A DNA stretch of 64,000 nt from Mycobacterium sp. UM_CSW. GTDB taxonomy: Bacteria > Actinomycetota > Actinomycetes > Mycobacteriales > Mycobacteriaceae. The position numbers and the translations under genes were made by a program. The stretch covers positions 35,571-99,570 of the forward strand of contig NZ_AUWQ01000035.1 of the NCBI RefSeq assembly GCF_000455205.1, given 5' to 3'. The notes beneath the pieces were generated by a model that was not told where the DNA came from, searched no databases, and was given only the letters and a program-made list of their open reading frames with translations. Of this stretch, positions 1 through 64,000 are shown one piece after another; the stretch's first letter is position 1, and each line of letters opens with the position of its first letter.

Positions 1-192
1 CGCCTGTTCCCCACCGTCATGAAGGGCACGCACGTCGACCTCGACGAGGTGACCACGGCGCGCGCCAAGACGATCCACGTCGAGTGCCCCGGCATCAACG
101 TCTACGCCGACGGCGACTTCGCCTGCGCGCTGCCCGCCGAGATTTCCGCGGTCCCCGCCGCGCTGCACGTGCTGCGAGGCGCGGTTTCCTGA
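1..192 (+). CDS. Lipid kinase (diacylglycerol/YegS type), C-terminal fragment
   Basis: Reads in frame from the first base of the window to TGA at 190-192, so only the last 63 residues are present. The segment NVYADGDFACALPAEIS followed by VPAALHVL is the typical ending of diacylglycerol-kinase-type lipid kinases, where the C-terminal lobe closes with a VxxDGE-like strand, a xLPxE/V strand and a xPxALxVLxP tail. These enzymes phosphorylate membrane lipids at the cytoplasmic face using ATP. The catalytic domain lies upstream of the window, so activity cannot be judged. The neighbourhood matches my memory of the Rv2252 (diacylglycerol kinase) region of M. tuberculosis. The stop codon directly abuts the stop of the converging regulator gene. 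Confidence 0.75.
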   Translation, partial: RLFPTVMKGTHVDLDEVTTARAKTIHVECPGINVYADGDFACALPAEISAVPAALHVLRGAVS

Positions 193-1203
193 TCAGCGCG
201 CGGGGCGGGTTGGGCGGGGATTGACGAGCCGTCCGTGACTCACGAGCGAGCCGTGCTGCTTGAGGCGCTGAGTGCGCACGTTGACCTCGTAGCTGAGGAT
301 CTCCGTTACCTGCCCGAGTTCCTCGTTGAGGTACCGGTACAGATCGTCGCTGTCCCGGCAGATGGCGATGGCCATCACGTTCTTGGACCCGCTGGTGGCG
401 CCCGCGAACGCGATGTTGTCGTGCGCCCCGATCCGCTCGCCGACGCTGTGAATATCCTTGGGCGCCACCGTCATCCATAGCATGGCGCTGAGCTGGTATC
501 CGATCCGCTCGGGCAACACGTCGACGTCATAAAGCAGCGCGCCGCAGGCCTCCAGCGCCGCAAGCCGCCGACCCACGCGCGTCACCGACCAGCCCGTGCG
601 TGCGGACAGCTGCGCCTGCGGCGTGCGGCCGTCCTCGGCGAGGGCGTCCAGGAGGGGGCGGTCCTCGGCCGTGATCGCCGGCGGCCGATCGGAGCGCACG
701 GGCCGGGGTCCCTCGGCCAGGATCTCCGCGGCCTGCCCCTCGGAGAGCCGGTGGCCGTAACCGGTCCAGGGCATGGTCGCCGGCTGGCCGAACGAGTGCA
801 GCATCAGGTCCACGGTGATGTCGGTGACCGAGGTTGCTCGCGGGAGTAGTTGCAGCAGTAGATCCTCGCGATGATCCCCGAGCGGTGCCCGGATGACGCA
901 GACCAAGTCGGTCCATCCGGCCAGCACGTTGGCGTGGGACACCTCCTGCCGGCGCACCAGCGCGTTGGCCAGCAGCGGGATGCGGTCGGGGGCGGCGCGC
1001 ATCCGGCACACCCAACTCGCCTCGCCGTCGGTCCACCGGTTCTCGAGCCCGACCACGCGCATCACGCCGTCGCGGCGCAACCGGTGATAGCGGCGCGCGA
1101 CCGTCTGCTCGCTGGCCCCGATCACGGCGCCGATCCGCCGGAACGACACCCGCGGCGCCAACTGCAACGCATGCAGAATCTGCGCGTCTATCCGATCGAT
1201 CAC
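193..1203 (-). CDS. Double-domain Lrp/AsnC-family transcriptional regulator
   Basis: 336 residues from GTG at 1203, which puts the first helix-turn-helix at the very N terminus; the upstream open frame runs without any family signal. Two Lrp units are seen in tandem: a winged HTH at about 3-50 (IDAQILHAL, then ASEQTVARRYHRL) with a ligand-type domain to about 140, and a second HTH at about 179-225 (AEDRPLLDAL, SVTRVGRRL) with its own AsnC/RAM domain to about 315. Single-unit Lrp proteins are about 150 residues, so this is the fused double form that many actinobacteria carry. The gene is divergent from an LLM oxidoreductase 99 bp away, which is the obvious candidate target. The effector is unknown. 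Confidence 0.88.
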   Translation of the reverse strand: MIDRIDAQILHALQLAPRVSFRRIGAVIGASEQTVARRYHRLRRDGVMRVVGLENRWTDGEASWVCRMRAAPDRIPLLANALVRRQEVSHANVLAGWTDLVCVIRAPLGDHREDLLLQLLPRATSVTDITVDLMLHSFGQPATMPWTGYGHRLSEGQAAEILAEGPRPVRSDRPPAITAEDRPLLDALAEDGRTPQAQLSARTGWSVTRVGRRLAALEACGALLYDVDVLPERIGYQLSAMLWMTVAPKDIHSVGERIGAHDNIAFAGATSGSKNVMAIAICRDSDDLYRYLNEELGQVTEILSYEVNVRTQRLKQHGSLVSHGRLVNPRPTRPAR

Positions 1204-1302
1204 GGTGAAAAGTATCCGACAATCAGGGTTCAGATGAGGACTTCTCTCCAATCCCGGCGCATCGATCGTTGATTTCCAGCGACCACTGCCAGCCTGGAAC
1301 CC

Positions 1303-2184
1303 ATGAACCCCACGGGCATGCACACCATGCGGATCGGAATCGGACTGCCCGGCCATATCGCCCACGTGGCGGGGCCCTTGACCGCCGAGTGGGCCCGCCG
1401 AGCCGAGCAGCGCGGGTTCGCCAGCGTGGCCGCGATCGACCGGCTGGTGTACGAAAGCCTCGACGCGATCGCCGCGTTGTCGGTGGCCGCGGGCGCCACC
1501 ACCGACATCGGCTTGATGACCAACGTGCTGCTGGCCCCGCTGTATCCGGCGGTGCTGCTGGCCAAGCAAATCACCACCGTCGCCGCCGCATCCGGTGACC
1601 GGCTCACGCTCGGGTTGGGCGTCGGGAGTCGACCCGACGACTACACCGCCGTCGGCGTCGACTTCCGGCGGCGCGGGCGCATCCTCGACCAGACCGTCGC
1701 CGTGCTGCGCGACGCGTGCGACGCCAAGGTCGTCGCCGGCGATAAGGCGCTCAGCCCGGCACCGGCGCGGATCCCGATCTTGTTCGGTGGACGCGCCGAC
1801 GCGACGATCCGGCGCGCCGCAACGATCGGCGACGGCTGGGCCGCCGGAGCGCTGCGCGAGTACGCCAACCAGTCCGCGCTCGCCGACCGGGTGCGTGCGG
1901 CGTGGACGCAGGCGGGCCGGTCGGGCCGTCCCCGGCTGCACGCCAGCGTCAACTTCGCCCTGGGCGACGCCGACACCGTCGCCGCCGGTCGCGCAAACCT
2001 GTACCGCTATTACGGGTTCAAACCGGACTACGCCGCCCTGAACGTCGACGACATGGTCGCCTCACCCGAGGATGCGGCACAGACCGTGCGCGCCTACCGC
2101 GACCTGGGCTTCGACGGGCTGGTGTTCCACCCCTTTGTGGCCGATATCGAGCAGGTCGACCGCCTCGCGGACGCGGTCTTGTGA
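1303..2184 (+). CDS. LLM-class (luciferase-like) F420/FMN-dependent oxidoreductase
   Basis: 293 residues from ATG 1303; ATG 1327 (MRIGIGLPG) is an equally credible start because the first beta strand begins there and no strong ribosome site distinguishes them. The TIM-barrel landmarks of the luciferase-like family are visible: RIGIGLP at the N terminus, GLMTNVLLAPLYP, LTLGLGVGSRPDDY and, near the C terminus, FDGLVFHPF. In mycobacteria most members use coenzyme F420 for hydride transfer on hydrophobic substrates; the substrate here cannot be read from sequence. It is divergent from the double Lrp regulator, suggesting control by it, and ends 9 bp from the converging DUF3145 gene. Confidence 0.85.
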   Translation: MNPTGMHTMRIGIGLPGHIAHVAGPLTAEWARRAEQRGFASVAAIDRLVYESLDAIAALSVAAGATTDIGLMTNVLLAPLYPAVLLAKQITTVAAASGDRLTLGLGVGSRPDDYTAVGVDFRRRGRILDQTVAVLRDACDAKVVAGDKALSPAPARIPILFGGRADATIRRAATIGDGWAAGALREYANQSALADRVRAAWTQAGRSGRPRLHASVNFALGDADTVAAGRANLYRYYGFKPDYAALNVDDMVASPEDAAQTVRAYRDLGFDGLVFHPFVADIEQVDRLADAVL

Positions 2185-2193
2185 CGGAGCCGC

Positions 2194-2706
2194 TTACCCG
2201 ACGCCGCGGCTGAGCCAGGTCACTTCCCCGGCGTCGCCGCCGTCGCGATACACCTCGAGCGCCTCGTCCCACGCCGTGCCCAGCACCGAGTCCAGCTCGG
2301 CGGCCAGATAGTCGGCGCCCTGCGCCATCATCGACCGAAGCCGCATCTCCCCTACCATGACGTCGCCGTTGGCGCTCATCGAGCCGCTCCACAGGCCGAG
2401 CTGCGGGGTGTGGCTGAACCGCTGGCCGTCGACCCCCGGGCTCGGGTCCTCGGTGACCTCGAACCGCAGCACTGACCACGAGCGCAGGGCGTTGGCCAAC
2501 CGGGCGCCGGTGCCCACCGGCCCGACCCAGTTGGTGACCGCGCGCAGCTGCCCGGGCATCGCCGGCTGCGGCGTCCAGACCAGGTTGGCCTTCGACTGCA
2601 GGGTTGACGACAACGCCCACTCGACGTGCGGGCATACCGCCGCGGGCGAGGCGTGGACGTACACCACACCGGTCGTCACGTCGGCAAATTGGTTCGACGC
2701 ACGCAT
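2194..2706 (-). CDS. DUF3145 family protein
   Basis: 170 residues from ATG 2706, preceded by GAAGGAG; the frame extends 20 codons further upstream but those residues are not conserved-looking and lack a ribosome site. The sequence is the highly conserved mycobacterial DUF3145 type: NQFADVTTGVVYVHASP, CPHVEWALSSTL, WTPQPAMPGQLRA, and HTPQLGLWSG are recognisable family segments. No membrane segment or signal peptide. The function of the family is unknown; it is restricted to actinobacteria as far as I know. It follows the beta-lactamase-like gene on the same strand with about 120 bp between, so it probably has its own promoter in 2707-2829. Confidence 0.88.
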   Translation of the reverse strand: MRASNQFADVTTGVVYVHASPAAVCPHVEWALSSTLQSKANLVWTPQPAMPGQLRAVTNWVGPVGTGARLANALRSWSVLRFEVTEDPSPGVDGQRFSHTPQLGLWSGSMSANGDVMVGEMRLRSMMAQGADYLAAELDSVLGTAWDEALEVYRDGGDAGEVTWLSRGVG

Positions 2707-2829
2707 CTCCTGCTCCTTCGGTTCCACGAGGGACGTCTTCCCCAACGACCTGGTGGACCCGTACAAGCGGGATGCATGTAAAGTTTTGTGTCCTGCGTGT
2801 CTATTGTGCCCTCTGATGCCCCTGTTGCG

Positions 2830-3654
2830 CTAGTGTGCGGAGTGGTCAATTATGACCGCATCCGAAATCGTCGGCCACGGCTCCAACGCCCACTCGCCGA
2901 AATCGCGGTCGGTCAGCACCACCAGCGCCAGGTCGGCCTCGGGATCGACCCAGATAAACCCGCCCGACTGGCCGAAATGGCCGTACGTCCGCGCCGAGTT
3001 GCGCGACCCCGTCCAGTGCGGCGATTTGCCGTCGCGGATCTCGAAACCCAGGCCCCAGTCGTTGGGCCGCTGCACCCCATAGCCTGGCAGCACGCCGTCC
3101 AGGCCGGGAAATTGCACGGTCGTGGCCTCGGCGTGCAGCTGCGGCGACACGATGGCCGGCCGCAGCAGCTCGCGGGCGAAGGCCGCCAGATCGGCGACCG
3201 TCGAGGTGGCGCCGAACCCAGCGGCCGCGACGCCGCCGTTCAGCCGGGTAGTGGCCATGCCGAGCGGCTCGCACACCGCCTCGTACAGATAGCGGCCGAA
3301 CTCGATCGCGGACTCGGCCTCCAAAGTCTGGGCCAGCACGGTGAAGCCCTGGTTTGAATACATCCGCCGGGTGCCGGGCTTGGCCAGTACCCGATCGTTG
3401 TGCATCGCCAGGCCCGACGCGTGCGCCAGCAGGTGCCGGACCGTGGAGCCGGGCGGGCCGGCGGGGGTGTCGAGCTCGACGACGCCCTCCTCGATGGCGA
3501 TCTGCGCGGCCCGGGCCACCAGCGGCTTGGTCACCGAGGCCAGCTCGAAGACCCGCGCGGTGTCGCCGTGGCTGGCCAGGACCCCGGCCGGCCCGACGAC
3601 CGCGGCGGCCGCATTGGCCACCGGCCAATCATCGAGCGCGTCGAGGGCGGTCAC
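2830..3654 (-). CDS. Serine beta-lactamase-like hydrolase (class C / penicillin-binding fold)
   Basis: 274 residues from GTG 3654. The GTG overlaps the TGA of the upstream methyltransferase as GTGA, so the two are translationally coupled. The three active-site motifs of the beta-lactamase family are present in order: SVTK (residues 40-43, nucleophile Ser40 and Lys43), YSN (99-101) and HFG (226-228, in the place of KTG). No signal peptide, so it is likely cytoplasmic and probably an esterase or peptidase-type relative rather than a secreted beta-lactamase. I recall the M. tuberculosis counterpart as Rv2257c, next to Rv2258c as here. Confidence 0.88.
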
Positions 3655-4721
3655 TTCCTGGCGATGTAGTAGCTGTTGATCGGGTCCCCCTCGATCTCGG
3701 TCACCCGGACGTCGGCGAACCCGGCGTCGGCGAGCATCGACGTGGCCAGCTGCGTCCCCCATGCAGTGCCCAGCCCGACGCCGTCCAGCGCCAACGACAC
3801 CGTCATGCAGTGCATCAGCGAGACCGTGTAGAGGTAGGTGCTCATCGGGACGTCGACGTTGTCCTCCAGCCGGCTCGACGCCTTGATGTCGGCCATCAGG
3901 AAAACGCCGCCCGGTCGCAGCGCGCGGTAGATGTTCTCCAGCACCTTGGCGGGCTGCGCCTGATCGTGAATGGCGTCGAATGTGGTGATGACGTCGTAGG
4001 CGTCGGTCTTGTCCAGGTCGGTCAGGTTGTGCGCCTCGAAGAAGGCGTTGGTCAGGCCGAGCCGGGCCGCCTCCTCAACTCCCGTCGCGATGGCCTCTTT
4101 CGAAAAGTCGATGCCGGTGAACCGGCTCGCCGGGAACGCCTGTGCCATCACATTGATCGCGTGTCCGCTGCCGCAGCCGAAGTCGGCCACGTCCGCGCCG
4201 GCGCGCAGGCGGTCGGGCAGGCCGTCGACCAACGGCAGCACGACGTCGACGAGCGCGATATCGAACACCGCGGCGCTCTGCTCGGCCATCAGCGCGTGGA
4301 AGCGCGGGAACTCGCTGTAGGGCAGCCCGCCGCCGTCGCGGAAGCAGCCGACGATCTTCTGCTCCACCTCGCCGAGCTGCGGGAGGAACAGCGCCACCAA
4401 CGCCAGATTGTCGGGCCCGGCCGCGCGGGTCAGAGCGGCCGCCCGGTGGGCGGGCAGCGTGTAGGTCGCGGTGGCCGGGTCGTAGTCGACGACGTGCGCG
4501 GTGGTCATGCCGGCCAGCCATTCGCGCACATAGCGTTCGTTGAGGCCGGCGGCCTCGGCGATCTGCGCGCTGGTGGCCGGCGGGAGCCCGGCCATCGTGT
4601 CCAGCAGGCCGGTCTGGTGACCGATGCTCAACAGGATCGTGAGGCTCGCGCCGTCGATGGCCGCGACCATTCGCCCGGCGAATTCCTCTGTGGTCTCGGA
4701 GGTTGTCTCAGGTGCCGTCAC
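3651..4721 (-). CDS. Class I SAM-dependent methyltransferase with N-terminal winged helix (Rv2258c-like)
   Basis: 356 residues. Residues about 20-90 form a winged-helix dimerisation domain of the O-methyltransferase type ([29 protein letters not shown]). The Rossmann methyltransferase follows, with SAM motif I as VADFGCGSG (178-186), an acidic residue ending the second strand in FTGIDFSK and a post-I/II region [14 protein letters not shown]. Lacks a signal peptide; cytosolic. The arrangement of winged helix plus methyltransferase matches Rv2258c of M. tuberculosis, whose substrate is not established. First gene of a two-gene unit with the beta-lactamase-like gene (GTGA overlap), divergent from mscR; the 129-bp divergent gap contains a 57-nt inverted repeat. 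Confidence 0.9.
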
Positions 4722-4754
4722 GTTCTGCAGACGCTACACCGGGTCCCCTCTCGC

Positions 4755-4811
4755 CGAGTCTGCGCTCAGCGCGTGCGTTTGGCCCAAGTGGGCGATCTCA
4801 GCGCAGACTCG
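4755..4811. repeat. Intergenic inverted repeat (hairpin A)
   Basis: CGAGTCTGCGCT at 4755-4766 is repeated as its exact reverse complement at 4800-4811 (12-bp perfect arms, 33-nt loop). It sits between two divergent start codons, so it cannot act as a 3' terminator for either flanking gene; it may be a regulatory or dispersed palindromic element. See hairpins B, C and E for similar structures. Confidence 0.7.
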
Positions 4812-4850
4812 ACGCAACGACGCGCAAAGCCCGCCAGTAGGTTGGTGCCC

Positions 4851-5936
4851 ATGAGTCAGACAGTGCGCGGAGTCATTTCACGCAAGAAGGGCGAACCCGT
4901 CGAGCTGGTCGACATCGTCGTCCCCGACCCCGGACCCGGCGAGGCGGTGGTCGACGTCATCGCCTGCGGGGTCTGCCACACCGACCTGACGTACCGCGAA
5001 GGCGGCATCAACGACGAGTATCCGTTCCTGCTCGGCCACGAGGCCGCCGGCCGCGTCGAAGCGGTGGGGCCGGGCGTGACGGCGGTCGAGCCGGGCGACT
5101 TCGTGATCCTGAACTGGCGCGCCGTGTGCGGGCAGTGCCGGGCCTGCAAGCGCGGCCGCCCGCACCTGTGCTTCGACACGTTCAACGCCACCCAGAAGAT
5201 GACGCTGACCGACGGCACGGAACTCACCCCGGCGTTGGGCATCGGGGCGTTCGCCGACAAGACGCTGGTGCACTCCGGCCAGTGCACCAAGGTCGACCCG
5301 CAAGCCGACCCCGCCGTCGCCGGCCTGCTGGGCTGCGGCGTGATGGCCGGCATCGGCGCCGCGATCAACACCGGGGCGGTGACCCGCGACGACACCGTCG
5401 CCGTGATCGGCTGCGGCGGGGTGGGCGACGCCGCGATCGCCGGCGCGGCGCTGGTCGGGGCCCGGCAGATCATCGCCGTCGACACCGACAACACCAAGCT
5501 GGACCTGGCCCGCAAGTTCGGCGCCACCCACACGATCAACGCCCGCGAGTTCGACGTGGTGAAGACGATCCAGGACCTCACCGACGGCTTCGGCGTCAAC
5601 GTGGCGATCGATGCGGTGGGCCGCCCCGAAACCTGGCAGCAGGCCTTCTACGCCCGAGACCTCGCGGGAACCGTTGTGCTGGTTGGTGTTCCGACGCCCG
5701 ACATGCGCCTGGACATGCCGCTGGTCGACTTCTTCAGCCACGGCGGCTCGCTGAAGTCGTCGTGGTACGGCGACTGCCTGCCAGAGCGCGACTTCCCCAC
5801 CCTGATCGACCTGTACCTGCAGGGCCGGCTGCCGTTGGACAAGTTCGTCACCGAGCGAATCGGCCTCGACGACGTCGAGGAGGCTTTCCACAAGATGCAT
5901 GGCGGCAAGATATTGCGATCGGTGGTGCTGCTCTGA
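4851..5936 (+). CDS. mscR: S-(hydroxymethyl)mycothiol dehydrogenase
   Basis: 361 residues from ATG 4851; the frame is open far upstream but the family begins here ([16 protein letters not shown]). This is a zinc-dependent medium-chain alcohol dehydrogenase. Catalytic zinc ligands are Cys42 and His63 (GHE box), structural zinc ligands Cys93, Cys96, Cys99 and Cys107, and the NAD site is [12 protein letters not shown]. Known function of the family: oxidation of S-hydroxymethylmycothiol in formaldehyde detoxification, and reduction of S-nitrosomycothiol. The next gene, an MBL hydrolase, overlaps it as TGATG, the same pair as Rv2259-Rv2260 in M. tuberculosis. The hydrolase would be the natural candidate for splitting the thioester product. 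Confidence 0.93.
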
Positions 5937-6559
5937 TGGTGGACATCGATCGGGTGGTGACCCACGGCACGTTCGAATTGGACGGCGGCAGTTGGGAAGT
6001 CGACAATAACATCTGGCTGATCGGCGACAATTCCAACGTCGTGGTGTTCGACGCCGCCCACGATGCGGCGCCGATCGTCGAGGCCGTGGCCGGCCGCCAT
6101 GTCGTCGCGGTGGTGTGCACGCACGGCCACAACGACCACGTGACGGTCGCGCCCAAGCTCGGCAAGACACTCGACGCGCCGGTGCTGCTGCATCCCGCCG
6201 ACGAGGTCCTGTGGCGAATGACGCACCCGGACAGCGACTTCCGCTCCATCTCCGACGGCCAGACGCTGAGCGTGGGAGGCACGGAGTTGCGGGCGCTGCA
6301 CACCCCGGGCCACTCCCCCGGATCGGTGTGTTGGTATTCGCATGACCTGGGCGTCGTGTTCAGCGGCGACACCCTGTTCTCCGGCGGCCCCGGCGCCACC
6401 GGCCGGTCGTACTCCGATTTCCCGACGATCCTGCAGTCCATCTCGGAGCGCCTCGGCACGCTGCCCGGCGAGACGATCGTGCACACCGGGCACGGCGACA
6501 GCACCACCGTCGGCGACGAGATCGTGCACTACGAAGAGTGGGTCGCCCGCGGCCACTAG
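5936..6559 (+). CDS. MBL-fold (glyoxalase II-like) hydrolase, mscR partner
   Basis: 207 residues from ATG 5936, whose A is shared with the mscR stop codon (TGATG). Metal motif THGHNDH (His63, His65, Asp67, His68) is intact, followed by the HTPGHSPGS (third His), FSGDTLF (Asp) and HTGHGDST (His) segments, the complete glyoxalase II-type metallo-beta-lactamase ligand set. Cytosolic. Family knowledge: such proteins hydrolyse thioesters; paired with mscR it probably hydrolyses S-formylmycothiol to formate plus mycothiol. That assignment is inference from coupling and from the conserved Rv2259-Rv2260 arrangement. Confidence 0.9.
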   Translation: MVDIDRVVTHGTFELDGGSWEVDNNIWLIGDNSNVVVFDAAHDAAPIVEAVAGRHVVAVVCTHGHNDHVTVAPKLGKTLDAPVLLHPADEVLWRMTHPDSDFRSISDGQTLSVGGTELRALHTPGHSPGSVCWYSHDLGVVFSGDTLFSGGPGATGRSYSDFPTILQSISERLGTLPGETIVHTGHGDSTTVGDEIVHYEEWVARGH

Positions 6560-6614
6560 GTCACCCGCTCCACCCAGCTCAACCTCCTTGGTCGATTCCG
6601 TCATGTTCCTGTAT

Positions 6615-6637
6615 TGTCACATTTAGTGATAATCATC
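6615..6637. promoter_or_regulatory. Putative MarR half-operator upstream of the NAD(P)-binding protein gene
   Basis: TGTCACATTTAGTGATAATC and the three bases after it match the left half and centre of the palindrome at 7879-7909 in 19 of 23 positions. It lies 15 bp upstream of the ATG at 6653. The likeness suggests that the same MarR protein controls both transcription units. Confidence 0.6.
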
Positions 6638-6652
6638 GCGGAAGGCGGACTC

Positions 6653-7291
6653 ATGAAGATCACGGTATTCGGCGCGACCGGTGGCGTCGGTCGCGAGCTG
6701 GTAAAGCAAGCGCTGGGACGCGGTTACGGCGCGGTCGCCGTCGTACGCGATGCCGGACGGCTGGGCGTGACACACCCAGCGCTGGACGTCGTCACGGTCA
6801 CCGCGCTCGACGAGCCCGGCACCCTCATCCCGGCGATCCGCGGAAGCGACGCCGTGCTGTCGGCCCTCGGTCCGCGTGGACGGAAAGACGGGCCCGTCGT
6901 GAGCAGCAGCACCCGCGCGATCCTGGCGGCGATGAACGCCTGCTCGACGAAGCGATTCGTCGCTGTCAGCGCGCTGCCGGTAGGCCCGACGGCCGAAGGC
7001 GAGCGTTTGATGACGCGCTGGGTGTTGCTTCCTGTGCTGAAAACCGTTCTGGGAAACGTCTATGCCGACCTCGCCGACATGGAATCCGTCTTGCAGCACA
7101 GCGACGTCGATTGGACCGTCGTGCGTCCGCCCCGGCTTGTCGACCGGCCCCTCACCGGTGATTACCGCACGGTGGTGGGCGCCAACGTGGCGCGCGGGTC
7201 GGCCATCTCGAGGGCCGACGTTGCGCACGCCATGCTCGACGCCCTGGCGTTGGCACAGACGATCCGGCAGCCAGTCGGCGTGTCGTACTGA
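6653..7291 (+). CDS. NAD(P)-binding (NmrA/atypical SDR) oxidoreductase
   Basis: 212 residues from ATG 6653, with GGAAGGCGGA before it. N-terminal Rossmann motif VFGATGGVGRELV (TGxxG type of atypical SDR/NmrA proteins), then VVRDAGRL, a short strand with SDAVLSALGP and KRFVAVSALPVG. The usual YxxxK catalytic pair is not evident, as in the NAD(P)H-sensing or flavin-reductase-like members (BLVRB group). Cytosolic. It is the first gene of a MarR-associated set; a sequence similar to the MarR palindrome lies just upstream, so it is probably induced with the downstream exported copper oxidase operon. Confidence 0.82.
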   Translation: MKITVFGATGGVGRELVKQALGRGYGAVAVVRDAGRLGVTHPALDVVTVTALDEPGTLIPAIRGSDAVLSALGPRGRKDGPVVSSSTRAILAAMNACSTKRFVAVSALPVGPTAEGERLMTRWVLLPVLKTVLGNVYADLADMESVLQHSDVDWTVVRPPRLVDRPLTGDYRTVVGANVARGSAISRADVAHAMLDALALAQTIRQPVGVSY

Positions 7292-7335
7292 TTATCCTGA
7301 CCCGTGACAATCCCGGCCGGTGTTAGCCTTGGCCG

Positions 7336-7812
7336 ATGACTGAACAGGGCTCCGGCATCACCGAACTCGACGAACGGATCCCGTTTCTGCTCTCACAGCT
7401 GGGCGCCCACGTCAGCAGCGATTTCCAGCGGCGGCTGGCGCCGATCGGAACCGACCCGCGCACGTACGCGGTGCTGCTGGCCTTGGCCGCCGCCGACGGC
7501 CAGTCCCAGCGCCAGCTGTCCGAACGCCTCGGCATTCACCGCAACGCCATGGTCATGGTCATCGACAACCTTGAGCAACGCGGGCTGGCCAAACGGTTGA
7601 CCCATCCCGACGACAGACGGGCGGTGGCCGTGACCCTTACCGCCAAGGCCCGCCGGCTGCTACCGGCCTTGCACGACCAGGGCCGTGAGCTCGAAGACGA
7701 GATCGCCGCACCGCTGTCCGCGACGGAACGGGCCACGCTGCGGCGACTTTTGCAGCGAGTCGCGGCCGGAGCGGGCCTCATCCCGGGGGTCCACCCGGGC
7801 CTGACGCGCTGA
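7336..7812 (+). CDS. MarR-family transcriptional regulator
   Basis: 158 residues. The winged HTH is clear: SQRQLSERLGIHRNAMVMVIDNLEQRGLAKR followed by the wing HPDDRRAVAVTLTAKA, here cut into pieces: recognition helix HRNAMVMVIDNL and wing RLTHPDDRRA. N- and C-terminal helices give the dimerisation arms. MarR proteins bind short palindromes and release on phenolic or oxidative ligands. It lies between two presumed target units, with a perfect 15-bp-armed palindrome 67 bp downstream of its stop and a related half-site upstream of the preceding gene. No cysteine is seen, which argues for a small-molecule ligand rather than thiol oxidation. Confidence 0.9.
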   Translation: MTEQGSGITELDERIPFLLSQLGAHVSSDFQRRLAPIGTDPRTYAVLLALAAADGQSQRQLSERLGIHRNAMVMVIDNLEQRGLAKRLTHPDDRRAVAVTLTAKARRLLPALHDQGRELEDEIAAPLSATERATLRRLLQRVAAGAGLIPGVHPGLTR

Positions 7813-7878
7813 AAGCGTTCTGCAACCACTCGGCCGAGCTTCACTGAGACCAGCGGGGGTCTGGCACTCCGCATGATT

Positions 7879-7909
7879 GTCACATATGATGATGATCATC
7901 ATATGTGAC
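7879..7909. promoter_or_regulatory. 31-bp palindromic operator (probable MarR site)
   Basis: GTCACATATGATGAT, one central G, then its exact reverse complement ATCATCATATGTGAC: 15-bp perfect arms. It sits 32 bp before the GTG of the DoxX-like gene and 67 bp after the MarR stop, exactly where the promoter of the membrane/oxidase operon should be. Confidence 0.85.
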
Positions 7910-7940
7910 TAATATGCCTCTGGCTCGATAGGAGAGCGCC

Positions 7941-8309
7941 GTGCACACCGCATATCTCGTCATAACGCTCATCGCGATCGCCTTCGATGGATTTTCCGGC
8001 GTCGCGGCACTGGTTCACTTCGCACCGATCCTTCCGGGGATGGCAAGCGCGGGCGTGCCGGTCTCGTGGTTGACGTTTCCCATCGGTACGTTGAAGACGC
8101 TGGGCACCGTCGGACTCGTTGTGGGCCTGTGGGTTCCGGCCATCGGCATCGCGGCCGCCGCGGGACTGGTGATCTTCTTTGTGTGCGCCGTCTACACCCA
8201 CGTACTTGCCCACGACATCACCGGTCAAATGATGTTCGGCGGGTTTCTGCTCGCGCTCAATTGCGCAACGTTGGCGGCCACGATCGCCGCCCACCCGGGG
8301 ATCTTGTGA
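7941..8309 (+). CDS. Small DoxX-like integral membrane protein
   Basis: 122 residues from GTG 7941, with TAGGAGAG as ribosome site. Four hydrophobic helices: about 3-22, 45-62, 65-90 and 97-117, with the pattern of the DoxX/DUF4267-like small membrane proteins (GVAALVHFAP, GTLKTLGTVGLVVGLWVP). Such proteins are often near redox enzymes and detoxification genes; function is not established. First gene of a three-gene unit behind the MarR-type palindrome; 2 bp separate its stop from the next start. Confidence 0.75.
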   Translation: MHTAYLVITLIAIAFDGFSGVAALVHFAPILPGMASAGVPVSWLTFPIGTLKTLGTVGLVVGLWVPAIGIAAAAGLVIFFVCAVYTHVLAHDITGQMMFGGFLLALNCATLAATIAAHPGIL

Positions 8310-8311
8310 CC

Positions 8312-8719
8312 ATGAAACCGGCCGCGCGTGCGCCATTGTTGTTGGCGCGCTTCAGCACCGCGTTGATGGTCGCCTGGGCGCTGATACAGGCGATCTTGGC
8401 CGGCAATTTCCTCGGCGGCCAGTACGATGCGCTGCAGCTGCACGCGCTTGGCGCGAGAGCGATCACGGTCACCTCCGCGGTGCAGATCGTGATCCTGGCG
8501 TGGGTCTGGCGCAGCACAGGCCGCCGGGGACCGTTCTTCGCGGGCGTCGTGCAGACCCTGCTGCTCGTCGCCGAGTTCGCGACCGGCGAACTGCGCCTCA
8601 CCGCCCTACACGTCCCGCTCGGTGTGCTGCTGGTCGCCGGGATTGTCCAACTGGTGACGATGATCTGGCGTATCCCCCTGCCGATGCGCGCCGGCGCGGA
8701 CCTCGAGGCGACACGATGA
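8312..8719 (+). CDS. Four-helix integral membrane protein, function unknown
   Basis: 135 residues from ATG 8312. Hydrophobic stretches at about 8-30, 47-64, 72-90 and 98-117 predict four transmembrane helices, ending with a short polar cytoplasmic tail. No family recognised; the general look resembles small conserved actinobacterial membrane proteins. It is translationally coupled to both neighbours: 2 bp after the DoxX-like gene, and its stop overlaps the oxidase start as ATGA. The context suggests a membrane component or chaperone serving the exported oxidase. Confidence 0.72.
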   Translation: MKPAARAPLLLARFSTALMVAWALIQAILAGNFLGGQYDALQLHALGARAITVTSAVQIVILAWVWRSTGRRGPFFAGVVQTLLLVAEFATGELRLTALHVPLGVLLVAGIVQLVTMIWRIPLPMRAGADLEATR

Positions 8720-10257
8720 ACCGCCGCGCCGTGCTGCGCGCGGGGCTGCTCACCGCGGGCGTCGGCGTCGTCGCAGCCGCGTTGCCGGCGGCGCAGACGG
8801 CGCTGGGGCCGGCCGAGCCGGGCACGCTGCTGCCAAGCCGCACGCCGCTGCCGCCGCGTTATCAGACGCCGCTGCCGATACCAGTTCGCTTGGCCCCCAA
8901 CGAAACCGACGGCACGACGGACTATTACACCATCACCGAGCAGGTCTCCGATTTGGCGATACTTCCCGGCCTGACCACGCGAGCGTGGACCTACGGGGGG
9001 ACGTTTCCCGGGCCGACGATAGAGTCACGGTCGGGTCGGCGAACCGCGATCCGCCATCACAATGCCCTGCCCGTACCGGTGGCGGTGCACCTCCACGGCG
9101 GTCACACCCCGCCGGACAGCGATGGGTACCCGCTCGACCTCATCGAGCCGCATGCGCCAGATGCCGCGGCCGGCCACACCGGCATGCCCGGTATGTCACG
9201 CAATTCGGTTGTCGGGCAACGTGACTACGTCTACCCGATGCAGCAGCGCGCGGCCACCCTCTGGTATCACGATCACCGCATGGGGTACACCGGTCAGGCC
9301 GTCTGGCGGGGGCTCGCCGGGTTCCACATCGTGCACGACGACGAAGAGGACGCGCTCCCGCTGCCGCGCGGCCGCCGCGACATACCGCTGATGATCGCCG
9401 ATCGGTCGTTTGGCGCCGACGGCTCGTTCCAGTATCCGACCACGGAGGGCGGCGACGTCGCCGATCCCTACATGAACGGTGTGCTCGGTGACGTCGTCTT
9501 GGTCAACGGGGCGCCGTGGCCGGTGCTGGAAACCGACCCCGCGCGGTACCGATTCCGGGTGCTCAATGCCTCCAACGCGCGTCGGTACCGGCTACAACTC
9601 GATCCGCCGCCGCCCGGCGGGTCCGCATTCACCCAAATAGGAAGCGACGGCGGCCTGCTGGCCGCACCGATCAACCACGACGCGATCGACATCGCCCCGG
9701 CCGAACGGTTCGACCTCATCGTCGACTTCTCTCGCTACCCGTCGGGAACCCGGGTGCGACTCACCAACGCGCTTGGCGCCCAGTCCACCTCGGAGATCAT
9801 GCGCTTCGACGTCGTCGGCACCGACCGATCGGACGAAACGACGATTCCCGAGAAACTTGGTGAAAGCTACACCCCGCTAGAGCGTGGTCGCGCCGTGGCC
9901 ACCCGCACCTTCCTGTTCGGGCAAGGCCGCGCGGGCATGTGGACGATCAACAACAAGCCCTACCAGCCAGGGGTTCCGCTGGCCACACCACGCCTGGGCG
10001 ACATCGAAATCTGGCGGTTCATCACAGACATCCGGCACCCGATCCATGTGCATCTCAACCACTTCCAGGTGCTCTCCCGCAACAACAGGCCGCCGGGCCG
10101 CTTCGATCGCGGATGGAAAGACACCGTCGATGTCGCGCCATCCGCGGCGGTGGAGGTCGCCGTCCAATTCACCGACTACCGCGGAACGTATCTCGTGCAT
10201 TGCCACAACCTCGAGCACGAAGACATGGCCATGATGGCGGACTTCGTCACGCTCTAG
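8716..10257 (+). CDS. Multicopper oxidase, Tat-exported
   Basis: 513 residues from ATG 8716. N terminus NRRAVLRAG then a hydrophobic stretch ending near PAAQTAL is a Tat-like signal. All copper motifs are present: HLHGGH (125-130), WYHDHRMG (183-190), HPIHVHLNHF (441-450) and HCHNLEHEDM (495-504), giving a type 1 site with an axial Met and the trinuclear centre. The layout is that of CotA/laccase-type three-domain oxidases, which reduce O2 to water while oxidising phenols or metal ions such as Cu(I) or Mn(II). Last gene of the MarR-palindrome operon. A Met-rich segment HTGMPGM near 154-160 could help copper handling. Confidence 0.92.
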   Translation: MNRRAVLRAGLLTAGVGVVAAALPAAQTALGPAEPGTLLPSRTPLPPRYQTPLPIPVRLAPNETDGTTDYYTITEQVSDLAILPGLTTRAWTYGGTFPGPTIESRSGRRTAIRHHNALPVPVAVHLHGGHTPPDSDGYPLDLIEPHAPDAAAGHTGMPGMSRNSVVGQRDYVYPMQQRAATLWYHDHRMGYTGQAVWRGLAGFHIVHDDEEDALPLPRGRRDIPLMIADRSFGADGSFQYPTTEGGDVADPYMNGVLGDVVLVNGAPWPVLETDPARYRFRVLNASNARRYRLQLDPPPPGGSAFTQIGSDGGLLAAPINHDAIDIAPAERFDLIVDFSRYPSGTRVRLTNALGAQSTSEIMRFDVVGTDRSDETTIPEKLGESYTPLERGRAVATRTFLFGQGRAGMWTINNKPYQPGVPLATPRLGDIEIWRFITDIRHPIHVHLNHFQVLSRNNRPPGRFDRGWKDTVDVAPSAAVEVAVQFTDYRGTYLVHCHNLEHEDMAMMADFVTL

Positions 10258-10307
10258 GTCGCCCAGCTCGCTCAGCAGAAACCGCCCCGGCCAACGACAA
10301 TGAGTAC

Positions 10308-10583
10308 GTGGACGATAGGGCCGAATCCGACCTGGCGTGGGAACTGGCTGATGCGGTCAGCCCGCTACTGACCGACCGCGACCGCAGCCGGTTTTACGCC
10401 GCGATCGGTTCGGGCGAGTCATACACCGCGATCGACACGGCCCTGCAAACCATGGCACGGCAGCGCGCGCCGATATCGTCCGAGCTGATCACCAAGCTCA
10501 CCGACTGGCTCGGGGCATACACGCACAGCGCCGACGCACCGCGGCTGCGCAGGCTGCTGCGCGCCATCGAATCAACCTACTGA
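10308..10583 (+). CDS. Conserved-looking small hypothetical protein
   Basis: 91 residues from GTG 10308, the first usable start in a frame with sensible amphipathic helices (ESDLAWELADAVSPLL, DRSRFYAAIGSGESYTAI, SELITKLTDWLGAY, APRLRRLLRAIE). All-alpha, soluble, no motif recognised. No strong ribosome site. It lies 50 bp after the multicopper oxidase and ends just before hairpin B, which would terminate it. Coding probability is judged by codon pattern and helix periodicity only. Confidence 0.55.
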   Translation: MDDRAESDLAWELADAVSPLLTDRDRSRFYAAIGSGESYTAIDTALQTMARQRAPISSELITKLTDWLGAYTHSADAPRLRRLLRAIESTY

Positions 10584-10595
10584 TGCGCCGCCGCC

Positions 10596-10655
10596 CGCGA
10601 GCGCAACCACACTGCGATATTTCTCGCCGGATTTCGCAGTGTGGTTACGCTCGCG
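10596..10655. terminator. Intergenic inverted repeat (hairpin B), probable bidirectional terminator
   Basis: Two 22-nt arms (10596-10617 and 10634-10655) are reverse complements with one mismatch, around a 16-nt loop. The outer ends read CGCGAGC. It lies between the converging ends of the small protein gene and the PE gene, so it can end both transcripts. No U-tract follows. It shares outer sequence with hairpin C. Confidence 0.7.
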
Positions 10656-10665
10656 ACGAAGACCC

Positions 10666-11820
10666 TTAGTTCGCGGGCGGTCGAAGACCGAGAGCGCCCA
10701 GCAGTTCGTCGCGTCCCCACGGCTTGCTGGTGGCGGCCTCACGAAGTTCGTCCCGCCATTCGTCCTTGTCGCGCAGCCGCAATCGCAACTTGTCGCGCAA
10801 CCCCCGAAGGCTTCGCAGCCGTAGCGGCGGGATGGGCAGGGGCACTGCCGCTTTGTCGCGGTCGGAGTGATCCGGCTGCGCGGCATCGCCCGGGTGCGCC
10901 GGGCCGCCCTGGTGCAGCGGCTGCGCCTTGGGTGCCGTTGGTATGGCCGGGGCCGCGGGCGGGGGTACCGCTTCGACGGAGCCCGCCGGTGCGACCGGCT
11001 CCCCCAAGCCGGTGACGGCGGCGGAATGGCCGCTGACGCCGTCCAACCCCGGCAGCACCGCTGCGGCCGGGTAGGCAGTCGCCGTGACGTGGGGCGCTGG
11101 CGGCGGCGTCGCTATGCCCGGCACCAGCGGCCCGGCCGGCGCAGCCGGCGCCGCCCCCCAGGTAGGTGGGACGGCCGCCGCGGCGGTGCCTCCGCCGACG
11201 CTGACGGCACCACCGGCCGGCTGAGGGGCGTCGCCGCCCCCACCACCGCCACCGCCGGGGCCGCCGCCGTCACCGGTGACCGCGCTGGCGCCGCCGGCAT
11301 TGCCACCTGGTGGGCCACCGGCCGCGGCCGCGTGGGCGTCCCCGGTGGATGCGCCGGCGCCGGCGCCCACGTGGTTGGCACTGACGGGCGCTGCGCCGAC
11401 GCTGCCCGGCACCGGCCCACTGGTTCCGCTATGTTGCGCGGCATCCATCGCCCCGTGGGCGGTGTTGCCGATCAGGTGCCCGGCGGGAGACTGGCTGGCC
11501 GCGCCGACAAATTCCTGCACCTTCTGCAGCGGCGACGCGTTGACGGCCTCGGTGCTGGCGTACGTTCCCGCGCTCGCGCGCAGCGCCTGCACAAACTGGT
11601 CGTGGTAATAAGCGGCTTGGGCGCCGGCGGCCTGATAGGCCTTCGAGTGCGCGGAAAACAGCGCCGATACGAACGCCGACACGCCATCGCCGCCCGGGGC
11701 TTCCACCCCCGCGGTCCCGGCCGCGGCGGCCGAATTGGCCGCATTGATCGTCGACCCGACCGAGGCCAGATCCCCGGCCGCGGCCGCCATCAGGTGCGGC
11801 GTGGCGGTCACCTCTGACAT
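10666..11820 (-). CDS. PE-family protein with long Pro/Gly/Ala-rich C-terminal part
   Basis: 384 residues from ATG 11820. Residues 1-100 are a PE domain: MSEVTATPHLMAAAAGDL, then GSTINAANSAAAA, SALFSAHSKAYQAAGAQAAYYHDQF and the ESX export motif YxxxE (YASTE). The signature Pro-Glu near residue 8 is Pro-His here. After about residue 105 the protein is low-complexity and rich in Gly, Ala, Pro and Ser, ending in a basic segment LRLRSLRGLRDKLRLRLRDK. PE proteins are exported by type VII systems, normally as a pair with a PPE protein; no PPE gene is adjacent. It follows the SHOCT membrane protein gene by 81 bp on the same strand. Confidence 0.87.
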   Translation of the reverse strand: MSEVTATPHLMAAAAGDLASVGSTINAANSAAAAGTAGVEAPGGDGVSAFVSALFSAHSKAYQAAGAQAAYYHDQFVQALRASAGTYASTEAVNASPLQKVQEFVGAASQSPAGHLIGNTAHGAMDAAQHSGTSGPVPGSVGAAPVSANHVGAGAGASTGDAHAAAAGGPPGGNAGGASAVTGDGGGPGGGGGGGGDAPQPAGGAVSVGGGTAAAAVPPTWGAAPAAPAGPLVPGIATPPPAPHVTATAYPAAAVLPGLDGVSGHSAAVTGLGEPVAPAGSVEAVPPPAAPAIPTAPKAQPLHQGGPAHPGDAAQPDHSDRDKAAVPLPIPPLRLRSLRGLRDKLRLRLRDKDEWRDELREAATSKPWGRDELLGALGLRPPAN

Positions 11821-11901
11821 GAGCCACCTCCCAGCCCCAGGTCGACCTTGTACGGCGGATCGTAACGCGGTCGGAACGGACATCCTAGGGTTCGGGCCGA
11901 A

Positions 11902-12627
11902 TCAATGCCCCTCGAGGATCCGGCGCTTCTCGGCCTCGAACTCCGCCGCGGTCAACGCCCCGGAATCCCGGAGCGCCGCCAGCGTTTTGAGCCGCTCGAG
12001 GCGGACCCCCTCGTCGCTGGGTTCCACCGGGGTGGTCGGGGACACCGGCACCGGCGGGGGGTAGTAGGGGTTGGCCGCCACCACCGCCTTGCGCCGGGTG
12101 CGCGACAACCACAGGCCCGACAGGATCGAACCGACCAGTCCCGCGACGAACAGACCGACGAACAACCACACCAGATAGCCGTACGAACTCTTGTGGCCGA
12201 AGGCCAGTCGCGGGTTGATGTATCCGTTGACCTGGCCGTCGGTCGTGATGTTGTAGGTGCCGGCGACGGGAATCTGGGCCACCCACACGCGCACGTGCGC
12301 GTCGTTGTTGACCGTCGTTGTGCTGCCGATGCTTTCGCTGAGCGCGGGTTGCGCGACCCCGTCGGGCGGCGCGATCGTCACCCCGAGCGGCGGCACCGGC
12401 AGGCCGCCGTTGGGACTGCCGACGACGACGGCGTGCAGGCTGATGGTGACCTCGCCGGCGGGCAGCTTCAGGCTGTTCGACCCCGGGATCGGCACCTCGC
12501 CGTAGGCGTTGTACTTGTCCAAAAAGAACGCGTTGAGCACCAGCGCGACGATGAACCCGGCCACCGACACGACCATCAGCACGACGGCGGTGGACAGCGA
12601 AATCTTCGCGAGCCGACGGCTGGTCAT
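11902..12627 (-). CDS. Membrane protein with C-terminal SHOCT domain
   Basis: 241 residues from ATG 12627; that ATG overlaps the TGA of the Lnt-like gene as ATGA. One transmembrane helix at about 12-33, an exported beta-rich domain of about 120 residues (GSNSLKLPAGEVTISL, VWVAQIPVAGTYNI), a second helix at about 152-175, and a cytoplasmic tail. The tail ends with a SHOCT motif: RLERLKTLAALRDSGALTAA then EFEAEKRRIL. SHOCT is a short oligomerisation module often found at the ends of membrane proteins. The role is unknown; coupling to an Lnt-like enzyme hints at envelope lipoproteins. Confidence 0.82.
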   Translation of the reverse strand: MTSRRLAKISLSTAVVLMVVSVAGFIVALVLNAFFLDKYNAYGEVPIPGSNSLKLPAGEVTISLHAVVVGSPNGGLPVPPLGVTIAPPDGVAQPALSESIGSTTTVNNDAHVRVWVAQIPVAGTYNITTDGQVNGYINPRLAFGHKSSYGYLVWLFVGLFVAGLVGSILSGLWLSRTRRKAVVAANPYYPPPVPVSPTTPVEPSDEGVRLERLKTLAALRDSGALTAAEFEAEKRRILEGH

Positions 12628-14114
12628 GCACGCAGTGTGGCACCGCGGCCCAGGCGACGCCAGGTAAGCAGCGCGAAGCCGACGAGGATCACTAACGCCA
12701 GCACCGGCACCCAGTCCCCCAGCCGTACGTACGGCGTGGCGGTCGATCCCATCGGGACGCTGACCACCGTGACGCCCCGGAATCCGGACGGGCACCAGGC
12801 CAGGAGGCGACCTCGGGCGTCGAAGGCGGAGCTGTTGCCGGACAGCCCGACGTGTACCGCCGGGCGGCCCGTCTCGACGGCGCGGACCGCGGGCTGGGCG
12901 GCCAGCTGCGGCTGCGCCCAACTGCCCTGGAACGACGACGTGGAGCTCTGGTACACCAGCAACCCGGCGCCGAGCCGCGCCTCCCGGCGGGCCAGGTCGG
13001 AGAACAGGGTCTCGTAGCTGACGAGCGGCCCGATGGGCAGGTCGCCGGCGTGCAGCAGCACCGGGCCTGTCCCGCGCTGCCGGTCCTGCGCGGCGGCCCG
13101 GCTGTGCCGGGTGATCCAGCCGAAAAGCGTTCGCAGCGGGACGTATTCGCCGAACGGCACCAGCCGGGTCTTGCGGTAACTGCCCAACACCCCGGTCTCC
13201 CCGACGAGCACGGCCGACTTGTAGATGCCACCGCCCGGCGCGGGCGCGTCGACGTTGACCAGCAGCTCCGCGCCCACCCGCCGGGACAGGTCGGCGAGCC
13301 GGGCCAACACCTCCGGGTGGCCCGCGAGGTCCGAGCCCACGCTGCTTTCACCCCAGACGACCAGGTCGAGCCGCTGGCCGGCGAGCCCCGCGGTCAACGC
13401 CTCGCCGGCCGCCAAACGCTGACCGGCGTCGGCGATCTCCCCGGGCTGCCCCAGCGCCACGCGCACCGTCGCGCCGCCGGACGGCGACGGGCCCAGCCCG
13501 TACCACAACGGGCCCACGCCGACGCACACCACCGCGCACCCCAGCGCTACCGCACGGCCCAGAGCGTCGCGGTGCAGCAGCACGCCCACCAGGGCCGTAT
13601 TGCACGCGGCCACAAGGAAACTCGTCAGCCACACCCCGCCCAGCGACGCCGACGCCAGCGTCACCGGCTGGGCGGCCTGGGACGCGCCGAGCGGCGCCCA
13701 CGAACCACCCAGCGGCGGCCAGGACCGCACCACCTCGGCCAGCACCCACGCGCTGGGCAGCACCACCACGGCCGCGACGGTGCGCCGAAAGCCGACGGGC
13801 GCCGACAACAACCGATGCGCCAGCCAGCCCCACGGCAGCCACAGCGCACCCAGCCCGACGGCCAACAACAGCAGCAGCGGGCCGGCGCTGGTCACCAGCC
13901 AGTACTGGGTGACCAGGACAAACCCGGCCACACCGCACCAGGCTCGCGCTGCCCCCGCCCAGGCGGACGGCGCCGCCCGCACCAGCAACAGCAGCGGAAC
14001 CAGGCCGACCCAGGCCAGCCACCACCACGCGAGCGCGGGGAAGGCGAGCGCGGGCAGCGCACCGAGCACCAACGCGGCGATCAGATTTCCGCAGGGGTTC
14101 GCTGACCGCGACAC
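12624..14114 (-). CDS. Apolipoprotein N-acyltransferase-like protein (catalytic Cys replaced by Ser)
   Basis: 496 residues from GTG 14114. The first roughly 200 residues hold six or so hydrophobic helices typical of Lnt; a nitrilase-like domain follows, then a final helix (WVPVLALVILVGFALL). Lnt transfers an acyl chain to the N-terminal Cys of lipoproteins using a Glu-Lys-Cys triad. Glu (VVWGESSVGS) and Lys (YRKTRLVPFGEY) are in place, but the segment that should read xCYE reads VSYE: codon 13017-13019 is AGC, Ser366. In M. tuberculosis the corresponding region is split as Rv2261c/Rv2262c, as I recall, while the active Lnt is elsewhere. Here the frame is intact. Divergent from the SDR gene by 44 bp; coupled to the SHOCT gene. 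Confidence 0.85.
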   Translation of the reverse strand: MSRSANPCGNLIAALVLGALPALAFPALAWWWLAWVGLVPLLLLVRAAPSAWAGAARAWCGVAGFVLVTQYWLVTSAGPLLLLLAVGLGALWLPWGWLAHRLLSAPVGFRRTVAAVVVLPSAWVLAEVVRSWPPLGGSWAPLGASQAAQPVTLASASLGGVWLTSFLVAACNTALVGVLLHRDALGRAVALGCAVVCVGVGPLWYGLGPSPSGGATVRVALGQPGEIADAGQRLAAGEALTAGLAGQRLDLVVWGESSVGSDLAGHPEVLARLADLSRRVGAELLVNVDAPAPGGGIYKSAVLVGETGVLGSYRKTRLVPFGEYVPLRTLFGWITRHSRAAAQDRQRGTGPVLLHAGDLPIGPLVSYETLFSDLARREARLGAGLLVYQSSTSSFQGSWAQPQLAAQPAVRAVETGRPAVHVGLSGNSSAFDARGRLLAWCPSGFRGVTVVSVPMGSTATPYVRLGDWVPVLALVILVGFALLTWRRLGRGATLRA

Positions 14115-14158
14115 AAAGAGCAGACTAGGACCGGGCTCATACGAGAGGAGTGAAACGC

Positions 14159-15115
14159 ATGGCCAACGATCTCGTCGCCACGGTTCCCGACCTGTCGGGC
14201 AAGCTGGCAATCGTCACCGGGGCCAACAGCGGTCTGGGGTTCGGGCTGGCCCGGCGCCTGTCGGCGGCCGGCGCCGACGTCGTGATGGCGATCCGCAACC
14301 GCGCCAAGGGGGAAAAGGCGATCGAGGAAATCCGCGCCACGGTTCCCGATGCCAAGCTGACCATCAAGGCCCTCGACCTTTCGTCGCTGACCTCGGTCGC
14401 CGCGCTGGGCGAACAGCTCAACGCCGAGGGCCGCCCGATCGACATCCTGATCAACAACGCCGGCGTCATGACGCCACCGGAACGCGACACCACCGCCGAC
14501 GGCTTCGAATTGCAGTTCGGCAGTAACCATCTCGGGCATTTCGCGCTGACCGGACACGTGCTGCCGCTGCTGCGCGCCGCCAAGGGCGCCCGCGTCGTCT
14601 CGCTGAGCAGCCTCGCGGCCCGGCAGAGCGGCAAGATCCACTTCGACGACCCGCAGTTCGAGAAGTCCTACGCCGCCATGTCGGCCTACGGCCAGTCCAA
14701 GCTGGCGGTGTTGATGTTCGCCCTCGAGCTCGACCGGCGCAGCCGCGCGGGCGGGTGGGGCATCGTGTCCAACGCCGCGCACCCCGGCCTGACCAAGACC
14801 AACCTGCAGATCGCCGGGCCCTCGCACGGCCGCGAACGACCCGCCCTGATGGAGCGGCTGTACAAGGCGTCCTGGCGGTTCACGCCGTTCTTGTGGCAGG
14901 AGATCGACGAGGGGATCCTGCCGGCGCTGTACGCGGCTGCCGCGCCGCACGCCGAGGGCGGCGCCTTCTACGGGCCAAGCGGGTTCCAGGAGCTGGCCGG
15001 CGGCGGCGTCGCCCTCGCCCGGGTGCCCAAGCTCGCCCAGAACGAGGACGACTGCCGGCGCCTCTGGGAGCTTTCCGAGCAGCTCACCGGAGTCAGCTAT
15101 CCGGGGCCGAACTGA
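14159..15115 (+). CDS. Short-chain dehydrogenase/reductase (Rv2263-like)
   Basis: 318 residues from ATG 14159, 8 nt after GAGAGGAG; GTG 14150 is in frame but overlaps the ribosome site. Classical SDR motifs: TGANSGLG cofactor loop, NNAG, a catalytic Ser in VVSLSSLA and YGQSK (Tyr-x3-Lys). The shape (about 310 residues with [17 protein letters not shown]) is that of retinol-dehydrogenase/WWOX-like SDRs common in mycobacteria. Probably NADP(H)-dependent on a lipid-like alcohol or ketone. Followed after 13 bp by a carboxyl-methyltransferase-like gene, so likely co-transcribed. Confidence 0.88.
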
Positions 15116-15128
15116 CTATCGTTGGTGC

Positions 15129-16235
15129 ATGCGGCCGGAACGTCGACTGCCCGAGTCGAGCATCGTGGTCCGGCCAGAGCCGACACACAGCGCGACCTAC
15201 ACCCCGTCGTCCCGGCTGCAGGCCGCCGGCCTGGCCCAGGGCATCGCCTTGTTCGAGCGCGCCGCCGAACAGGTGCCGATCCCCGCGGCTCCGCAGCCGA
15301 TCGTCATCGCCGACTACGGCGCCGCCAACGGGCACAACTCGCTGAAGCCGATGTCGGCCGGCATCGCGGTGCTGCGCCGCCGCACCCGCCACGACCACGC
15401 GATCCTGGTTGCGCACACCGATGTCCCGGACAACGACTTCACCACGCTGTTTCGCACCCTGTCCGACGACCCCGACAGCTACTTGCATACGGACACAGCG
15501 AGTTTCGCCTCGGCAATCGGGCGGTCGTTTTACGGCCAGATCCTGCCGTCGAACACGGTCAACCTCGGCTGGACGTCGTGGGCGACGCAGTGGGTGAGCC
15601 GGATCCCCTGCGAGCTAGAAGATCACGTGCACGTCGGCTACAGCAGCAACGACGCGGCCCGCGCGGCCTACGCGCACCAGGCCGCCGTGGACTGGAACGA
15701 CTTCGTGGCGTTCCGCGGCCGCGAGTTGGCTCCCGACGGTCGGCTGGTGGTGATGACATCGGCGGTCGACGAGGACGGCACGTCGGGCTTCCGGCCGCTG
15801 CTCGACGCGATCGTCGCGGCGCTGGCCGATCAGGCACGGGACGGCCGGCTCGGCGAGGACGAGCTGCGCCGCATGGCCATCCCCACATTCGCCCGCAGCG
15901 AGAAGGACTTTCACGCGCCATTCGCGCCGAGCGGGCGGTTCGAGGGCCTGAGGATCGAGCATCTCGAGACGTTCAACGCCGAGGACCGATTCTGGGCCCG
16001 GCTCCAAATTGACGATGACGCAAATGCTTTCGGGGCGCAATGGGCGGCGTTCGCGCGGGCCGCGCTCTTTCCGGCCCTGGTGGGCGGGCTGAATGGCGGC
16101 GCCGGTGACCCGCGAGCGACCGCGTTCGTCGACCACCTGGAGACCGCCGTTGCTGGACGCCTGGCAACCGCGCCCGAGCCCATGCGGATTCCGATCGCCA
16201 CGGTGGTTCTGGTCAAGCGCGGCCGATCGCAGTGA
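15129..16235 (+). CDS. SABATH-type SAM-dependent carboxyl methyltransferase-like protein
   Basis: 368 residues from ATG 15129. The SAM motif ADYGAANGHNSL corresponds to the ADLGCSSGPNT signature of the plant SABATH carboxyl methyltransferases, and the later segments DVPDNDF, SFYGQILPS, LGWTSWATQWVSR match the family's substrate-gate region (the x-S-SYSLxWLS segment). Family members methylate carboxyl groups of small acids; bacterial members, including mycobacterial ones, have been linked to small aromatic acids. Substrate not deducible. Cytosolic, no signal. It follows the SDR gene by 13 bp. Confidence 0.82.
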   Translation: MRPERRLPESSIVVRPEPTHSATYTPSSRLQAAGLAQGIALFERAAEQVPIPAAPQPIVIADYGAANGHNSLKPMSAGIAVLRRRTRHDHAILVAHTDVPDNDFTTLFRTLSDDPDSYLHTDTASFASAIGRSFYGQILPSNTVNLGWTSWATQWVSRIPCELEDHVHVGYSSNDAARAAYAHQAAVDWNDFVAFRGRELAPDGRLVVMTSAVDEDGTSGFRPLLDAIVAALADQARDGRLGEDELRRMAIPTFARSEKDFHAPFAPSGRFEGLRIEHLETFNAEDRFWARLQIDDDANAFGAQWAAFARAALFPALVGGLNGGAGDPRATAFVDHLETAVAGRLATAPEPMRIPIATVVLVKRGRSQ

Positions 16236-16307
16236 CGAGAGTTTCGGCGCGCCACCACAGCGGGTAACCCCCGCAGATAGTCGCCGCGACTCCAAAGGGG
16301 GTACGTC

Positions 16308-16727
16308 ATGAGCGTGCAGGACGACAAAGTGGCTGGCCAGGAAGAGGACCAGCGGGCAACCGACCAGGAGTCGGGCGAACAAGACGATCGGCAGCAAACC
16401 GAAAAGCCGGAGCCGAACGAGGAGCACAAGGAAAAGGCCGCCGAGATGATGACGGCCTACGAAGAGCGCCCCACTCTGGTGCTGCCGGGTTCCGGTGCGA
16501 TGGTGTCGGGCACGGCGGTCAACGATTGGCTGGACGACGAGGGCAACCCGAAATGCGAGACGCCCGAGGGTGCCGACTCGAACGCCGGCTCGGACCAGCA
16601 GGACGACGAAGGCAGGGACCCCGAAGCCTACAAAGAGCAAATCGAGAAGGATAAGGCCCTGAACGAAGAGCTGAAGAAGGCCTCGGCCGAGGAGAACAAG
16701 GGCGAAAAGCGCCCCAGCGGAAGCTGA
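16308..16727 (+). CDS. Highly acidic, low-complexity hypothetical protein
   Basis: 139 residues from ATG 16308 with AAAGGGGG as ribosome site. Two-thirds of the protein is Glu, Asp, Gln, Lys or Asn; a short ordered core lies at about 47-82 (EMMTAYEERPTLVLPGSGAM, AVNDWLDDEGNP). No Cys-rich or membrane segment. Probably intrinsically disordered and cytosolic. Similar acidic mycobacterial proteins with a conserved VLPGSG...V.G.AVN.W core appear familiar to me but carry no function. It converges with the Hsp70-like gene, 1 bp between stops. Confidence 0.72.
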   Translation: MSVQDDKVAGQEEDQRATDQESGEQDDRQQTEKPEPNEEHKEKAAEMMTAYEERPTLVLPGSGAMVSGTAVNDWLDDEGNPKCETPEGADSNAGSDQQDDEGRDPEAYKEQIEKDKALNEELKKASAEENKGEKRPSGS

Positions 16728-16728
16728 T

Positions 16729-18429
16729 TCAGCGGGCGCGCGGAGCGAGCTGGCTCAGTAGGGTCGGGATTTCCGGGAAGCCCGGGATCGGTTCGTTGAT
16801 CCCCGGGATTGGCGGCAGGGCCGGGATCGCGGGGATTCGCGGGATCCGTGGGAGCGGCGGGAGCGCCGGCTCGGCGAGTGCCGGCGGTGGCGCGGGCGGC
16901 TCGGCCGGTGCGACGGGCTCTTGGGCCGCCGGCGGCGGCTCGGGGCTCGGCGCATCGCTCGGGGGCGGCGGGCTCGGCTCGGCGCTCGGCGGCGGGGGCG
17001 GCGGCTGTGTCACCGGGGCGGGCGGCGCCGACGAGGGCGCCGGGGATGCCGGGGTGGTGTTGCCGGCCGGTGCCGGCGCGGGCTTGTTGCTGGACCCCAG
17101 GCCGATCGCCAGCGCGGCGCCCACCAGCAGGAGCGCCAGCAGGGCGCCGATCACCATCAACGGGGCCAACCGCCGCCAGACGGACTTCTTGAATTCCTCG
17201 GGCGCGACCGCGGATTCCTGCAACTTCGGTGCCGGGCTCGCGGACGTGGGGCCGGCGCCGGTGGCCTCCGACCAGGCCATCGCGGGCGCCGTCCCGGGTG
17301 AGAGTGCTTCGGCCGTCGCGGTCCCAGCGCCACGGCGACCCGGCCAGGCTCGCGCCGTCGCCGTCGCCTTCGCCATCACAGAAGCCGGTGCCGTTGCCGG
17401 CGCGGCCGGAATCAGCGCGGTCGCGGCGTCATCCACCGGCCCCGGCGCGACCCGCAGCGCGGCCCCGATTGCCGCGGTCAGCTGGGGCTGCGGCGTCGTG
17501 ATGACCGGCACCCGGAAATGTCCCGACAGGGTCGTGGTGACGGCCGGGATGTTCGCCCCGCCGCCCACCGAAACCACCGCGGCCAGATCGCGAATCCCGT
17601 TGCGCCGCAATGCCTCGTCCAGCACTGCCACGAAGTTGGTCAGCGGCTGGCGGATGGCGTCCTCGAGTTCGTTTCTGGTGAGCCGGATGTCGCTGACGGC
17701 CAGGGAAGTCAGCGTGATCGACGAGAGCTGCTCCTTGGCGCCGCGGCATCCGCTGCGCAGCGGGCTCAGCGAGCCGATGCCCGGCGCGTCGGCCATGACG
17801 GCGGTGAGCAGCGCCTGGTCGATCATGTCGCCCGAAAAGTCGGGATAGCGCACGGTCGGGGCGAGGGCCTGGTAGTTGCCGGCGGCGTCCATCAACGTGA
17901 TGCTGGTGCCGCTGCCGCCGAAATCGCACACGGCCACGGTGCCGCGCGCGGGGATGCCCGGGTTGGCCCGCACCGCGAACAAGGTCGCGGCGGCATCGGG
18001 GATCAGCACCAGCGGCCGCGCGGGATCCTTCCATTCGGAGACGCCGCCCAGTGCGGCGCCCAGGGCGTGCACGGAGTTGTCGGACCAATGGGCGGGATAG
18101 GTCACCGCGATGTTTTCGGGCAGTGGGCGCCCGCCGGTCACCGCGTACGCCAGCGCGCGCATCGCGTCGGCGATCAACGCGCCGCCGCGGTGCACCGAGC
18201 CGTCGGCGGCCCGGATTCCATCCGGATCCGCGACCCGGTTGACGAAACCGGTGATGACCACGCCCGGCTCGTCGAGTCGAGGGTTTTCCGAGGGGACGCC
18301 CACCTCGGGCGGGCGTTCGCGATAGAGCGTGAGGACCGGCTTGCGCGTGATTACGAGATTGGCGGTCGCGGCCGCGAGGTTGGTGGAACCAATTGACAGG
18401 CCCAGCGCGGGCCTCACTCTATCGACCAT
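16729..18429 (-). CDS. Membrane-anchored Hsp70/actin-fold ATPase-like protein with proline-rich tail (Rv2264c-like)
   Basis: 566 residues. Residues 1-330 carry the Hsp70/actin nucleotide fold: LGLSIGSTNLAAA (phosphate 1), VCDFGGSGTSITLMD (phosphate 2) and VVSVGGGANIPAV (adenosine motif). A linker leads to one transmembrane helix at about 422-447 (MVIGALLALLLVGAALAIGL), after which about 118 residues are proline-, alanine- and serine-rich and end in repeated LPxIPxIP units. The predicted topology is a cytoplasmic ATPase with an extracytoplasmic Pro-rich tail. The substrate-binding domain of DnaK is absent. Matches my memory of Rv2264c, a proline-rich conserved protein. Function unknown. Confidence 0.85.
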   Translation of the reverse strand: MVDRVRPALGLSIGSTNLAAATANLVITRKPVLTLYRERPPEVGVPSENPRLDEPGVVITGFVNRVADPDGIRAADGSVHRGGALIADAMRALAYAVTGGRPLPENIAVTYPAHWSDNSVHALGAALGGVSEWKDPARPLVLIPDAAATLFAVRANPGIPARGTVAVCDFGGSGTSITLMDAAGNYQALAPTVRYPDFSGDMIDQALLTAVMADAPGIGSLSPLRSGCRGAKEQLSSITLTSLAVSDIRLTRNELEDAIRQPLTNFVAVLDEALRRNGIRDLAAVVSVGGGANIPAVTTTLSGHFRVPVITTPQPQLTAAIGAALRVAPGPVDDAATALIPAAPATAPASVMAKATATARAWPGRRGAGTATAEALSPGTAPAMAWSEATGAGPTSASPAPKLQESAVAPEEFKKSVWRRLAPLMVIGALLALLLVGAALAIGLGSSNKPAPAPAGNTTPASPAPSSAPPAPVTQPPPPPPSAEPSPPPPSDAPSPEPPPAAQEPVAPAEPPAPPPALAEPALPPLPRIPRIPAIPALPPIPGINEPIPGFPEIPTLLSQLAPRAR

Positions 18430-18521
18430 GTATCAATCCCCACTTCAGCAGCACGGCTAATCGTGCCGGGGGAACCTATAGCCAGTCTCTGCGCCTGCTA
18501 TGCGTCAGCTGTATAAGCGCG

Positions 18522-19607
18522 TCAGCGAATGGAGCCCGCCCCGGCGATCAGCGGAAGGTCGAGCGGGGTGACCCAGCCCGGCCGCAGGTCGTTGACGGCC
18601 GGCACGGCGTTGAGCGCCCGCATCCCGGTGGCCAGGCAGCCGGCCGTGGCCGGGTCCCGGCCCGAGCCGTCGGTGAACCGGAACGCGGTCTCCTGGAAGA
18701 TGCTCGGGGTGCCCTCGATGTCCACCCGGTAGACGTCGTTGTCGTGGCCCGACGGCCAGTCGGGGGCGGCGTCGTTCCCGATCCGGTTGACGTGTTCGAG
18801 CTGGATGCGCGTCTCGCCCTTGTAGATGCCGTTGATGGTGAACCGGACGGCGGCGACGTGCCCGGGCTTGATGACGCCCTTGGCCGTCGTGCGCTCGGTG
18901 GGCGTCACCCACTTGTCCCAGGTGGTGGTGATCTCGTCGAGCATGATGCCCGCCGCGTGCGCGATCATCGGCACGGTGGCGCCCCACGCGAAGATCAGCA
19001 CGCTGGGGTTTTCCAGCATCGGGCTGAATTCGGGCTCGCGGCCGATGCCCATCTCGACCTCGTAGTCGCCCTCGTAGTTCGTGTAGTCCAGCAGCTCGGA
19101 GGCGCGCACGCGGCGCACCTCCGAGCAGACGCCCATCAGGGTCATCGGAAACAGGTCATTGGCGAACCCCGGGTCGATGCCGGTGGTGAAGCACGACGAT
19201 CCGCCCAGCTCACAGGCCTCGGTGATGGGCTCGATCCAGTTGGGCGGGTTGAGGTGCATGGTCGGCCAGACCCACGGCGTCATCGCGGTCGAGCAGACGT
19301 CGATCCCGGCCCGCAGGAACCGCGTGATCAGCGCGATGTTGGCGTCGGCGTGCATGGCCGTCGGGCCGTAGTGCACCAGCGCGTCGGGGCGCAGCGCGAT
19401 CAGCGCGTCGACGTCGTCGGTCGCGACGATGCCGATCGGTTCCGGCAGCCCGCAGATGTCGCCGACGTCGCGGCCGATCTTGTTGGGGTTGCTGACGCCG
19501 ACACCCACCAACTCGAACAGTGGATGCTTGACGATCTCGGCGATCACCATGCTGCCGACGAATCCGGTGCCCCAGACCACCACGCGCTTTGGGTCGTGTC
19601 CCGACAT
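18522..19607 (-). CDS. Dihydrodipicolinate-reductase-like / amine dehydrogenase-like NAD(P) oxidoreductase
   Basis: 361 residues from ATG 19607, preceded by CAGGAAGG. Rossmann motif VVVWGTGFVGSMVI near the N terminus, followed by VGVGVSNPNKIGRDVGDI, DALIALRPDALVHYGP and the conserved mid-section TGIDPGFANDLFPM. This is the large mycobacterial family annotated as NAD(P)H-dependent amine dehydrogenase or DapB-N-terminal-domain proteins; relatives include 2,4-diaminopentanoate dehydrogenase. Substrate unknown. Cytosolic. Divergent from the MmpS-like gene across 95 bp. Confidence 0.82.
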   Translation of the reverse strand: MSGHDPKRVVVWGTGFVGSMVIAEIVKHPLFELVGVGVSNPNKIGRDVGDICGLPEPIGIVATDDVDALIALRPDALVHYGPTAMHADANIALITRFLRAGIDVCSTAMTPWVWPTMHLNPPNWIEPITEACELGGSSCFTTGIDPGFANDLFPMTLMGVCSEVRRVRASELLDYTNYEGDYEVEMGIGREPEFSPMLENPSVLIFAWGATVPMIAHAAGIMLDEITTTWDKWVTPTERTTAKGVIKPGHVAAVRFTINGIYKGETRIQLEHVNRIGNDAAPDWPSGHDNDVYRVDIEGTPSIFQETAFRFTDGSGRDPATAGCLATGMRALNAVPAVNDLRPGWVTPLDLPLIAGAGSIR

Positions 19608-19702
19608 ACACACCTTCCTGACCATCAGCCCCCGGTTCACCCTAAGCATGGGCGCGATCGGCATCTAGACCAGGCGATGTTTGTGGTACACGATGTGAAA
19701 CC

Positions 19703-20050
19703 ATGACCAGTCATCTGCGCGGGCCGTCGATCCTGTTCGCGATCGGCGTCGGGCTCGCATCCGGGTGCGGCGTTGCGAACGCCGGGCCCGAAAACCCCAG
19801 GGTCACCTACGAGGTGAGCGGCCCGGCCGTCGCCGAATACATCTCGTATCAAACCGACAACGGTCAGCTGCACGCCGTGAACGCCAAGCTGCCCTGGTCG
19901 ACGCAATTCACCGGTTACGGCGGCGAGGTGTTCGTGATCAGCGCCCAGGGGCCGGGTCCCATCTCGTGCAAGATCAAGCTCGACGGCAATGTCGTCAGCG
20001 ACGCGACGGCTACGACGGGGACGCCGGCCAGAACCGTGTGTACGCACTGA
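19703..20050 (+). CDS. MmpS-like exported protein, possible lipoprotein
   Basis: 115 residues from ATG 19703. A signal-like N terminus (ILFAIGVGLASGCGVANAG) contains ASGC, an acceptable lipobox, so lipidation at Cys22 is possible though the n-region has only one Arg. The mature part matches the MmpS soluble beta-sandwich: VTYEVSG, YISYQTDNG, AKLPWSTQF, ISCKIKLDGNVV and a closing VCTH. MmpS proteins assist MmpL lipid/siderophore exporters, but this one has no MmpL neighbour. It is 13 bp upstream of the CYP124-like gene and likely co-transcribed with it. Confidence 0.8.
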   Translation: MTSHLRGPSILFAIGVGLASGCGVANAGPENPRVTYEVSGPAVAEYISYQTDNGQLHAVNAKLPWSTQFTGYGGEVFVISAQGPGPISCKIKLDGNVVSDATATTGTPARTVCTH

Positions 20051-20063
20051 TAGCGGCCCAACC

Positions 20064-21359
20064 GTGTCACTCAAGACAGGCATCGCGACTCGCGCGAACG
20101 GCGCGCCGCCGCCCGAGATCCCGCTGGCCGACATTCATCTCGAGTCGTTCGAGTTCTGGGGGTACGACGACGACTACCGCGACGGCGCCTTCGCCACGCT
20201 GCGCCGCGAGGCGCCGCTCTCGTTCTGGCCGGCGGTCGAGTATGAGGGGTTCGAGGCCGGAAACGGGTATTGGGCGCTGACCAAGCACGAGGACGTGCAC
20301 TACGCCAGCCGCCATCCGGACATCTTCAGCTCCGCCGGCGGCATCACGATCGGCGACCAGATGCCGGAGTTGGCCGAGTATTTCGGCTCGATGATCGTGA
20401 CGGACGATCCCCGACATCAGCGGCTGCGCTCGATCGTCAGCCGCGCGTTCACCCCGAAGGTGGTGGCCCGCATCGAGGCCTCGGTGCGCGAGCGGGCGCA
20501 CCGGCTGGTGTCGTCGCTGATCGCCAATCATCCCGACGGCGAGGCCGATCTGGTCAGCGAGCTCGCCGGGCCGCTGCCGCTGCAGATCATCTGCGACATG
20601 ATGGGCATCCCCGAGGAGGACCATCAGCGCGTATTCCATTGGACCAACGTCATTCTCGGGTTCGGCGATCCCGACCTGTCGACCGATTTCGGGGAGTTCA
20701 CGCAGGTTTCGATGGACATCGGCGCCTATGCCGCCGCGCTGGCCGAGGATCGCCGCGTCAACCACCACGACGACCTGACGACGAGCCTGGTGGAGGCCGA
20801 GGTCGACGGCGAGCGGCTGACGTCGCAGGAGATCGCGTCGTTCTTCATCCTGCTGGTCGTCGCGGGCAACGAGACGACGCGCAACGCGATCAGCCACGGG
20901 GTGTTGGCGCTGTCGCGCTACCCCGACGAGCGCGAGAAGTGGTGGGCCAACTACGAAGGCCTGGCCCCCACCGCCGTCGAGGAGATCGTGCGGTGGGCGT
21001 CCCCGGTGGTCTACATGCGGCGCACCGTAACCCGCGACACCGAGCTGAGCGGCGTCAAGTTGGCGGCCGGCGACAAGGCCGCGCTGTGGTACAACTCGGC
21101 CAACCGCGACGAGTCAAAGTTCGCCAACCCGTGGATGTTCGACGTGGCCCGCGATCCCAACCCGCATCTCGGCTTCGGCGGCGGCGGCGCCCATTTCTGC
21201 TTGGGCGCCAACCTCGCCCGCCGCGAGATCAGGGTCGTCTTCGACGAATTGCGCCGCGAGATCCCCGACATGGTCGCGGTCTACGAACCCGCCAGGCTGC
21301 TCTCGCAATTCATCCATGGCATCAAGAGGTTGCCGGTCGCCTGGACCCCACCACGCTGA
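20064..21359 (+). CDS. cyp124: Cytochrome P450, CYP124-like methyl-branched lipid omega-hydroxylase
   Basis: 431 residues from GTG 20064. Very close over its whole length to M. tuberculosis CYP124A1 (Rv2266) as I remember it: SLKTGIATRANGAPPPE, FWGYDDDYRDGAFATLRREA, AEYFGSMIVTDDPRHQRLRS and VEEIVRWASPVVYMRR. P450 landmarks: I-helix VVAGNETTRNA (acid-alcohol pair), ExxR in the K helix, and the haem loop FGGGGAHFCLG with the Cys ligand. Known role: omega-hydroxylation of methyl-branched fatty acids, isoprenoids and cholesterol side chains. Located after an MmpS-like gene; followed by hairpin C. Confidence 0.92.
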   Translation: MSLKTGIATRANGAPPPEIPLADIHLESFEFWGYDDDYRDGAFATLRREAPLSFWPAVEYEGFEAGNGYWALTKHEDVHYASRHPDIFSSAGGITIGDQMPELAEYFGSMIVTDDPRHQRLRSIVSRAFTPKVVARIEASVRERAHRLVSSLIANHPDGEADLVSELAGPLPLQIICDMMGIPEEDHQRVFHWTNVILGFGDPDLSTDFGEFTQVSMDIGAYAAALAEDRRVNHHDDLTTSLVEAEVDGERLTSQEIASFFILLVVAGNETTRNAISHGVLALSRYPDEREKWWANYEGLAPTAVEEIVRWASPVVYMRRTVTRDTELSGVKLAAGDKAALWYNSANRDESKFANPWMFDVARDPNPHLGFGGGGAHFCLGANLARREIRVVFDELRREIPDMVAVYEPARLLSQFIHGIKRLPVAWTPPR

Positions 21360-21377
21360 CGTCCCTCTCCTTTTCCT

Positions 21378-21439
21378 CGCGAGCAGACACAGAATCGCAC
21401 AATTTCGCGTCGCGGAGTGCGATTCCGCGTCTGCTCGCG
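21378..21439. repeat. Intergenic inverted repeat (hairpin C)
   Basis: 22-nt arms at 21378-21399 and 21418-21439 are reverse complements with two mismatches, around an 18-nt loop. Outer sequence CGCGAGC is shared with hairpin B. It follows the CYP124-like stop codon by 18 bp and precedes the next start by 8 bp, so it could end the P450 transcript or act in the leader of the next gene. Confidence 0.7.
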
Positions 21440-21447
21440 GGTTTATC

Positions 21448-21996
21448 GTGAACCGCGTGACCATTCCCGCGTTTCCCTCCCCCGACGTGCTGGCCGCCCG
21501 CGAGAAGCTGGTGCTCGACCACTTTCACGACGAGGTCCGCCAGGCCTGGGACGACGTGCTGGCGACCTTCCCACACCCGCGCTACGAGCTGATCCCGCAG
21601 ATGATCGTCCACGACGGCGACGAGGCGGTGCGCGGCTACTACGTCTATACGAGAACCGCGTTCCCCGACCAGGACCACGAGATCATCGCGCTGCGGCACA
21701 GCGCCGACGCGGTGATCGTCGAGTTCTGGCTGATGGGCACCCACCGCGGATACCTCGGCAAGGTCCCGCCCACCGGCAGCCGCTTCCGGGTCCGGATGAA
21801 CGCCTACTTCGTATTCGACGACACCGAAACGCTTGTCTGCGAACGCATTTACTTCGACACGCTGACCATGATCAAGCAGCTGCTGGGCGGGCTGGACATG
21901 AAGAAGCCGGGCAACTGGTTGCTCGCCGCGCGCTGCGTGCGCGGCTTCCTGTCCATGTCCTCGGAAAAGCCGGACCCCGCACTGACTTCCGCATAG
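21448..21996 (+). CDS. SnoaL-like / NTF2-fold protein
   Basis: 182 residues from GTG 21448, or 179 from GTG 21457; neither has a good ribosome site and the second is slightly favoured by where the fold begins. The pattern is of the SnoaL/NTF2 cone fold: LDHFHDEVRQAWDDVLATF helix, PRYELIPQMIVHDGDEAVRGYY, IIALRHSADAVIVEFWLMGTH and MNAYFVFDDTETLVCERIYFD. These proteins are often hydrolases, cyclases or binding proteins; in mycobacteria many lie near P450 and sterol genes. Substrate unknown. It converges with the HAD gene, 8 bp between stops. Confidence 0.78.
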   Translation: MNRVTIPAFPSPDVLAAREKLVLDHFHDEVRQAWDDVLATFPHPRYELIPQMIVHDGDEAVRGYYVYTRTAFPDQDHEIIALRHSADAVIVEFWLMGTHRGYLGKVPPTGSRFRVRMNAYFVFDDTETLVCERIYFDTLTMIKQLLGGLDMKKPGNWLLAARCVRGFLSMSSEKPDPALTSA

Positions 21997-22004
21997 ACCG
22001 GCCG

Positions 22005-22712
22005 CTAACAGCCCAGTTGTGCTGCCAGGTCCAGGAAGTCGGCCGCGTTGACGTCGAACTCGTCGGAGTAGGCCACGTCGGCGTCGCCGTCGGCCCCGAA
22101 CTCCAACGGGCGCGCGACGAAGGCCGTCGCAAAACCCAGCCCGGCCGCCGCGCGGATGTCGTACTTGTGGCTGGCCACCATCATGATCTCGGCGGGCTGC
22201 AGGCCGAGATAGGTCGCGGCCATGCGATAAATCGCCGGGTCCGGCTTGAACACCCCGGCCATCTCGGCGGCGAAGATCGCGTCCCAGGGCAGGCCCGCGC
22301 GCTTGGAGATGTTGACCACCGCTGACACGTCGGCGTTCGACAGGGTGGCCAGCGTGTACAAGCGCTTCAACCGCGTCAGCCCCGGCACCACGTCCGGCCA
22401 CGGCCTCAGCCGCTGCCAGGCCAGGGTGAGCTCCTCGCGTTCGGCGTCCGAGAAGCCCGCGATGCCGCCGTCGTCCAGGACGGCATCCAAAGCGCGCCGA
22501 TACACCGAGTGCACGGACACCCAGCCACTCCCCTGCGCGCCGTCCAAGGCCGCGAAGTAGCCTGCGCGCCAACGCCGCACAAAGTCGCCCCAGTCCGCGC
22601 CCGGGTGCCGGCCCGCGCTGATCCGCGCCGCCTCGTCGCAGACGGTCGAGTGAAAATCCGTCGCCGTGCCCTGCACGTCGAACAACAGCGCCTTGACCAC
22701 AAGCCTCATCAT
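22005..22712 (-). CDS. HAD-family hydrolase (haloacid dehalogenase type II-like)
   Basis: 235 residues from ATG 22712, with a second ATG at 22709. HAD motifs: nucleophile segment LLFDVQGTATD (Asp in the position of FDxYGTLxD), motif II TLSNADVSAV (Ser/Asn), motif III Lys in GVFKPDPAIY and motif IV in MMVASHKYDIRAA. The cap insertion between motifs I and II is about 90 residues, as in L-2-haloacid dehalogenases. Gln replaces the usual aromatic residue after the nucleophile. Probably cytosolic, acting on a small phosphorylated or halogenated acid. Divergent from the DUF202 pair. Confidence 0.85.
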   Translation of the reverse strand: MMRLVVKALLFDVQGTATDFHSTVCDEAARISAGRHPGADWGDFVRRWRAGYFAALDGAQGSGWVSVHSVYRRALDAVLDDGGIAGFSDAEREELTLAWQRLRPWPDVVPGLTRLKRLYTLATLSNADVSAVVNISKRAGLPWDAIFAAEMAGVFKPDPAIYRMAATYLGLQPAEIMMVASHKYDIRAAAGLGFATAFVARPLEFGADGDADVAYSDEFDVNAADFLDLAAQLGC

Positions 22713-22770
22713 GCAGGCTAAAATCTGCCACGTCGAAACGCTTGACCATCCATGCCGAGGCGGGTAGTCC

Positions 22771-23124
22771 GTGGCCGAACCTGACGAGCGCGAGCCCGAC
22801 TACCGCTTCACCTTCGCCAACGAGCGAACCTTCCTGGCCTGGCAGCGCACCGCGCTGGGGCTGCTCGCCGCGGCGGTCGCGCTGGTGCAGCTGGTTCCCG
22901 AGTTGACCGTGCCCGGGGCCCGGCGCGCGCTCGGCGTCGGGCTCGCGGTGCTGGCAACCCTCACCAGCGGAATGGGTCTGGTGCGCTGGCGGCAGGCGGA
23001 CGTCGCCATGCGCCACGGCGATCCGCTACCCCGCCATCCCACCCCGGCCTACCTCGCGGTGGGCCTCAGCGTGGTGGGGCTGGTCGCGATCGGGCTGGTG
23101 ATCGCCAAGGCGGTCATGGGTTGA
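22771..23124 (+). CDS. DUF202 membrane protein (first of tandem pair)
   Basis: 117 residues from GTG 22771. The DUF202 hallmark [22 protein letters not shown] is split here into [11 protein letters not shown] and a following helix. Three transmembrane helices: about 27-47, 51-71 and 91-113. DUF202 proteins are small membrane proteins of unknown function, related in pattern to the transmembrane part of VTC-type proteins. Its stop TGA overlaps the TTG start of a second DUF202 gene (TTGA), so the two are made together and may form a heteromer. Confidence 0.87.
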
Positions 23125-23450
23125 GTGACTCGACGGCGACAGCCCCGCCCAACGAACCGGCCGATCGCACGGTACTAGCGTGGACGCGAACGGCTTTCGC
23201 GTTCCTGGCCAACGGCGCGCTGCTGATGATCAGGAACCTGCACGGCCCCGTCGGGCCGTGGCAGTTGGTCCCCGCCCTTCTCGCCGCCGTCGTCGCGCTG
23301 GGCACCTACCTGATCGCGGCGCAACGCCAGCGCACGCTGCAGCGGCAACCACTGCCGCCAAAGGTCACCCCGCGCCGGCAGGTGTACGGCATCGGGACCG
23401 CCGTGCTGGTGCTCATCGTCGTAACCACTGTCGCCCAGCTGGTCTACTGA
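23121..23450 (+). CDS. DUF202 membrane protein (second of tandem pair)
   Basis: 109 residues from TTG 23121, chosen because it overlaps the preceding stop as TTGA and no other start lies before the conserved core. The core [20 protein letters not shown] is the DUF202 signature; three hydrophobic helices follow at about 25-40, 45-62 and 87-107. It differs from its partner in the middle loop. The stop codon overlaps the next start (TGATG), coupling it to an alpha/beta hydrolase gene. Function unknown. Confidence 0.85.
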
Positions 23451-24331
23451 TGAAGGCCCTGCCCGTCCCCGCCGGGGTCGAGAAGCGCGACGTCGTCGTT
23501 CAGGGAATCCGCACCCGGGTCTTCGAGGTCGATCCCCACAACGACGTCACCCCGCTGATCCTGCTGCACGGCGGTGGCCTCGACTCGGCGCTGGTGTCGT
23601 TTGGTTCGGCGCTGGTTGCGCTCGGCGAGCGCCGGCGCGTCATCGCTCCCGACCTCCCGGGATACGGCGAAACCGAGTTCCCGGAGTCGTCGTTCTCCAT
23701 CCCGTGGTACGGCGACTGGGTCGCCGACCTGATTCGCGCCTACGGCTTCGATCGGGTCGACCTCGGCGGGTTGTCGCTCGGGGGTTGGATCACGCTCGAG
23801 CTGGCCATCACCCACCCCGATATGGTGCGCCGCGTCGTCGCGATCAATCCCGGCGGCATCACCGAGAAGTTCAAGTTCATGCGCACCGCCGAGTGGGTCG
23901 CCCACCATCCAGGCCTGGGAAAGCGAATGAACAAGCTCGCGGTGAGCCTGGGTCGCGGGCTTGTTCGCGCGCAGTTGCACGCCAGCCTCGGCATGAAGAA
24001 CGCCTCGGCGCTGTCCGACGACTTGATCGACGCGGTCATCATCAGCGGCAAGCTCCCGCATGCGGGCGAAGCGTTCGCCGCCACGCAACGATGGGCATTC
24101 GGCGCAGGACCGGAGGGACTGTCGCTGGTGTCCAAGCTGCCGCGCATCACGGCCAGGACGCTGATACTGGCCGGGCGCGACGACAGGCTTGTGCCGGTGG
24201 CCGATTCGATTCGGGCCTCGCGGCTCGTCCAGGACGGACAGGTGCGGGTCCTCGAGCGTTGCGGGCACTGGCTCGTGCGCGATCGCCCCACGGAATGTGT
24301 CCAGGCGGTGAACCAATTCCTCGACGTCTGA
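23450..24331 (+). CDS. Alpha/beta hydrolase
   Basis: 293 residues from ATG 23450, sharing its A with the DUF202 stop (TGATG). Alpha/beta-hydrolase elements: oxyanion loop LLHGGGLDSAL, strand LPGYGETEFP, nucleophile elbow GGLSLGGW with Ser, catalytic Asp in AGRDDRLVP and His in CGHWLVRDRP. Sequence resembles the MhpC/BphD-type hydrolases and esterases abundant in mycobacteria. No signal peptide. Substrate unknown; coupling to membrane DUF202 proteins is unusual but may be simple co-transcription. Confidence 0.87.
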   Translation: MKALPVPAGVEKRDVVVQGIRTRVFEVDPHNDVTPLILLHGGGLDSALVSFGSALVALGERRRVIAPDLPGYGETEFPESSFSIPWYGDWVADLIRAYGFDRVDLGGLSLGGWITLELAITHPDMVRRVVAINPGGITEKFKFMRTAEWVAHHPGLGKRMNKLAVSLGRGLVRAQLHASLGMKNASALSDDLIDAVIISGKLPHAGEAFAATQRWAFGAGPEGLSLVSKLPRITARTLILAGRDDRLVPVADSIRASRLVQDGQVRVLERCGHWLVRDRPTECVQAVNQFLDV

Positions 24332-24416
24332 CGGGGTTGCGTTACCAGAGAAATTTCATGAAAGTTCAAGCAAATTCCCAGGTTTGGGGCCCTGCTCAAC
24401 TGGGCAAAATTTTGGC

Positions 24417-25145
24417 ATGATCGCACGTCACTTCACTCGCTTCGCTGTTTCCGCGGCAGCGGCGGTGTCGGGCATTGGCGCCACCGTTGTCGCGCCCGCC
24501 ATCCCCGTAGCCTTGGCCCAATGTCCGGACGTCCAGGTGGTCTTCGCCCGCGGCACCGGCGAGGACCCCGGCGTCGGGCCGACCGGCCAGGCGTTCGTCG
24601 ACAACCTGCGCTCGCGCATCGGCGGACGCTCGCTCGACGTCTACCCCGTCAACTACCCCGCCAGCAATGAATGGGCCACCGGCCTCGACGGCATCAAGGA
24701 CGCCGGCTTTCACGTCGAGGACATGGCGAAGACCTGCCCGAACACCAAGATGGTGCTGGGCGGCTACTCCCAGGGCGCGGCCGTCATGGGCTTCGTCACC
24801 TCGTCGGCGGTACCGGACGGGGTCGACCCCGCGACCGTGCCGAAACCGATGGACCCCGCCGTGGCCGACCACGTCTCGTCGGTGGTGCTCTTCGGCATGC
24901 CGAACGTCCGCGCGATGAATTTCCTCAACCAGCCCCCGGTCGCCATCGGCCCGCTGTATCAGGCGAAGACCATCAAGGTGTGCGCGCCGGAGGACCCGGT
25001 CTGCTCGGACGGGATGAACTTCGCGGCGCACAACACCTACGCCTCCGACGGGGAGATGATCGACAAGGGCGCGGCGTTCGCGGCCAGCCATCTCGGCGGC
25101 AACGCGGCGACGCCGGGGGCGCCCAGCGGAGGCTTCGGCACCTGA
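24417..25145 (+). CDS. Secreted cutinase-family esterase
   Basis: 242 residues from ATG 24417. Signal peptide of about 38 residues ending at VALA before QCPDVQVVFARGTGE, the usual N terminus of mature mycobacterial cutinases. Catalytic triad: Ser in GGYSQGAAV, Asp in PEDPVCSDG, His in FAAHNTYASDG; Cys pairs flank them (CPDV/TCPN and KVCAPEDPVC). Family members are exported esterases and lipases (CulP type) acting on ester lipids in or near the cell envelope. The upstream 85-bp gap contains TTTCATGAAA, a small palindrome. Confidence 0.92.
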   Translation: MIARHFTRFAVSAAAAVSGIGATVVAPAIPVALAQCPDVQVVFARGTGEDPGVGPTGQAFVDNLRSRIGGRSLDVYPVNYPASNEWATGLDGIKDAGFHVEDMAKTCPNTKMVLGGYSQGAAVMGFVTSSAVPDGVDPATVPKPMDPAVADHVSSVVLFGMPNVRAMNFLNQPPVAIGPLYQAKTIKVCAPEDPVCSDGMNFAAHNTYASDGEMIDKGAAFAASHLGGNAATPGAPSGGFGT

Positions 25146-25149
25146 GCCG

Positions 25150-25911
25150 TTAGGCGGGGCCTTTGGCGTTCAGGAACGCGACGATCCCCGCCGTGACGGC
25201 GGCGGCGTACTTCGCCTGGCCGTCGGGGGTTTGCATCCGCGCGGCCTCGTCCGGGTTCTTCATGTTGCCCAGCTCGATCAGGACGGCCGGGTATTGGGCC
25301 AGGTTGAGCCCGGCGAGGTCGGCGCGGCCGTAGAGGCCGTCCGCGCCGGCGTAGGTGGACGGGTGAAAGCCCGCCTGCACCAGGGCATCCCGCATCGTGC
25401 GCGCGAGCTGGACGGCCGGGCCGGCCTGGACGTCGTTCAGGGGCGGGCTGGAGTAGTTCACGTGGAATCCCGAGCCGGAGGCGGGGCCGCCGTCGGCGTG
25501 GATGCTCACGATCGCGTCGGGGTGCATCGCGTTCGCGGCCGCCGCGCGTGCATCGACGCAGGGGCCGACGGAGTTGTCGTCGGCGCGCGACAGCTGCGTG
25601 TGGACCCCCATCGAGTTGAGTTGACCGCTGATGAGTCCCACCACCGCCCAGGTGAACGCGTGCTCGGGGTAGCCGTCGTCGGCGGCGGCGCCCGACGTCT
25701 GGCATTCCTTGGTGCCCCCGCGGCCGTTCGGAACCTGCTGGCTGATCGAGGCGTCGTTGACGGCGTTGTGGCCCGGGTCGAGGAAGACGCCCATCCCTGC
25801 GATGCCGGCGCGTGCCTGTGGCGCGTCCGCCAGCGCGACCCCGACGAGCGCCGGTGCGACCGCGGCGTATCTCAACACGTCGCGCCGTGAAACGGACCCC
25901 GGGGCACCCAC
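25150..25911 (-). CDS. ami1: N-acetylmuramoyl-L-alanine amidase, Ami1/Rv3717-like, Tat-exported
   Basis: 253 residues from GTG 25911; the frame is open upstream but this start places a Tat motif SRRDVL at residues 8-13 followed by a hydrophobic stretch ending in ARA. Amidase_3 zinc ligands are His48 (LDPGH), Glu83 (YPEHAF) and His138 (SIHADG), with catalytic Glu213 (LIELGNMKN). Cys70 and Cys118 match the disulphide region of Rv3717. Family role: cleaves the bond between N-acetylmuramic acid and L-Ala in periplasmic peptidoglycan, aiding cell separation. No SPOR/PG-binding domain, as in Rv3717. It converges with the cutinase gene, 4 bp between stops. Confidence 0.9.
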   Translation of the reverse strand: MGAPGSVSRRDVLRYAAVAPALVGVALADAPQARAGIAGMGVFLDPGHNAVNDASISQQVPNGRGGTKECQTSGAAADDGYPEHAFTWAVVGLISGQLNSMGVHTQLSRADDNSVGPCVDARAAAANAMHPDAIVSIHADGGPASGSGFHVNYSSPPLNDVQAGPAVQLARTMRDALVQAGFHPSTYAGADGLYGRADLAGLNLAQYPAVLIELGNMKNPDEAARMQTPDGQAKYAAAVTAGIVAFLNAKGPA

Positions 25912-26126
25912 CCGCGCGATAGTAACAACCTGTCTCGGCCGCACCCCGTCTCGATGCAGCAAAGATTGACAACCGCCGCGATCGGCCAGCAACTCCGGCT
26001 GACAAACTGGGCTATTAGCATCACCGAAGGGAGTCGAAACAGTCTCCGGGTAAACCCTTTTCGCGGCGACACCGTCACGCAGGCGATCGAACAACGCTGG
26101 TGTGAGTTTCAGGAAGGAGAAGCTCC

Positions 26127-26990
26127 GTGCCCTACTCAACCGAACACGACGGGTTCAAGCTCTACTACGAGCGCTGCGGGCAGGGTGTCCCGATCGTCCT
26201 GATCCACGGCAATCCCGGCGACCACACGGAGTACTCCAGGGTCGTCCCCCAGCTCAAGGCACGGGCGGACATCACCGTCATCGACTTGCGCGGGTACGGC
26301 AAGTCGGACAAGCACCTGGAAGACCCGACCGCCTACGCACTCAATCGCCAGGTCGGCAGCGTCATCGCACTGCTCGAAGAACTGGGTATCAGCAACGCCG
26401 TGCTGGGCGGGTACGACATCGGCAGCTTCACCGCCCAGACGATCGCGGCCACCCGGCCCGATCTGGTGCGATCGCTGGTAATCGCACCGCCCACCATGGG
26501 GGTAGGGAGACGGATTCTCGAAGAGGACGCGGTGAACGCGTTCGTGCACGCCATCTTCTACAAATCCGAACTGGTCGAGGAAATCATCGACGGGAAGCCC
26601 GACGCCGTCCGCGCGGCACTCAAGGAAAACCTGGTGAACTGGTCGGCACCCGGATCGACCGTCGTCGACGACCTCCTGGACCACTTGACCGCGAACCACT
26701 CCGCACCCGGAGCCTTCCTGGCCGGCGTTCTGTGGTTCCGCAACGCTGAGGGAAACCCCATCACCTACTACGCCAACGAGACAACACCGGCCCGCGAAGA
26801 CAGGTTCTCCACGCCCGTGACCATCTTGTGGCCCGACCAGGATCCGTTGTTTCCGCAGACATGGAGCGACACCCTGGATGACTTCTACGCGGACTTCACC
26901 CTCGAATTCCTCGACAACTGTGGCCATTTCAGCCCACTGGAGTCGCCCGACACCTGGTCCAAGCACCTGCTGGAACACATCAGTCGCTGA
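26127..26990 (+). CDS. Alpha/beta hydrolase with Asp nucleophile (epoxide hydrolase/dehalogenase-like)
   Basis: 287 residues from GTG 26127, preceded by GGAAGGAGAAG. Oxyanion loop LIHGNPGDHTEY (HGNP, as in haloalkane dehalogenases and epoxide hydrolases), strand IDLRGYGKSDK, and nucleophile elbow GGYDIGSF where Asp takes the place of Ser. Acid WPDQDPLF and His CGHFSPLESP complete the site. Asp-nucleophile members hydrolyse epoxides or carbon-halogen bonds. No signal peptide. Composition is a little less GC-rich than neighbours. Divergent from ami1 by 215 bp. Confidence 0.85.
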   Translation: MPYSTEHDGFKLYYERCGQGVPIVLIHGNPGDHTEYSRVVPQLKARADITVIDLRGYGKSDKHLEDPTAYALNRQVGSVIALLEELGISNAVLGGYDIGSFTAQTIAATRPDLVRSLVIAPPTMGVGRRILEEDAVNAFVHAIFYKSELVEEIIDGKPDAVRAALKENLVNWSAPGSTVVDDLLDHLTANHSAPGAFLAGVLWFRNAEGNPITYYANETTPAREDRFSTPVTILWPDQDPLFPQTWSDTLDDFYADFTLEFLDNCGHFSPLESPDTWSKHLLEHISR

Positions 26991-27029
26991 CCGCCGGCCA
27001 CGACACCTGAGCACCAGCCCACGCCTCTT

Positions 27030-27073
27030 GTCAGGGCGGCCCTGACGCCGTAGTGTGTCAGGCATAGCCTGAC
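27030..27073. promoter_or_regulatory. Tandem palindromic operators GTCAGG-N5-CCTGAC
   Basis: GTCAGG/CCTGAC at 27030-27035/27041-27046 and again at 27057-27062/27068-27073; the second extends to an 8-bp arm TGTCAGGC. The centres are 27 bp apart. They end 15 bp before the ATG of the zinc-finger/HTH gene, so they are probably the operators of that gene. Confidence 0.8.
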
Positions 27074-27088
27074 AACCAGGGAGTCCCG

Positions 27089-27454
27089 ATGAGCCCCACC
27101 AAGCAGACCGCCCAGATCTGGTGTTCGTTCTGCGGCAAGTCCAACACCGAGGTCGACAAGCTGGTGGCCGGACCGGGCGTGCAGATCTGCAACGAGTGCA
27201 TCGACCTGTCGCAGGCCATCATCGACGAGTACCGGGGCAAGCCGAACGAGCTTCGGATGCCGATCTGGGAGTCGTGGAGCGATCAGCAGATGCTCGACCA
27301 CATCCCCCGCATGGCGGTGGTGGCCCAGCGGGTCGAGGCCGACCTGCGCTCGTGGGTGAGCGAGCTGCGCCGGCGCGGGGTCACCTGGGCGAAAATCGGC
27401 CAGACGCTGGGCATTACGCGCCAGTCCGCGTGGGAGCGGTTCGCCGGCGAATAG
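27089..27454 (+). CDS. ClpX-type C4 zinc-finger protein with C-terminal HTH
   Basis: 121 residues from ATG 27089. Residues about 9-50 are a ClpX-like C4 zinc finger: [19 protein letters not shown] then CNECIDL, with CxxC pairs at both ends. Residues about 85-118 look like a helix-turn-helix: [21 protein letters not shown]. Soluble. ClpX zinc fingers bind adaptors and dimerise; joined to an HTH it could be a DNA-binding regulator or adaptor rather than a protease subunit. Two identical-consensus palindromes directly upstream suggest autoregulation. Paralogues with this layout are common in actinobacteria, usually unnamed. Confidence 0.83.
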
Positions 27455-27457
27455 ATT

Positions 27458-28114
27458 TCAGGCGTTGGTCAGCGCCTGCGCCGCGGTGCGGAACATGGTC
27501 TGCTTGATCGCGCCGAGCGTGCCGGGGTCCTTGCCGGACAGCGGGCGCAACAGGTCGGTGGCCGCGGCGGTCACCTCGCCCTCGCCCGCGGCGGCGTCGA
27601 CGATGCCGAACTCGACGGCCTCGGTCCCGCCGAAGCGTCGCCCGGTGGTCATCGACGCGATCGCGGCCTGCGGGGTGAGCTTGGCCTGGATCAGCGCCGC
27701 CATGCCGTCGGTGAACGGGATCCGGATGTCGACCTCGGGAAAGCAGAAGTAGCCCCGGTCGGCGCGCATCACGCGCAGGTCGTGGGCCATCGCGAGCATG
27801 GCGCCGGCGCCGAACGCGTGCCCGGTGATGGCGGCGGCGGTCGGCGTCGGGAAGGTTAGGACGCGGGCCAGCAGGGCCTGCACCCGTCCGACATAGGACT
27901 GGGTCTGCTCGGCGTGGGCGGAAAGCCAGTCCAGGTCCAGCCCGTTGGTGTAGAACTTGCCGCGCCCGGTGGTGACCAAGCCCTGGGCGCCGGCATTTTC
28001 GATTTCGTCAAGGTGGGCGTTGATGGCGTCGAGAAACTCCGGCGAGAACCGGTTTTCGTCCTCGCCGAGGTCGACGACGGCAATCTTGTCGTCCCAGGCC
28101 AGTGTCGGTGTCAT
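27458..28114 (-). CDS. Enoyl-CoA hydratase/isomerase family protein
   Basis: 218 residues from ATG 28114, which overlaps the TetR stop as ATGA. Crotonase fold segments: IAVVDLGEDENRFSPEF, the first oxyanion strand region GRGKFYTNGLDLDWL, and ITGHAFGAGAMLAMAHDLRVM forming the second half of the oxyanion hole. The catalytic acids of hydratases are not obvious in RADRGYFCFPEVDIRIPF (Glu retained in FPEV). Short for the family (about 260), lacking part of the C-terminal helical segment; resembles the eukaryotic ECI/PCI-like delta3-delta2-enoyl-CoA isomerase group. Likely cytosolic, acting on acyl-CoA. Regulated by the TetR gene upstream. Confidence 0.85.
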   Translation of the reverse strand: MTPTLAWDDKIAVVDLGEDENRFSPEFLDAINAHLDEIENAGAQGLVTTGRGKFYTNGLDLDWLSAHAEQTQSYVGRVQALLARVLTFPTPTAAAITGHAFGAGAMLAMAHDLRVMRADRGYFCFPEVDIRIPFTDGMAALIQAKLTPQAAIASMTTGRRFGGTEAVEFGIVDAAAGEGEVTAAATDLLRPLSGKDPGTLGAIKQTMFRTAAQALTNA

Positions 28115-28743
28115 TTCCTGTTCCTTTCTGTGCTTCTGCGCCGCAACGGCGGTGGGCCCACGGCCAGCACGGCGCGGACCGCGGCGCGCAGGCGTTCCCG
28201 CGCGTCTGGATCGTGGATTCGTTTGCGTTCCAAGAGGATTGCGGTGGGCAGGTCGACGATGCACATGGTGATGACGTCGACGGCCGCGGCGTCCTTGCGG
28301 TCCCACAGGGCGCGGGCCAGTCGGATCATCGCCTCGACCAGCAGCCGGTCCAGGTCGCGCAGCTGCGCGGCGATGTCGGCCGGCGTCTCGGGGCCCAGCA
28401 GCTCGTCGCGGCGCACGGTCAGGATCAGCTGAGAGGAGTGCGGAAACTGTTCGGCGAACACCGCCGGCGCCTCGGCCGCCGCCACCACCGCTTCGGCGGC
28501 GTCGCCGTCGAGGGCAGCGTCGATCAATTCGCCTTGCGCGCTGAGGAATCGGTGCCCGGCCCGCAGCCAGGCGCGGCCCACCAGGCCCGCGCGGGAGCCG
28601 AACGTGTGGTACAGCGCGCCGTTGGACACGCCGGTCGCGTCGCTGATCGCGCGGATGGTGACGGCGGCGGGCCCGGACTGGGCCGCCAGCAGCTCCGCGG
28701 CATCGAGGATCCGATCCTGGTCGTGGACGCGTGGGCGGGGCAC
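28111..28743 (-). CDS. TetR-family transcriptional regulator
   Basis: 210 residues from GTG 28743. N-terminal HTH: RILDAAELLAAQSG, VTIRAISDATGVSNGALYHTF (recognition helix region SNGALYHTF), then an all-helical ligand domain. The TetR-type C-terminal part contains RALWDRKDAAAVDVITMCIVDLP. A perfect 10-bp-armed palindrome lies just upstream of its start, so it is very probably autoregulatory and controls the coupled enoyl-CoA hydratase gene (ATGA overlap). The ligand is likely an acyl-CoA or fatty acid, by association. Confidence 0.9.
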   Translation of the reverse strand: MPRPRVHDQDRILDAAELLAAQSGPAAVTIRAISDATGVSNGALYHTFGSRAGLVGRAWLRAGHRFLSAQGELIDAALDGDAAEAVVAAAEAPAVFAEQFPHSSQLILTVRRDELLGPETPADIAAQLRDLDRLLVEAMIRLARALWDRKDAAAVDVITMCIVDLPTAILLERKRIHDPDARERLRAAVRAVLAVGPPPLRRRSTERNRK

Positions 28744-28752
28744 CCCGGCAGC

Positions 28753-28776
28753 ATAACAGAGCGCCTGCTCTGTTAT
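28753..28776. promoter_or_regulatory. TetR operator palindrome
   Basis: ATAACAGAGC (28753-28762), a 4-nt gap, then GCTCTGTTAT (28767-28776): perfect 10-bp arms starting 10 bp upstream of the TetR GTG start. Form and position are typical of a TetR autoregulatory operator. Its outer edge directly abuts the stop codon of the DUF5994 gene at 28777. Confidence 0.88.
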
Positions 28777-29256
28777 CTACGCGGTTGGCGCTGCCTGGTC
28801 ACATTGCCGTTGCGCAGCAGAGAGGACGCAGCCGGCGGTCACGAACGCACGCTTGTTGCGGTCGGCGCAGTCGATGGGCAGATCGGCGGCCAGGCGCAGC
28901 ACCATCTGGGCGAGCGCGGAGTTGGTCGCGTACGGGACCACCAGGAGCTTCGCACAGGCGTCCCAGCCGTTGATCGTCATCACGTGCTGGCGCTTGTGCT
29001 CCCATCCCGGCCAGTTCAGGTCGGGCGGCCGTTGCAGCGGTGACCAGTTGACGTTGATGGATTTGATGTCCCCGAGCAGCGGGGTCAGCACCGCGACCAG
29101 GGAGGGCAGCTCGTTCGCGATCCGGTCGACCCGCGGCCACCACGCGCCGTCGATGTCGTGGCCCAATTCGCGCGCCACGCACACCCGTATCGGGTTGGTT
29201 CCGTGCCGGCCCCGGAGGAGGTGCATCGGTACCGCGTGATTAGTTGCGGTTTCCAC
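28777..29256 (-). CDS. DUF5994 family protein
   Basis: 159 residues from GTG 29256, preferred because AAGGAA lies 6 nt before it; the frame continues to ATG 29352 with a low-complexity extension. Family segments: HDIDGAWWPRVDRIANELPSL (shown as DIDGAWWPR and ANELPSLVAVL), INVNWSPLQRPP, HVMTINGWDACAKLLVVPYATN and LAQMVLRLAAD. Known as DUF5994, soluble actinobacterial proteins of unknown function, often in several copies in mycobacteria. The gene directly precedes the TetR operator on the same strand as tetR, so its transcript may read into tetR. Confidence 0.8.
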   Translation of the reverse strand: METATNHAVPMHLLRGRHGTNPIRVCVARELGHDIDGAWWPRVDRIANELPSLVAVLTPLLGDIKSINVNWSPLQRPPDLNWPGWEHKRQHVMTINGWDACAKLLVVPYATNSALAQMVLRLAADLPIDCADRNKRAFVTAGCVLSAAQRQCDQAAPTA

Positions 29257-29457
29257 AGGCAGTTCCTTCACGGTCGGCGTCGACCGCCCCGGGCGCTGGG
29301 GCGACGGAGGAATCGCATTGCCTGTGGATGCCGCGGAGAGCACCGCTGACAACGAAACGGCTCGTTCTCAGACGCTACGCCTCCGCGTCGTCGCGGGGCG
29401 GCGTGGGTCCGATTTCAGGAGCCGTCGCTATTCAGCGGCTCCTGTGGCGCCTCCAGC

Positions 29458-29483
29458 AATTGATAGCGCATGCGCTATCAATT
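29458..29483. promoter_or_regulatory. 26-bp perfect palindrome
   Basis: AATTGATAGCGCA followed immediately by its reverse complement TGCGCTATCAATT: 13-bp perfect arms with no spacer. It lies between the end of the DUF3060 gene (29511) and the start of the DUF5994 gene (29256 or 29352), so it is either an operator for the DUF5994 gene or part of the DUF3060 terminator. The absence of a loop favours a protein-binding site. Confidence 0.75.
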
Positions 29484-29510
29484 CCGCCGATCACCTACGG
29501 GGTCGCCGGT

Positions 29511-30335
29511 TCAGCCCCGCTGAATGTTGTTGTCGTAGCCCGAATTCGTGATCTTCGGCGTGCCCGTGTGATAGGTGACGTTGTTGCTGTATCCGGAGAC
29601 GGTGATGGCGTCGACGCTGTCGAGGTTGACCTTGTTGTTGTAGCTCGAGATCGCGAGGCCGGCGCAGTGGCCGGTGACGTTGAATTCGTTGCCGTAGCTC
29701 GAGATCTTCAGGTTGCCGTCGTTACAGGTGTCGACGCGGACCACGTTGCTGTATCCGGTCGACTCGATGGCGTCGGAGTTGTCGACGGTGACGTTGTTGT
29801 CGTAGCCGCCCACGGTGAGGCTGGCGCAGTGGCCGGTGATCACGTACTTGCTGTCGTACGCGGCCAGCGTGAGCTTGCCGTTGTTGCAGGAGATCGTCCT
29901 GGCCTGCGAGTTGTCGCTCACGCGCAGCTCGCCGCCCCATGGCACCGCGGTGGGACCGCTGGACGTCGTCCTGCCGGCGCCGCCTCTCGAGATCGAACTA
30001 CTTATCGACGACCTGGTGAACATCATCACCAGGCTGATGATGATCGGCACCACGACCGCCAGCAGAACGAGGACGAGGTACCAGGGGTAGGACCTGCGCC
30101 GCGGCTGCGGGGCGCCCCAAGGGAATGGCCCGCCACTCGTATAGGTCGGGCCGCTGCTGTAGCTGGGGCCGCTGCTGTAGGTCGGGGCGCTGTAGGTCGC
30201 GCCGCCCGTGTACGGCGGGTTCTCCGTGTACGTCTCGCCCCCCGTGTACGGGGGCGGGCTTTGCGGGGGCCGGTTGACGTCGGCAAGCTCGCGTTCCAAC
30301 TCGCGGATCCGCTTTTCGGGATCGTCGTCTTTCAT
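29511..30335 (-). CDS. Membrane-anchored DUF3060 repeat protein
   Basis: 274 residues from ATG 30335. A charged cytoplasmic start (KDDDPEKRIRELERELADVN), a Tyr/Gly/Ser/Pro-rich segment with repeated YTGG and YSSGP units (about 30-75), one transmembrane helix at about 87-108 (YLVLVLLAVVVPIIISLVMM), and an exported domain built from DUF3060 beta repeats: TLAAYDSKYVITG, LTVGGYDNNVTVDN, LKISSYGNEFNVTG, LAISSYNNKVNLDS. Each repeat of about 20-25 residues has a Y-x-N-x-V core, likely a beta-helix. Two Cys in ISCNNG and HCASL recur. Function unknown; mycobacterial DUF3060 proteins are surface or envelope proteins. Confidence 0.83.
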   Translation of the reverse strand: MKDDDPEKRIRELERELADVNRPPQSPPPYTGGETYTENPPYTGGATYSAPTYSSGPSYSSGPTYTSGGPFPWGAPQPRRRSYPWYLVLVLLAVVVPIIISLVMMFTRSSISSSISRGGAGRTTSSGPTAVPWGGELRVSDNSQARTISCNNGKLTLAAYDSKYVITGHCASLTVGGYDNNVTVDNSDAIESTGYSNVVRVDTCNDGNLKISSYGNEFNVTGHCAGLAISSYNNKVNLDSVDAITVSGYSNNVTYHTGTPKITNSGYDNNIQRG

Positions 30336-30548
30336 TTGCCAAATGGTTCCACATCCGCAGCTGGGCGGACAGCCCTCAATTTGCCGGGGTCTGGCGGTTA
30401 CTGGAACCACTTCACGTACCCGATGAATTCCTCCTGAATAGGCAGCGAAGCGAGAGTTCGAGGGGACACCCCGGTGTAACGTCCGCACTCTCTAGCCGCC
30501 CATCTCGGCCTGCTTGCTTGCGCGCCGACGGATCTTTGGGGGTGCCCC

Positions 30549-31811
30549 GTGAGCACATCCGAGATGACCGACACCGACGAGGTCGTGGTGTCGTTGCATG
30601 ACGAGGCCCTGCTGGTCGGCGGTGACGCCGCCGCCGTCGAGTCCTACCTGGCACGGCTGCGCGCGGCCGCCGGGCAGGCGATGCGAGTCGCCGGGATCGA
30701 CGGCGGCTCGCTGGCCGGGCTGGCCTCGCTGCTGGCCGACTCCGGCAAGTACGTCCAGCTGCACCGCGAGAGCCTCGACGCGTTGCAGGACGGCAACCTC
30801 GTTCCGTTGAGCGACGGCGTCTTTCGGGTAGTGACGAACGCTGAGTTCTTCGCGCCCCTGCAGTGGCGACCGGCGCTGCTCGGCCCGGAAGCGATCGCGT
30901 CGGCGCAGCTGATCGCGGTGCAGATGGCGTTGACGTCCGCTGTTGCGCAGGTGGAAGAGGCCGTCCGGCGCGTGGAGGACAAGGTCGAATCGGTGCTCGA
31001 GGTCGCCCGGGCCCAGCGCGCCGGCGACGTGCTGGGCAACAGCCTGACGATTTCGCGGATGGTCGACTCGCTGGAGAAATATGGGTCGCTCCCCGACGCG
31101 TACTGGGATTCGGTGGCCGCGCTGGGCCCGGCGCTCAACGTCACCGTCGAGCAACTGCGGAACCATGTCCGGCGCGTCGTTGCGTCGTTCGATCACACCC
31201 TGGGCGTGCAGCACCGCGCCGAGAAGCTGCGAAACGCGGTCAGCGACAACCGGCTTGGGGAAACCCTGAGCCTGTTGGTGATCGCCGAAGGGGCGCTGCA
31301 CAAATGGCAGCGGCTGAACCTCGCGCGCATCGAGGCGACGCAACCCGAGCAGCTGCTGCGCGCGATCGACGAAGCCCGCGAGCTCGTCGACCATCATCTT
31401 CGCGAAGACGTCGACATCTACGGGCGTGCGACGGAGGTCCTCGACCGGTTCGCCAAGCCGGCGGTGCTCGACGGCTTCCGGTTCCGGGCGGTGCGAGAGC
31501 TGGCCAGACAGCGCTGCGCACTGCGCGACGAGCTCGACCGTTTCGCCGAGGCGCGCCACCACCAGGTCGACACCTGGGAGGACTTCCACATCCCGAGCGT
31601 GTTCGACGCCGCCTTCGCCACCATCGGGGCGGTTGGCAGCACGACGGGCCGCGCCCTGGCTGCCGTCGGCCGAGGGCTGGTTGGTTTGGGCGCACACGTC
31701 GCGAGTCCATTCCGGGGCAATGTCACCGATGGCGAGCCAGATATCGGCGACTTCAACGACTCTCAATGTCAGACCGACAGCGGCTCGGCGTCAATGCCGG
31801 CGGCGCATTGA
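30549..31811 (+). CDS. Unrecognised 420-residue helical protein
   Basis: 420 residues from GTG 30549. No family recognised. The first 35 residues are acidic; AAAVESYLARLRAAAGQA and the segment AQLIAVQMALTSAVAQVEEAVRRVEDKVESVLEVARAQRAGD suggest long amphipathic helices or coiled coil (cut here: VEEAVRRVEDKVESVLE). A second helical block covers about 190-345 (RRVVASFDHTLGVQHRAEKL, RELARQRCALRDELDRFAEA). Near the C terminus, ATIGAVGSTTGRALAAVGRGLVGLGAHVA is glycine-rich and weakly hydrophobic, a possible membrane-association segment. The layout recalls bacterial effector-like or phage-response proteins, but I cannot support a function. Good GC3 pattern throughout, so certainly coding. Confidence 0.75.
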   Translation: MSTSEMTDTDEVVVSLHDEALLVGGDAAAVESYLARLRAAAGQAMRVAGIDGGSLAGLASLLADSGKYVQLHRESLDALQDGNLVPLSDGVFRVVTNAEFFAPLQWRPALLGPEAIASAQLIAVQMALTSAVAQVEEAVRRVEDKVESVLEVARAQRAGDVLGNSLTISRMVDSLEKYGSLPDAYWDSVAALGPALNVTVEQLRNHVRRVVASFDHTLGVQHRAEKLRNAVSDNRLGETLSLLVIAEGALHKWQRLNLARIEATQPEQLLRAIDEARELVDHHLREDVDIYGRATEVLDRFAKPAVLDGFRFRAVRELARQRCALRDELDRFAEARHHQVDTWEDFHIPSVFDAAFATIGAVGSTTGRALAAVGRGLVGLGAHVASPFRGNVTDGEPDIGDFNDSQCQTDSGSASMPAAH

Positions 31812-31926
31812 GCCATCTTTGGCAGCCGTCGAGACTTGTCATCGAGCTTGGTGACGATCCAGGTGTGTGAGTGCGATGCTGGTCGTGACGCGCCGGCAAG
31901 TTTTGTGCAGTAAGGAGACACCACCT

Positions 31927-32727
31927 ATGCCCTCTGTTTCTGATCGAGTGGGCAGCCCCAAAGCCAATGGCGTGCCTGATGCCGTTGGCGCGACGGCGCC
32001 AGGCAGCTGGCTGCGTGCGCTAGAACTGCGCGCCATCCCCGAATATCTGGTGGCGCAGCTTTCCCGTGACGTGATCGCCCGTTGGCCCCACGGCGACGGA
32101 CACCCGGTGCTGGTACTTCCGGGGTTTCTGGCCGGTGCGCGATCAACTCAGTTCCTGCGCGGTGTGCTGCGCGAGCTGGGATATCACGCTCACGACTGGC
32201 GCCTCGGTGTCAACCTGGGGTACCGGCCCAGCATGAAAGAGCAGCTGCCGGCGCGTCTTCACCAGCTGCGGTCGCGCCACGGACGGCGGGTCAGCGTCAT
32301 CGGCTGGAGTGCGGGCGGCATCTATGCCCGCGAGTTGGCGCGCGCATTCCCCGATGATGTGCGTTCGGTGATCACGTTGGGTTCCCCGTTCCGCGGCGAT
32401 CACCGGGCCACCCACGCCTGGCGCATGTGGCAGCTGCTCAACCGGGGTGCGAGCGCCACCGCGGCCGTCTCGGAAGCCGCCCGCATCAGGCGCGAGCAGC
32501 CGTTGACGGTGCCAACCACCTGCATCTACAGCAAGACCGACGGGATCGTGGCCTGGCGGTGCTGCACCAGCCTGCCCGCGCCGCGGACCGAAAACATCGA
32601 AGTCCATAGCAGCCATTTCGGATACGGCCACAACCTCGAAACCCTCTACGTGATCGCCGACCGCCTCGCGCAACCGGAAGGACGCTGGGAGCCGATGCGA
32701 CGATCCGCTGACGAGCGGCCGGCATAA
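31927..32727 (+). CDS. Lipase-like alpha/beta hydrolase
   Basis: 266 residues from ATG 31927, 9 nt after TAAGGAG; the frame extends 20 codons upstream but the ribosome site decides. Motifs: VLVLPGFLAGARST (oxyanion), nucleophile elbow VIGWSAGGIYAREL (G-W-S-A-G), VITLGSPFRGDH, acid in YSKTDGIVAW and a His in HSSHFGYGHNLE. This is the PGAP1/lipase-like family of mycobacterial hydrolases. No signal peptide. Likely acts on ester lipids; substrate not known. Gap of 115 bp from the preceding unrecognised gene, so it probably has its own promoter. Confidence 0.85.
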   Translation: MPSVSDRVGSPKANGVPDAVGATAPGSWLRALELRAIPEYLVAQLSRDVIARWPHGDGHPVLVLPGFLAGARSTQFLRGVLRELGYHAHDWRLGVNLGYRPSMKEQLPARLHQLRSRHGRRVSVIGWSAGGIYARELARAFPDDVRSVITLGSPFRGDHRATHAWRMWQLLNRGASATAAVSEAARIRREQPLTVPTTCIYSKTDGIVAWRCCTSLPAPRTENIEVHSSHFGYGHNLETLYVIADRLAQPEGRWEPMRRSADERPA

Positions 32728-32851
32728 ACGGCTTGCTGGCGGGTCGGGCTCGTTGGGCGTCATTGACAGCGGTCGACGCCGTCTCGATACTGCCCCAGTA
32801 CGACCGTCGGCCAGCACTGGCTGACTCGTTGGGGCGCAATGGAGGTCGGAC

Positions 32852-33700
32852 GTGATCGATTTGGGGCTGTCCGGCAAGCGCGCCGTGGTGTCGGGCGCGG
32901 GGTACATCCCGGAGCGCGCGGGCCATGGCTGGTTCACGTCGCTGGCCCTCGCCGCGGCGGGCGCGACGGTGGCCTGCATCGACATCGACGAGCAGCGCGC
33001 GAAAGGGATTGCCGACGAAATCGTCGGCCGGGGAGGCACTGCCGTCCCGATCGTCGCCGATATGACCGACGTCGTGCAGGTCGGTCGGGCGATCGACGAC
33101 GCTGTCGCGGCGCTGGGCGGTGTGGACGTCTGCGTCGACATCATCGGCGGTGCGACGTGGTCGAAGGTCGAGGACTTCACCACCCAAATGTGGGACGCGA
33201 CAATCCATTACAACCTGACCCAGGTCTACTACCTATTTCAAGCCGTCTCTAAGCACATGATCGCCCAGCGCACCGGTGGATCGTTGGTGGCGATCGCCTC
33301 GGTCGACGGCATCGCGGCGGCGGCCTACCACGCCGCCTACGGCGCCGCCAAGGCCGGCGTCATCTCGCTGGTCAAGACCTTCGCCGACGAGCTGGGGCGG
33401 TACGGCATTCGCGCCAACGCGGTCGCGCCGGGCAATGTGGGCACCGGCAACGAGGACCAGCCGCCAAACGAGTACGCCGTCAACGGAATTAACCCACTGG
33501 CGGCGCCCCGCGCCCACGACATCGCCAACGCCGCGTTGTTCCTATCCTCCGAGCTGGCCGCCCGCATCACCGGTCAGACGCTCGTCGTCGACGGCGGTGC
33601 GACGATTCGACAGCTGTGGGGGCTGCCGGAGTCGATGATCCCTTCGGACCCGGGTCAGGCGCTGCCCGACTTTATGCGGCCCGGTCCATCGGGCGGCTAG
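32852..33700 (+). CDS. Short-chain dehydrogenase/reductase
   Basis: 282 residues from GTG 32852 with GGAGGTCGG before it. Cofactor loop VVSGAGYIPERAGHG is atypical (GAGYIPxxxGxG in place of TGxxxGIG), acidic residue after strand 2 in ACIDIDEQR favours NAD. Catalytic Ser in VAIASVDGIA, and YGAAK as the Tyr-x3-Lys. C-terminal ITGQTLVVDGGATIRQL is the classical SDR ending. This resembles the mycofactocin-era or steroid-type SDRs in mycobacteria, but the substrate is open. Ends with a 4-bp overlap with the converging SMP-30 gene. Confidence 0.87.
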   Translation: MIDLGLSGKRAVVSGAGYIPERAGHGWFTSLALAAAGATVACIDIDEQRAKGIADEIVGRGGTAVPIVADMTDVVQVGRAIDDAVAALGGVDVCVDIIGGATWSKVEDFTTQMWDATIHYNLTQVYYLFQAVSKHMIAQRTGGSLVAIASVDGIAAAAYHAAYGAAKAGVISLVKTFADELGRYGIRANAVAPGNVGTGNEDQPPNEYAVNGINPLAAPRAHDIANAALFLSSELAARITGQTLVVDGGATIRQLWGLPESMIPSDPGQALPDFMRPGPSGG

Positions 33701-34656
33701 CGTTGGTGAACTAGCGGCTGGCCAGGTACCGAGCTTCTTCCCTTGAGCACGTAGGAGGTCGTGATCGAGCCGATGTAGATGTCGCGCATGTCCTGCCCAC
33801 CCCAGGCGATGCTGGTCGGGCCGCTCAACAACTCGCCATCGGGGTCTTCGATCACGGTTGTCGCCTGGCCGTCCGGGCTGATCGCCACGATCCTGTTGGC
33901 TAGAACGAGTGTCACCCAGAGGTTTCCGTCGGCGTCGAACGCGCATCCGTCGGCCATCCCCCACCGGCGTGCTGTTTGCGGGTCGGCCATGAGCCGGGCC
34001 TGGTCGGGACCGAACTCGTCGGGGCGCCGGTCCCCCAGCGCCGGGCCGAACCGCTCTTGGGGGCCGAGTGTTTCGCCTTGGATCGGGAATCGGACCACGT
34101 CCGCGGTCAGCGTGCGGACCGCATACAGGTAATCCTCAGCGCGGTCCAGCGCCATGCAGTTTGGGAAGCTCACCCCGTTGGCGACCACGTGCGCCGATTG
34201 GCGATCCGGCGCGACCCGAAAGATGAAACCATCGGCGGTGCCGCGCGCGATGGTATCCATAAGATCATCTGTCATAGTGCTCACCGAACACCACAACGCC
34301 CCAACGGAATCCACCAGAACAATGTTGAGCCACCGCAGCGGACGTCCATCGAGTTGCTCGCTTAAGACCGCCGTGATCGCGCCGGTCTGCGGGTCGAGAT
34401 CGTGCAGCACACCCAAGCCCCAATTGGCGATCAGGAAGTGGCCGTTGCTGTCGAGCGCAATTCCGTTCGGCTCGCCGCCCGCCTGCCCGATTCGCCGAAC
34501 GGTGTCCTCATCAACGAGTTCTGCGACAGCCGAGCCCTTGTCGGATGCGAACACCCGACCACCACCCGCCACCACAATGTGTTCCGGGCGATCCACCCCG
34601 CGCCCGACGGGGTGCAGACCGGTTACCCCGATGGGCGTCTCGGCTGTTTCGCTCAT
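33697..34656 (-). CDS. SMP-30/gluconolactonase-like beta-propeller hydrolase
   Basis: 319 residues from ATG 34656. Six-bladed propeller pattern with repeated strands: PNGIALDSNGHFLIANW, LWCSVSTMTDDL, VSFPNCMALDRAEDYLYAV, DGCAFDADGNLWVTLV, SGPTSIAWGGQDMRDIYIGS. Metal-binding Glu near residue 25 (PEHIVV) and Asn/Asp in NG/DG loops fit the SMP-30 group. Such enzymes hydrolyse lactones or act as strictosidine-synthase-like proteins. Soluble. It is the last mycobacterial-style gene before the defence island. Confidence 0.86.
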   Translation of the reverse strand: MSETAETPIGVTGLHPVGRGVDRPEHIVVAGGGRVFASDKGSAVAELVDEDTVRRIGQAGGEPNGIALDSNGHFLIANWGLGVLHDLDPQTGAITAVLSEQLDGRPLRWLNIVLVDSVGALWCSVSTMTDDLMDTIARGTADGFIFRVAPDRQSAHVVANGVSFPNCMALDRAEDYLYAVRTLTADVVRFPIQGETLGPQERFGPALGDRRPDEFGPDQARLMADPQTARRWGMADGCAFDADGNLWVTLVLANRIVAISPDGQATTVIEDPDGELLSGPTSIAWGGQDMRDIYIGSITTSYVLKGRSSVPGQPLVHQR

Positions 34657-34767
34657 CGATGCCCCTTGTGGACTTGTCCCACGTCAGGCTAGCGGAGGTA
34701 CGGGCTGGCAGATCCAGGCCCTCTGACCAAAGCCATATGTCGGATACGACCGGTGTGCCTCTAGGGT

Positions 34768-35988
34768 TTATTGCGGTGGTGCATCGACCCCTTTCCGAGC
34801 GATGTGTGACCTGAGCTGCGCGGCGACTGACGGCGGCAATTCGCTGTACTTGACTCCGCCATCTGCGACAGGCCTCCTCCATTGATGATCGAGGATGCGC
34901 TTGCCAAGCGATCCGTCTCGGAGAATGCGGGGTCCCCAGATCTGAACTTCCTTGAGCACAGAGCCAGCCCACTCCGCAGTGACATACGTGGGGCGGAAGT
35001 CCTGCACGAACCCTTCGCCGTTGAGGCCGCACTTCATGTCACAGAGACTTCCGGGCGCGAGGTCGAAGTGTACGAGGAACTTCCCATTTATGGCGACCTC
35101 CGTGCCCGCCGGCCAACCTCCCTCGCCCATGGTTTCGCCGATCTCGGCTCCGCTGGGTTCCGCACTGCTTGTTGTCAATTCACGTTGTAGGCCAATCTCA
35201 GAGCCAGCAACTCTTTCTGATAGACCTATGTTCGCGACCACACTGGCGTGGTCTGACACCCCGGCCGTTCGGGGCTTGTGTAGTATCGAGGCATCCATTA
35301 TCGCGTGCTGTAGTGCTGGGGATAGGAAGATGTAGTCCAACCGAAATCCGTTGAGGTCTTGGGACTTCCCTGTTGCCTTGTCTTTTCTTTTCGAATACCA
35401 CGTGTACTCACGGGCCTGGCCGTGAAGGTGGCGCCACCCATCGACGAACCCGATGTCAATTAGCTTTGTCATGTAGTTCGACATCGCAAACATTTCACCT
35501 TCGGTATCGATCCGAAATCCGGTGTTGAAGTCGCCCATGATGATTGCCCTCCGATCCTTGCGGGCGACTGCATAGTTGATAGTGCTTTCCCAGAGCAACT
35601 CTTTGCGCCTAGCGCCCGAGATCCCGTACCCATCCTGGAACTTGTGGTCCGGAGTACCCGGGATGTGCAGAATAAGCACGTCCAGGTCGAACGCATTGAG
35701 GCAAACAGCGAGCCACCGTTCGCGATCGATGTCGGGAGAGTGCTGATCATCAGTATGGTCGATCTGCCACTTCGAAGCTGCGAGTAGACCATTCTGATGG
35801 CCCGTTGGGTTCGACGTCGCGATAAACGGGTAGCCAAGACGCTGCAGATGGGCGCGCAGCAATGTTTCGTTTCGCGTCTGAAACTCGGTGAGGGCCAACA
35901 AGTCTGGGTGGACATCTTCGATGTGTTGGCAGATTGCTTGGACCCGCGAACCGCCGCCGTGGCTGATGTTCCAGTTAAGAACGCGCAC
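34768..35988 (-). CDS. Endonuclease/exonuclease/phosphatase (EEP) family nuclease with C-terminal extension
   Basis: 406 residues. Residues 1-252 are an EEP (DNase I/exonuclease III) domain with the full site: Asn6 (LNWNISH), Glu35 (LTEFQTR), Asp153/Asn155 (MGDFNTG), Asp218 (RLDYIFLS) and Asp246/His247 (GVSDHAS). Residues about 290-406 form an extra domain (VAINGKFLVHFDLAPGSLCD, FRPTYVTAEWAGSVLKEVQIWGPRI) not recognised. Metal-dependent phosphodiesterase, probably on DNA or nucleotides. Codon use and GC are clearly lower than in the SMP-30 gene, marking the island's left edge. Divergent from the HNH gene, so the two may be one module. Confidence 0.83.
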   Translation of the reverse strand: MRVLNWNISHGGGSRVQAICQHIEDVHPDLLALTEFQTRNETLLRAHLQRLGYPFIATSNPTGHQNGLLAASKWQIDHTDDQHSPDIDRERWLAVCLNAFDLDVLILHIPGTPDHKFQDGYGISGARRKELLWESTINYAVARKDRRAIIMGDFNTGFRIDTEGEMFAMSNYMTKLIDIGFVDGWRHLHGQAREYTWYSKRKDKATGKSQDLNGFRLDYIFLSPALQHAIMDASILHKPRTAGVSDHASVVANIGLSERVAGSEIGLQRELTTSSAEPSGAEIGETMGEGGWPAGTEVAINGKFLVHFDLAPGSLCDMKCGLNGEGFVQDFRPTYVTAEWAGSVLKEVQIWGPRILRDGSLGKRILDHQWRRPVADGGVKYSELPPSVAAQLRSHIARKGVDAPPQ

Positions 35989-36106
35989 TTCCTCACCATC
36001 CGCTTGGTCATTCCACGCCTTGTCGAGCGGACTCTACCAACCGTCAGCGCGACAAGGGCGTTGCAAACCGGCCCTTTGCGAGTACGTTCTATGACAAACT
36101 CCGACC

Positions 36107-36991
36107 ATGGATAGCGAAGTCGAGCTGCATCTGCGTCGACTCATCTTCGACCGATTGGCCGAACTTATCGCTGAAAACGGTGTTGTCATGAGATCCGAAC
36201 TCGAATCTCTGCAGGTCGGAGATGACACGTATCGACTCATTGATCAAGGCCGCGGCATCAGAAACCCCAAGGACATGCTCGCGACGCTTTCGGTTGTATC
36301 AAGCCCTGACGGCCCATACTCGGACACTCAAATTGGTAATGGGCTTCTTGCATATGACTACAGGAAAGGCAGCAACGATGGAGACAACCGGAAGTTGCGG
36401 CGAGCAGTCGAGCTGGGGCTCCCGATCATCCTGCTGCGCAAGATCCGAGCCACCGTGTACGTACCAGTTTTCCCGGCGTATGTCATCAAGGATGATGGAG
36501 CCAACCGACGATTCTTAATCGCTTTCGACGAAAGCTTCAGGTCGGTAGCCGATCCCCTCCATCTCGATCCGGTCGAGCGTGAGTATGCGCAGCGTTCGAT
36601 CAAGCAGCGGCTGCACCAGCCCGAATTTCGAGGGCGAATCATGCTTGCGTACCGACAGCAGTGCACCATATGCAAACTCAGACACGGCAGACTGCTCGAC
36701 GCCGCGCACATCGTCGGTGACGATAAACCGCACGGTATTCCGTCGGTGGAAAACGGACTGAGCTTGTGCAAGATCCACCATGCGGCCTACGACGCAAACC
36801 TGCTGGGCATTTCGCCTGACTACACCGTCCAAATTAGAGATGAGCTTATGAGCGAAGTTGACGGCCCGATGCTTCTACATGGTCTGCAGGAAATGAACCA
36901 GCGCTTGATCACATTGCCCAAGCGACGTGCTGATCGACCCTCCAAAGAACGGCTAGCGGAACGTTTCGACGAGTTTCTAGCAGCAGGTTAG
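36107..36991 (+). CDS. HNH restriction endonuclease-like protein
   Basis: 294 residues from ATG 36107. C-terminal HNH nuclease: Cys186-x2-Cys189 (CTICKLRHG), His201 (AAHIVGD), Asn216 (VENGLSL), Cys221 and His224/His225 (CKIHHAAYD), a complete zinc-bound beta-beta-alpha site. Residues about 40-140 are a separate domain (GIRNPKDMLATLSVVSSPDG, GNGLLAYDYRKGSNDGDNRK) that recalls the N-terminal parts of McrA-like enzymes acting on modified DNA; that is inference. Low GC relative to neighbours. Divergent from the EEP nuclease (118-bp gap) and convergent with the SNF2 helicase. Confidence 0.85.
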   Translation: MDSEVELHLRRLIFDRLAELIAENGVVMRSELESLQVGDDTYRLIDQGRGIRNPKDMLATLSVVSSPDGPYSDTQIGNGLLAYDYRKGSNDGDNRKLRRAVELGLPIILLRKIRATVYVPVFPAYVIKDDGANRRFLIAFDESFRSVADPLHLDPVEREYAQRSIKQRLHQPEFRGRIMLAYRQQCTICKLRHGRLLDAAHIVGDDKPHGIPSVENGLSLCKIHHAAYDANLLGISPDYTVQIRDELMSEVDGPMLLHGLQEMNQRLITLPKRRADRPSKERLAERFDEFLAAG

Positions 36992-37015
36992 AACGCAGCC
37001 GCGATAGGGCTACGG

Positions 37016-39664
37016 TTATGCGCTCTGACCGAACAACCGCTCCCGCTCGGCGGCGATCACCTCGCGGGCTAGCTCAGCCTCGGAGATGTCGTAGGCCTCT
37101 GGGGCGCTCGCGGCGGTCTCGCTCTCGCGGGCGAATTCTGCGAACAGCGCGGCCTTGCGGGCCCAGATCTCCCGAATCCGTTGGTCGACACCTTCCTCCG
37201 ACAACAGGCGATGAACCTGCACCGACTCCAGCTGGCCCATGCGGCGGGCCCGGGCCACCGCCTGCCACTCCATGGTCGGCTTGACTTGTGGTTCGCAGAT
37301 CACCACCACGGAGGCGGCCTGAATGTTCAGCCCTACCCCGCCGGCCACGATCTGGGCCACCAGCACCGCCCCGTGCCCGGCGGCGGAGAACTCGTCGACC
37401 ATGGTCTGGCGTTTGGTCGCCGGCACCGATCCGGACAGTGGACCGAACACCTGGCCTGGCATCTCGCGGGCTACCTGATCCAGAACATTGCGGAAGTAGG
37501 AGAAAACGACGACCCGCCGACCGTTGTCCTCAGCTTCTTTGACAAGTTCGATGAGCCGCTGCATTTTGCTCGACATGCCGCCCTGGGTCATCGCCGCTTG
37601 TCGCATGGCCATGAAGTTCCCGCCCTGCACAGCCTCCCGGTAGGCGGTGGCATCTTCCTTCGACATTGCCAGCCACTCATCGACCTCGACCAGATCCGGT
37701 AACTCGGTCAGTACGTCTTCCTGGTTGCGCCGCAGATAGGCCGGTGCGACCTGTCGCCGGAATTTGCGCGGCGCCAACTCGTCTGCGTCGATCACCAACT
37801 TCGGCTGGAGGTACAGCACCAGGTTGCGGAACTCCTCGATCCGATTCTCTAGCGGTGTCCCGGTGAGCAGCACCGCCCAGTCCGCACCGTCCAGGCACAG
37901 CCGTGAATTGCGGGTGCGGGCCGCGTCAGGGTTCTTGATGTAGTGGGCTTCATCGATCACGACGCAGCCGATGTCAGACGGCACATTGCGCTGGGCGTGC
38001 AGCCACGGCAACGTCTCGAAAGTGGTGACCGCGACCCCGCCGTCGCGGTCCCACGCCCGAACCGCCGCGCCCCGTTCGTAACCGTGCAGGCGGTACGGGC
38101 GCATCTTGGACTTGGAGGTGACTTCCCGCACCCAGTTCGTCACCACCGCTGCCGGGCAGATCACCAAGAAATGCTGAGAACCCTTGGCCCGTAGATGCGC
38201 CACTACCGCGAGCGCCTCCACCGTCTTCCCCAGACCCATCTCGTCGCCCAGAATCACCTTGCGCTGCACCAACGCAAAGCGGGCGCCGAAGCTCTGATAG
38301 CCGCGCAGCGACGCCAATAGATAGTCGGTGCGCAACTCTTGTGCCCGCACCGCCGCCACGATCTCGTCGGGCAGATCCCCGTGCGCCTTCGCCGCGTCTT
38401 CGGTGATAAAGCCGAGCTCGGCCAGCAGTGCAAAATAATCGGCTGGCCGGCCCAGGAAGTCCTCCCAGACATCCCCGCCCCGCGCTGCCGCGCGGGCATC
38501 GGACATCAACCGGGCCTGTTCGACGACAGCACGGGCCGTCTCCTCGAACTCGGCTACCGTGCGTCCGGCGGCACACAGCACCACGACGCTCACCACTTGC
38601 CCGTACAAGGCGCTGCCCAATGGGGCGAAACCCTTGGCTCGATCCAGGTCGGCTGCCGTGCCGATCGACTTGCGCACCGCGTCCCACACACGCAGCTGCC
38701 GCAACAACGCGGTCGCCTTGGCGCTGCGGTTCTTGATGTCGATGCGCACCGGCATCTCGTCATAGGTGGTCTGCCACAACGTTTGTGCCGCACCCCGGAT
38801 CCGGGTGGCGGAGACACCACCGATGCCGGGAAGACGGTGCAACCCCGGGTATCGCAAGACCTCCGCCACCGTTTTGAGACCCGCGTCGGTCAGCGGCGCG
38901 GTGCGAATCCTCTCCCGCGTGGCCTCCTTCAGCCGGTCCACCGGCATGCCCACGATCAACCGCTCCGTCTCAGCCTTCCGGACCAACATCCCAGCCTCCA
39001 TCGCGGCCGCGCGGCAGCGGGCCTCCTCAGCCAGGGCACTTTGGACCTTCGCGATCGCGTCCGGCAGCGCGGCCAACGCTTTCGCGGCCAAGAGTTGCGG
39101 CGAGTTGCCCAGCTCGGCCAGTCTCGCGCCGAGGCCCACCCAATCAGCCAGCGCATCGGTGACCGCGATCGGTCTTGGCTCAGCCGGCGGAGCCGCGGCC
39201 AGCCTCGCCAGTGTGTCGGCCATCCCGTGGGCCACGAAGTAGTCGCGGAACGCCGTCAGGAACTGCGCCGCTTGAGTTCCCTTATCGCGTGCGGTGCCGC
39301 CGCGGAAGAAGCGGGTCGCTCCGGTCAGTGCACGCACATCGTGCAGCGCGGCAGGCACCTCGGTCGTCAGCCGCTTTAACGCTGTCAAGAAGTCATTGCT
39401 GATCGTTGGCAGCGCGTCGTAGCGAGCCAGATCCCGCAGCAGGGCGGCATCCCGCCCGTATAGCGGCAGGACCCGCCAGGCCCATTCGCCCTCCCGCTCG
39501 GCGACCTGGACAAGCCGGGTGCGTAATGCGTCACGGGCAGCCAGAGACGCCGCAGCGACCGCGCTACGCTGCGCGCGCACCCGCGTGCCCGATGCCACCC
39601 AGGCGGCAACCTCGTCGGTGAGCTGTCGTAGCTGTTGTCGTTCGTCGCGCTTCATGGTTCTCAT
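37016..39664 (-). CDS. SNF2-family helicase with long N-terminal region and HhH motif
   Basis: 882 residues from ATG 39664 (ATG 39655 also in frame). Residues 1-260 are helical and unrecognised; a helix-hairpin-helix follows at about 275-300 (LHRLPGIGGVSATRIRGAA). The SNF2 motor occupies about 455-850: motif I GDEMGLGKT with Lys480, DEAH in CVVIDEAHYIKN, motif III LLTGTPLENR, motif V VAGGVGLNIQAAS and motif VI ARARRMGQ. It moves along double-stranded DNA rather than unwinding it. No nuclease domain seen. It faces away from the helicase-methyltransferase operon across a 116-bp gap that contains a long-spaced inverted repeat, and is probably part of the same defence locus. Confidence 0.85.
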   Translation of the reverse strand: MRTMKRDERQQLRQLTDEVAAWVASGTRVRAQRSAVAAASLAARDALRTRLVQVAEREGEWAWRVLPLYGRDAALLRDLARYDALPTISNDFLTALKRLTTEVPAALHDVRALTGATRFFRGGTARDKGTQAAQFLTAFRDYFVAHGMADTLARLAAAPPAEPRPIAVTDALADWVGLGARLAELGNSPQLLAAKALAALPDAIAKVQSALAEEARCRAAAMEAGMLVRKAETERLIVGMPVDRLKEATRERIRTAPLTDAGLKTVAEVLRYPGLHRLPGIGGVSATRIRGAAQTLWQTTYDEMPVRIDIKNRSAKATALLRQLRVWDAVRKSIGTAADLDRAKGFAPLGSALYGQVVSVVVLCAAGRTVAEFEETARAVVEQARLMSDARAAARGGDVWEDFLGRPADYFALLAELGFITEDAAKAHGDLPDEIVAAVRAQELRTDYLLASLRGYQSFGARFALVQRKVILGDEMGLGKTVEALAVVAHLRAKGSQHFLVICPAAVVTNWVREVTSKSKMRPYRLHGYERGAAVRAWDRDGGVAVTTFETLPWLHAQRNVPSDIGCVVIDEAHYIKNPDAARTRNSRLCLDGADWAVLLTGTPLENRIEEFRNLVLYLQPKLVIDADELAPRKFRRQVAPAYLRRNQEDVLTELPDLVEVDEWLAMSKEDATAYREAVQGGNFMAMRQAAMTQGGMSSKMQRLIELVKEAEDNGRRVVVFSYFRNVLDQVAREMPGQVFGPLSGSVPATKRQTMVDEFSAAGHGAVLVAQIVAGGVGLNIQAASVVVICEPQVKPTMEWQAVARARRMGQLESVQVHRLLSEEGVDQRIREIWARKAALFAEFARESETAASAPEAYDISEAELAREVIAAERERLFGQSA

Positions 39665-39690
39665 CGTTCGAGCACAATCGCCGCGAACAT

Positions 39691-39759
39691 TAGCCGACCA
39701 AACGGACTTGGAAAAACCCCTTACATGTGTCGGACCGATCGATTAACGTGGGTCGGCTA
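39691..39759. promoter_or_regulatory. Spaced inverted repeat in divergent promoter region
   Basis: TAGCCGACC (39691-39699) recurs as its exact reverse complement GGTCGGCTA (39751-39759), 51 nt apart. One copy lies near each divergent start (39664 and 39781). This is the expected form of a paired operator that could control both directions; no regulator gene is adjacent. Confidence 0.45.
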
Positions 39760-39780
39760 TCGAGGTGGGGAGAGTTACAA

Positions 39781-42700
39781 ATGCTATTGGAAGAACTCAA
39801 GCCAGGACTGCGCATCGCCGGGCTGATCCCCGGTCAGGTCGTCACCGTCATCTTCGCGCAGTCCCACGGCGCCGACACTGTTGAATTGACGTTCAAGACT
39901 GCCTCCGGCGGCCTCGACCAGCAGCTGATCTTCCGCAAAGACGAGAACAAGCTATCCGTCGCGCAGACCGGCGGCCGCCCCTTCTCAGCCCCGGCGTCCG
40001 AATTCAAACTCGTCGCTGAAGCTCAGCGCATCACCCTCGCCGGGCTGTACGACCCGATGCTCGCCGTCGCAACGAGCGACGTGCGGCCCCTGCCCCACCA
40101 AATCAGCGCCGTCTACGGCGAACTGCTGCCCCGTACCCCACTGCGGTTTCTGCTCGCCGACGACCCCGGCGCCGGCAAAACCATCATGGCCGGGCTATAC
40201 ATCAAAGAACTGATCCTGCGCGACGACATCAAACGCTGCCTCGTCGTCGCACCCGGCGGCCTAGTAGAACAGTGGCAAGACGAACTATTCTTCAAATTCG
40301 GGCTGCGGTTCGACCTACTTACCAACCAGGCCATCGACGCCTACATCAACGACAACGTCTTTGAGACCCACCCCCTGCTCATCGCGCGGATGGACCAGCT
40401 TTCCCGTAACCAGGAGCTGCAAATCCAAATCCAAGACACCGAATGGGACCTCGTCGTCATCGACGAAGCGCACCGCATGGCCGCCCACTACTTCGGCGGC
40501 AAACTCGAAAAGACCAAGCGCTTCCAACTCGGCGAACTGCTCGGCCGACTCACCCGCCACCTGCTGCTGATGACCGCCACCCCGCACTCGGGCAAAGTGG
40601 AGGATTACCAGCTGTTCCTGACGCTGCTCGACCGGGACCGCTTCGAAGGCAAGAACAGCCAAAACCCCGAAACAACCGGCATCATGCGCCGCATGATCAA
40701 AGAGGACCTGCTCACCTTCGACGGCAAGCGGCTCTTTCCCGAACGCAAGGCCGAAACCGTTCCATACGAGCTCACCCAACTTGAAGAAAACCTCTACGAG
40801 CAGGTCACTGACTACGTCCGCGAAGGCATGAACCGCGCCGACCGGGTCGGTGGCAAACGCAAGAACACCGTCGGATTCGCCCTGACCGTCCTACAGCGCC
40901 GCCTGGCGTCCAGCCCCGAAGCCATCTACAAAAGCCTGGTGCGACGCACCCAACGCCTGCATCGCAAGAAGCAAGAAATCCTCAACGGCACCTACCGCGA
41001 AACCGAACCCACCGTCGATCTCGAAGGCCTCGACGCTGACGACTACAACGCCGAAGAGGTCGAGCAACTCGAAGAAGAACTCCTCGACGCCGCCACCGCC
41101 TCCCAAACTGTCGAGGAACTCGACGCCGAACTCGCCGAACTCGCCGACCTGACCGCACTTGCCAAGCAGGTTCGCGACAGCGGCACCGACCGCAAATGGA
41201 GCGAACTGCGCACCATCCTGGAAGACCACGCGCTAATCACCGACAACGACGGCGCGCCGCGCAAATTCATCATCTTCACCGAACACCGCGACACACTTGA
41301 CTACCTGACCACCCGCATCCGCACCCTCATCGGCAAACCCGACGCTGTCAAAGCCATCCATGGCGGCGTACGCCGCGGCGAACGGCGCTTAATCACCGAG
41401 GAATTCACCAAAAACCCCGAGACCCAGATCCTCATCGCCACCGACGCCGCCGGCGAAGGCCTCAACCTGCAGGCCGCCCACCTCATGGTCAACTACGACC
41501 TGCCCTGGAACCCCAACCGCATCGAACAGCGCTTCGGCCGCATCCACCGCATCGGCCAAGAAGAAGTCTGCCGACTCTGGAACATCGTCGCTTCCAACAC
41601 CCGCGAAGGCGACGTCTACACGCGCCTGCTCATCAAGATCGAAGAACAGCGGAAAGCCTATGGCGGCAAAGTCTTCGACGTCCTGGGCGACGCATTCCAC
41701 GAAACCCCGCTGCGCGAGCTGCTCCTGAAAGCCATCCGCTACGGTGACGACCCCCAGGTCCGCGAAAAGATGCACGAGGTCGTCGACGCAACCGTCTCCG
41801 AAGGTCTACCAGAACTACTCAAAGAACGCGCCCTGGCCGCCGACCACCTCGCCGAAGCCGACCTCGCCGAACTGCGCGCCGCCATGGACGAAGCCCGCGC
41901 ACGCCGGCTGCAACCCCACTACATCGAACTGGCCTTCAAAGCCGCCTTCACCCGCCTCGGCGGGCGCATCGCCAAACGCGAACGCGGCCGCTACGAGATC
42001 CCCCACGTGCCCCCCCAGATCCGTGCCAGCAAGTATCAGCCCATCGCCACCAAATACGACCGCGTCACCTTCGACCTCGAACACGTCCGACCCGAAAGCC
42101 AAACCCGAGCAGATCTGCTCGCCCCCGGCCACCCACTGCACGACGCCGTCATGGAGGAAACTACCAAACTGCTTGGCGGAGCACTGAATTACGGGACCGT
42201 GCTGGTCTCCTCCACCCTCGAAGAGCCGCATCTCCTGGTCGGCGTGATCGAAGAAGTCTGCGACGCCACCGGCGCCAGCATTTCCCGACGTTTCGGCTAC
42301 GCCTTCGTCGACAGCTACGGCACCGTCAGCCACGCCGGCCCTGCGCCCTACCTCGACTGCGTCGCCGCACCCGACACCCCCGCCGTCACAGCCGCCCGCC
42401 AGCTGCCGTGGCTCGCCGAAGCCGAAGACCGCGCCATGAGCTGGATCATCACTAACCAACTCCCCGGCTACCTCGCCGAAGTCCAACCCCGCCGCGCCGC
42501 CGAACTCGCCAAGACTCGCGCCCTGGTCATCAAACGGCTCGAAGGCGAACGCGACCGGCTACTGTTCGACTCAGCCATCGCAGCAGAGAAAGAGCACGCC
42601 GGCGACAAGCCCAAAGAATCGTCAGAAAGCCTCAACCGCAAAGCCGTTGACCTCGACGTGCGACTACGTAAACGTCTCGAGCTGCTCGACCAACAAGAAC

Positions 42701-43191
42701 TCATGTCCACCAAACCACCGCGTATCATCACCGCTGCCCTCGTGCTGCCCATCAGCATGCTCGAACACGAGATACCGGCCTCAGCGCCAGTGCACGCCAA
42801 AGAGACCAAAGACGTCGAACGCCGCGGTGTCGACCTGGTCCTCGCATACGAGAAAGCACTTGGCCGCCAACCGGCCGAACAAACGTTCACCAACAAAGGA
42901 TTCGACATCCTGTCCACCACACCGAACGGTGATACCTACCGCATCGAGGTCAAAGCCCGCCTCGAAGGTGCCACCGACTTCTACGTCACCCACAACGAAG
43001 TCCTCCTCGGCAAGAACGCCGTCCCTCGCTACCGACTTGCCCTCGTCAAAGTCGACCCACGCGGACCTGAGCATGACCAAGTCCGCTACCTCGACCATCC
43101 CTTCGCCACAACAGAACTCGGCGACTTCGAAGCCACCGGCATACGCGGCGACTGGAACAAAATGTGGGCCAAGGGAACTGAACCGTTCTGA
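39781..43191 (+). CDS. SNF2/DrmD-like helicase with C-terminal DUF3883-like domain
   Basis: 1136 residues from ATG 39781, with GGGGAGAG before it; the frame opens 18 codons earlier. Motif I is DDPGAGKT (127-134), DEAH at 228-231 (VVIDEAHRM), motif III LMTATPHSG, then a charged coiled linker (about 410-470), helicase C motifs KFIIFTEHRDT, ATDAAGEGLNLQ and QRFGRIHRIGQ. Residues about 1010-1110 (VERRGVDLVLAYEKALGR, GDTYRIEVKARLEG) match DUF3883, a nuclease-like fold. Overall this is the BrxH/DrmD-like helicase type of BREX and DISARM loci. First gene of a three-gene operon; stop overlaps next start (TGATG). Codon use is strongly C-ending and differs from flanking genes. Confidence 0.87.
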   Translation: MLLEELKPGLRIAGLIPGQVVTVIFAQSHGADTVELTFKTASGGLDQQLIFRKDENKLSVAQTGGRPFSAPASEFKLVAEAQRITLAGLYDPMLAVATSDVRPLPHQISAVYGELLPRTPLRFLLADDPGAGKTIMAGLYIKELILRDDIKRCLVVAPGGLVEQWQDELFFKFGLRFDLLTNQAIDAYINDNVFETHPLLIARMDQLSRNQELQIQIQDTEWDLVVIDEAHRMAAHYFGGKLEKTKRFQLGELLGRLTRHLLLMTATPHSGKVEDYQLFLTLLDRDRFEGKNSQNPETTGIMRRMIKEDLLTFDGKRLFPERKAETVPYELTQLEENLYEQVTDYVREGMNRADRVGGKRKNTVGFALTVLQRRLASSPEAIYKSLVRRTQRLHRKKQEILNGTYRETEPTVDLEGLDADDYNAEEVEQLEEELLDAATASQTVEELDAELAELADLTALAKQVRDSGTDRKWSELRTILEDHALITDNDGAPRKFIIFTEHRDTLDYLTTRIRTLIGKPDAVKAIHGGVRRGERRLITEEFTKNPETQILIATDAAGEGLNLQAAHLMVNYDLPWNPNRIEQRFGRIHRIGQEEVCRLWNIVASNTREGDVYTRLLIKIEEQRKAYGGKVFDVLGDAFHETPLRELLLKAIRYGDDPQVREKMHEVVDATVSEGLPELLKERALAADHLAEADLAELRAAMDEARARRLQPHYIELAFKAAFTRLGGRIAKRERGRYEIPHVPPQIRASKYQPIATKYDRVTFDLEHVRPESQTRADLLAPGHPLHDAVMEETTKLLGGALNYGTVLVSSTLEEPHLLVGVIEEVCDATGASISRRFGYAFVDSYGTVSHAGPAPYLDCVAAPDTPAVTAARQLPWLAEAEDRAMSWIITNQLPGYLAEVQPRRAAELAKTRALVIKRLEGERDRLLFDSAIAAEKEHAGDKPKESSESLNRKAVDLDVRLRKRLELLDQQELMSTKPPRIITAALVLPISMLEHEIPASAPVHAKETKDVERRGVDLVLAYEKALGRQPAEQTFTNKGFDILSTTPNGDTYRIEVKARLEGATDFYVTHNEVLLGKNAVPRYRLALVKVDPRGPEHDQVRYLDHPFATTELGDFEATGIRGDWNKMWAKGTEPF

Positions 43192-45992
43192 TGGAGGGGA
43201 CGTTGTCCGATAGTGCGCCAAAGCGGAAGCTTATCGAGGTGGCGCTGCCGCTTGAGGCGATCAACCGAGAGTCGGCTCGGGAAAAGTCGATTCGACACGG
43301 CCATCCCTCAACACTTCACCTCTGGTGGGCGCGCCGACCACTCGCCGCCGCCCGCGCTGTGTTGTTCGCGCAACTCGTAGACGATCCCTCTGCCCGACCC
43401 GACGAGTTCCCCACCGAGGAACTTCAGCGCAAAGAACGCAACCGGCTCCACAAGCTCATCGAGCGGCTTGTCGTGTGGGAAAGCATCCGGAACGAAGAGC
43501 TTTTCGCCGAGGCGCATGCCGAGATTCTTAAATCGACTGATGGCAACCCTCCGCCGATCCTCGACCCGTTCGCTGGCGGAGGGACGATTCCACTGGAAGC
43601 TCAGCGGCTCGGGATGGAAGCCTACGCCTCCGACCTGAATCCGGTTGCGGTACTGATCAATAAGGCGCTCATCGAGATCCCACCGAAATTCCGCGGCCAA
43701 CCGCCAGTGTTCCCCGGGCTCGCAGACTCGGAAATCCGATCGTGGAAAGGTGCCGAGGGGCTTGCTGCAGACGTACGAGCGTACGGCCGGTGGGCTCGAG
43801 ACGAAGCCGAGAAACGCATCGGACACCTGTACCCGAAAGCCACGCTGCCCGACGGATCAAATGCAACTGTCATTGCATGGATTTGGGCACGCACGGTGAC
43901 TTGTCCCAACCCAGCATGCGGAATTGACATGCCGCTCGTTCGGTCGTGGTGGCTCGGTAAAAAGAAGGGCAAAGAGTCGTACATCGTTCCAACGATCGTG
44001 GATGACAGAACGGCGCCTGGCGGGCGTCGTGTTCGGTTTGAGATCGGTAATGATCCCTCGACGGGGCCGATGTCATCCAACGACGGAACAGTCGCGAGGA
44101 CAACCGCCACGTGCGTAGCGTGCGAATCACCCGTTCCGCTGCCGTACGTTCGCGCCGAAGGTCGGGAAGGTCGTTTGCGTACCGAGCTAATGGCAATCGT
44201 TGCTGAGGGGCAACGCCGGCGGGTGTACCTGGCGCCGACTGCTCTGCAATCAGATGCGGCGAGGATCGGGCGTCCTGCATCCGTGCCGGTAGGCTCGTTG
44301 CCACCGCACGGCCTGAGCCCGGATAGTCACCAGACGATTCGAATATATGGATTCTATGAGTGGGCCGACCTCTTCACCAACCGCCAACTCGTCGCGCTCA
44401 CCACCTTCAGCGACCTCGTCGCCGTGGCCCACGACCGTGTCCTCGCCGACGGCGGGCCGTCCGACTACGCCGATGCAGTCGCTACGTATCTGGGATTCGC
44501 GGTTAGCCGACTTGCGAACAAGTCATCCTCAACCTGCTCCTGGGATTCCAGCACCAAGATGGAGGCGGTGCGCGGCGTGTTCGCGCGTCAAGCCCTACCT
44601 ATGACATGGGATTTCGCCGAGGCGAATCCCTGGGGCGGCTCAGGTGGCGATTATTTGGAAGACGTTGAGTGGGTGGCGCGTGCCGTCGAACGTGTACCCG
44701 CGACTAGACCCGGCTTCGCTCAACAGGCCGACGCACGTCGCGTTGTGATGCCAGCGAACACTCTCATTTCTACAGATCCGCCCTATTACGACAACATAGG
44801 TTATTCGGACCTTTCGGATTTCTTCTACGTCTGGCTCCGCCGCTCACTTCGAGGCATCTATCCGGACCTTTTATCGACCATGTTGGTGCCCAAAGCGGAT
44901 GAACTCGTCGCGAATCCGCATCGGCACGACGGCAGGGAAGGCGCCCGACAGTTCTTCGAGGACGGCTTCAAATCCGTTTTCGCCAGCGCGAGGGCGACTG
45001 CGACCGCGGACTTCCCGATTACCGTGTATTACGCCTTTAAGCAATCCGAATCTGACGATGATGGCCAGGCATCCACCGGTTGGGAAACTTTGCTCGAAGG
45101 CATGATCCAGAGCGGTTGGGAGATCACATCGACCTGGCCGATGCGAAGTGAGCTCAGCAATCGGATGCTGGCAAGCGGCACCAACGCGCTCGCGTCATCG
45201 ATCGTGCTTTCCTTGCGGCCACGTAGGGCTGACGCTCCCACGACGGACAAACGCAGCTTCATCACAGCACTGGAGGCCGAACTTCCCGACGCGCTTCGCA
45301 AGCTGCAGCAGGGGCGAATCGCGCCAGTGGATTTGCCGCAAGCAACTATTGGTCCCGGAATGGCTGTCTTCAGCCGCTATGCGGCGGTGCTTGAGCCTGA
45401 CGGCAAACACATGAGTGTCCGCTCAGCGCTTGCCCGCATTAATGAGATTCTCGACCGTGTTTTGAATGAGCAAGAAGCCGACTTCGACCCCACCAGCCGA
45501 TTCGCCATCGCGTGGTATCGCGCGCACGGGTACAACTTTGGCAAGTACGGAGACGCGGAACTGTTGGCGAACGCGCGCGGAGTCGTCGTCCAGGCGCTTG
45601 ATCGAGCAGGTGTACTCATCAGCCGCGCGGGCAGAGTCAACCTTCTCAAGCCGAATGATCTTGGTCCGAACTATGACGTGGTAGCGGATTTGCATACAAG
45701 TAATTGGGAGGCTTTGCATCACCTTGTCAGAGTGCTTGATGCGGAAGGCATTGAACGAGCTGGTGAATTCCTAAGAGCAGCGCTTGGTCGAACAGACGGA
45801 ATCATCGATGCCGACCTCATCAAGGAGCTCGCGCATCTGCTGTTCCGGGTCGCCGAGACGAACGGCTGGACCAAAGACGCGCTGAGCTTCAACGGCCTCG
45901 TCACGAGCTGGCCGGAAATCGTGGACACCGCACATACGAAAACTCCAAGAACCTCCCAAGGTTCATTTAATTTTGAGGAAGACGCAGACTGA
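43191..45992 (+). CDS. DUF1156-domain adenine-specific DNA methyltransferase
   Basis: 933 residues from ATG 43191, overlapping the helicase stop; TTG 43203 with GGAGGGG five bases before it is an alternative. DUF1156 at the N terminus (KRKLIEVALPLEAIN, HPSTLHLWWARRPLAAARAV). SAM motif I DPFAGGGTIPLEA (125-137); catalytic motif IV DPPYYDNI (529-536), the DPPY form of N6-adenine or N4-cytosine methyltransferases. Between them are Cys pairs (CPNPACG, CVAC) suggesting a zinc ribbon. This is the COG1743 type used by BREX type 3 as PglXI. Likely role: modifies host DNA for self-recognition. The next gene starts 1 bp after its stop. Confidence 0.88.
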   Translation: MEGTLSDSAPKRKLIEVALPLEAINRESAREKSIRHGHPSTLHLWWARRPLAAARAVLFAQLVDDPSARPDEFPTEELQRKERNRLHKLIERLVVWESIRNEELFAEAHAEILKSTDGNPPPILDPFAGGGTIPLEAQRLGMEAYASDLNPVAVLINKALIEIPPKFRGQPPVFPGLADSEIRSWKGAEGLAADVRAYGRWARDEAEKRIGHLYPKATLPDGSNATVIAWIWARTVTCPNPACGIDMPLVRSWWLGKKKGKESYIVPTIVDDRTAPGGRRVRFEIGNDPSTGPMSSNDGTVARTTATCVACESPVPLPYVRAEGREGRLRTELMAIVAEGQRRRVYLAPTALQSDAARIGRPASVPVGSLPPHGLSPDSHQTIRIYGFYEWADLFTNRQLVALTTFSDLVAVAHDRVLADGGPSDYADAVATYLGFAVSRLANKSSSTCSWDSSTKMEAVRGVFARQALPMTWDFAEANPWGGSGGDYLEDVEWVARAVERVPATRPGFAQQADARRVVMPANTLISTDPPYYDNIGYSDLSDFFYVWLRRSLRGIYPDLLSTMLVPKADELVANPHRHDGREGARQFFEDGFKSVFASARATATADFPITVYYAFKQSESDDDGQASTGWETLLEGMIQSGWEITSTWPMRSELSNRMLASGTNALASSIVLSLRPRRADAPTTDKRSFITALEAELPDALRKLQQGRIAPVDLPQATIGPGMAVFSRYAAVLEPDGKHMSVRSALARINEILDRVLNEQEADFDPTSRFAIAWYRAHGYNFGKYGDAELLANARGVVVQALDRAGVLISRAGRVNLLKPNDLGPNYDVVADLHTSNWEALHHLVRVLDAEGIERAGEFLRAALGRTDGIIDADLIKELAHLLFRVAETNGWTKDALSFNGLVTSWPEIVDTAHTKTPRTSQGSFNFEEDAD

Positions 45993-45993
45993 C

Positions 45994-48900
45994 ATGGCGC
46001 TGAGCAACCGTGACCGCATCAATAAGATGTTCGAGATTGTCGCCCCTCCTCTGGATGACTACATCTCCTTAGTGATCGGACAGGGCGACCCAGCGGTTGG
46101 CGCGGCCTGGCCGAAACTCGTGCGGGCCAAAGATGGGACATCTAGCGCTAAGACGTACAACGCTCACGACCCGCAGGTGCAGTTCCGGATGCTCACCGAG
46201 TCGAACATCACCGCTGGATTCAAGAAGGGCTGGTATCCCTTCAATAAGACTCTGGGCAAGGCTGGCGAGTCGTTCGCCATTGAACTTCGCGAAGTCCGAA
46301 ACAACTGGGCCCACAACGGCATGTTCACGGACGACGACGCGTACCGCGCCCTGGACACGGGCGAACGTCTGCTGAGACTTATCGGCGCGGCCAACGAAGC
46401 CGACGAAGTCCGGAGCATGCGGCTCAATCTCCGCCGTGTCACCGCCGACAAAGAAGACAAAAAAGTCCTCAGGGCCGCCGTCGACAACCCAGAGGCTGCC
46501 GGGCTAAAGGCCTGGCGCGATGTTCTACCACCCCACGATGACGTGGCAACAGGCAATTTCGCCGCTTCCGAATTCGCCGCCGACCTTTACAAAGTCGCCT
46601 TCGGCGGCGAACAGGACTCCGGCTATGCCAACCCTGTCGAATTCTTCCAACGCACATACCTCACCGAAGGCCTCAGTGACCTCATTGGCCGCGCGGTTCG
46701 ACGACTCTCCGGCGATGACAACGCTCCCCCAGTCATCAACCTGCAGACCAACTTCGGCGGTGGCAAAACACACTCCATGCTCGCCTTATGGCACGTCGCG
46801 GCTGGCCTGCCGATTGGCGAATTCCCGCAAGCCACACAAGATCTCCTGTCCGCGAACAAGTACAGCGGCGGCAACGTCAACCGCGTCGCCATCGTCGGCA
46901 ACCACTTCAGCCCCGCCGGGATCGAACGGGACGGCACCCACATCAACACCACGTGGGGTGAATTAGCCTGGCAGCTTGGAGGCCCGGAAGCCTATGCCTA
47001 CGTCGCTAAAGCCGACGCCGACCGCACCCCACCCGGCGACGCACTTGCCAAGCTCCTGGCCGCCTACGCCCCCACCGTCATCCTGATCGACGAATGGGTC
47101 GCCTACGCACGCTCCCTCGTCGGTCGTGACGACCTGGCCGGCGGCACCTTCGACGACCAATTCACCTTCGCCCAATTGCTCACCGAAGCCGCTAAAGCCA
47201 CATCCGGTGTGCTGGTGGTGATCTCGATTCCCGCCTCGGAAAGCGGCGACGCCGCCGACAGGGTTGTCGCCGGCAACGCCGAAGAGGTCGGCGGCGCCCA
47301 CGGACTCGAAGCACTCAAACGCCTGCAGAATGTCGTCCGCCGGGTCGCCGATCAGTGGCGCCCCGCGTCCTCCACCGAGGCATACCAGATCGTCAAGCAG
47401 CGACTCTTCACCCAGCCCGACGCTGTGGCGCTCGCCTCGATCAACGCCACCGCCCGCGCCTACGTCGACATGTACCGCAAATACACCGACGACTTCCCCC
47501 GCGAATCCCGCGACACCGCATACGAAGACCGCATCAAACGCACCTACCCCATCCACCCCGAACTGTTCGACCGGCTCTATGAGGAATGGTCATCGCTGGA
47601 GCGATTCCAGCGCACTCGCGGCGTGCTGCGACTGATGAGCACCGTCATCCACGCCCTGTGGGTTGGCGAAGACGCCTCACCGCTCATCATGCCCGGATCC
47701 GTCCCCCTGGCCACAGGCAGCGTCAACTCCGAACTTACCCAATACCTGCAGGATTCGTGGAAAGCTATCATCGACGCCGACGTCGACGGTCCTAACTCGG
47801 AGCCTGCTCGGATCGACAAAGACAAGCCGCTATTCGGGCAACGCTCACTGACCAAACGTCTTGCCCGCACAGTGTTCTTCGGAGCCGCCCCGACCATCGG
47901 CGCCGCACACAAAGGCCTGGAAACACAGCGCGTATTCCTCGGGACCGCCATCCCCGGTGACGTACCCGGCAACTTCCACGCCGCACTCACCCAACTCGCC
48001 GACCGCGCCACCTACTTCTACACCGGTTCCGGCAAATACTGGTATGACCTGCAGGCCAACATCACCCGCACCGCGCGCGACCAAGCTGAACGGCTACACA
48101 AGGAAGACGTCTGGGCCGAAATCGTCCGCCGCTTGCAAAGCCAAGCCCGCAGCCGCGGAGACTTCACCGGCGTGCATGTCTGCCCGGAAACCAACGGCGA
48201 CATTCCCGACACCGACGAAGCACGCCTGGTCATCCTGCACCCGAAGGTCGCCCATAAGAAAGGCACCGACTCCCCAGCAAAAGAGTTCGCACACATGGCA
48301 ACCGAGCATCGCGGCAGCGCCAACCGCACCAACCGCAACACGCTCGTCTACCTCGCGGCCGACGAAGCGCGGCTGGAAGAACTCGATACCGCAGCCCGCG
48401 ACTATCTCGGCTGGACACATGTCCTGAACAATGCAGCGGACCTCGACCTCACCGAGAACCAGAAAAACCAAGCCTGTCAACGTCAAACGACGGCTGAGCA
48501 GACCGTGACCGCCCGACTACTGCAGACCTTCACCTGGGCGCTGGTTCCTGCCCAGCCGGACCCCGGTGCACCGTTTATCATCCGCGAGACCAAGGTCGAA
48601 GGGCAGTCGGAATCGCTGGCCGAACGGGTCTCTCGACGCCTCGGCAACGACGGAGATCTTTCAATCCGGCAGGCTGCGGCCACCATTCGGTTGGCGATTA
48701 ATAAGGTTCCGCAAATCTGGAAGGACGGCCACGTCTCCCTCGGGTCACTGTGGGCGCTGTATTGCCAGTACCCGTACATGCCGCGGCTGCGCGACCGCAC
48801 CGTACTAAACGAGGGTATCGTCGACATGCCGATGCATTGGGACGTCGAAGCATTCGCCTTGGCCACAGCTTTCGACAAATCGGCGCACCGGTACATCAAT

Positions 48901-49317
48901 CTGTGGATCTCAGGGGACAAGAACGCCGCCCCTGCGCCGACCGATGCGGTCTTGCTGGTGCAACCGGAGGTGGCGCTCAAGCAACGTGAAGAAGAACCCC
49001 CACACGGTGGTGGTGATAAGCCTCCATATGGCGGCGAGCCAGGGTCGGCGAAACCCCCTTCGATTGACGTCGCGTTTCCGCCCGCGAAAAAGCGCTTCTA
49101 CGGAGTCAAAACGCTTAGCTCTGACAAAATTGCCCTGGACTTCAAAAACATCGCAGACGAGATCATTTCGAATCTTCGGGAGCCGAGCACCAGCCTCGTA
49201 GTCAAGATCGAGATTGAGGCCACGGACGCGTCCGGCTTCGACGAAAGCAAAATTCGCACCGTGTCGGAGAACGCCAGAACCTTGAAGTTCGATCAGTCAG
49301 GCTTTGAAGAGGACTGA
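45994..49317 (+). CDS. DUF499 P-loop ATPase with N-terminal Swt1-type HEPN domain
   Basis: 1107 residues from ATG 45994. Residues 1-140 are a Swt1-family HEPN domain with the RNase motif R-x4-H intact (RNNWAH, Arg102 and His107). The DUF499 ATPase follows: Walker A NFGGGKTH (Lys258) and Walker B VILIDEWVAY (Asp366, Glu367), with a Sensor-like LVVISIPASES. The C-terminal half (about 700-1107) contains FTWALVPAQPDPGAP and a Pro/Gly-rich linker before a final beta domain. DUF499 proteins are the BrxC/PglY-like ATPases of BREX-type systems; HEPN-Swt1 is a nuclease module. Together the protein could be both sensor and effector. Third gene of the operon, ended by a strong hairpin at 49383-49430. 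Confidence 0.86.
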   Translation: MALSNRDRINKMFEIVAPPLDDYISLVIGQGDPAVGAAWPKLVRAKDGTSSAKTYNAHDPQVQFRMLTESNITAGFKKGWYPFNKTLGKAGESFAIELREVRNNWAHNGMFTDDDAYRALDTGERLLRLIGAANEADEVRSMRLNLRRVTADKEDKKVLRAAVDNPEAAGLKAWRDVLPPHDDVATGNFAASEFAADLYKVAFGGEQDSGYANPVEFFQRTYLTEGLSDLIGRAVRRLSGDDNAPPVINLQTNFGGGKTHSMLALWHVAAGLPIGEFPQATQDLLSANKYSGGNVNRVAIVGNHFSPAGIERDGTHINTTWGELAWQLGGPEAYAYVAKADADRTPPGDALAKLLAAYAPTVILIDEWVAYARSLVGRDDLAGGTFDDQFTFAQLLTEAAKATSGVLVVISIPASESGDAADRVVAGNAEEVGGAHGLEALKRLQNVVRRVADQWRPASSTEAYQIVKQRLFTQPDAVALASINATARAYVDMYRKYTDDFPRESRDTAYEDRIKRTYPIHPELFDRLYEEWSSLERFQRTRGVLRLMSTVIHALWVGEDASPLIMPGSVPLATGSVNSELTQYLQDSWKAIIDADVDGPNSEPARIDKDKPLFGQRSLTKRLARTVFFGAAPTIGAAHKGLETQRVFLGTAIPGDVPGNFHAALTQLADRATYFYTGSGKYWYDLQANITRTARDQAERLHKEDVWAEIVRRLQSQARSRGDFTGVHVCPETNGDIPDTDEARLVILHPKVAHKKGTDSPAKEFAHMATEHRGSANRTNRNTLVYLAADEARLEELDTAARDYLGWTHVLNNAADLDLTENQKNQACQRQTTAEQTVTARLLQTFTWALVPAQPDPGAPFIIRETKVEGQSESLAERVSRRLGNDGDLSIRQAAATIRLAINKVPQIWKDGHVSLGSLWALYCQYPYMPRLRDRTVLNEGIVDMPMHWDVEAFALATAFDKSAHRYINLWISGDKNAAPAPTDAVLLVQPEVALKQREEEPPHGGGDKPPYGGEPGSAKPPSIDVAFPPAKKRFYGVKTLSSDKIALDFKNIADEIISNLREPSTSLVVKIEIEATDASGFDESKIRTVSENARTLKFDQSGFEED

Positions 49318-49382
49318 TGTCGCGCAGAGCACGTCTCACCGGACCCAACCCCTTGACCTAGGTAGGTTTTCCATCGGGCGCT

Positions 49383-49430
49383 ACTCATGCACCAACAACG
49401 GCAGATATCCGCCGTTGTTGGTGCATGAGT
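49383..49430. terminator. Strong hairpin, bidirectional terminator (hairpin D)
   Basis: ACTCATGCACCAACAACGGC (49383-49402), loop AGATATCC, then the exact reverse complement (49411-49430). The perfect 20-bp stem lies 66 bp after the DUF499 stop and directly abuts a minus-strand stop codon at 49432, so it can end both the plus-strand operon and the minus-strand ParA-SIR2 unit. Confidence 0.88.
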
Positions 49431-49431
49431 C

Positions 49432-49710
49432 TTAGACGCAACCGTTGGAGTTGGCCTCAGACGACGACAGCGTAGTCCGCTCCAGACGCGCTGATTCACC
49501 CCCCGGGCCTGTCTCGTAGATCTCGGACGAAGCTCCGGACAGACCCATGGTCATCCCGATCGTAAAGAGATTGCATAAGTTGCGTATCCACATTTCGTGG
49601 CCCGGTGTAAAAGTGACGGGACCAATGCTACTTGTTCGGCAATGCCGGCAAGTCGAAATTTGCGACCATTCGGGGACGTCCCGTCGCCGCAACGGATCGC
49701 TTGATTGCAC
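49432..49710 (-). CDS. Possible small protein or gene remnant downstream of the SIR2 gene
   Basis: 92 residues from GTG 49710, ending against hairpin D. The segment WSQISTCRHCRTSSIGPVTF has a CxxC pair like the start of zinc-ribbon/DUF4145-type proteins, and WIRNLCNLFTIGMTMGLSG is hydrophobic. It lies 61 bp after the SIR2 stop on the same strand, where a third gene of that unit would be. No good ribosome site is seen, composition is low-GC, and a neighbouring frame is also open, so it may be a degraded gene. Weak call; alternative is noncoding leader to the terminator. Confidence 0.33.
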   Translation of the reverse strand: MQSSDPLRRRDVPEWSQISTCRHCRTSSIGPVTFTPGHEMWIRNLCNLFTIGMTMGLSGASSEIYETGPGGESARLERTTLSSSEANSNGCV

Positions 49711-49771
49711 GCCAGGATGAGCTTCTCGAGAAGCGGGAGTACCCTGCGTCCGGGCAGATAGAACTGAAATG

Positions 49772-50629
49772 CTACGAGACCGCCCGGTACGAATCCACGC
49801 TGTCGGCTAGGTCTCGTAAGGCTGCAACAACTTCTCCATGTTGACCTGCCGGGTACTCAAGAAATTTTATGTTGTGCGTTTCTTCTATCGCCCGGCGCAC
49901 CGATAGATGCCGACCGGCTTCTACGATTGCGAAGTGCGTATGCTGGCTCGGAGCTGAAATGTTCACATTCTGCAGTAGTAACTCGATATCTGGATCTCCG
50001 TTGAAGCCTGAGCCAATAAATAAAAGCGTGCTTGTCAGGAAGATCGCGTCCAGGGCTGCAAAGAATTGCGGATAATCTCTTCGCGCAGTGAAGTATTGCC
50101 GCCTGGTAAGCACGACTTTCTGCGGATCGGAGACGCACCCATGAGCCTTCACAATCAGTCGCCTTGTGGACCGGAGATCATTAACGAGGTGACCTTCGTA
50201 GTAACGGCACACGTTGTATCCGGCAGCCGCTGCGCCCTGCGTAGCCAAGGACTCGTATATGCGGTCGTAGTTGGTTGTTATTACGATCTTCGGATCGATT
50301 CTCAACACAAGTTGATGAAGTTCCGAGGGCTGAAAGCCTGGATCTTCGAGCTCTTGGCGCAGAAAGAGGCCGAAGTCTGCTGAACCGAGAGCGTCAACTA
50401 AGATTTGTGCCGCATCAAGAAAGGCGCGTTGCTGCAATTGCTCTTCGGCGGCACTACGATCATCACCGTTATCGATCCTGTCGATGCCTCGTTGAAGAAA
50501 GTCCACCCAGCCCGGCGGCCGGACTCCATTTACATTTACCGATGAGGCGGAGGCGCCAGAGCCTAGGACGAGGACGCACCGCCTTTCGGCAATTTCGGTC
50601 AGTAGAGATTGCGACCATGGGATCGCCAT
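49772..50629 (-). CDS. SIR2-like domain protein (probable NAD-consuming defence effector)
   Basis: 285 residues from ATG 50629. A near-complete SIR2 fold with little else: GSGAS (23-27), TTNYD with Asn121, KAHG with His164 and LFIGSGFNGD (205-212). Asn and His are the residues required for NAD hydrolysis in phage-defence SIR2 proteins (ThsA, DSR, SIR2-pAgo types). The zinc module of deacetylase sirtuins is absent, which fits the NADase group. Its start codon immediately follows the TAG of the ParA-like gene (TAGATG), with GGAG upstream, so the two are translated together. Expected action: NAD depletion upon a trigger sensed by the partner. GC is lower than in the mycobacterial background. Confidence 0.87.
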   Translation of the reverse strand: MAIPWSQSLLTEIAERRCVLVLGSGASASSVNVNGVRPPGWVDFLQRGIDRIDNGDDRSAAEEQLQQRAFLDAAQILVDALGSADFGLFLRQELEDPGFQPSELHQLVLRIDPKIVITTNYDRIYESLATQGAAAAGYNVCRYYEGHLVNDLRSTRRLIVKAHGCVSDPQKVVLTRRQYFTARRDYPQFFAALDAIFLTSTLLFIGSGFNGDPDIELLLQNVNISAPSQHTHFAIVEAGRHLSVRRAIEETHNIKFLEYPAGQHGEVVAALRDLADSVDSYRAVS

Positions 50630-51655
50630 CTAAACTCCTACGTTTTGGGCAAGCGCTTCGCTGACCGCCTCGATCGTGCGAATGTAGTTTTGCTGTTGGC
50701 CGTACTGTCCTCCCGCCAATCCGTCTGAACTCTGCAAGTCCGCAATCGGAGCGTTCACTGATTGAGCAAGCGGGATGAGACTGAACATATTGGGAACGTC
50801 TCCTAACCGTGCAGCCGAAATGTCCAGTTCGGCGGGCATGAACTCACCCAAACTGTTGGCAACTTCGTCCGGGATCTCGGAGAGGATCCGTTCAAAAGCA
50901 AGAGTTGGCCTGCGGACGCCTTTTTTCGACTTCGTAATATACTGCTGGACGGTATATCCGACAAACATTGCTGCCGATGCGGATTCGGTCGAAATTCCGA
51001 ACTTTTCGAGCGCTCCGGGGTGCCTTCCTTGACACAACTCAATACCTGTGGTGTATACGCCTTTCCAATTGCGCAGCCACTCTGCAATATTCCTAATGCC
51101 AACGATTGAGAAAATGTCTGCGCCCATCGGCGTTACAAAAAAGTCCGCTCCGATCAGCACAGTTCTGTTCAATGAACCTAAGCTCGGTCCTACATCAAAG
51201 AAAATGAGGTCATACCGCTTTTTATACTCACGAATTAGAAACTTAACCCAATTCGAGCGACGGATTCCTCCGATGTCCCCTCCCGCAGCCTCGCTCCAAG
51301 ACCGGCTTAGCAAGTCCTCAATTATGGACATCCTCGGATGACCAGGCATCAAGTCCACCCGGAAGCGGTTGAGTGAGGATTTTACTGGTTCGACATCGAG
51401 CTCTATGTCCGAGTCGCCAAGTTCGATCGGACGAACTATGTCGTTTATTGTCGGCTGGGCGGATGCCTGCCCGTTCCAGTACATTTCGACCCATTGATCG
51501 TTATCCAGTACAAGCTGAGTGGTATTGCACTGCGGGTCGCAGTCGACCAGAAGAACACGAAGGCCTCGAACCCGAGACAGGTGCGAGGCAACGTTACAAG
51601 CAAGAGTGGTCTTTCCGACGCCGCCCTTATTATTAAAAAAGACCACGCTTTTCAT
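50630..51655 (-). CDS. ParA/Soj-family ATPase, partner of SIR2 protein
   Basis: 341 residues from ATG 51655 (a TTG lies one codon before). Deviant Walker A NNKGGVGKTT with signature Lys10 and Lys15, Walker A' LVDCDPQCNTTQL, and Walker B-like LIFFDVGPSLGSLNRTVL. Longer than chromosomal ParA (about 260-290), with inserted segments at about 55-85 and 200-250. No ParB gene or parS-like repeat is adjacent, which argues against a partition role. Directly coupled to the SIR2 gene. By analogy with other defence pairs, this nucleotide-switch ATPase may be the sensor or activator for the SIR2 effector; inference only. Confidence 0.85.
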   Translation of the reverse strand: MKSVVFFNNKGGVGKTTLACNVASHLSRVRGLRVLLVDCDPQCNTTQLVLDNDQWVEMYWNGQASAQPTINDIVRPIELGDSDIELDVEPVKSSLNRFRVDLMPGHPRMSIIEDLLSRSWSEAAGGDIGGIRRSNWVKFLIREYKKRYDLIFFDVGPSLGSLNRTVLIGADFFVTPMGADIFSIVGIRNIAEWLRNWKGVYTTGIELCQGRHPGALEKFGISTESASAAMFVGYTVQQYITKSKKGVRRPTLAFERILSEIPDEVANSLGEFMPAELDISAARLGDVPNMFSLIPLAQSVNAPIADLQSSDGLAGGQYGQQQNYIRTIEAVSEALAQNVGV

Positions 51656-52055
51656 CAATTGCTATTCCTCTAGCATTCCTCGCGTCCGCGACTATTTCTG
51701 TTCGGTCGCCCGAGCGGGGCGGTCGCGTCTCTAGCAGTGTCGTTGGCGGAGCATAGCGTGCACCCGACGGCAAACTGAAGCAACAGGCCGCGTGTCGTGG
51801 GCTCCCGAGAGCCATGGCTACCGACTACGCAGAAAGAAGTTAGTCGGCCGGTCTGCGCGCGGATGCGACGCTACGGCTTCAACGCCCAACGGCTTTCCTC
51901 AGACAGCCCAAACTGGCGCCGGGAAATGTCGCTTTCCTTCGAAGGAAGTCGTCGTATCGGCGCGCAGCGCCGTCGCCGCCGGGCCGATCGGCATTATCAC
52001 CGTGTCACACGCGCCCGGCGTGACCACCGGTCAGGCTGCCAAGGATTGACCACCG
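51656..52055. other. 400-bp gap at the right edge of the defence island
   Basis: No convincing gene. It holds the promoter region of the ParA-SIR2 unit on the left. Palindromic TTCCTTCGAAGGAA lies at 51934-51947. The short open frames on the plus strand (e.g. to 52049) have no ribosome site or recognisable content. GC rises to mycobacterial level after about 51850, so the island boundary is probably in this gap. No direct repeat matching the left edge (34657-34767) was found by eye, and no tRNA. Confidence 0.6.
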
Positions 52056-52508
52056 CTACGACCGTAGCGGCAGTGCCGCAAGCCACCCACCCGAAAGCAG
52101 CTCCAACAGCTGCCCGTCCGGATCCCGGATCATCGCCATCGCCTCGGTCACCGTCTCCTTGACCACCGCTCCCCCGAACTCCTCGACCTTCTTCAACGCG
52201 CCAGGAAGATCGGACACCGAAAACGAGATGTGGGTCAGCCCAATCTGATCCATGACGCGTTCCGACCCGGCGTGAACTTGACGCTTCGAATAGTCCATGA
52301 GTTCGAGCACAAAGCCGTCGCGCACCAAGTAGGTTGCGTGCACCCCGAGCGGCTCAGGAAGCTGCACCAGCTGGGCGGTGGGTCCGTCGGGGGGATCAAG
52401 CTCCCACCAGAACTGAAACCCGAGCACGCCCTCGTAGAACCGCCGCGACCGCTCGCGATCGGAGACACACAATCCGACATGGTTGAAGGTCGTCCGGTGA
52501 CTACTCAT
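52056..52508 (-). CDS. VOC (glyoxalase/dioxygenase fold) protein
   Basis: 150 residues from ATG 52508, with AGAAAGG upstream. Two beta-alpha-beta-beta-beta units: TFNHVGLCVSDRERSRRFYEGVLGF and IGLTHISFSVSDLPGAL (shown as short parts NHVGLCVSD and THISFSVSD), with metal-type His in NHVG, His in LTHISF and Glu in LLELLSGG. The pattern fits methylmalonyl-CoA epimerase/extradiol-like VOC proteins. Cytosolic. Divergent from the P450 gene across 87 bp and possibly co-regulated with it. Confidence 0.83.
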   Translation of the reverse strand: MSSHRTTFNHVGLCVSDRERSRRFYEGVLGFQFWWELDPPDGPTAQLVQLPEPLGVHATYLVRDGFVLELMDYSKRQVHAGSERVMDQIGLTHISFSVSDLPGALKKVEEFGGAVVKETVTEAMAMIRDPDGQLLELLSGGWLAALPLRS

Positions 52509-52595
52509 CGCGGCCTTTCTCGACGGAACCCAAGCGCGTAATAATGCAAAGATAGTGCAGATAGCCGAGCTCTCGTCGCGGTGGAGGACTTCCAG

Positions 52596-53867
52596 ATGAC
52601 AACCCGTCCCGACGTCACCGACGACGCGGTAGTCGACTTCGACCATCACTCCGACGAATTCAACCTCGACGAACTGGCCATCAACGCCGACCTGCGGCAA
52701 AAGTGCCCGGTCGCCTGGAACACGAACTACGACGGATTCTGGTTCCTCAGCAGCTATGCCGCGGTGAGCCAGGCTGCCCGCGACGGCGATACCTTCGCCC
52801 ACAAATACGAGCCCAACGCCGACGACGGCGTCGACTACCAGGGCGAGATGGGCGTCCCCCGGCCCGAAGGCCACCCGGCCCTGGGCATCGGCGAGATCGA
52901 CGGTCCCTATCACCTGGCCCTACGGCACGCGCTGGCCCCGTTCTTGTCCCCCGGAGCCGTCCAGAAACTGAAGCCGTTCATGGAACAAAAGGCGCATGAG
53001 TTCCTCGACCAGAAAATCGCCGACGGGCAGATGGACCTCGTCCTCGACTACGCCAGCCCGGTCCCGGCCATCCTCACCATGAAGCTGATGGGCCTGCCCT
53101 ACGACAACTGGCACCTCTACGCCAACGTCTTCCACTCCATGATGGCCATCCCCCAGGACAGCCCCGAGTACCTCGACGCCATCGCCCAAGTCCCCGCCAT
53201 GATGCAAGAAGTCATCGAATTCGCGGCCACCCGGCGCGGCAGCCCGACAGACGACCTGACCAGCTTCCTCATCCAGTTCGAATTCGACGGCCAGCGCCTC
53301 ACCGACGAACAGCTACTCAACATCCTCTGGAACCTCATCGCCGGCGGCGTCGACACCACCACCTCGCAGACTGCGCTGACCCTGCTGCACCTGGGCACCC
53401 ACCCGCAGCTGCGCCAACAACTCATCAACCACCCCGAGCTTTACCGCACCGCCACCGACGAATTCCTGCGCTACTTCTCGGTCAACCAAACCCTGAGCCG
53501 CACCGTCACGAAAGACGTCGAGCTCAACGGCCAACACCTGCGAAAAAACGACCGCGTCGTCATCAGCTGGCTCTCCGCCAACCACGACGAGCAGGAATTC
53601 GACCGACCCGACGAGATCATCCTGGACCGAACACCCAACCGCCACCTCGCCTTTGGGCTCGGGCCGCACCGCTGCATCGGCTCGCACCTGGCGCGCCTGA
53701 TGTCCGAGGTGATGGTCAAGGCGGTGCTCGACCGCATCCCCGACTACCAAGTCGACGTCCAGAACGTCCACCAATACCTGGGCAACCCGAGCATGACCGG
53801 CCTTGCCAAGCTGCCCGTCACCTTTACCCCTGGAGAGAGCACGGGCACGTCGCGTCCCGGTAAATGA
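52596..53867 (+). CDS. Cytochrome P450
   Basis: 423 residues from ATG 52596, 8 nt after GGAGG; GTG 52581 is in frame but overlaps the ribosome site. P450 motifs: I helix LIAGGVDTTTSQT (acid-alcohol DT), ExxR in the K helix (DEFLRYFSVNQ), and haem loop AFGLGPHRCIGSHLA with Cys ligand. Bacterial class I type, so it needs a ferredoxin and reductase supplied elsewhere. Not CYP124-like; closest in feel to bacterial P450s of the CYP105/CYP147/CYP226 range, unnamed here. Divergent from the VOC gene. Confidence 0.88.
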   Translation: MTTRPDVTDDAVVDFDHHSDEFNLDELAINADLRQKCPVAWNTNYDGFWFLSSYAAVSQAARDGDTFAHKYEPNADDGVDYQGEMGVPRPEGHPALGIGEIDGPYHLALRHALAPFLSPGAVQKLKPFMEQKAHEFLDQKIADGQMDLVLDYASPVPAILTMKLMGLPYDNWHLYANVFHSMMAIPQDSPEYLDAIAQVPAMMQEVIEFAATRRGSPTDDLTSFLIQFEFDGQRLTDEQLLNILWNLIAGGVDTTTSQTALTLLHLGTHPQLRQQLINHPELYRTATDEFLRYFSVNQTLSRTVTKDVELNGQHLRKNDRVVISWLSANHDEQEFDRPDEIILDRTPNRHLAFGLGPHRCIGSHLARLMSEVMVKAVLDRIPDYQVDVQNVHQYLGNPSMTGLAKLPVTFTPGESTGTSRPGK

Positions 53868-53883
53868 CTTGCGCGTGGCCGTC

Positions 53884-54714
53884 ATGATGACCATGAGGCC
53901 AAATGCAGGACATCGTGGATTTCGTAACCAGCGAACTGGGCCGTCGCCTAGCCACATCGTCAAGCTCGACGCCTTCCCAGGCAACACCGTCTATGAAGTC
54001 GACGAGCGCCTCATCGTGAAGGCGTCGACGAACCACGCGGCACTGCGCGCGGAGGCGTGGGCGTGCGCGCAGGCCGCGGACGCGGGTTGCGCCGCCCCGG
54101 CGATCCTCCGCTTCGCTCGCCTCGACACCGGGGTAAACGCACTGATGATGAGCCGCGTGCCGGGCCGGCCCATCTCCGCCCAAGATCCCGCGTTCGACCA
54201 GGTCGCCGCCAACCTGCGCCGCCTGCACGGCGTGACATTGTCGGGCTTCGGCTGGCTGTCAGAAGGATCGCTCAAGCACCCGTCGTGGCCGAGCTTCCTA
54301 AAAGCCATCTGCGACAACACAAGGAAACTGGCACCCGATGTGGCCGACGCCGCCGAATCCGCGATCGACGAGCACGCCGACACGCTCGGCACTAACGCGA
54401 CCGGGGTGCTATGCCACGGCGACCTCAAGGCCGCACACATCCTGGTCGACGACGGGCGGCTCGCCGGCGTGATCGATTGGGGCGACGCGCTCGTCGCCGA
54501 TCCGTGGTTCGACATCGCCCGGTTCGCGCACCGCTCCCCCGCGTCGTCGCTCGTACTCCTGCTCGACGGCTACGGCGCCACCACCGAAGATTGGCGCCTT
54601 TCGCTCTACCAAGCGCTGTGGATGCTTGTCGACGCCAACGTCGCAAACCGGCACGGGCACAATGTCGACGCGACCCTGCGGGGCGCCATGAACTACCTCA
54701 AAGCGGCGACGTAG
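53884..54714 (+). CDS. Aminoglycoside phosphotransferase (APH)-fold protein, possibly frameshifted at the 5' end
   Basis: 276 residues from ATG 53884 (ATG 53887 and 53893 also in frame). APH/choline-kinase fold: VDERLIVKASTNHAALRAEAWA (Lys and Glu of the N lobe), ANLRRLHGVTLSG, Brenner-type motif VLCHGDLKAAHILVDDG (HGDxxxxHIL) and DFG-like VIDWGDALVADPWFDIAR. The first roughly 25 residues in this frame look unnatural, while another frame from ATG 53903 starts MQDIVDFVTSELGRR, a typical APH N terminus, and joins near 53945 if one base were added. A frameshift is therefore possible. These proteins phosphorylate small hydroxylated compounds. It overlaps the converging PHP gene by 17 bp. Confidence 0.77.
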   Translation: MMTMRPNAGHRGFRNQRTGPSPSHIVKLDAFPGNTVYEVDERLIVKASTNHAALRAEAWACAQAADAGCAAPAILRFARLDTGVNALMMSRVPGRPISAQDPAFDQVAANLRRLHGVTLSGFGWLSEGSLKHPSWPSFLKAICDNTRKLAPDVADAAESAIDEHADTLGTNATGVLCHGDLKAAHILVDDGRLAGVIDWGDALVADPWFDIARFAHRSPASSLVLLLDGYGATTEDWRLSLYQALWMLVDANVANRHGHNVDATLRGAMNYLKAAT

Positions 54715-56107
54715 CCAGCCACACGGGATTCGTCAGCGCGACCATCGTGCCGAGCGGGCGCCGCTGCGCCTCGCGAATTTCCAGCCGCGCGAAGCGCGCC
54801 GACGCCGCGTCGATTTCCCACCGCAGCATGGTCCGCGCCGACCCGGTCACGGCGACCCGGCCGACGCAACCCTCCGCGGTGATCAACGCGGCGGTCGTCC
54901 CGGCGGCCCCGGTGACCATCGCCGTGACGGTGACCGGGGCCCCAGGCGGCACCGGCAGCGTCTCGCCAATACCCGCGTCCCGGCCGCGGCACGACGCCGT
55001 GAGTTCAACTGTGACAGCACGTGATCGGGCGATGTAAGACCGGCCCCGACGCAACCCATCCAAAAGCGCCGGCGTCGAAAGTCCGCGCGCGTACACGACC
55101 GTCTGAGGCGAACCAACCGGCTGCTGATGCGTGTGCGAGTCGCTGCCACTGACCGCCACCGCTCGCCGGCCCTCGCACAGCAGCCGCTGCCAAATGCGAA
55201 GCGACACTTCGTCGTCGAGGTTCCACCGGCCGTTCCACACCTCGAGACCGTCGACGTGCTCAAAACCGAACTCCCACAACGACCCCGGCACCGGCGCGGC
55301 CGGATGCGCGGCGATAACGAGCCCGCCGGCCGAGCGAACCTCACCCGCAAAACGCGGGAACACCCCGTCGCGCGGCGCGTATCGCCAATCAACCCAGCCA
55401 CCCGGCGGCAGCCCCACCGCCAGCCAGTGCCCGTGCCTCGTCGTGACCTCCTCGCCGGGAATCACCAACAACCCGCCGGTGCGGCACGCCGGCCATACCC
55501 GGTTGGCGGAATTGGTGTTGTGGTCGGTGGAGACGATGAAGTCCAGCCCGCTGTCGCGAGCTGCCGCCACCAGCTCACCCGGATGGCGTTGGCCGTCGGA
55601 GTGCACGGTGTGCAGGTGCAGGTCCCCGCGATACCAGCCCGCCCGGCCGACGGCCGGGGCCGGATACGCGATCATCGGCCCGCTTTCCGGGCCGGACTGC
55701 CCGCGTTCCAGCGTGACGCGCGCCTCCCAGGCCATCCCCCACGGGCTCAGCACCACCGGACCGAGCGCGACCGCCCACAGGCCCGGCTCGATGCGGCCCG
55801 CCAGGTAACCCGGCGTGGCGTGGCCGGCGGAGATCACGAAGCCGTCGCGGGCACCGCCGGACCATCCGCGGAATCCGGCCGCATTGCCCAGCTCGTGGCC
55901 CGCGGGCCCAAACATGCCCAGATCCAACACATTTCGGATCGGCCCGCCCACCGCAAACCGGTCATGCGACGTGCTGACCCGGATTCGCTGCACGCCCAAC
56001 GGCACCTCGAACGGCAGATAGGCCCACTGGTCGATGCCGAACCCGAACCGGCCAGAAAACGACAGGTGGATCGCCTGGCCCTCGCGCTGCTCGGTCGCGA
56101 TGCTCAC
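54698..56107 (-). CDS. PHP-domain metal-dependent phosphoesterase-like protein
   Basis: 469 residues from GTG 56107, 6 nt after GGGGAGGAC. A beta-sandwich at about 1-160 (AIHLSFSGRFGFGIDQWAYL, PVVLSPWGMAWEARVTLERG) precedes a PHP domain: GDLHLHTVHSDG (metal ligands His-x-His and Asp), FIVSTDHNTN, VIPGEEVTT, IAAHPAAP and SGSDSHTHQQ complete the site. A further beta domain follows. PHP proteins are Mn/Zn phosphatases, e.g. polymerase-like or histidinol-phosphate phosphatases; the extra sandwich domain suggests a carbohydrate or polyphosphate substrate. No clear signal peptide. Confidence 0.83.
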   Translation of the reverse strand: MSIATEQREGQAIHLSFSGRFGFGIDQWAYLPFEVPLGVQRIRVSTSHDRFAVGGPIRNVLDLGMFGPAGHELGNAAGFRGWSGGARDGFVISAGHATPGYLAGRIEPGLWAVALGPVVLSPWGMAWEARVTLERGQSGPESGPMIAYPAPAVGRAGWYRGDLHLHTVHSDGQRHPGELVAAARDSGLDFIVSTDHNTNSANRVWPACRTGGLLVIPGEEVTTRHGHWLAVGLPPGGWVDWRYAPRDGVFPRFAGEVRSAGGLVIAAHPAAPVPGSLWEFGFEHVDGLEVWNGRWNLDDEVSLRIWQRLLCEGRRAVAVSGSDSHTHQQPVGSPQTVVYARGLSTPALLDGLRRGRSYIARSRAVTVELTASCRGRDAGIGETLPVPPGAPVTVTAMVTGAAGTTAALITAEGCVGRVAVTGSARTMLRWEIDAASARFARLEIREAQRRPLGTMVALTNPVWLATSPL

Positions 56108-56232
56108 GGCCGTCCTCCCCTTTTCGGTACACGGCCAGCATCCCGCACCAAGGAGTAACCACCCGTTACTTCGACGCGAACGCCCGCCGTCGATTACTTG
56201 ACCAGTGGCCAAGTTGGGTTCAGGGTCGGGGT

Positions 56233-57087
56233 ATGAGCATCGACGACGAACCCGTCAAGACGCTGGACGACCTCAAAAGCGATTTAGCGGGCCGGCACAA
56301 GTGGACAGCGAGCGGCGGCGCGTCCGTCGACCCCGCGATCGTCGACGCCGACATGGCCGCCCTCGACCGCGACGGCTACGTCATCTGGGAAAACCTGCTC
56401 AGCCCCGACGAATGCCGGCGCATCCGCGACGAAGTCACCCCCTGGCTCGCACACACCGGACGCAACTCCTTCGAAGGACGCCGCACCCAGCGCATCTACA
56501 GCGTGCTGAGCCGAACCCGCGTGTGCGACCGGCTCGCCGACCATCCACGGGTGCTCGCGGTGCTCGATCGACTGCTGATGGCCAACTACCTGCTTTCGGC
56601 GTTGCAGGCCATCAACATTCAACCCGGCGAGTCGCCGCAGCTGCCCCACCACGACGACGGGTTCTACCCGATTCCGCGGCCGCGGGATCCCCTGGCCGCC
56701 GCGACAATCTGGGCGATCGACGACTTCACCGCCGACAACGGCGCCACCGTGGTGCTGCCCGGCAGTCACCGCTGGGGCAGGCGTCCGCCCGGCCCGGACG
56801 ATCCCGCGCTGCCCGTCGTCATGCCCGCCGGCTCGTGCGTCTTCTTCGTCGGAACCCTGTGGCACGGCGGCGGCGCCAACACGACCGACCGCTCACGGCT
56901 TGCCATCACGGCCCAATACTGCCAACCCTGGCTACGCCCGATGGAGGCCTTCACGCTGTCGATCCCGCGCGACATAGCGCGAACGCTCTCACCCGACCTG
57001 CAACGCATGATCGGCTACAGCATCCACCCGCCGTTCGTCGGCGCCGTCGACGGCCTGCACCCCATCCGGTTGCTGGATCAGCCATGA
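56233..57087 (+). CDS. Phytanoyl-CoA dioxygenase (PhyH)-family Fe(II)/2-oxoglutarate oxygenase
   Basis: 284 residues from ATG 56233. Jelly-roll Fe(II) ligands: His140-x-Asp142 in PHHDDGFYP and the distal His in LWHGGGANTT, with Arg in RLAITAQY for 2-oxoglutarate. Upstream helical part begins LDRDGYVIWENLLSPDECRR, the common PhyH opening. Family members hydroxylate lipids, CoA esters or secondary metabolites. Cytosolic. Divergent from the PHP-domain gene (125 bp). A short low-complexity Arg tail does not follow, the C terminus ends HPIRLLDQP. Confidence 0.85.
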   Translation: MSIDDEPVKTLDDLKSDLAGRHKWTASGGASVDPAIVDADMAALDRDGYVIWENLLSPDECRRIRDEVTPWLAHTGRNSFEGRRTQRIYSVLSRTRVCDRLADHPRVLAVLDRLLMANYLLSALQAINIQPGESPQLPHHDDGFYPIPRPRDPLAAATIWAIDDFTADNGATVVLPGSHRWGRRPPGPDDPALPVVMPAGSCVFFVGTLWHGGGANTTDRSRLAITAQYCQPWLRPMEAFTLSIPRDIARTLSPDLQRMIGYSIHPPFVGAVDGLHPIRLLDQP

Positions 57088-57158
57088 GACGCTCTGGACA
57101 GAGCGGCCGCACGATCGCCACCCTGAGCCGGCACGTCGAACAGCGCTAGGCACGGCGG

Positions 57159-57695
57159 TCACATGAGCGTGGGTGGCGACAACTGCCCCGGCTGAGGCCA
57201 ATTGCTGAACGCCTCGGCGTAGCTGTGGCTCATCACCTCGAGCACGGTGCCCCACGGATCGGTGGTGTACGCCAGCATCCAGGGCCGGCCGGGCACGAAA
57301 TGGTACGGCGCCGCCAGCAACGTGCCGCCCCGGTCGACGATGCGGTCGACCATGCCCGCGACGTCCGGGTGAGTGATGCACAAGTGCCACAGGCCGCGAT
57401 CGAGCCAGGGCATCGACTCCTCCGACGACCGCGGTCCGCGCGTGGGCGGGTCAACGAACTGGAAGAGCTCGATACCAACCGAATTCGCGCTCAGCAGATG
57501 CGCCTGCCAGGCTCGGCGAAACCGACTGCCGAACACCCCGGCGGCCTCTGGGTGTCCGCCGGAGTCAAGCTCGCGCGGGCCCATGATGCAGCGGAAGCCG
57601 AAGACTGCCTCATACCAGTCAATAGCCGCGTTGATATCAGGGACGGTCACCCCCACATGATTGATGGCAAGGCCGGCCATTGGTTCGAGCGACAT
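57159..57695 (-). CDS. VOC (glyoxalase/dioxygenase fold) protein
   Basis: 178 residues from ATG 57695, with AAAGGAA 6 nt before. Two VOC half-units: AINHVGVTVPDINAAIDWYE with YEAVFGFR, and GLWHLCITHPDVAGMVDRI. Metal ligands are likely His in NHVG, His in LWHLCI and Glu in GTVLEVMSH. Somewhat longer than usual through an insertion after residue 40 (GPRELDSGGHPEAAGVFGSR). Lactoylglutathione-lyase-like annotation would be usual; substrate unknown. It follows the SDR gene (57720..58493) by 24 bp on the same strand and is probably in its operon. Confidence 0.83.
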   Translation of the reverse strand: MSLEPMAGLAINHVGVTVPDINAAIDWYEAVFGFRCIMGPRELDSGGHPEAAGVFGSRFRRAWQAHLLSANSVGIELFQFVDPPTRGPRSSEESMPWLDRGLWHLCITHPDVAGMVDRIVDRGGTLLAAPYHFVPGRPWMLAYTTDPWGTVLEVMSHSYAEAFSNWPQPGQLSPPTLM

Positions 57696-57719
57696 CAGTG
57701 ATTCCTTTCGCCTGAGTAG

Positions 57720-58493
57720 TCACCAGGGCACATCGCCGGCGTCCCAGCGTTTTTGAACGTCGGGGTACAGCGAAGCGAGGTCGTGGGGCAGCGACGCCTT
57801 GACGCGCCGGGTCCTGTCGTCGGTCAGCACCTCCTCGTCACCGTGCTGAATCGCAGCCAGCGTCTGGGAAGCGACGTCGCCGGGTGAAAGCTTCGCTTCC
57901 GCCACGGAGTCCGCCATGTCGGTGTCGATCCACCCCGCGTGCACGCCGACGACGAGGGTTCCCTGCGCGCGCAGCTCGACGCGAATCGCGTTGGTCAGGG
58001 CCCACTCGGCAGATTTCGACGCCCCGTAAGAACCGTTGAACGGATTGGCGAACCAACTGGCGATCGACAGCATGTTGACCAGCGCGCCGCCGCCTTGACG
58101 GGCAAGCACGGGTGCGAATGCGCGGCACATCGCCAGTGTGCCAAAGTAATTGGTTTCCATCTCGCTGCGCGCCGCGCTCAGGTCCGGCGAGGCTAGCAGC
58201 GGACTTCGCAGCATCGCCCCGGCGTTGTTGATCAGCACTGTGACGTCTGGGCACCCGGATGCCGCGCGTCGGATGTCATCCGAGTTAGTGATGTCCAGGC
58301 CGATCGGAATGACCCGGGCATCGTCGAAGTCGACCGCGTCAGGATTTCGTGCCGCCGCGTAAACGCGGGCCGCGCCCCGGTCGAGCAGCCCTTGCACGAA
58401 CGCCTTCCCGAGACCCCGGTTAGCCCCGGTCACCAATGCGCGCGCCCCCGCAATGGCAACGCCACCAGGCGAATTGACTGCTTCCTCGTTCAT
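57720..58493 (-). CDS. Short-chain dehydrogenase/reductase
   Basis: 257 residues from ATG 58493, after AAGGGAGAA; the open frame upstream overlaps the next gene and is not coding. SDR motifs: ALVTGANRGLGKAFV (TGxxxGxG), LINNAGAML, SIASWF with catalytic Ser and YGASK (Tyr-x3-Lys). Followed by GVHAGWIDTDMADS. NAD(P)H-dependent. It sits 19 bp after the hydroxyacid-dehydrogenase-like gene and 24 bp before the VOC gene, forming a three-gene unit divergent from the XRE-cupin regulator, which probably controls it. Confidence 0.88.
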   Translation of the reverse strand: MNEEAVNSPGGVAIAGARALVTGANRGLGKAFVQGLLDRGAARVYAAARNPDAVDFDDARVIPIGLDITNSDDIRRAASGCPDVTVLINNAGAMLRSPLLASPDLSAARSEMETNYFGTLAMCRAFAPVLARQGGGALVNMLSIASWFANPFNGSYGASKSAEWALTNAIRVELRAQGTLVVGVHAGWIDTDMADSVAEAKLSPGDVASQTLAAIQHGDEEVLTDDRTRRVKASLPHDLASLYPDVQKRWDAGDVPW

Positions 58494-58512
58494 GATCAGT
58501 TCTCCCTTCGGG

Positions 58513-59406
58513 TTACGAGCCGGTGGCAAGTCCGGCGCCGTGGGCCGCCATCGCGTACAGCGCGACATAGTCAGACTCGCCGTATCCGTTGCCGATTGCG
58601 GTCTGGAGCAGTTGGTGGGTGCTCGCGGCGATCGGCATCGGAACCTCCAGCGCCCGTGCCGCCGCCAGCCCAAGATCGAAGTCTTTGCGCATGCCCGCGG
58701 TGGTGAAGGTGGGTTCGTAGTCGCGGGCGCGAATCGCTTTGCCCTTGGCCGAAATCAACTTCGAGCCCAGCACTGAGCCGTCGACGAAATCGAGAAACAT
58801 CGAGGGTGCCACGCCCCCCTTCTCCGTCAGAGTCGTCGCCTCGGCCAACGCTTGGGTGATGATGCCCACCAACAAGTTATGGGCCAGCTTGACCAGTAGC
58901 GCCTCCTCGCCCGTACCGGCGTAGGTCACCGCGGATGCGATCGCCTCCAGATAGGGCAGCGCGGCATCGAAGACCTCCGCTGGGCCCGAAGCGACGATGG
59001 ATCCGGATCCACCGGCAATCGCGTCCGGGTTGCCGCTGACGGGTGCAGACAGAAACCCGACGTTGTGGCGTGCGGCCTCGGTTCTGACCTCGGCGGCGGC
59101 CTCGGCGGACACCGTTGAACAATTCACGATGATGCGCGGCGCGGGCTGGCTGCTCAACAACCCATCGGGGCCGAGTGCGACGGCCAGAAGATCTGGTGAA
59201 GACATCACGGTGACGAACACCAGGTCGCAGCGGCCCAACGCGCCCAGCGTGTCCGCGTGGGAGGCGCCCAGGTTCACCAGCGGCGCGGTTTTCGATGCCG
59301 TCCGATTCCAGACGGTCACTGCGGCGCCACTCGAGATCGGGCGGGCCGCCAGAGCACTCCCCAATCGGCCGGTGCCCAGCCAACCGATCCGAATGTCAGG
59401 ATCCAT
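58513..59406 (-). CDS. 6-phosphogluconate dehydrogenase-like / beta-hydroxyacid dehydrogenase
   Basis: 297 residues from ATG 59406. N-terminal Rossmann GWLGTGRLGSALAARPISSG with WNRTASKT; the substrate-binding segment APVSGNPDAIAGG corresponds to the conserved DAPVSGGxxGA signature of 3-hydroxyisobutyrate dehydrogenases, and the catalytic Lys region reads LVKLAHNLLVG (KxxxN). So a complete beta-hydroxyacid dehydrogenase or imine-reductase relative. NAD(P)-dependent, cytosolic. First gene of the minus-strand unit, divergent from the XRE-cupin regulator across 195 bp that contain several short repeats. Confidence 0.88.
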   Translation of the reverse strand: MDPDIRIGWLGTGRLGSALAARPISSGAAVTVWNRTASKTAPLVNLGASHADTLGALGRCDLVFVTVMSSPDLLAVALGPDGLLSSQPAPRIIVNCSTVSAEAAAEVRTEAARHNVGFLSAPVSGNPDAIAGGSGSIVASGPAEVFDAALPYLEAIASAVTYAGTGEEALLVKLAHNLLVGIITQALAEATTLTEKGGVAPSMFLDFVDGSVLGSKLISAKGKAIRARDYEPTFTTAGMRKDFDLGLAAARALEVPMPIAASTHQLLQTAIGNGYGESDYVALYAMAAHGAGLATGS

Positions 59407-59452
59407 GCTTGCCCTCAACTCCTCGTCAGTTGCTGTCGTGCTTGTCTGTTTT

Positions 59453-59582
59453 ACAGTACGCAACTGTGCAGCATAATGCACACTACGTCGGTTGATGATG
59501 CTGTGCCAAACGCGACTTTCTGGTGCTGACGGCACATTTCGCGCGGACTATGGCCGCTGTTGTGTACCCTGAGGTGTACAAT
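59453..59582. promoter_or_regulatory. Divergent promoter region with short repeats
   Basis: Between the dehydrogenase and XRE genes: ACAGT/ACTGT (59453-59457/59463-59467), TGTGCA-N6-TGCACA (59465-59470/59477-59482), and a direct repeat GTGTAC at 59562-59567 and 59574-59579. Any of these could be sites for the XRE-cupin regulator; the direct repeat lies just upstream of its ATG. Confidence 0.45.
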
Positions 59583-59601
59583 TTAGCGGACGTTCGGAGC
59601 A

Positions 59602-60288
59602 ATGGTGAAAGAAGACGGATCAACGCCTCACGTAGCCGAGGGCGCAACGGGCCTCGGCCCGCGGCTTCGGCAGCTCCGCAATGCGCGGGGCATCTCAGTG
59701 CGGGAACTGGCGCGCCGGGCCGGCTGCTCAGCGAGCCTGATCTCGCAGGTGGAACGCGGAGTGACGACACCGTCCGCCAGCGTCGTCTACGCACTGGCCA
59801 ACGAGCTGGGCATCTCGCTGGACTTCCTGTTCGGCGCCGGCGACCCGCTAAATTCCCCGCACACATCGTCGGCGGTAGGCGATGCATTCGCGGCCCCACC
59901 CTCTGCGTTCCACCAATGGGGTCGCGCCAGCGGCGCCAACGGAGCGGGGATCGTGCAACGAGCCGGCGATCGCAGCGTCATCGAACTCTCGACGGGGGTC
60001 CGCTGGGAGCGACTCACACTCACGCACGACGACCGGGTCGACTTTCTCGAGGTGATCTACGCCCCCGGTGGCCAATCCAGCGACGGTGGTCAGGCCGTAC
60101 GTCACGACGGCCGCGAATATCTTTATGTTCTGCAGGGAGAGCTGGAAGCCGTCATCGGCTTCGACACCCTGCAACTGCATGAGGGCGACTCGCTGGCCTT
60201 CGACCCCGCGACGCCACACCAATACCGCAATCGCACAACCGAAATCGCCCGCGTTTTATCCGTCGTCGTGCACACTCCCACGAGGTGA
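59602..60288 (+). CDS. XRE-cupin transcriptional regulator
   Basis: 228 residues from ATG 59602. HTH_3 at about 20-75: LGPRLRQLRNARGISVRELA, then RRAGCSASLISQVERG and LANELGISLDFLFG. The cupin-2 domain follows at about 140-220 (VDFLEVIYAPGGQSSDGG, EYLYVLQGELEAVIG, EGDSLAFDPATPHQYRN). This PuuR/SutR-like layout senses small metabolites through the cupin barrel. It is divergent from the dehydrogenase/SDR/VOC unit, the probable target. The downstream 234-bp gap carries distant 10-bp inverted arms (60291-60300 and 60383-60392). Confidence 0.88.
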   Translation: MVKEDGSTPHVAEGATGLGPRLRQLRNARGISVRELARRAGCSASLISQVERGVTTPSASVVYALANELGISLDFLFGAGDPLNSPHTSSAVGDAFAAPPSAFHQWGRASGANGAGIVQRAGDRSVIELSTGVRWERLTLTHDDRVDFLEVIYAPGGQSSDGGQAVRHDGREYLYVLQGELEAVIGFDTLQLHEGDSLAFDPATPHQYRNRTTEIARVLSVVVHTPTR

Positions 60289-60522
60289 GGCGTCCGCGTC
60301 TGCGCGGGTACTACCCGCCGCCCGCGCGAGTGTGATGTTGTGCACAGCGACACCGGAAACGCCCAGCTGCGACCCCACAGGCGACGCGGACGGGTGTGAT
60401 CTGGCTCGCGTTCAAGTTTCCGGACCCGTCGCGTCCGGTTAGTCTCTCCGAAACCTCTCGGCCCGATCGGCCAGTGCACCGGCGCCAGCGCCGGAATCAT
60501 AATTCCAATTTGTGGGAGACCC

Positions 60523-60765
60523 ATGTCCAAAAAACGAGGCGATTTCGCGTACCAATATGACCTGACGCTCGACGAAGCGCGTCGGCGCGCGGCGGTTCTC
60601 GAGGCGATCGATGGCGACTGGGATCCCGTTCAGGTGCTCGCGGAGGAAGAGCGCGCCTGGGACCTGCTGTACAGCGGGCTGGACGACGACCAGCAGCGGA
60701 TCTACGACGAGCTTGTCGACGCGGGAGTTCTCCCGGATCGGGCGGCGAACCGTGTTACCGATTGA
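60523..60765 (+). CDS. Small conserved protein (DUF6400-like)
   Basis: 80 residues from ATG 60523 with GTGGGAGA as ribosome site. Acidic and helical: YDLTLDEARRRAAVLEAI, WDPVQVLAEEERAWDLLYSGL, DDQQRIYDELVDAGVLP. The core E-ERAWDLLYSGLD-QQ-IYDEL is familiar from short actinobacterial proteins annotated DUF6400; function unknown. Overlaps the next gene by 14 bp, so they are co-expressed. Confidence 0.75.
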   Translation: MSKKRGDFAYQYDLTLDEARRRAAVLEAIDGDWDPVQVLAEEERAWDLLYSGLDDDQQRIYDELVDAGVLPDRAANRVTD

Positions 60766-60955
60766 TCCCCACGCCGACCGCGGCCGACGCGCCTGGCTGC
60801 CCTGCCCGCAGTGCGATCACGCCAGGCACTGCGACGACTGCCGCGGCCCCCGCAACTGCACGAACCACTGGCAGTATCTGCTGAGCAACCGCGCCTGGGT
60901 GGTCCATCTGCAGTGCCCCACCTGCGGTCACCTCTGGTCCGCCGATACCCGGTAA
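60752..60955 (+). CDS. Small zinc-ribbon protein
   Basis: 67 residues from GTG 60752, overlapping the preceding gene by 14 bp. Four CxxC-type pairs or singles: CPQC, CDDC, C in RNCTNHW and CPTC, a plausible two-zinc binding set. The rest is WQYLLSNRAWVVHLQ. Too small for an enzyme; may bind nucleic acid or another protein. The tight overlap with a DUF6400-like gene suggests a functional pair. Confidence 0.68.
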   Translation: MLPIDPHADRGRRAWLPCPQCDHARHCDDCRGPRNCTNHWQYLLSNRAWVVHLQCPTCGHLWSADTR

Positions 60956-61006
60956 CCGCCTATTAGAGTGAATCGCTGTCCGGCACCTTGGAAGGTGAGG
61001 CCAGCG

Positions 61007-62386
61007 ATGAGCGATATGACGGCGCGGTTCGCCGAAATCGTCGGCGAGCACAACCTGCTGACGGGCGACGCGATCCCCGAAGACTATTGGCACGACGAGG
61101 TGTTGACGTCGGCGCCGCAGAAGCCGGCATATGTCGCCAAACCGGCCACTGCCGAAGAGGTTTCGCGGCTGCTCAAGGCCGCGAGCGAGAACAAAATCCC
61201 GGTGACAGCCCGCGGCTCCGGCAGCGGCCTTTCCGGCGCGGCGATCCCGCGCGAAGACGGGCTGCTGATCTCCTTCGAGCGGATGAACGCGATCCTCGAG
61301 GTCGACACCACCAACCAGGTCGCCGTCGTCCAACCCGGCGTCACGCTGACCGAACTGGACGCCGCGACCGTCGACTCCGGGCTGAGCTACATGGTGCACC
61401 CGGGCGAGCTGTCCTCCAGCGTCGGCGGCAACGTCGGCACCAACGCCGGCGGGATGCGCGCGGTCAAGTACGGCATCGCCCGCCACAACGTGCTCGGCCT
61501 GCAGGCGGTGCTGCCCACCGGCGAGATCATCCGCACCGGCGGCAAGATCGCCAAGGTCTCCACCGGCTACGACCTGACCCAGCTAATCGTCGGCTCCGAA
61601 GGCACCCTGGCCCTGGCCACCGCGGTGACGGTCAAGCTGCACCCGCGCCTCGACCACGCCGCCACCGTGCTCGCCCCGTTCGCCGACTTCGACCAGGTCA
61701 TGGAGGCGGTGCCCCAGGTCCTCGCCAGCGGGCTGGCGCCCTACATCGTCGAATACATCGACAACATGACGATGGCCGCGCTCGTCCACACCCAGAACCT
61801 GGAGCTTGGTGTCCCCGACAACGTCCGCGACAGCTGCCAGGCGTATCTCGTTGTGGCACTTGAGAACCGCACCGCAGAAAGGCTCGACGAGGACGTCGAG
61901 CGAGCCGGCGAGCTGGTGGTCGAGCTGGGCGCCGTCGACGCCTATGTGCTGGAAGGGATTTCGGCGCGCAAGCTGATCGAGGCGCGCGAAAAGGCGTTCT
62001 GGACCGCCAAGGCGATCGGCGCCGACGACATCATCGACACGGTCGTGCCGCGCTCGGCGATGCCGAAGTTCCTCGCCGCCGCGCGCGAACTGGCGGCGAC
62101 CGCGGGCGGCGCGGCGGCCGGTTGCGGGCACGCCGGCGACGGCAACGTGCACCTGGCCATCATCTGCAAAGACCCGGCGAAAAAGAAGCAGCTGATGACC
62201 GACATCCTCGCGCTGGCAATGGAATTGGGGGGCGCGATCTCCGGCGAACACGGCCTCGGCCGCGCCAAGACCCCGTACTTCCTGCAGCTCGAAGACCCGG
62301 TCAAGGTCGATCTCATGCGCCGCATCAAGCACAGCTTCGACCCGGCGGGCATCCTCAACCCCGACGTGCTGTTCGCCGAACCCTAA
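61007..62386 (+). CDS. FAD-linked oxidase, GlcD/D-lactate dehydrogenase type (Rv2280-like)
   Basis: 459 residues from ATG 61007, after GAAGGTGAGG. FAD_binding_4 (PCMH) domain at about 40-215: TARGSGSGLSGAAIP, VQPGVTLTELDAA, GGNVGTNAGGMRAVKYG and IVGSEGTLALATA. C-terminal FAD-oxidase domain with CGHAGDGNVHLAII (metal/substrate His), GAISGEHGLGRAKTPY and FDPAGILNPDVLF. Family role: oxidation of glycolate, D-lactate or other 2-hydroxy acids, flavin-linked. Length equals my recollection of M. tuberculosis Rv2280 (459). It overlaps the converging kinase by 4 bp. Confidence 0.9.
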   Translation: MSDMTARFAEIVGEHNLLTGDAIPEDYWHDEVLTSAPQKPAYVAKPATAEEVSRLLKAASENKIPVTARGSGSGLSGAAIPREDGLLISFERMNAILEVDTTNQVAVVQPGVTLTELDAATVDSGLSYMVHPGELSSSVGGNVGTNAGGMRAVKYGIARHNVLGLQAVLPTGEIIRTGGKIAKVSTGYDLTQLIVGSEGTLALATAVTVKLHPRLDHAATVLAPFADFDQVMEAVPQVLASGLAPYIVEYIDNMTMAALVHTQNLELGVPDNVRDSCQAYLVVALENRTAERLDEDVERAGELVVELGAVDAYVLEGISARKLIEAREKAFWTAKAIGADDIIDTVVPRSAMPKFLAAARELAATAGGAAAGCGHAGDGNVHLAIICKDPAKKKQLMTDILALAMELGGAISGEHGLGRAKTPYFLQLEDPVKVDLMRRIKHSFDPAGILNPDVLFAEP

Positions 62387-63837
62387 GTGGCGCTTGCGTA
62401 TTGCAGCACCGGCTCCGACGAGTCGACGTGACCGTTGCTGATGATCCGAAGCCGCTCCGGGCGCACCTCGTAGCGAACCCCGTTTTCCGGATTGGTGACG
62501 TCGAACCCGTCGGATGACCGCACCGCGTCGGTCAGCTCGATGTGGGCGCCGTCGCGGATGCGCTCGCCCCGGTAGTAGAAATTGCCGGGCGCGGTTTGGC
62601 ACACCACCGCGAGCGACTGGGCGGTCCGCACCACCAGGGCCGGCGGATTGCCCGGGTCGCACCGCGCCGTCTCACCGACGAAGCCCAGGCCGTCGGCACC
62701 CTGGACGGGCTGCGACAGCGACGGCGTCTTCGTCGTCGATGGGGTCGGGGGCGCCGTCGTTTGAGGGGATGCACTGTTGCGCGTGCCGCCGAAGAGAACA
62801 AGCGTCACCGCGATGACCGCCGCGACAATCAACACGGCCGCCGCCGCCCCGGCGACGAGGACGGGTGCCCGCCGGAGAACCGAATTGCCCGTCCGCGGCG
62901 GCTCCGGCGCCGGCGGCGGATATGGGCTGTAACCGGTGTCGTCCGGGTTGGGGTAGACCGTCGAGAACGCCCGGGTGCGCGAGGGCGACGGCTCCGGGGT
63001 CGACGGCGTGAGCCCGAACGCCGCAGTCGCCAGTTCACCCGCGGAGGAGAACCGCGCGGCCGGGTCCTTGGCCATCCCGCGGGCGATGACGCCGTCGAGC
63101 GCCTTATCGATGCCCCGGCGCATGATGCTCGGCCGGGGCGGCGGCATCTGCAGGTGCGCGGTGATCAGCGCCGGGATCTCCGCGCCCTCGAACGGCGCTT
63201 GACCCGTGAGGCACTCGTAGAGCACGCACGCCAGCGAGTAGACGTCGGTCTGCGGTCCCACCGGGCCGCCGTCGAATCGTTCGGGCGCCATGTAGGCACA
63301 CGACCCGATCAACGGTCCGCCCGCCGTCAGGCTCGGATCGCCGTGCGCCTGCGCGAGGCCGAAGTCGACCAGGTAGGCGAAGTTGTCGCGGGTGAGCAGC
63401 ACGTTCTCCGGCTTCACGTCGCGATGCACCAGGCCCTCGGCATGGGCGGCGTCCAGCGCGGCCGCCACCTGCGCCGTGATCGCCGCCGCCTGCCCGGGAT
63501 CGAGCGGGCCCCGCTCGCGAAGCAGATCCTTCAGGCTGCCCCCATCGACCAGGCGCATGTCGATGAACAGCACCCCGTCGATTTCGCCGAAGTCGTGCAC
63601 CGGGATGACGTGCGGTTCCTGCACTCGCGCCGCCAGCTGGGATTCGCGCCGAAAGCGCTGCTGGAAACCCGGATCCGCCGCCATCTCGGGGCGCAACAGC
63701 TTGAGCGCGACCATCCGGCCCTTGCGCGTGTCGTAGGCCCGGTACACCTCGCCCATTCCGCCCGCGCCGATCAGTGATCGCAGCTCGTAGGGCCCGAACC
63801 GAGTGCCGACGCGCGAGCGACGATACGGCGTAAACAA
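62383..63837 (-). CDS. Transmembrane Ser/Thr protein kinase (Pkn family)
   Basis: 484 residues from TTG 63837, chosen for GAAAGGA six nt before it and because no ATG or GTG lies between it and the kinase domain. Kinase motifs: GAGGMGEVYRA, catalytic Lys46 (VALKLL), HRDVKPEN, DFGLAQ, and APE segment MAPERFDG. A TM helix at about 333-357 (VLVAGAAAAVLIVAAVIAVTLV) separates the cytoplasmic kinase from an exported domain of about 100 residues with Cys pair (ETARCDPGN, VVCQTAPG) and FYYRGERI. Eukaryotic-type Hanks kinase as in mycobacterial PknF/PknI types, though I cannot name the orthologue. The exported part has no PASTA repeats. Confidence 0.9.
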   Translation of the reverse strand: MFTPYRRSRVGTRFGPYELRSLIGAGGMGEVYRAYDTRKGRMVALKLLRPEMAADPGFQQRFRRESQLAARVQEPHVIPVHDFGEIDGVLFIDMRLVDGGSLKDLLRERGPLDPGQAAAITAQVAAALDAAHAEGLVHRDVKPENVLLTRDNFAYLVDFGLAQAHGDPSLTAGGPLIGSCAYMAPERFDGGPVGPQTDVYSLACVLYECLTGQAPFEGAEIPALITAHLQMPPPRPSIMRRGIDKALDGVIARGMAKDPAARFSSAGELATAAFGLTPSTPEPSPSRTRAFSTVYPNPDDTGYSPYPPPAPEPPRTGNSVLRRAPVLVAGAAAAVLIVAAVIAVTLVLFGGTRNSASPQTTAPPTPSTTKTPSLSQPVQGADGLGFVGETARCDPGNPPALVVRTAQSLAVVCQTAPGNFYYRGERIRDGAHIELTDAVRSSDGFDVTNPENGVRYEVRPERLRIISNGHVDSSEPVLQYASAT

Positions 63838-63934
63838 TCGACATCCTTTCGCTCGGCCTGCAGGAGGATTCCCACATCGAGCGTGCAGATAACGGCGCCG
63901 GCTCGAGTCACAAGAAGTCAGGGATATGCCAAAC

Positions 63935-63994
63935 TGCCCGCCTCGTAGCGACAACCGACGGCGCCCTCGGAATTTTGTCGCTCTGAGGCGGGCA
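63935..63994. repeat. Intergenic inverted repeat (hairpin E)
   Basis: TGCCCGCCTCGTAGCGACAA (63935-63954) and its reverse complement with two mismatches (63975-63994) around a 20-nt loop. It is about 100 bp upstream of the kinase TTG. Same span (60 nt) as hairpins B and C, different sequence. Confidence 0.7.
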
Positions 63995-64000
63995 CAGAGG

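Follow-up and report, generated by a model that had tools for sequence, protein, structure and literature searches.

The locus analysed here, part of a 64,000-nucleotide stretch of Mycobacterium sp. UM_CSW (the window), raises the question of whether three tightly packed genes for a helicase, a methylase and an ATPase form a new class of defence system or one already described. Results of a PADLOC search show matches that cover the HmaA, HmaB and HmaC profiles almost in full (1283, 1058 and 841 bits), and the contiguous genes have PADLOC's composition for Hma, with identical content and order. The three genes are the described Hma anti-phage operon. The Hma (helicase-methylase-ATPase) operon was named in 2021 by Payne et al., who reported it across 26 phyla (PMC8565338); the same composition was renamed 'Type-1 BREX-related' (BR) in 2026, with the three-gene form reported from 2446 taxa (PMC12839542), and HEPN-DUF499 was already paired with SNF2-DUF3883 in a 2013 publication. 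The first-pass annotation had read the locus as a single operon and a relative of BREX type 3 without PglZ, which holds, and as a 'reduced or distinct defence class', which does not: since the genes match Hma in PADLOC and this exact composition is in print under both names, a new class is rejected. Hma/Type-1 BR is reported as very widespread, yet the mechanism given for it in these publications is mostly inference. Judging from sequence comparison, we consider it likely that the locus encodes restriction-modification-like defence of the Hma (Type-1 BREX-related) kind, its operon being joined by a divergent gene for a second SNF2 translocase (here the partner), and that it acts by the mechanism proposed below.

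The open reading frames, the overlap between hmaA and hmaB and the single-base gap before hmaC are as first annotated (Table 1); the adjoining helicase gene had been omitted there. Nine compared N-termini of HmaA align from the ATG. The strong hairpin reported 3′ of the operon is likewise borne out: two arms of 20 nt (49383–49402 and 49411–49430) lie in a 71-nt stretch with a folding energy of −45.3 kcal/mol (z −8.8; equally stable shuffles, 0 of 200), and 16 bases of an arm, with at most one mismatch allowed, match only these two arms in the window. This inverted repeat is possibly the transcription end; because it has no T-run and is not among the results of the terminator scan, a terminator role is unproven.

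Table 1. Coordinates, in window positions, of the operon and its surroundings.
Feature	Position	Strand	Remark
hmaA	39781–43191	+	start at ATG 39781; in-frame GTG at 39727 gives an extension
hmaB	43191–45992	+	overlaps hmaA as TGATG
hmaC	45994–49317	+	begins one base past the hmaB stop
Partner gene (second SNF2-family helicase), 882 aa	37016–39664	−	head-to-head with hmaA
Divergent intergenic region, partner/hmaA	39665–39780		116 bp to ATG 39781; 62 bp to GTG 39727
Perfect 20-bp inverted repeat 3′ of hmaC	49383–49430	+	candidate transcription end
HNH_2 nuclease gene	36107–36991	+	convergent with the partner gene
Island, ~17.4 kb	34676–52055		GC 0.54–0.66, between conserved chromosomal genes

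The four-gene block is part of an island of ~17.4 kb, and the chromosomal site that this island occupies is variable. The GC content of the island lies mostly under that of its flanks (0.65–0.70), and the flanking genes enclose 3.4 kb in genome G001 and 14.9 kb of different genes in G017. A phage collection contained no hmaA match at E 1e-40. Window neighbours were rejected as conserved parts of the system, 10 of 11 flank proteins being unmatched in loci L026–L079; in that comparison the protein at 32852–33700 had two matches (32–34%). The HNH_2 gene was likewise rejected as a fixed part: among the loci searched it occurs only in the window and in G418 (locus L251), where a 46% homologue stands directly 3′ of the HmaA–partner pair. 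Related HNH genes are found on 9 plasmid records, and the gene is possibly an auxiliary effector.

HmaA is predicted to be an SNF2/RapA-like translocase with a C-terminal PD-(D/E)XK-type domain: Pfam finds SNF2/Helicase_C and NOV_C, the latter of which we take to be a DUF3883-type domain, and the best solved relative by sequence is RapA. Among distinct homologues, GKT and DEAH are kept in 59 of 59, and the NOV_C residues D1060, E1074 and K1076 (numbered from the GTG at 39727) in 58 of 59, for D as for E and K. HmaB is a DUF1156 amino-methyltransferase in which a variable region (residues ~241–525) separates a DPFAGGGT motif from a DPPY motif, a sign of amino (N6-A/N4-C) methylases that is kept in all 51 distinct homologues. 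HmaC joins an N-terminal Swt1-type HEPN domain (HEPN_Swt1), with R109-x4-H114 (numbered from the TTG at 45973), to a DUF499 AAA+ ATPase. Pfam thereby confirms the domain calls made earlier for all three proteins.

In the proposed mechanism, HmaB would mark host DNA as self by methylating a motif that its own variable region specifies; HmaC, a BrxC-like DUF499 ATPase, would, as published, assemble the complex on unmarked DNA; and HmaA would move along DNA and may cleave it through its PD-(D/E)XK domain, whose catalytic residues are conserved. The HEPN RNase of HmaC, also with conserved catalytic residues, would act as a fallback through RNA cleavage and growth stop, and the head-to-head SNF2 partner is probably HmaA's second motor or recruiter.

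Distance correlations, which carry no control for host phylogeny and are not proof of interaction, link HmaA closely to HmaC (r 0.975 in 49 loci and 0.871 when the 41 closest are taken) and give 0.13 for HmaA with HmaB (261 of 2000 permutations as high) and 0.339 for whole HmaB with HmaC (20 of 2000). The 90-residue windows of HmaB that start before residue 720 show r values with HmaC of −0.08 to 0.16; residues 1–90 are 82% identical, yet their distances are almost unlinked to HmaC. Windows from 781 onwards reach 0.37–0.50 (0 of 300 permutations). Given the whole-protein value and a weak signal in window 481–570 (r 0.16; 6 of 300), the decoupling is strong, not total. Between loci L040 and L070, dS is 0.26 in HmaA, 0.40 in HmaC and saturated in HmaB. 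HmaB therefore reads as a mosaic, with residues 1–720 almost unlinked to the history of HmaA and HmaC and the last ~150 residues co-inherited, which makes it probably the exchangeable specificity part. In the mechanism favoured here, recombination would swap residues ~1–720, HmaA, HmaC and the last ~150 residues of HmaB staying together; such exchange implies that HmaB alone probably sets the specificity of both marking and cutting, its C terminus being the likely docking part. Shared target reading by the variable end of HmaC (961–1060) and the variable region of HmaB was rejected (r −0.02 over 41 loci). Swapping the N-terminal part of HmaB is predicted to alter both which motif is methylated and which phages are restricted, HmaA and HmaC being unchanged.

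The partner has Walker A (GDEMGLGKT) and DEAH motifs behind a variable stretch of ~400 residues with no Pfam match, in which a GxG stretch is presumably helix-hairpin-helix-like. Its distribution was followed in 148 genomes of the genus and 374 of the class. Matches covering <85% of the query or scoring <300 bits were dropped, as were 12 short translations, some of them probably short only because their alignments start before the start codon; for neighbour counts, HmaA of L032, L066 and L199 was restored. Near-identical duplicates (7 HmaA, 7 HmaB, 6 HmaC and 2 partner) were removed. In the genome searches 2 to 6 candidates per genome were scored, so that misses are possible. Genus helicases 41–43% identical to HmaA over residues ~22–890, and genus HEPN proteins of ~2100 aa, were taken to belong to other systems and left out.

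The partner adjoins HmaA in all 8 partner-bearing genomes among the 148 of the genus (p 1e-10), G013 being counted with a partner broken in two (74% and 41%). Where at least 1.4 kb upstream was available, it stands head-to-head in 6 of 9 complete HmaABC loci of the genus set, window excluded, and in 15 of the 30 loci that an HmaC search yielded; this latter count leaves out two loci with <1.4 kb upstream of hmaA and scores L074, whose partner lies downstream of hmaC, and L055, with a 39% partial match, as not head-to-head. In the class, where 33 of 374 genomes carry HmaA, 12 of 16 unbroken full-length partners co-occur with it (p 4e-11), a set that excludes G237 (partner split over two frames), G418 (42%, in tandem with HmaA) and shorter relatives. 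Two plasmids carry all four genes together. An environmental copy of the block is found on plasmid p232 of Arthrobacter sp. Rue61a (L235).

A rival reading, plausible though somewhat less than evenly weighted by us, makes the partner a stand-alone defence or repair gene that shares the same islands, and a divergent promoter with hmaA, and has no Hma role. Its absence from half of the HmaABC loci speaks for this reading, as do the 4 class genomes, out of 16, in which the copy is not beside HmaA (G408, G368, G493 and G470), the split copy of G237, far from that genome's 44% HmaA, and a lower mean conservation (0.63 versus 0.82 for HmaA and 0.81 for HmaC). On the HmaA tree at least 12 changes in partner presence are counted (L074, and L201 with a partner split over two frames, being labelled positive), and among 12 genus genomes whose HmaA match is ≥80%, 4 lack the gene; missing from many complete loci, the partner is not required. 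Shorter relatives of ~700–830 aa occur without HmaA in 9 of 10 stretches examined (L202–L210; L211 has a 30% match). Adjacency argues the other way, being seen in 8 of 8 partner-bearing genus genomes and in 11 of 15 class genomes with a judgeable unbroken copy (11 of 16 with G237; the locus of G294 runs out at a contig edge). In the 31 head-to-head loci the alignment ends lie 63–160 bp apart, within a permitted maximum of 600, and the two genes overlap in tandem in G418. Partner distances follow those of HmaA, with r 0.667 in 26 loci (reached by 0 of 2000 permutations) and 0.60–0.70 in every 90-aa window.

The pair, moreover, survives loss of HmaB and HmaC. It stands without them in 5 of 374 class genomes (G344, G447, G439, G302 and G215) and in the examined stretch of G504, with conserved flanks; for HmaB, all candidates were scored in ten genomes with the pair or the partner. 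In the related pair-only loci L187, L188 and L241, dN/dS is 0.15–0.32, two flanking genes being similar (0.19 and 0.35); it rises to 0.32–0.47 in more distant pair-only loci and is 0.04–0.15 for HmaA, HmaC and the partner in full systems. HmaA of the pair-only genome G244 contains two stops. The dN/dS ratios indicate that the pair alone is under purifying selection. Such loci hint at a separate two-gene core, and this persistence suggests that HmaA and the partner may be a methylation-independent module. We tentatively extend this, with less than even confidence, to a two-translocase immune module without methylase, to which classical actinobacterial Hma would add a swappable HmaB and a BrxC-like HmaC. 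If so, the motors themselves would tell self from non-self in pair-only loci, for example by DNA ends or stalled forks; full systems would rely on methylation for this. Searches that demand all three Hma genes would overlook the pair; the fourth gene, together with loci that carry only the pair, offers a natural route to separating the effector from self-marking.

A different division of labour would have the HEPN RNase kill or arrest the host (abortive infection), with methylation as its off-switch only and DNA cutting secondary. Both R109 and H114 are kept in 58 of 58 distinct HmaC homologues, and a suicide role has been proposed in print (PMC12839542 and the 2013 publication); however, the NOV_C catalytic residues are conserved about equally, the HEPN fusion is present in 1370 and missing from the remaining 1076 of 2446 published Type-1 taxa (PMC12839542), and a 2024 paper credits the nuclease domain of the SNF2 helicase. 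We regard this alternative as unlikely, and retain DNA cleavage by HmaA with the RNase as fallback. Far less probable still is a degraded BREX type 3 that lost PglZ, BrxA and BrxF: HmaA has its counterpart in BrxHII, HmaB in the type 3 methylase and HmaC in BrxC (PMC12839542), and HmaA matches BrxHI/BrxHII models at 313–342 bits, but the HmaA model itself scores far higher, the catalytic motifs are conserved, DUF499 ATPases fall in clades separate from BrxC in the published phylogeny, and the 2446 taxa with the three-gene form point to a lineage, not a remnant (PMC12839542).

Comparison with known systems places the operon as follows. Eight island proteins were scanned (34768–35988, 36107–36991, the partner, HmaA, HmaB, HmaC, 49772–50629 and 50630–51658), the helicases being judged on their best 25 PADLOC matches. 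BREX type 3 has counterparts of all three genes, but assignment to BREX is rejected because PglZ (PF08665) has no match genome-wide, as the first-pass annotation supposed from the locus; the control was positive in 2 of 14 named genomes. BrxA and BrxF are not listed among these proteins and matches, nor are other BREX or DISARM genes. DISARM is rejected since DrmB and DrmC, whose absence had also been noted, are unlisted within the same scope; HmaA matches DrmA and DrmD with scores far lower than for the HmaA model. Membership in the NCBIfam 'anti-phage-associated' DUF499/DUF1156 group, suggested earlier, fails on scores far under the cut-offs (176 versus 1200 bits for DUF499, 131 versus 1000 for DUF1156); that trio, with its phospholipase-D helicase, appears to resemble the sister Type-2 BR, whose marks (a DUF3780 gene and a helicase HKD nuclease) gave no Pfam match in the eight proteins. 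The partner shares its SNF2 core with DpdE (PADLOC PDLC02852, 867 bits) and DrmD (PDLC02627, 454 bits), but is rejected as a true DpdE (NCBIfam 83 bits versus a cut-off of 500) and differs from DrmD of DISARM (52 versus 610); other Dpd or DISARM genes are unlisted among the island proteins scanned.

Type-1 BR systems are described as having a HEPN-DUF499 ATPase, a DUF1156 N6-methylase and an SNF2 helicase with an active C-terminal REase (PMC12839542); the type is also characterised by a Tudor domain at the helicase N terminus and an RRM at the ATPase C terminus. HmaC shows the first trait as a DUF499 ATPase of the kind often bearing an N-terminal HEPN, HmaB the second as a DUF1156 amino-methylase with DPPY, and HmaA, as predicted from NOV_C and its conserved D, E and K, the third. 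HmaB is called an m5C methylase in PMC8565338 and an N6-MTase in PMC12839542; the protein here has the DPPY motif. In relatives, genes for GmrSD-type nucleases, a group that PMC12839542 lists as auxiliary to both BREX and BR systems, sit between hmaB and hmaC. The terms DpdE, DrmD and second, additional or auxiliary helicase are absent from the main text of PMC12839542; the partner, the pair on its own and the mosaic nature of HmaB were not found described in these publications. Hma as published (PMC8565338) and Type-1 BR as described (PMC12839542) have three core genes, whereas the locus analysed here carries a fourth, the head-to-head SNF2 helicase gene, which in many actinobacteria is an addition to the published three-gene Hma.

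The hmaA, hmaB and hmaC genes lie in the window where the first-pass annotation had placed them and are nearly seamless: hmaA and hmaB overlap in a TGATG at 43189-43193, and one base separates the hmaB stop from the hmaC ATG at 45994. The start of hmaA at ATG 39781, as originally assigned, is supported by an alignment of nine N-termini that begins there. The 3′ side of hmaC shows a perfect 20-bp hairpin lacking the T-run of a classical terminator. Pfam assigns SNF2/Helicase_C and NOV_C domains to HmaA, a DUF1156 domain to HmaB, and HEPN_Swt1 and DUF499 domains to HmaC. Catalytic motifs are strongly conserved among distinct homologues, including GKT and DEAH of HmaA (59/59), the D, E and K residues of its NOV_C domain (58/59 each), and the HEPN R and H and the Walker A lysine of HmaC (58/58 for both sets).

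Features of the island and the Hma operon in the window
Feature	Coordinates	Strand	Remarks
Island holding the four-gene block	34676-52055		about 17.4 kb; GC mostly lower than flanks
Endonuclease/exonuclease/phosphatase-family gene	34768-35988	-	island edge
HNH_2 nuclease gene	36107-36991	+	convergent with partner helicase gene
Partner helicase gene	37016-39664	-	882-aa SNF2 helicase, motor motifs present
hmaA	39781-43191	+	
hmaB	43191-45992	+	
hmaC	45994-49317	+	
ParA-like ATPase gene	49772-50629	-	
SIR2-like gene	50630-51658	-	directly adjoins ParA-like ATPase gene

Comparison of pairwise distances reveals that HmaB is a mosaic. HmaA and HmaC distances are in close agreement (r 0.975 over 49 loci; 0.871 over the 41 closest), those of HmaA and HmaB are not (r 0.13; 261 of 2000 permutations as high), and for HmaB as a whole the r of 0.339 with HmaC is matched or exceeded in 20 of 2000 permutations. 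When the comparison is restricted to the 41 closest loci, HmaB windows of 90 residues that begin N-terminal to residue 720 give r values with HmaC of -0.08 to 0.16, with the maximum at 481-570 (0.16; value reached in 6 of 300 permutations); window 721-810 is intermediate (0.21; 8/300), and windows from residue 781 onward range from 0.37 to 0.50 (0/300). Over all loci, HmaB residues 701-933 reach 0.635 with HmaA and 0.820 with HmaC (0 of 500 permutations each). All 90-residue windows of HmaC track HmaA (0.50-0.71). Saturation fails to explain the decoupling of HmaB, because its residues 1-90 average 82% identity. Between loci L040 and L070, dS is 0.26 in hmaA, 0.40 in hmaC and saturated in hmaB. 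The mosaic suggests that recombination has exchanged the methylase/recognition part of HmaB, whereas the complex holds the C-terminus in place; HmaB alone would therefore set specificity, like PglX, which sets it in BREX (PMC11341690).

The operon also varies in composition among relatives. Many carry a GmrSD-type gene between hmaB and hmaC (two scanned with Pfam) or a small DUF1643 gene between hmaA and hmaB, and the window operon has neither. The GmrSD-type (DUF262) genes are of two kinds (L030, L034, L051, L055, L057, L074 and others); Pfam gives the GmrSD N-terminal domain only in the 614-aa protein of L034 and both GmrSD domains in the 563-aa protein of L074. The DUF1643 insertion, identified by Pfam in L063 and by similarity to that gene elsewhere, occurs in L053, L057, L059, L062, L063, L066, L067, L068, L196, L198 and L199.

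The second SNF2 helicase gene, here called the partner, lies head-to-head with hmaA and is a recurrent fourth gene. A full-length partner protein (at least 57% identity) occurs in 8 of 148 genus genomes, although in G013 it is split into two pieces (74% and 41%), and it adjoins hmaA in all eight. HmaA at 80% or more occurs in 12 of the 148, four of which have no partner in the 9-14 kb covered upstream. For distinct loci found via HmaC and covered for 1.4 kb or more upstream, a head-to-head partner is seen in 6 of 9 in the genus set, not counting the window, and in 15 of 30 in the genome_contigs set. In the class set (374 genomes), a full-length partner in a single frame occurs in 16, HmaA in 33 and both in 12 (p 4e-11). 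Of the 15 class genomes in which the place of the partner could be judged, 11 have it within the Hma or HmaA locus, head-to-head in 10 and downstream of hmaC in one, and G408, G368, G493 and G470 have it elsewhere; G294, with the partner at a contig edge, is outside the 15. A seventeenth class copy (G237) is split over two frames, away from that genome's HmaA. In 31 head-to-head loci, defined by a gap of up to 600 bp, the alignment ends are 63-160 bp apart. Partner and HmaA distances correlate (r 0.667 over 26 loci; 0 of 2000 permutations), and the four-gene block also occurs on plasmids of Arthrobacter and Rhodococcus, in stretches containing integrase or recombinase genes. The partner is nevertheless an option of Hma and no requirement, since mapping its presence onto the HmaA tree requires no fewer than 12 changes (shuffles, 19.1; 0 of 500 as low). 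No published description of it was found in the literature searched, which included the main text of PMC12839542.

The pair of HmaA and partner also occurs without HmaB or HmaC. Six class genomes carry HmaA (66-71% identical) and the partner head-to-head in this form (L185 and L187-L191; 18-20 kb covered). In five, genome-wide searches found no HmaC (E 1e-60, two candidates scored per genome) and no HmaB (E 1e-5, every candidate scored); in the sixth, G244, HmaA contains two stops, and distant HmaB and HmaC lie on a different contig. Pair-only HmaA scores 1256 and 1298 bits with PADLOC in the two proteins scanned, and NOV_C is retained in three of three. G439 and G447, two of the five, belong to one genus, in which a further genome, G504 (L241), carries the pair in a 19.9-kb stretch free of HmaB and HmaC. 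The pair seems to be vertically inherited there, since the three loci share flanks. In the same genus, the partner is absent from two of six genomes, and a partial one accompanies the full set in G503. The pair is under constraint: among the three related loci of G439, G447 and G504, HmaA has a dN/dS of 0.15-0.22 and the partner one of 0.25-0.32, compared with 0.19 and 0.35 for two genes in the flanks of L187 and L188. Comparisons between more distant pair-only loci give 0.32-0.47, whereas HmaA, HmaC and partner in full systems give 0.04-0.15, so that constraint on the pair is weaker. A distant example, G418, has the HmaA (43%) and partner (41%) genes overlapping in tandem, and the 19.9 kb covered there contain no match to HmaB or HmaC; NOV_C is not matched in the G418 HmaA, which also lacks the active-site pattern. 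The G418 pair is followed by an HNH gene that shares 46% identity with the one in the window, a suggestive but single case, since among the loci searched only these two have it. Related HNH genes (33-40%) occur in nine plasmid records.

The island site has received different DNA in different relatives: the genes that flank it lie 3.4 kb from each other in G001, and in G017 the space between them holds 14.9 kb of other genes. The G017 island (L245, 3013-16310) contains a 1643-aa ORF and, both recognized by eye, a DUF262-like gene and a gene that we take, from its motif, to be cytosine-methylase-like. The ParA-like and SIR2-like genes may form a two-gene defence module, since the two also adjoin on plasmids: of eight records matching the ParA-like protein, three were inspected (from Salmonella, Vibrio and Spirosoma) and all have the pair. 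Swt1-type HEPN domains resembling the one in HmaC are also found in ~2100-aa ORFs of genus genomes G004, G012, G024, G047, G124 and G140 (L015, L016, L018, L019, L024); HEPN-transglutaminase-Vsr proteins are listed in a 2013 paper (PMC3710099).

As the likely mechanism, HmaB would mark self, HmaC would assemble the complex and HmaA would cut, with the HEPN domain of HmaC as a putative fallback and the partner as a putative co-motor.

The three-gene operon is already known as Hma, because its products match PADLOC Hma profiles over nearly their whole length (HmaA 1283 bits, HmaB 1058, HmaC 841) and because the composition has been described. In a 2013 table, a HEPN-DUF499 protein shares an operon with an SNF2 helicase whose fused DUF3883 is termed ‘a novel REase domain’ (PMC3710099), and a 2020 paper presents a form from diverse archaea (PMC7641849). 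Hma was designated a candidate system in 2021 (1,638 instances, 26 phyla; PMC8565338) and redescribed in 2026 as the Type-1 DUF499-centred BREX-related system, found in 2446 taxa, of which 1370 carry the HEPN fusion (PMC12839542). The distinct class proposed by the first-pass annotation is thus a described composition (PMC8565338, PMC12839542). Its observation that PglZ is absent extends to the whole genome, where no match was found, and no further BREX or DISARM gene is listed for the eight island proteins scanned with PADLOC and Pfam, the PADLOC matches considered for each of the two helicases being the best 25. The DPPY motif, present in 51 of 51 distinct HmaB homologues, is the mark of an amino-methylase. 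It points to this type for HmaB, in contrast to the m5C type named in the 2021 description of Hma.
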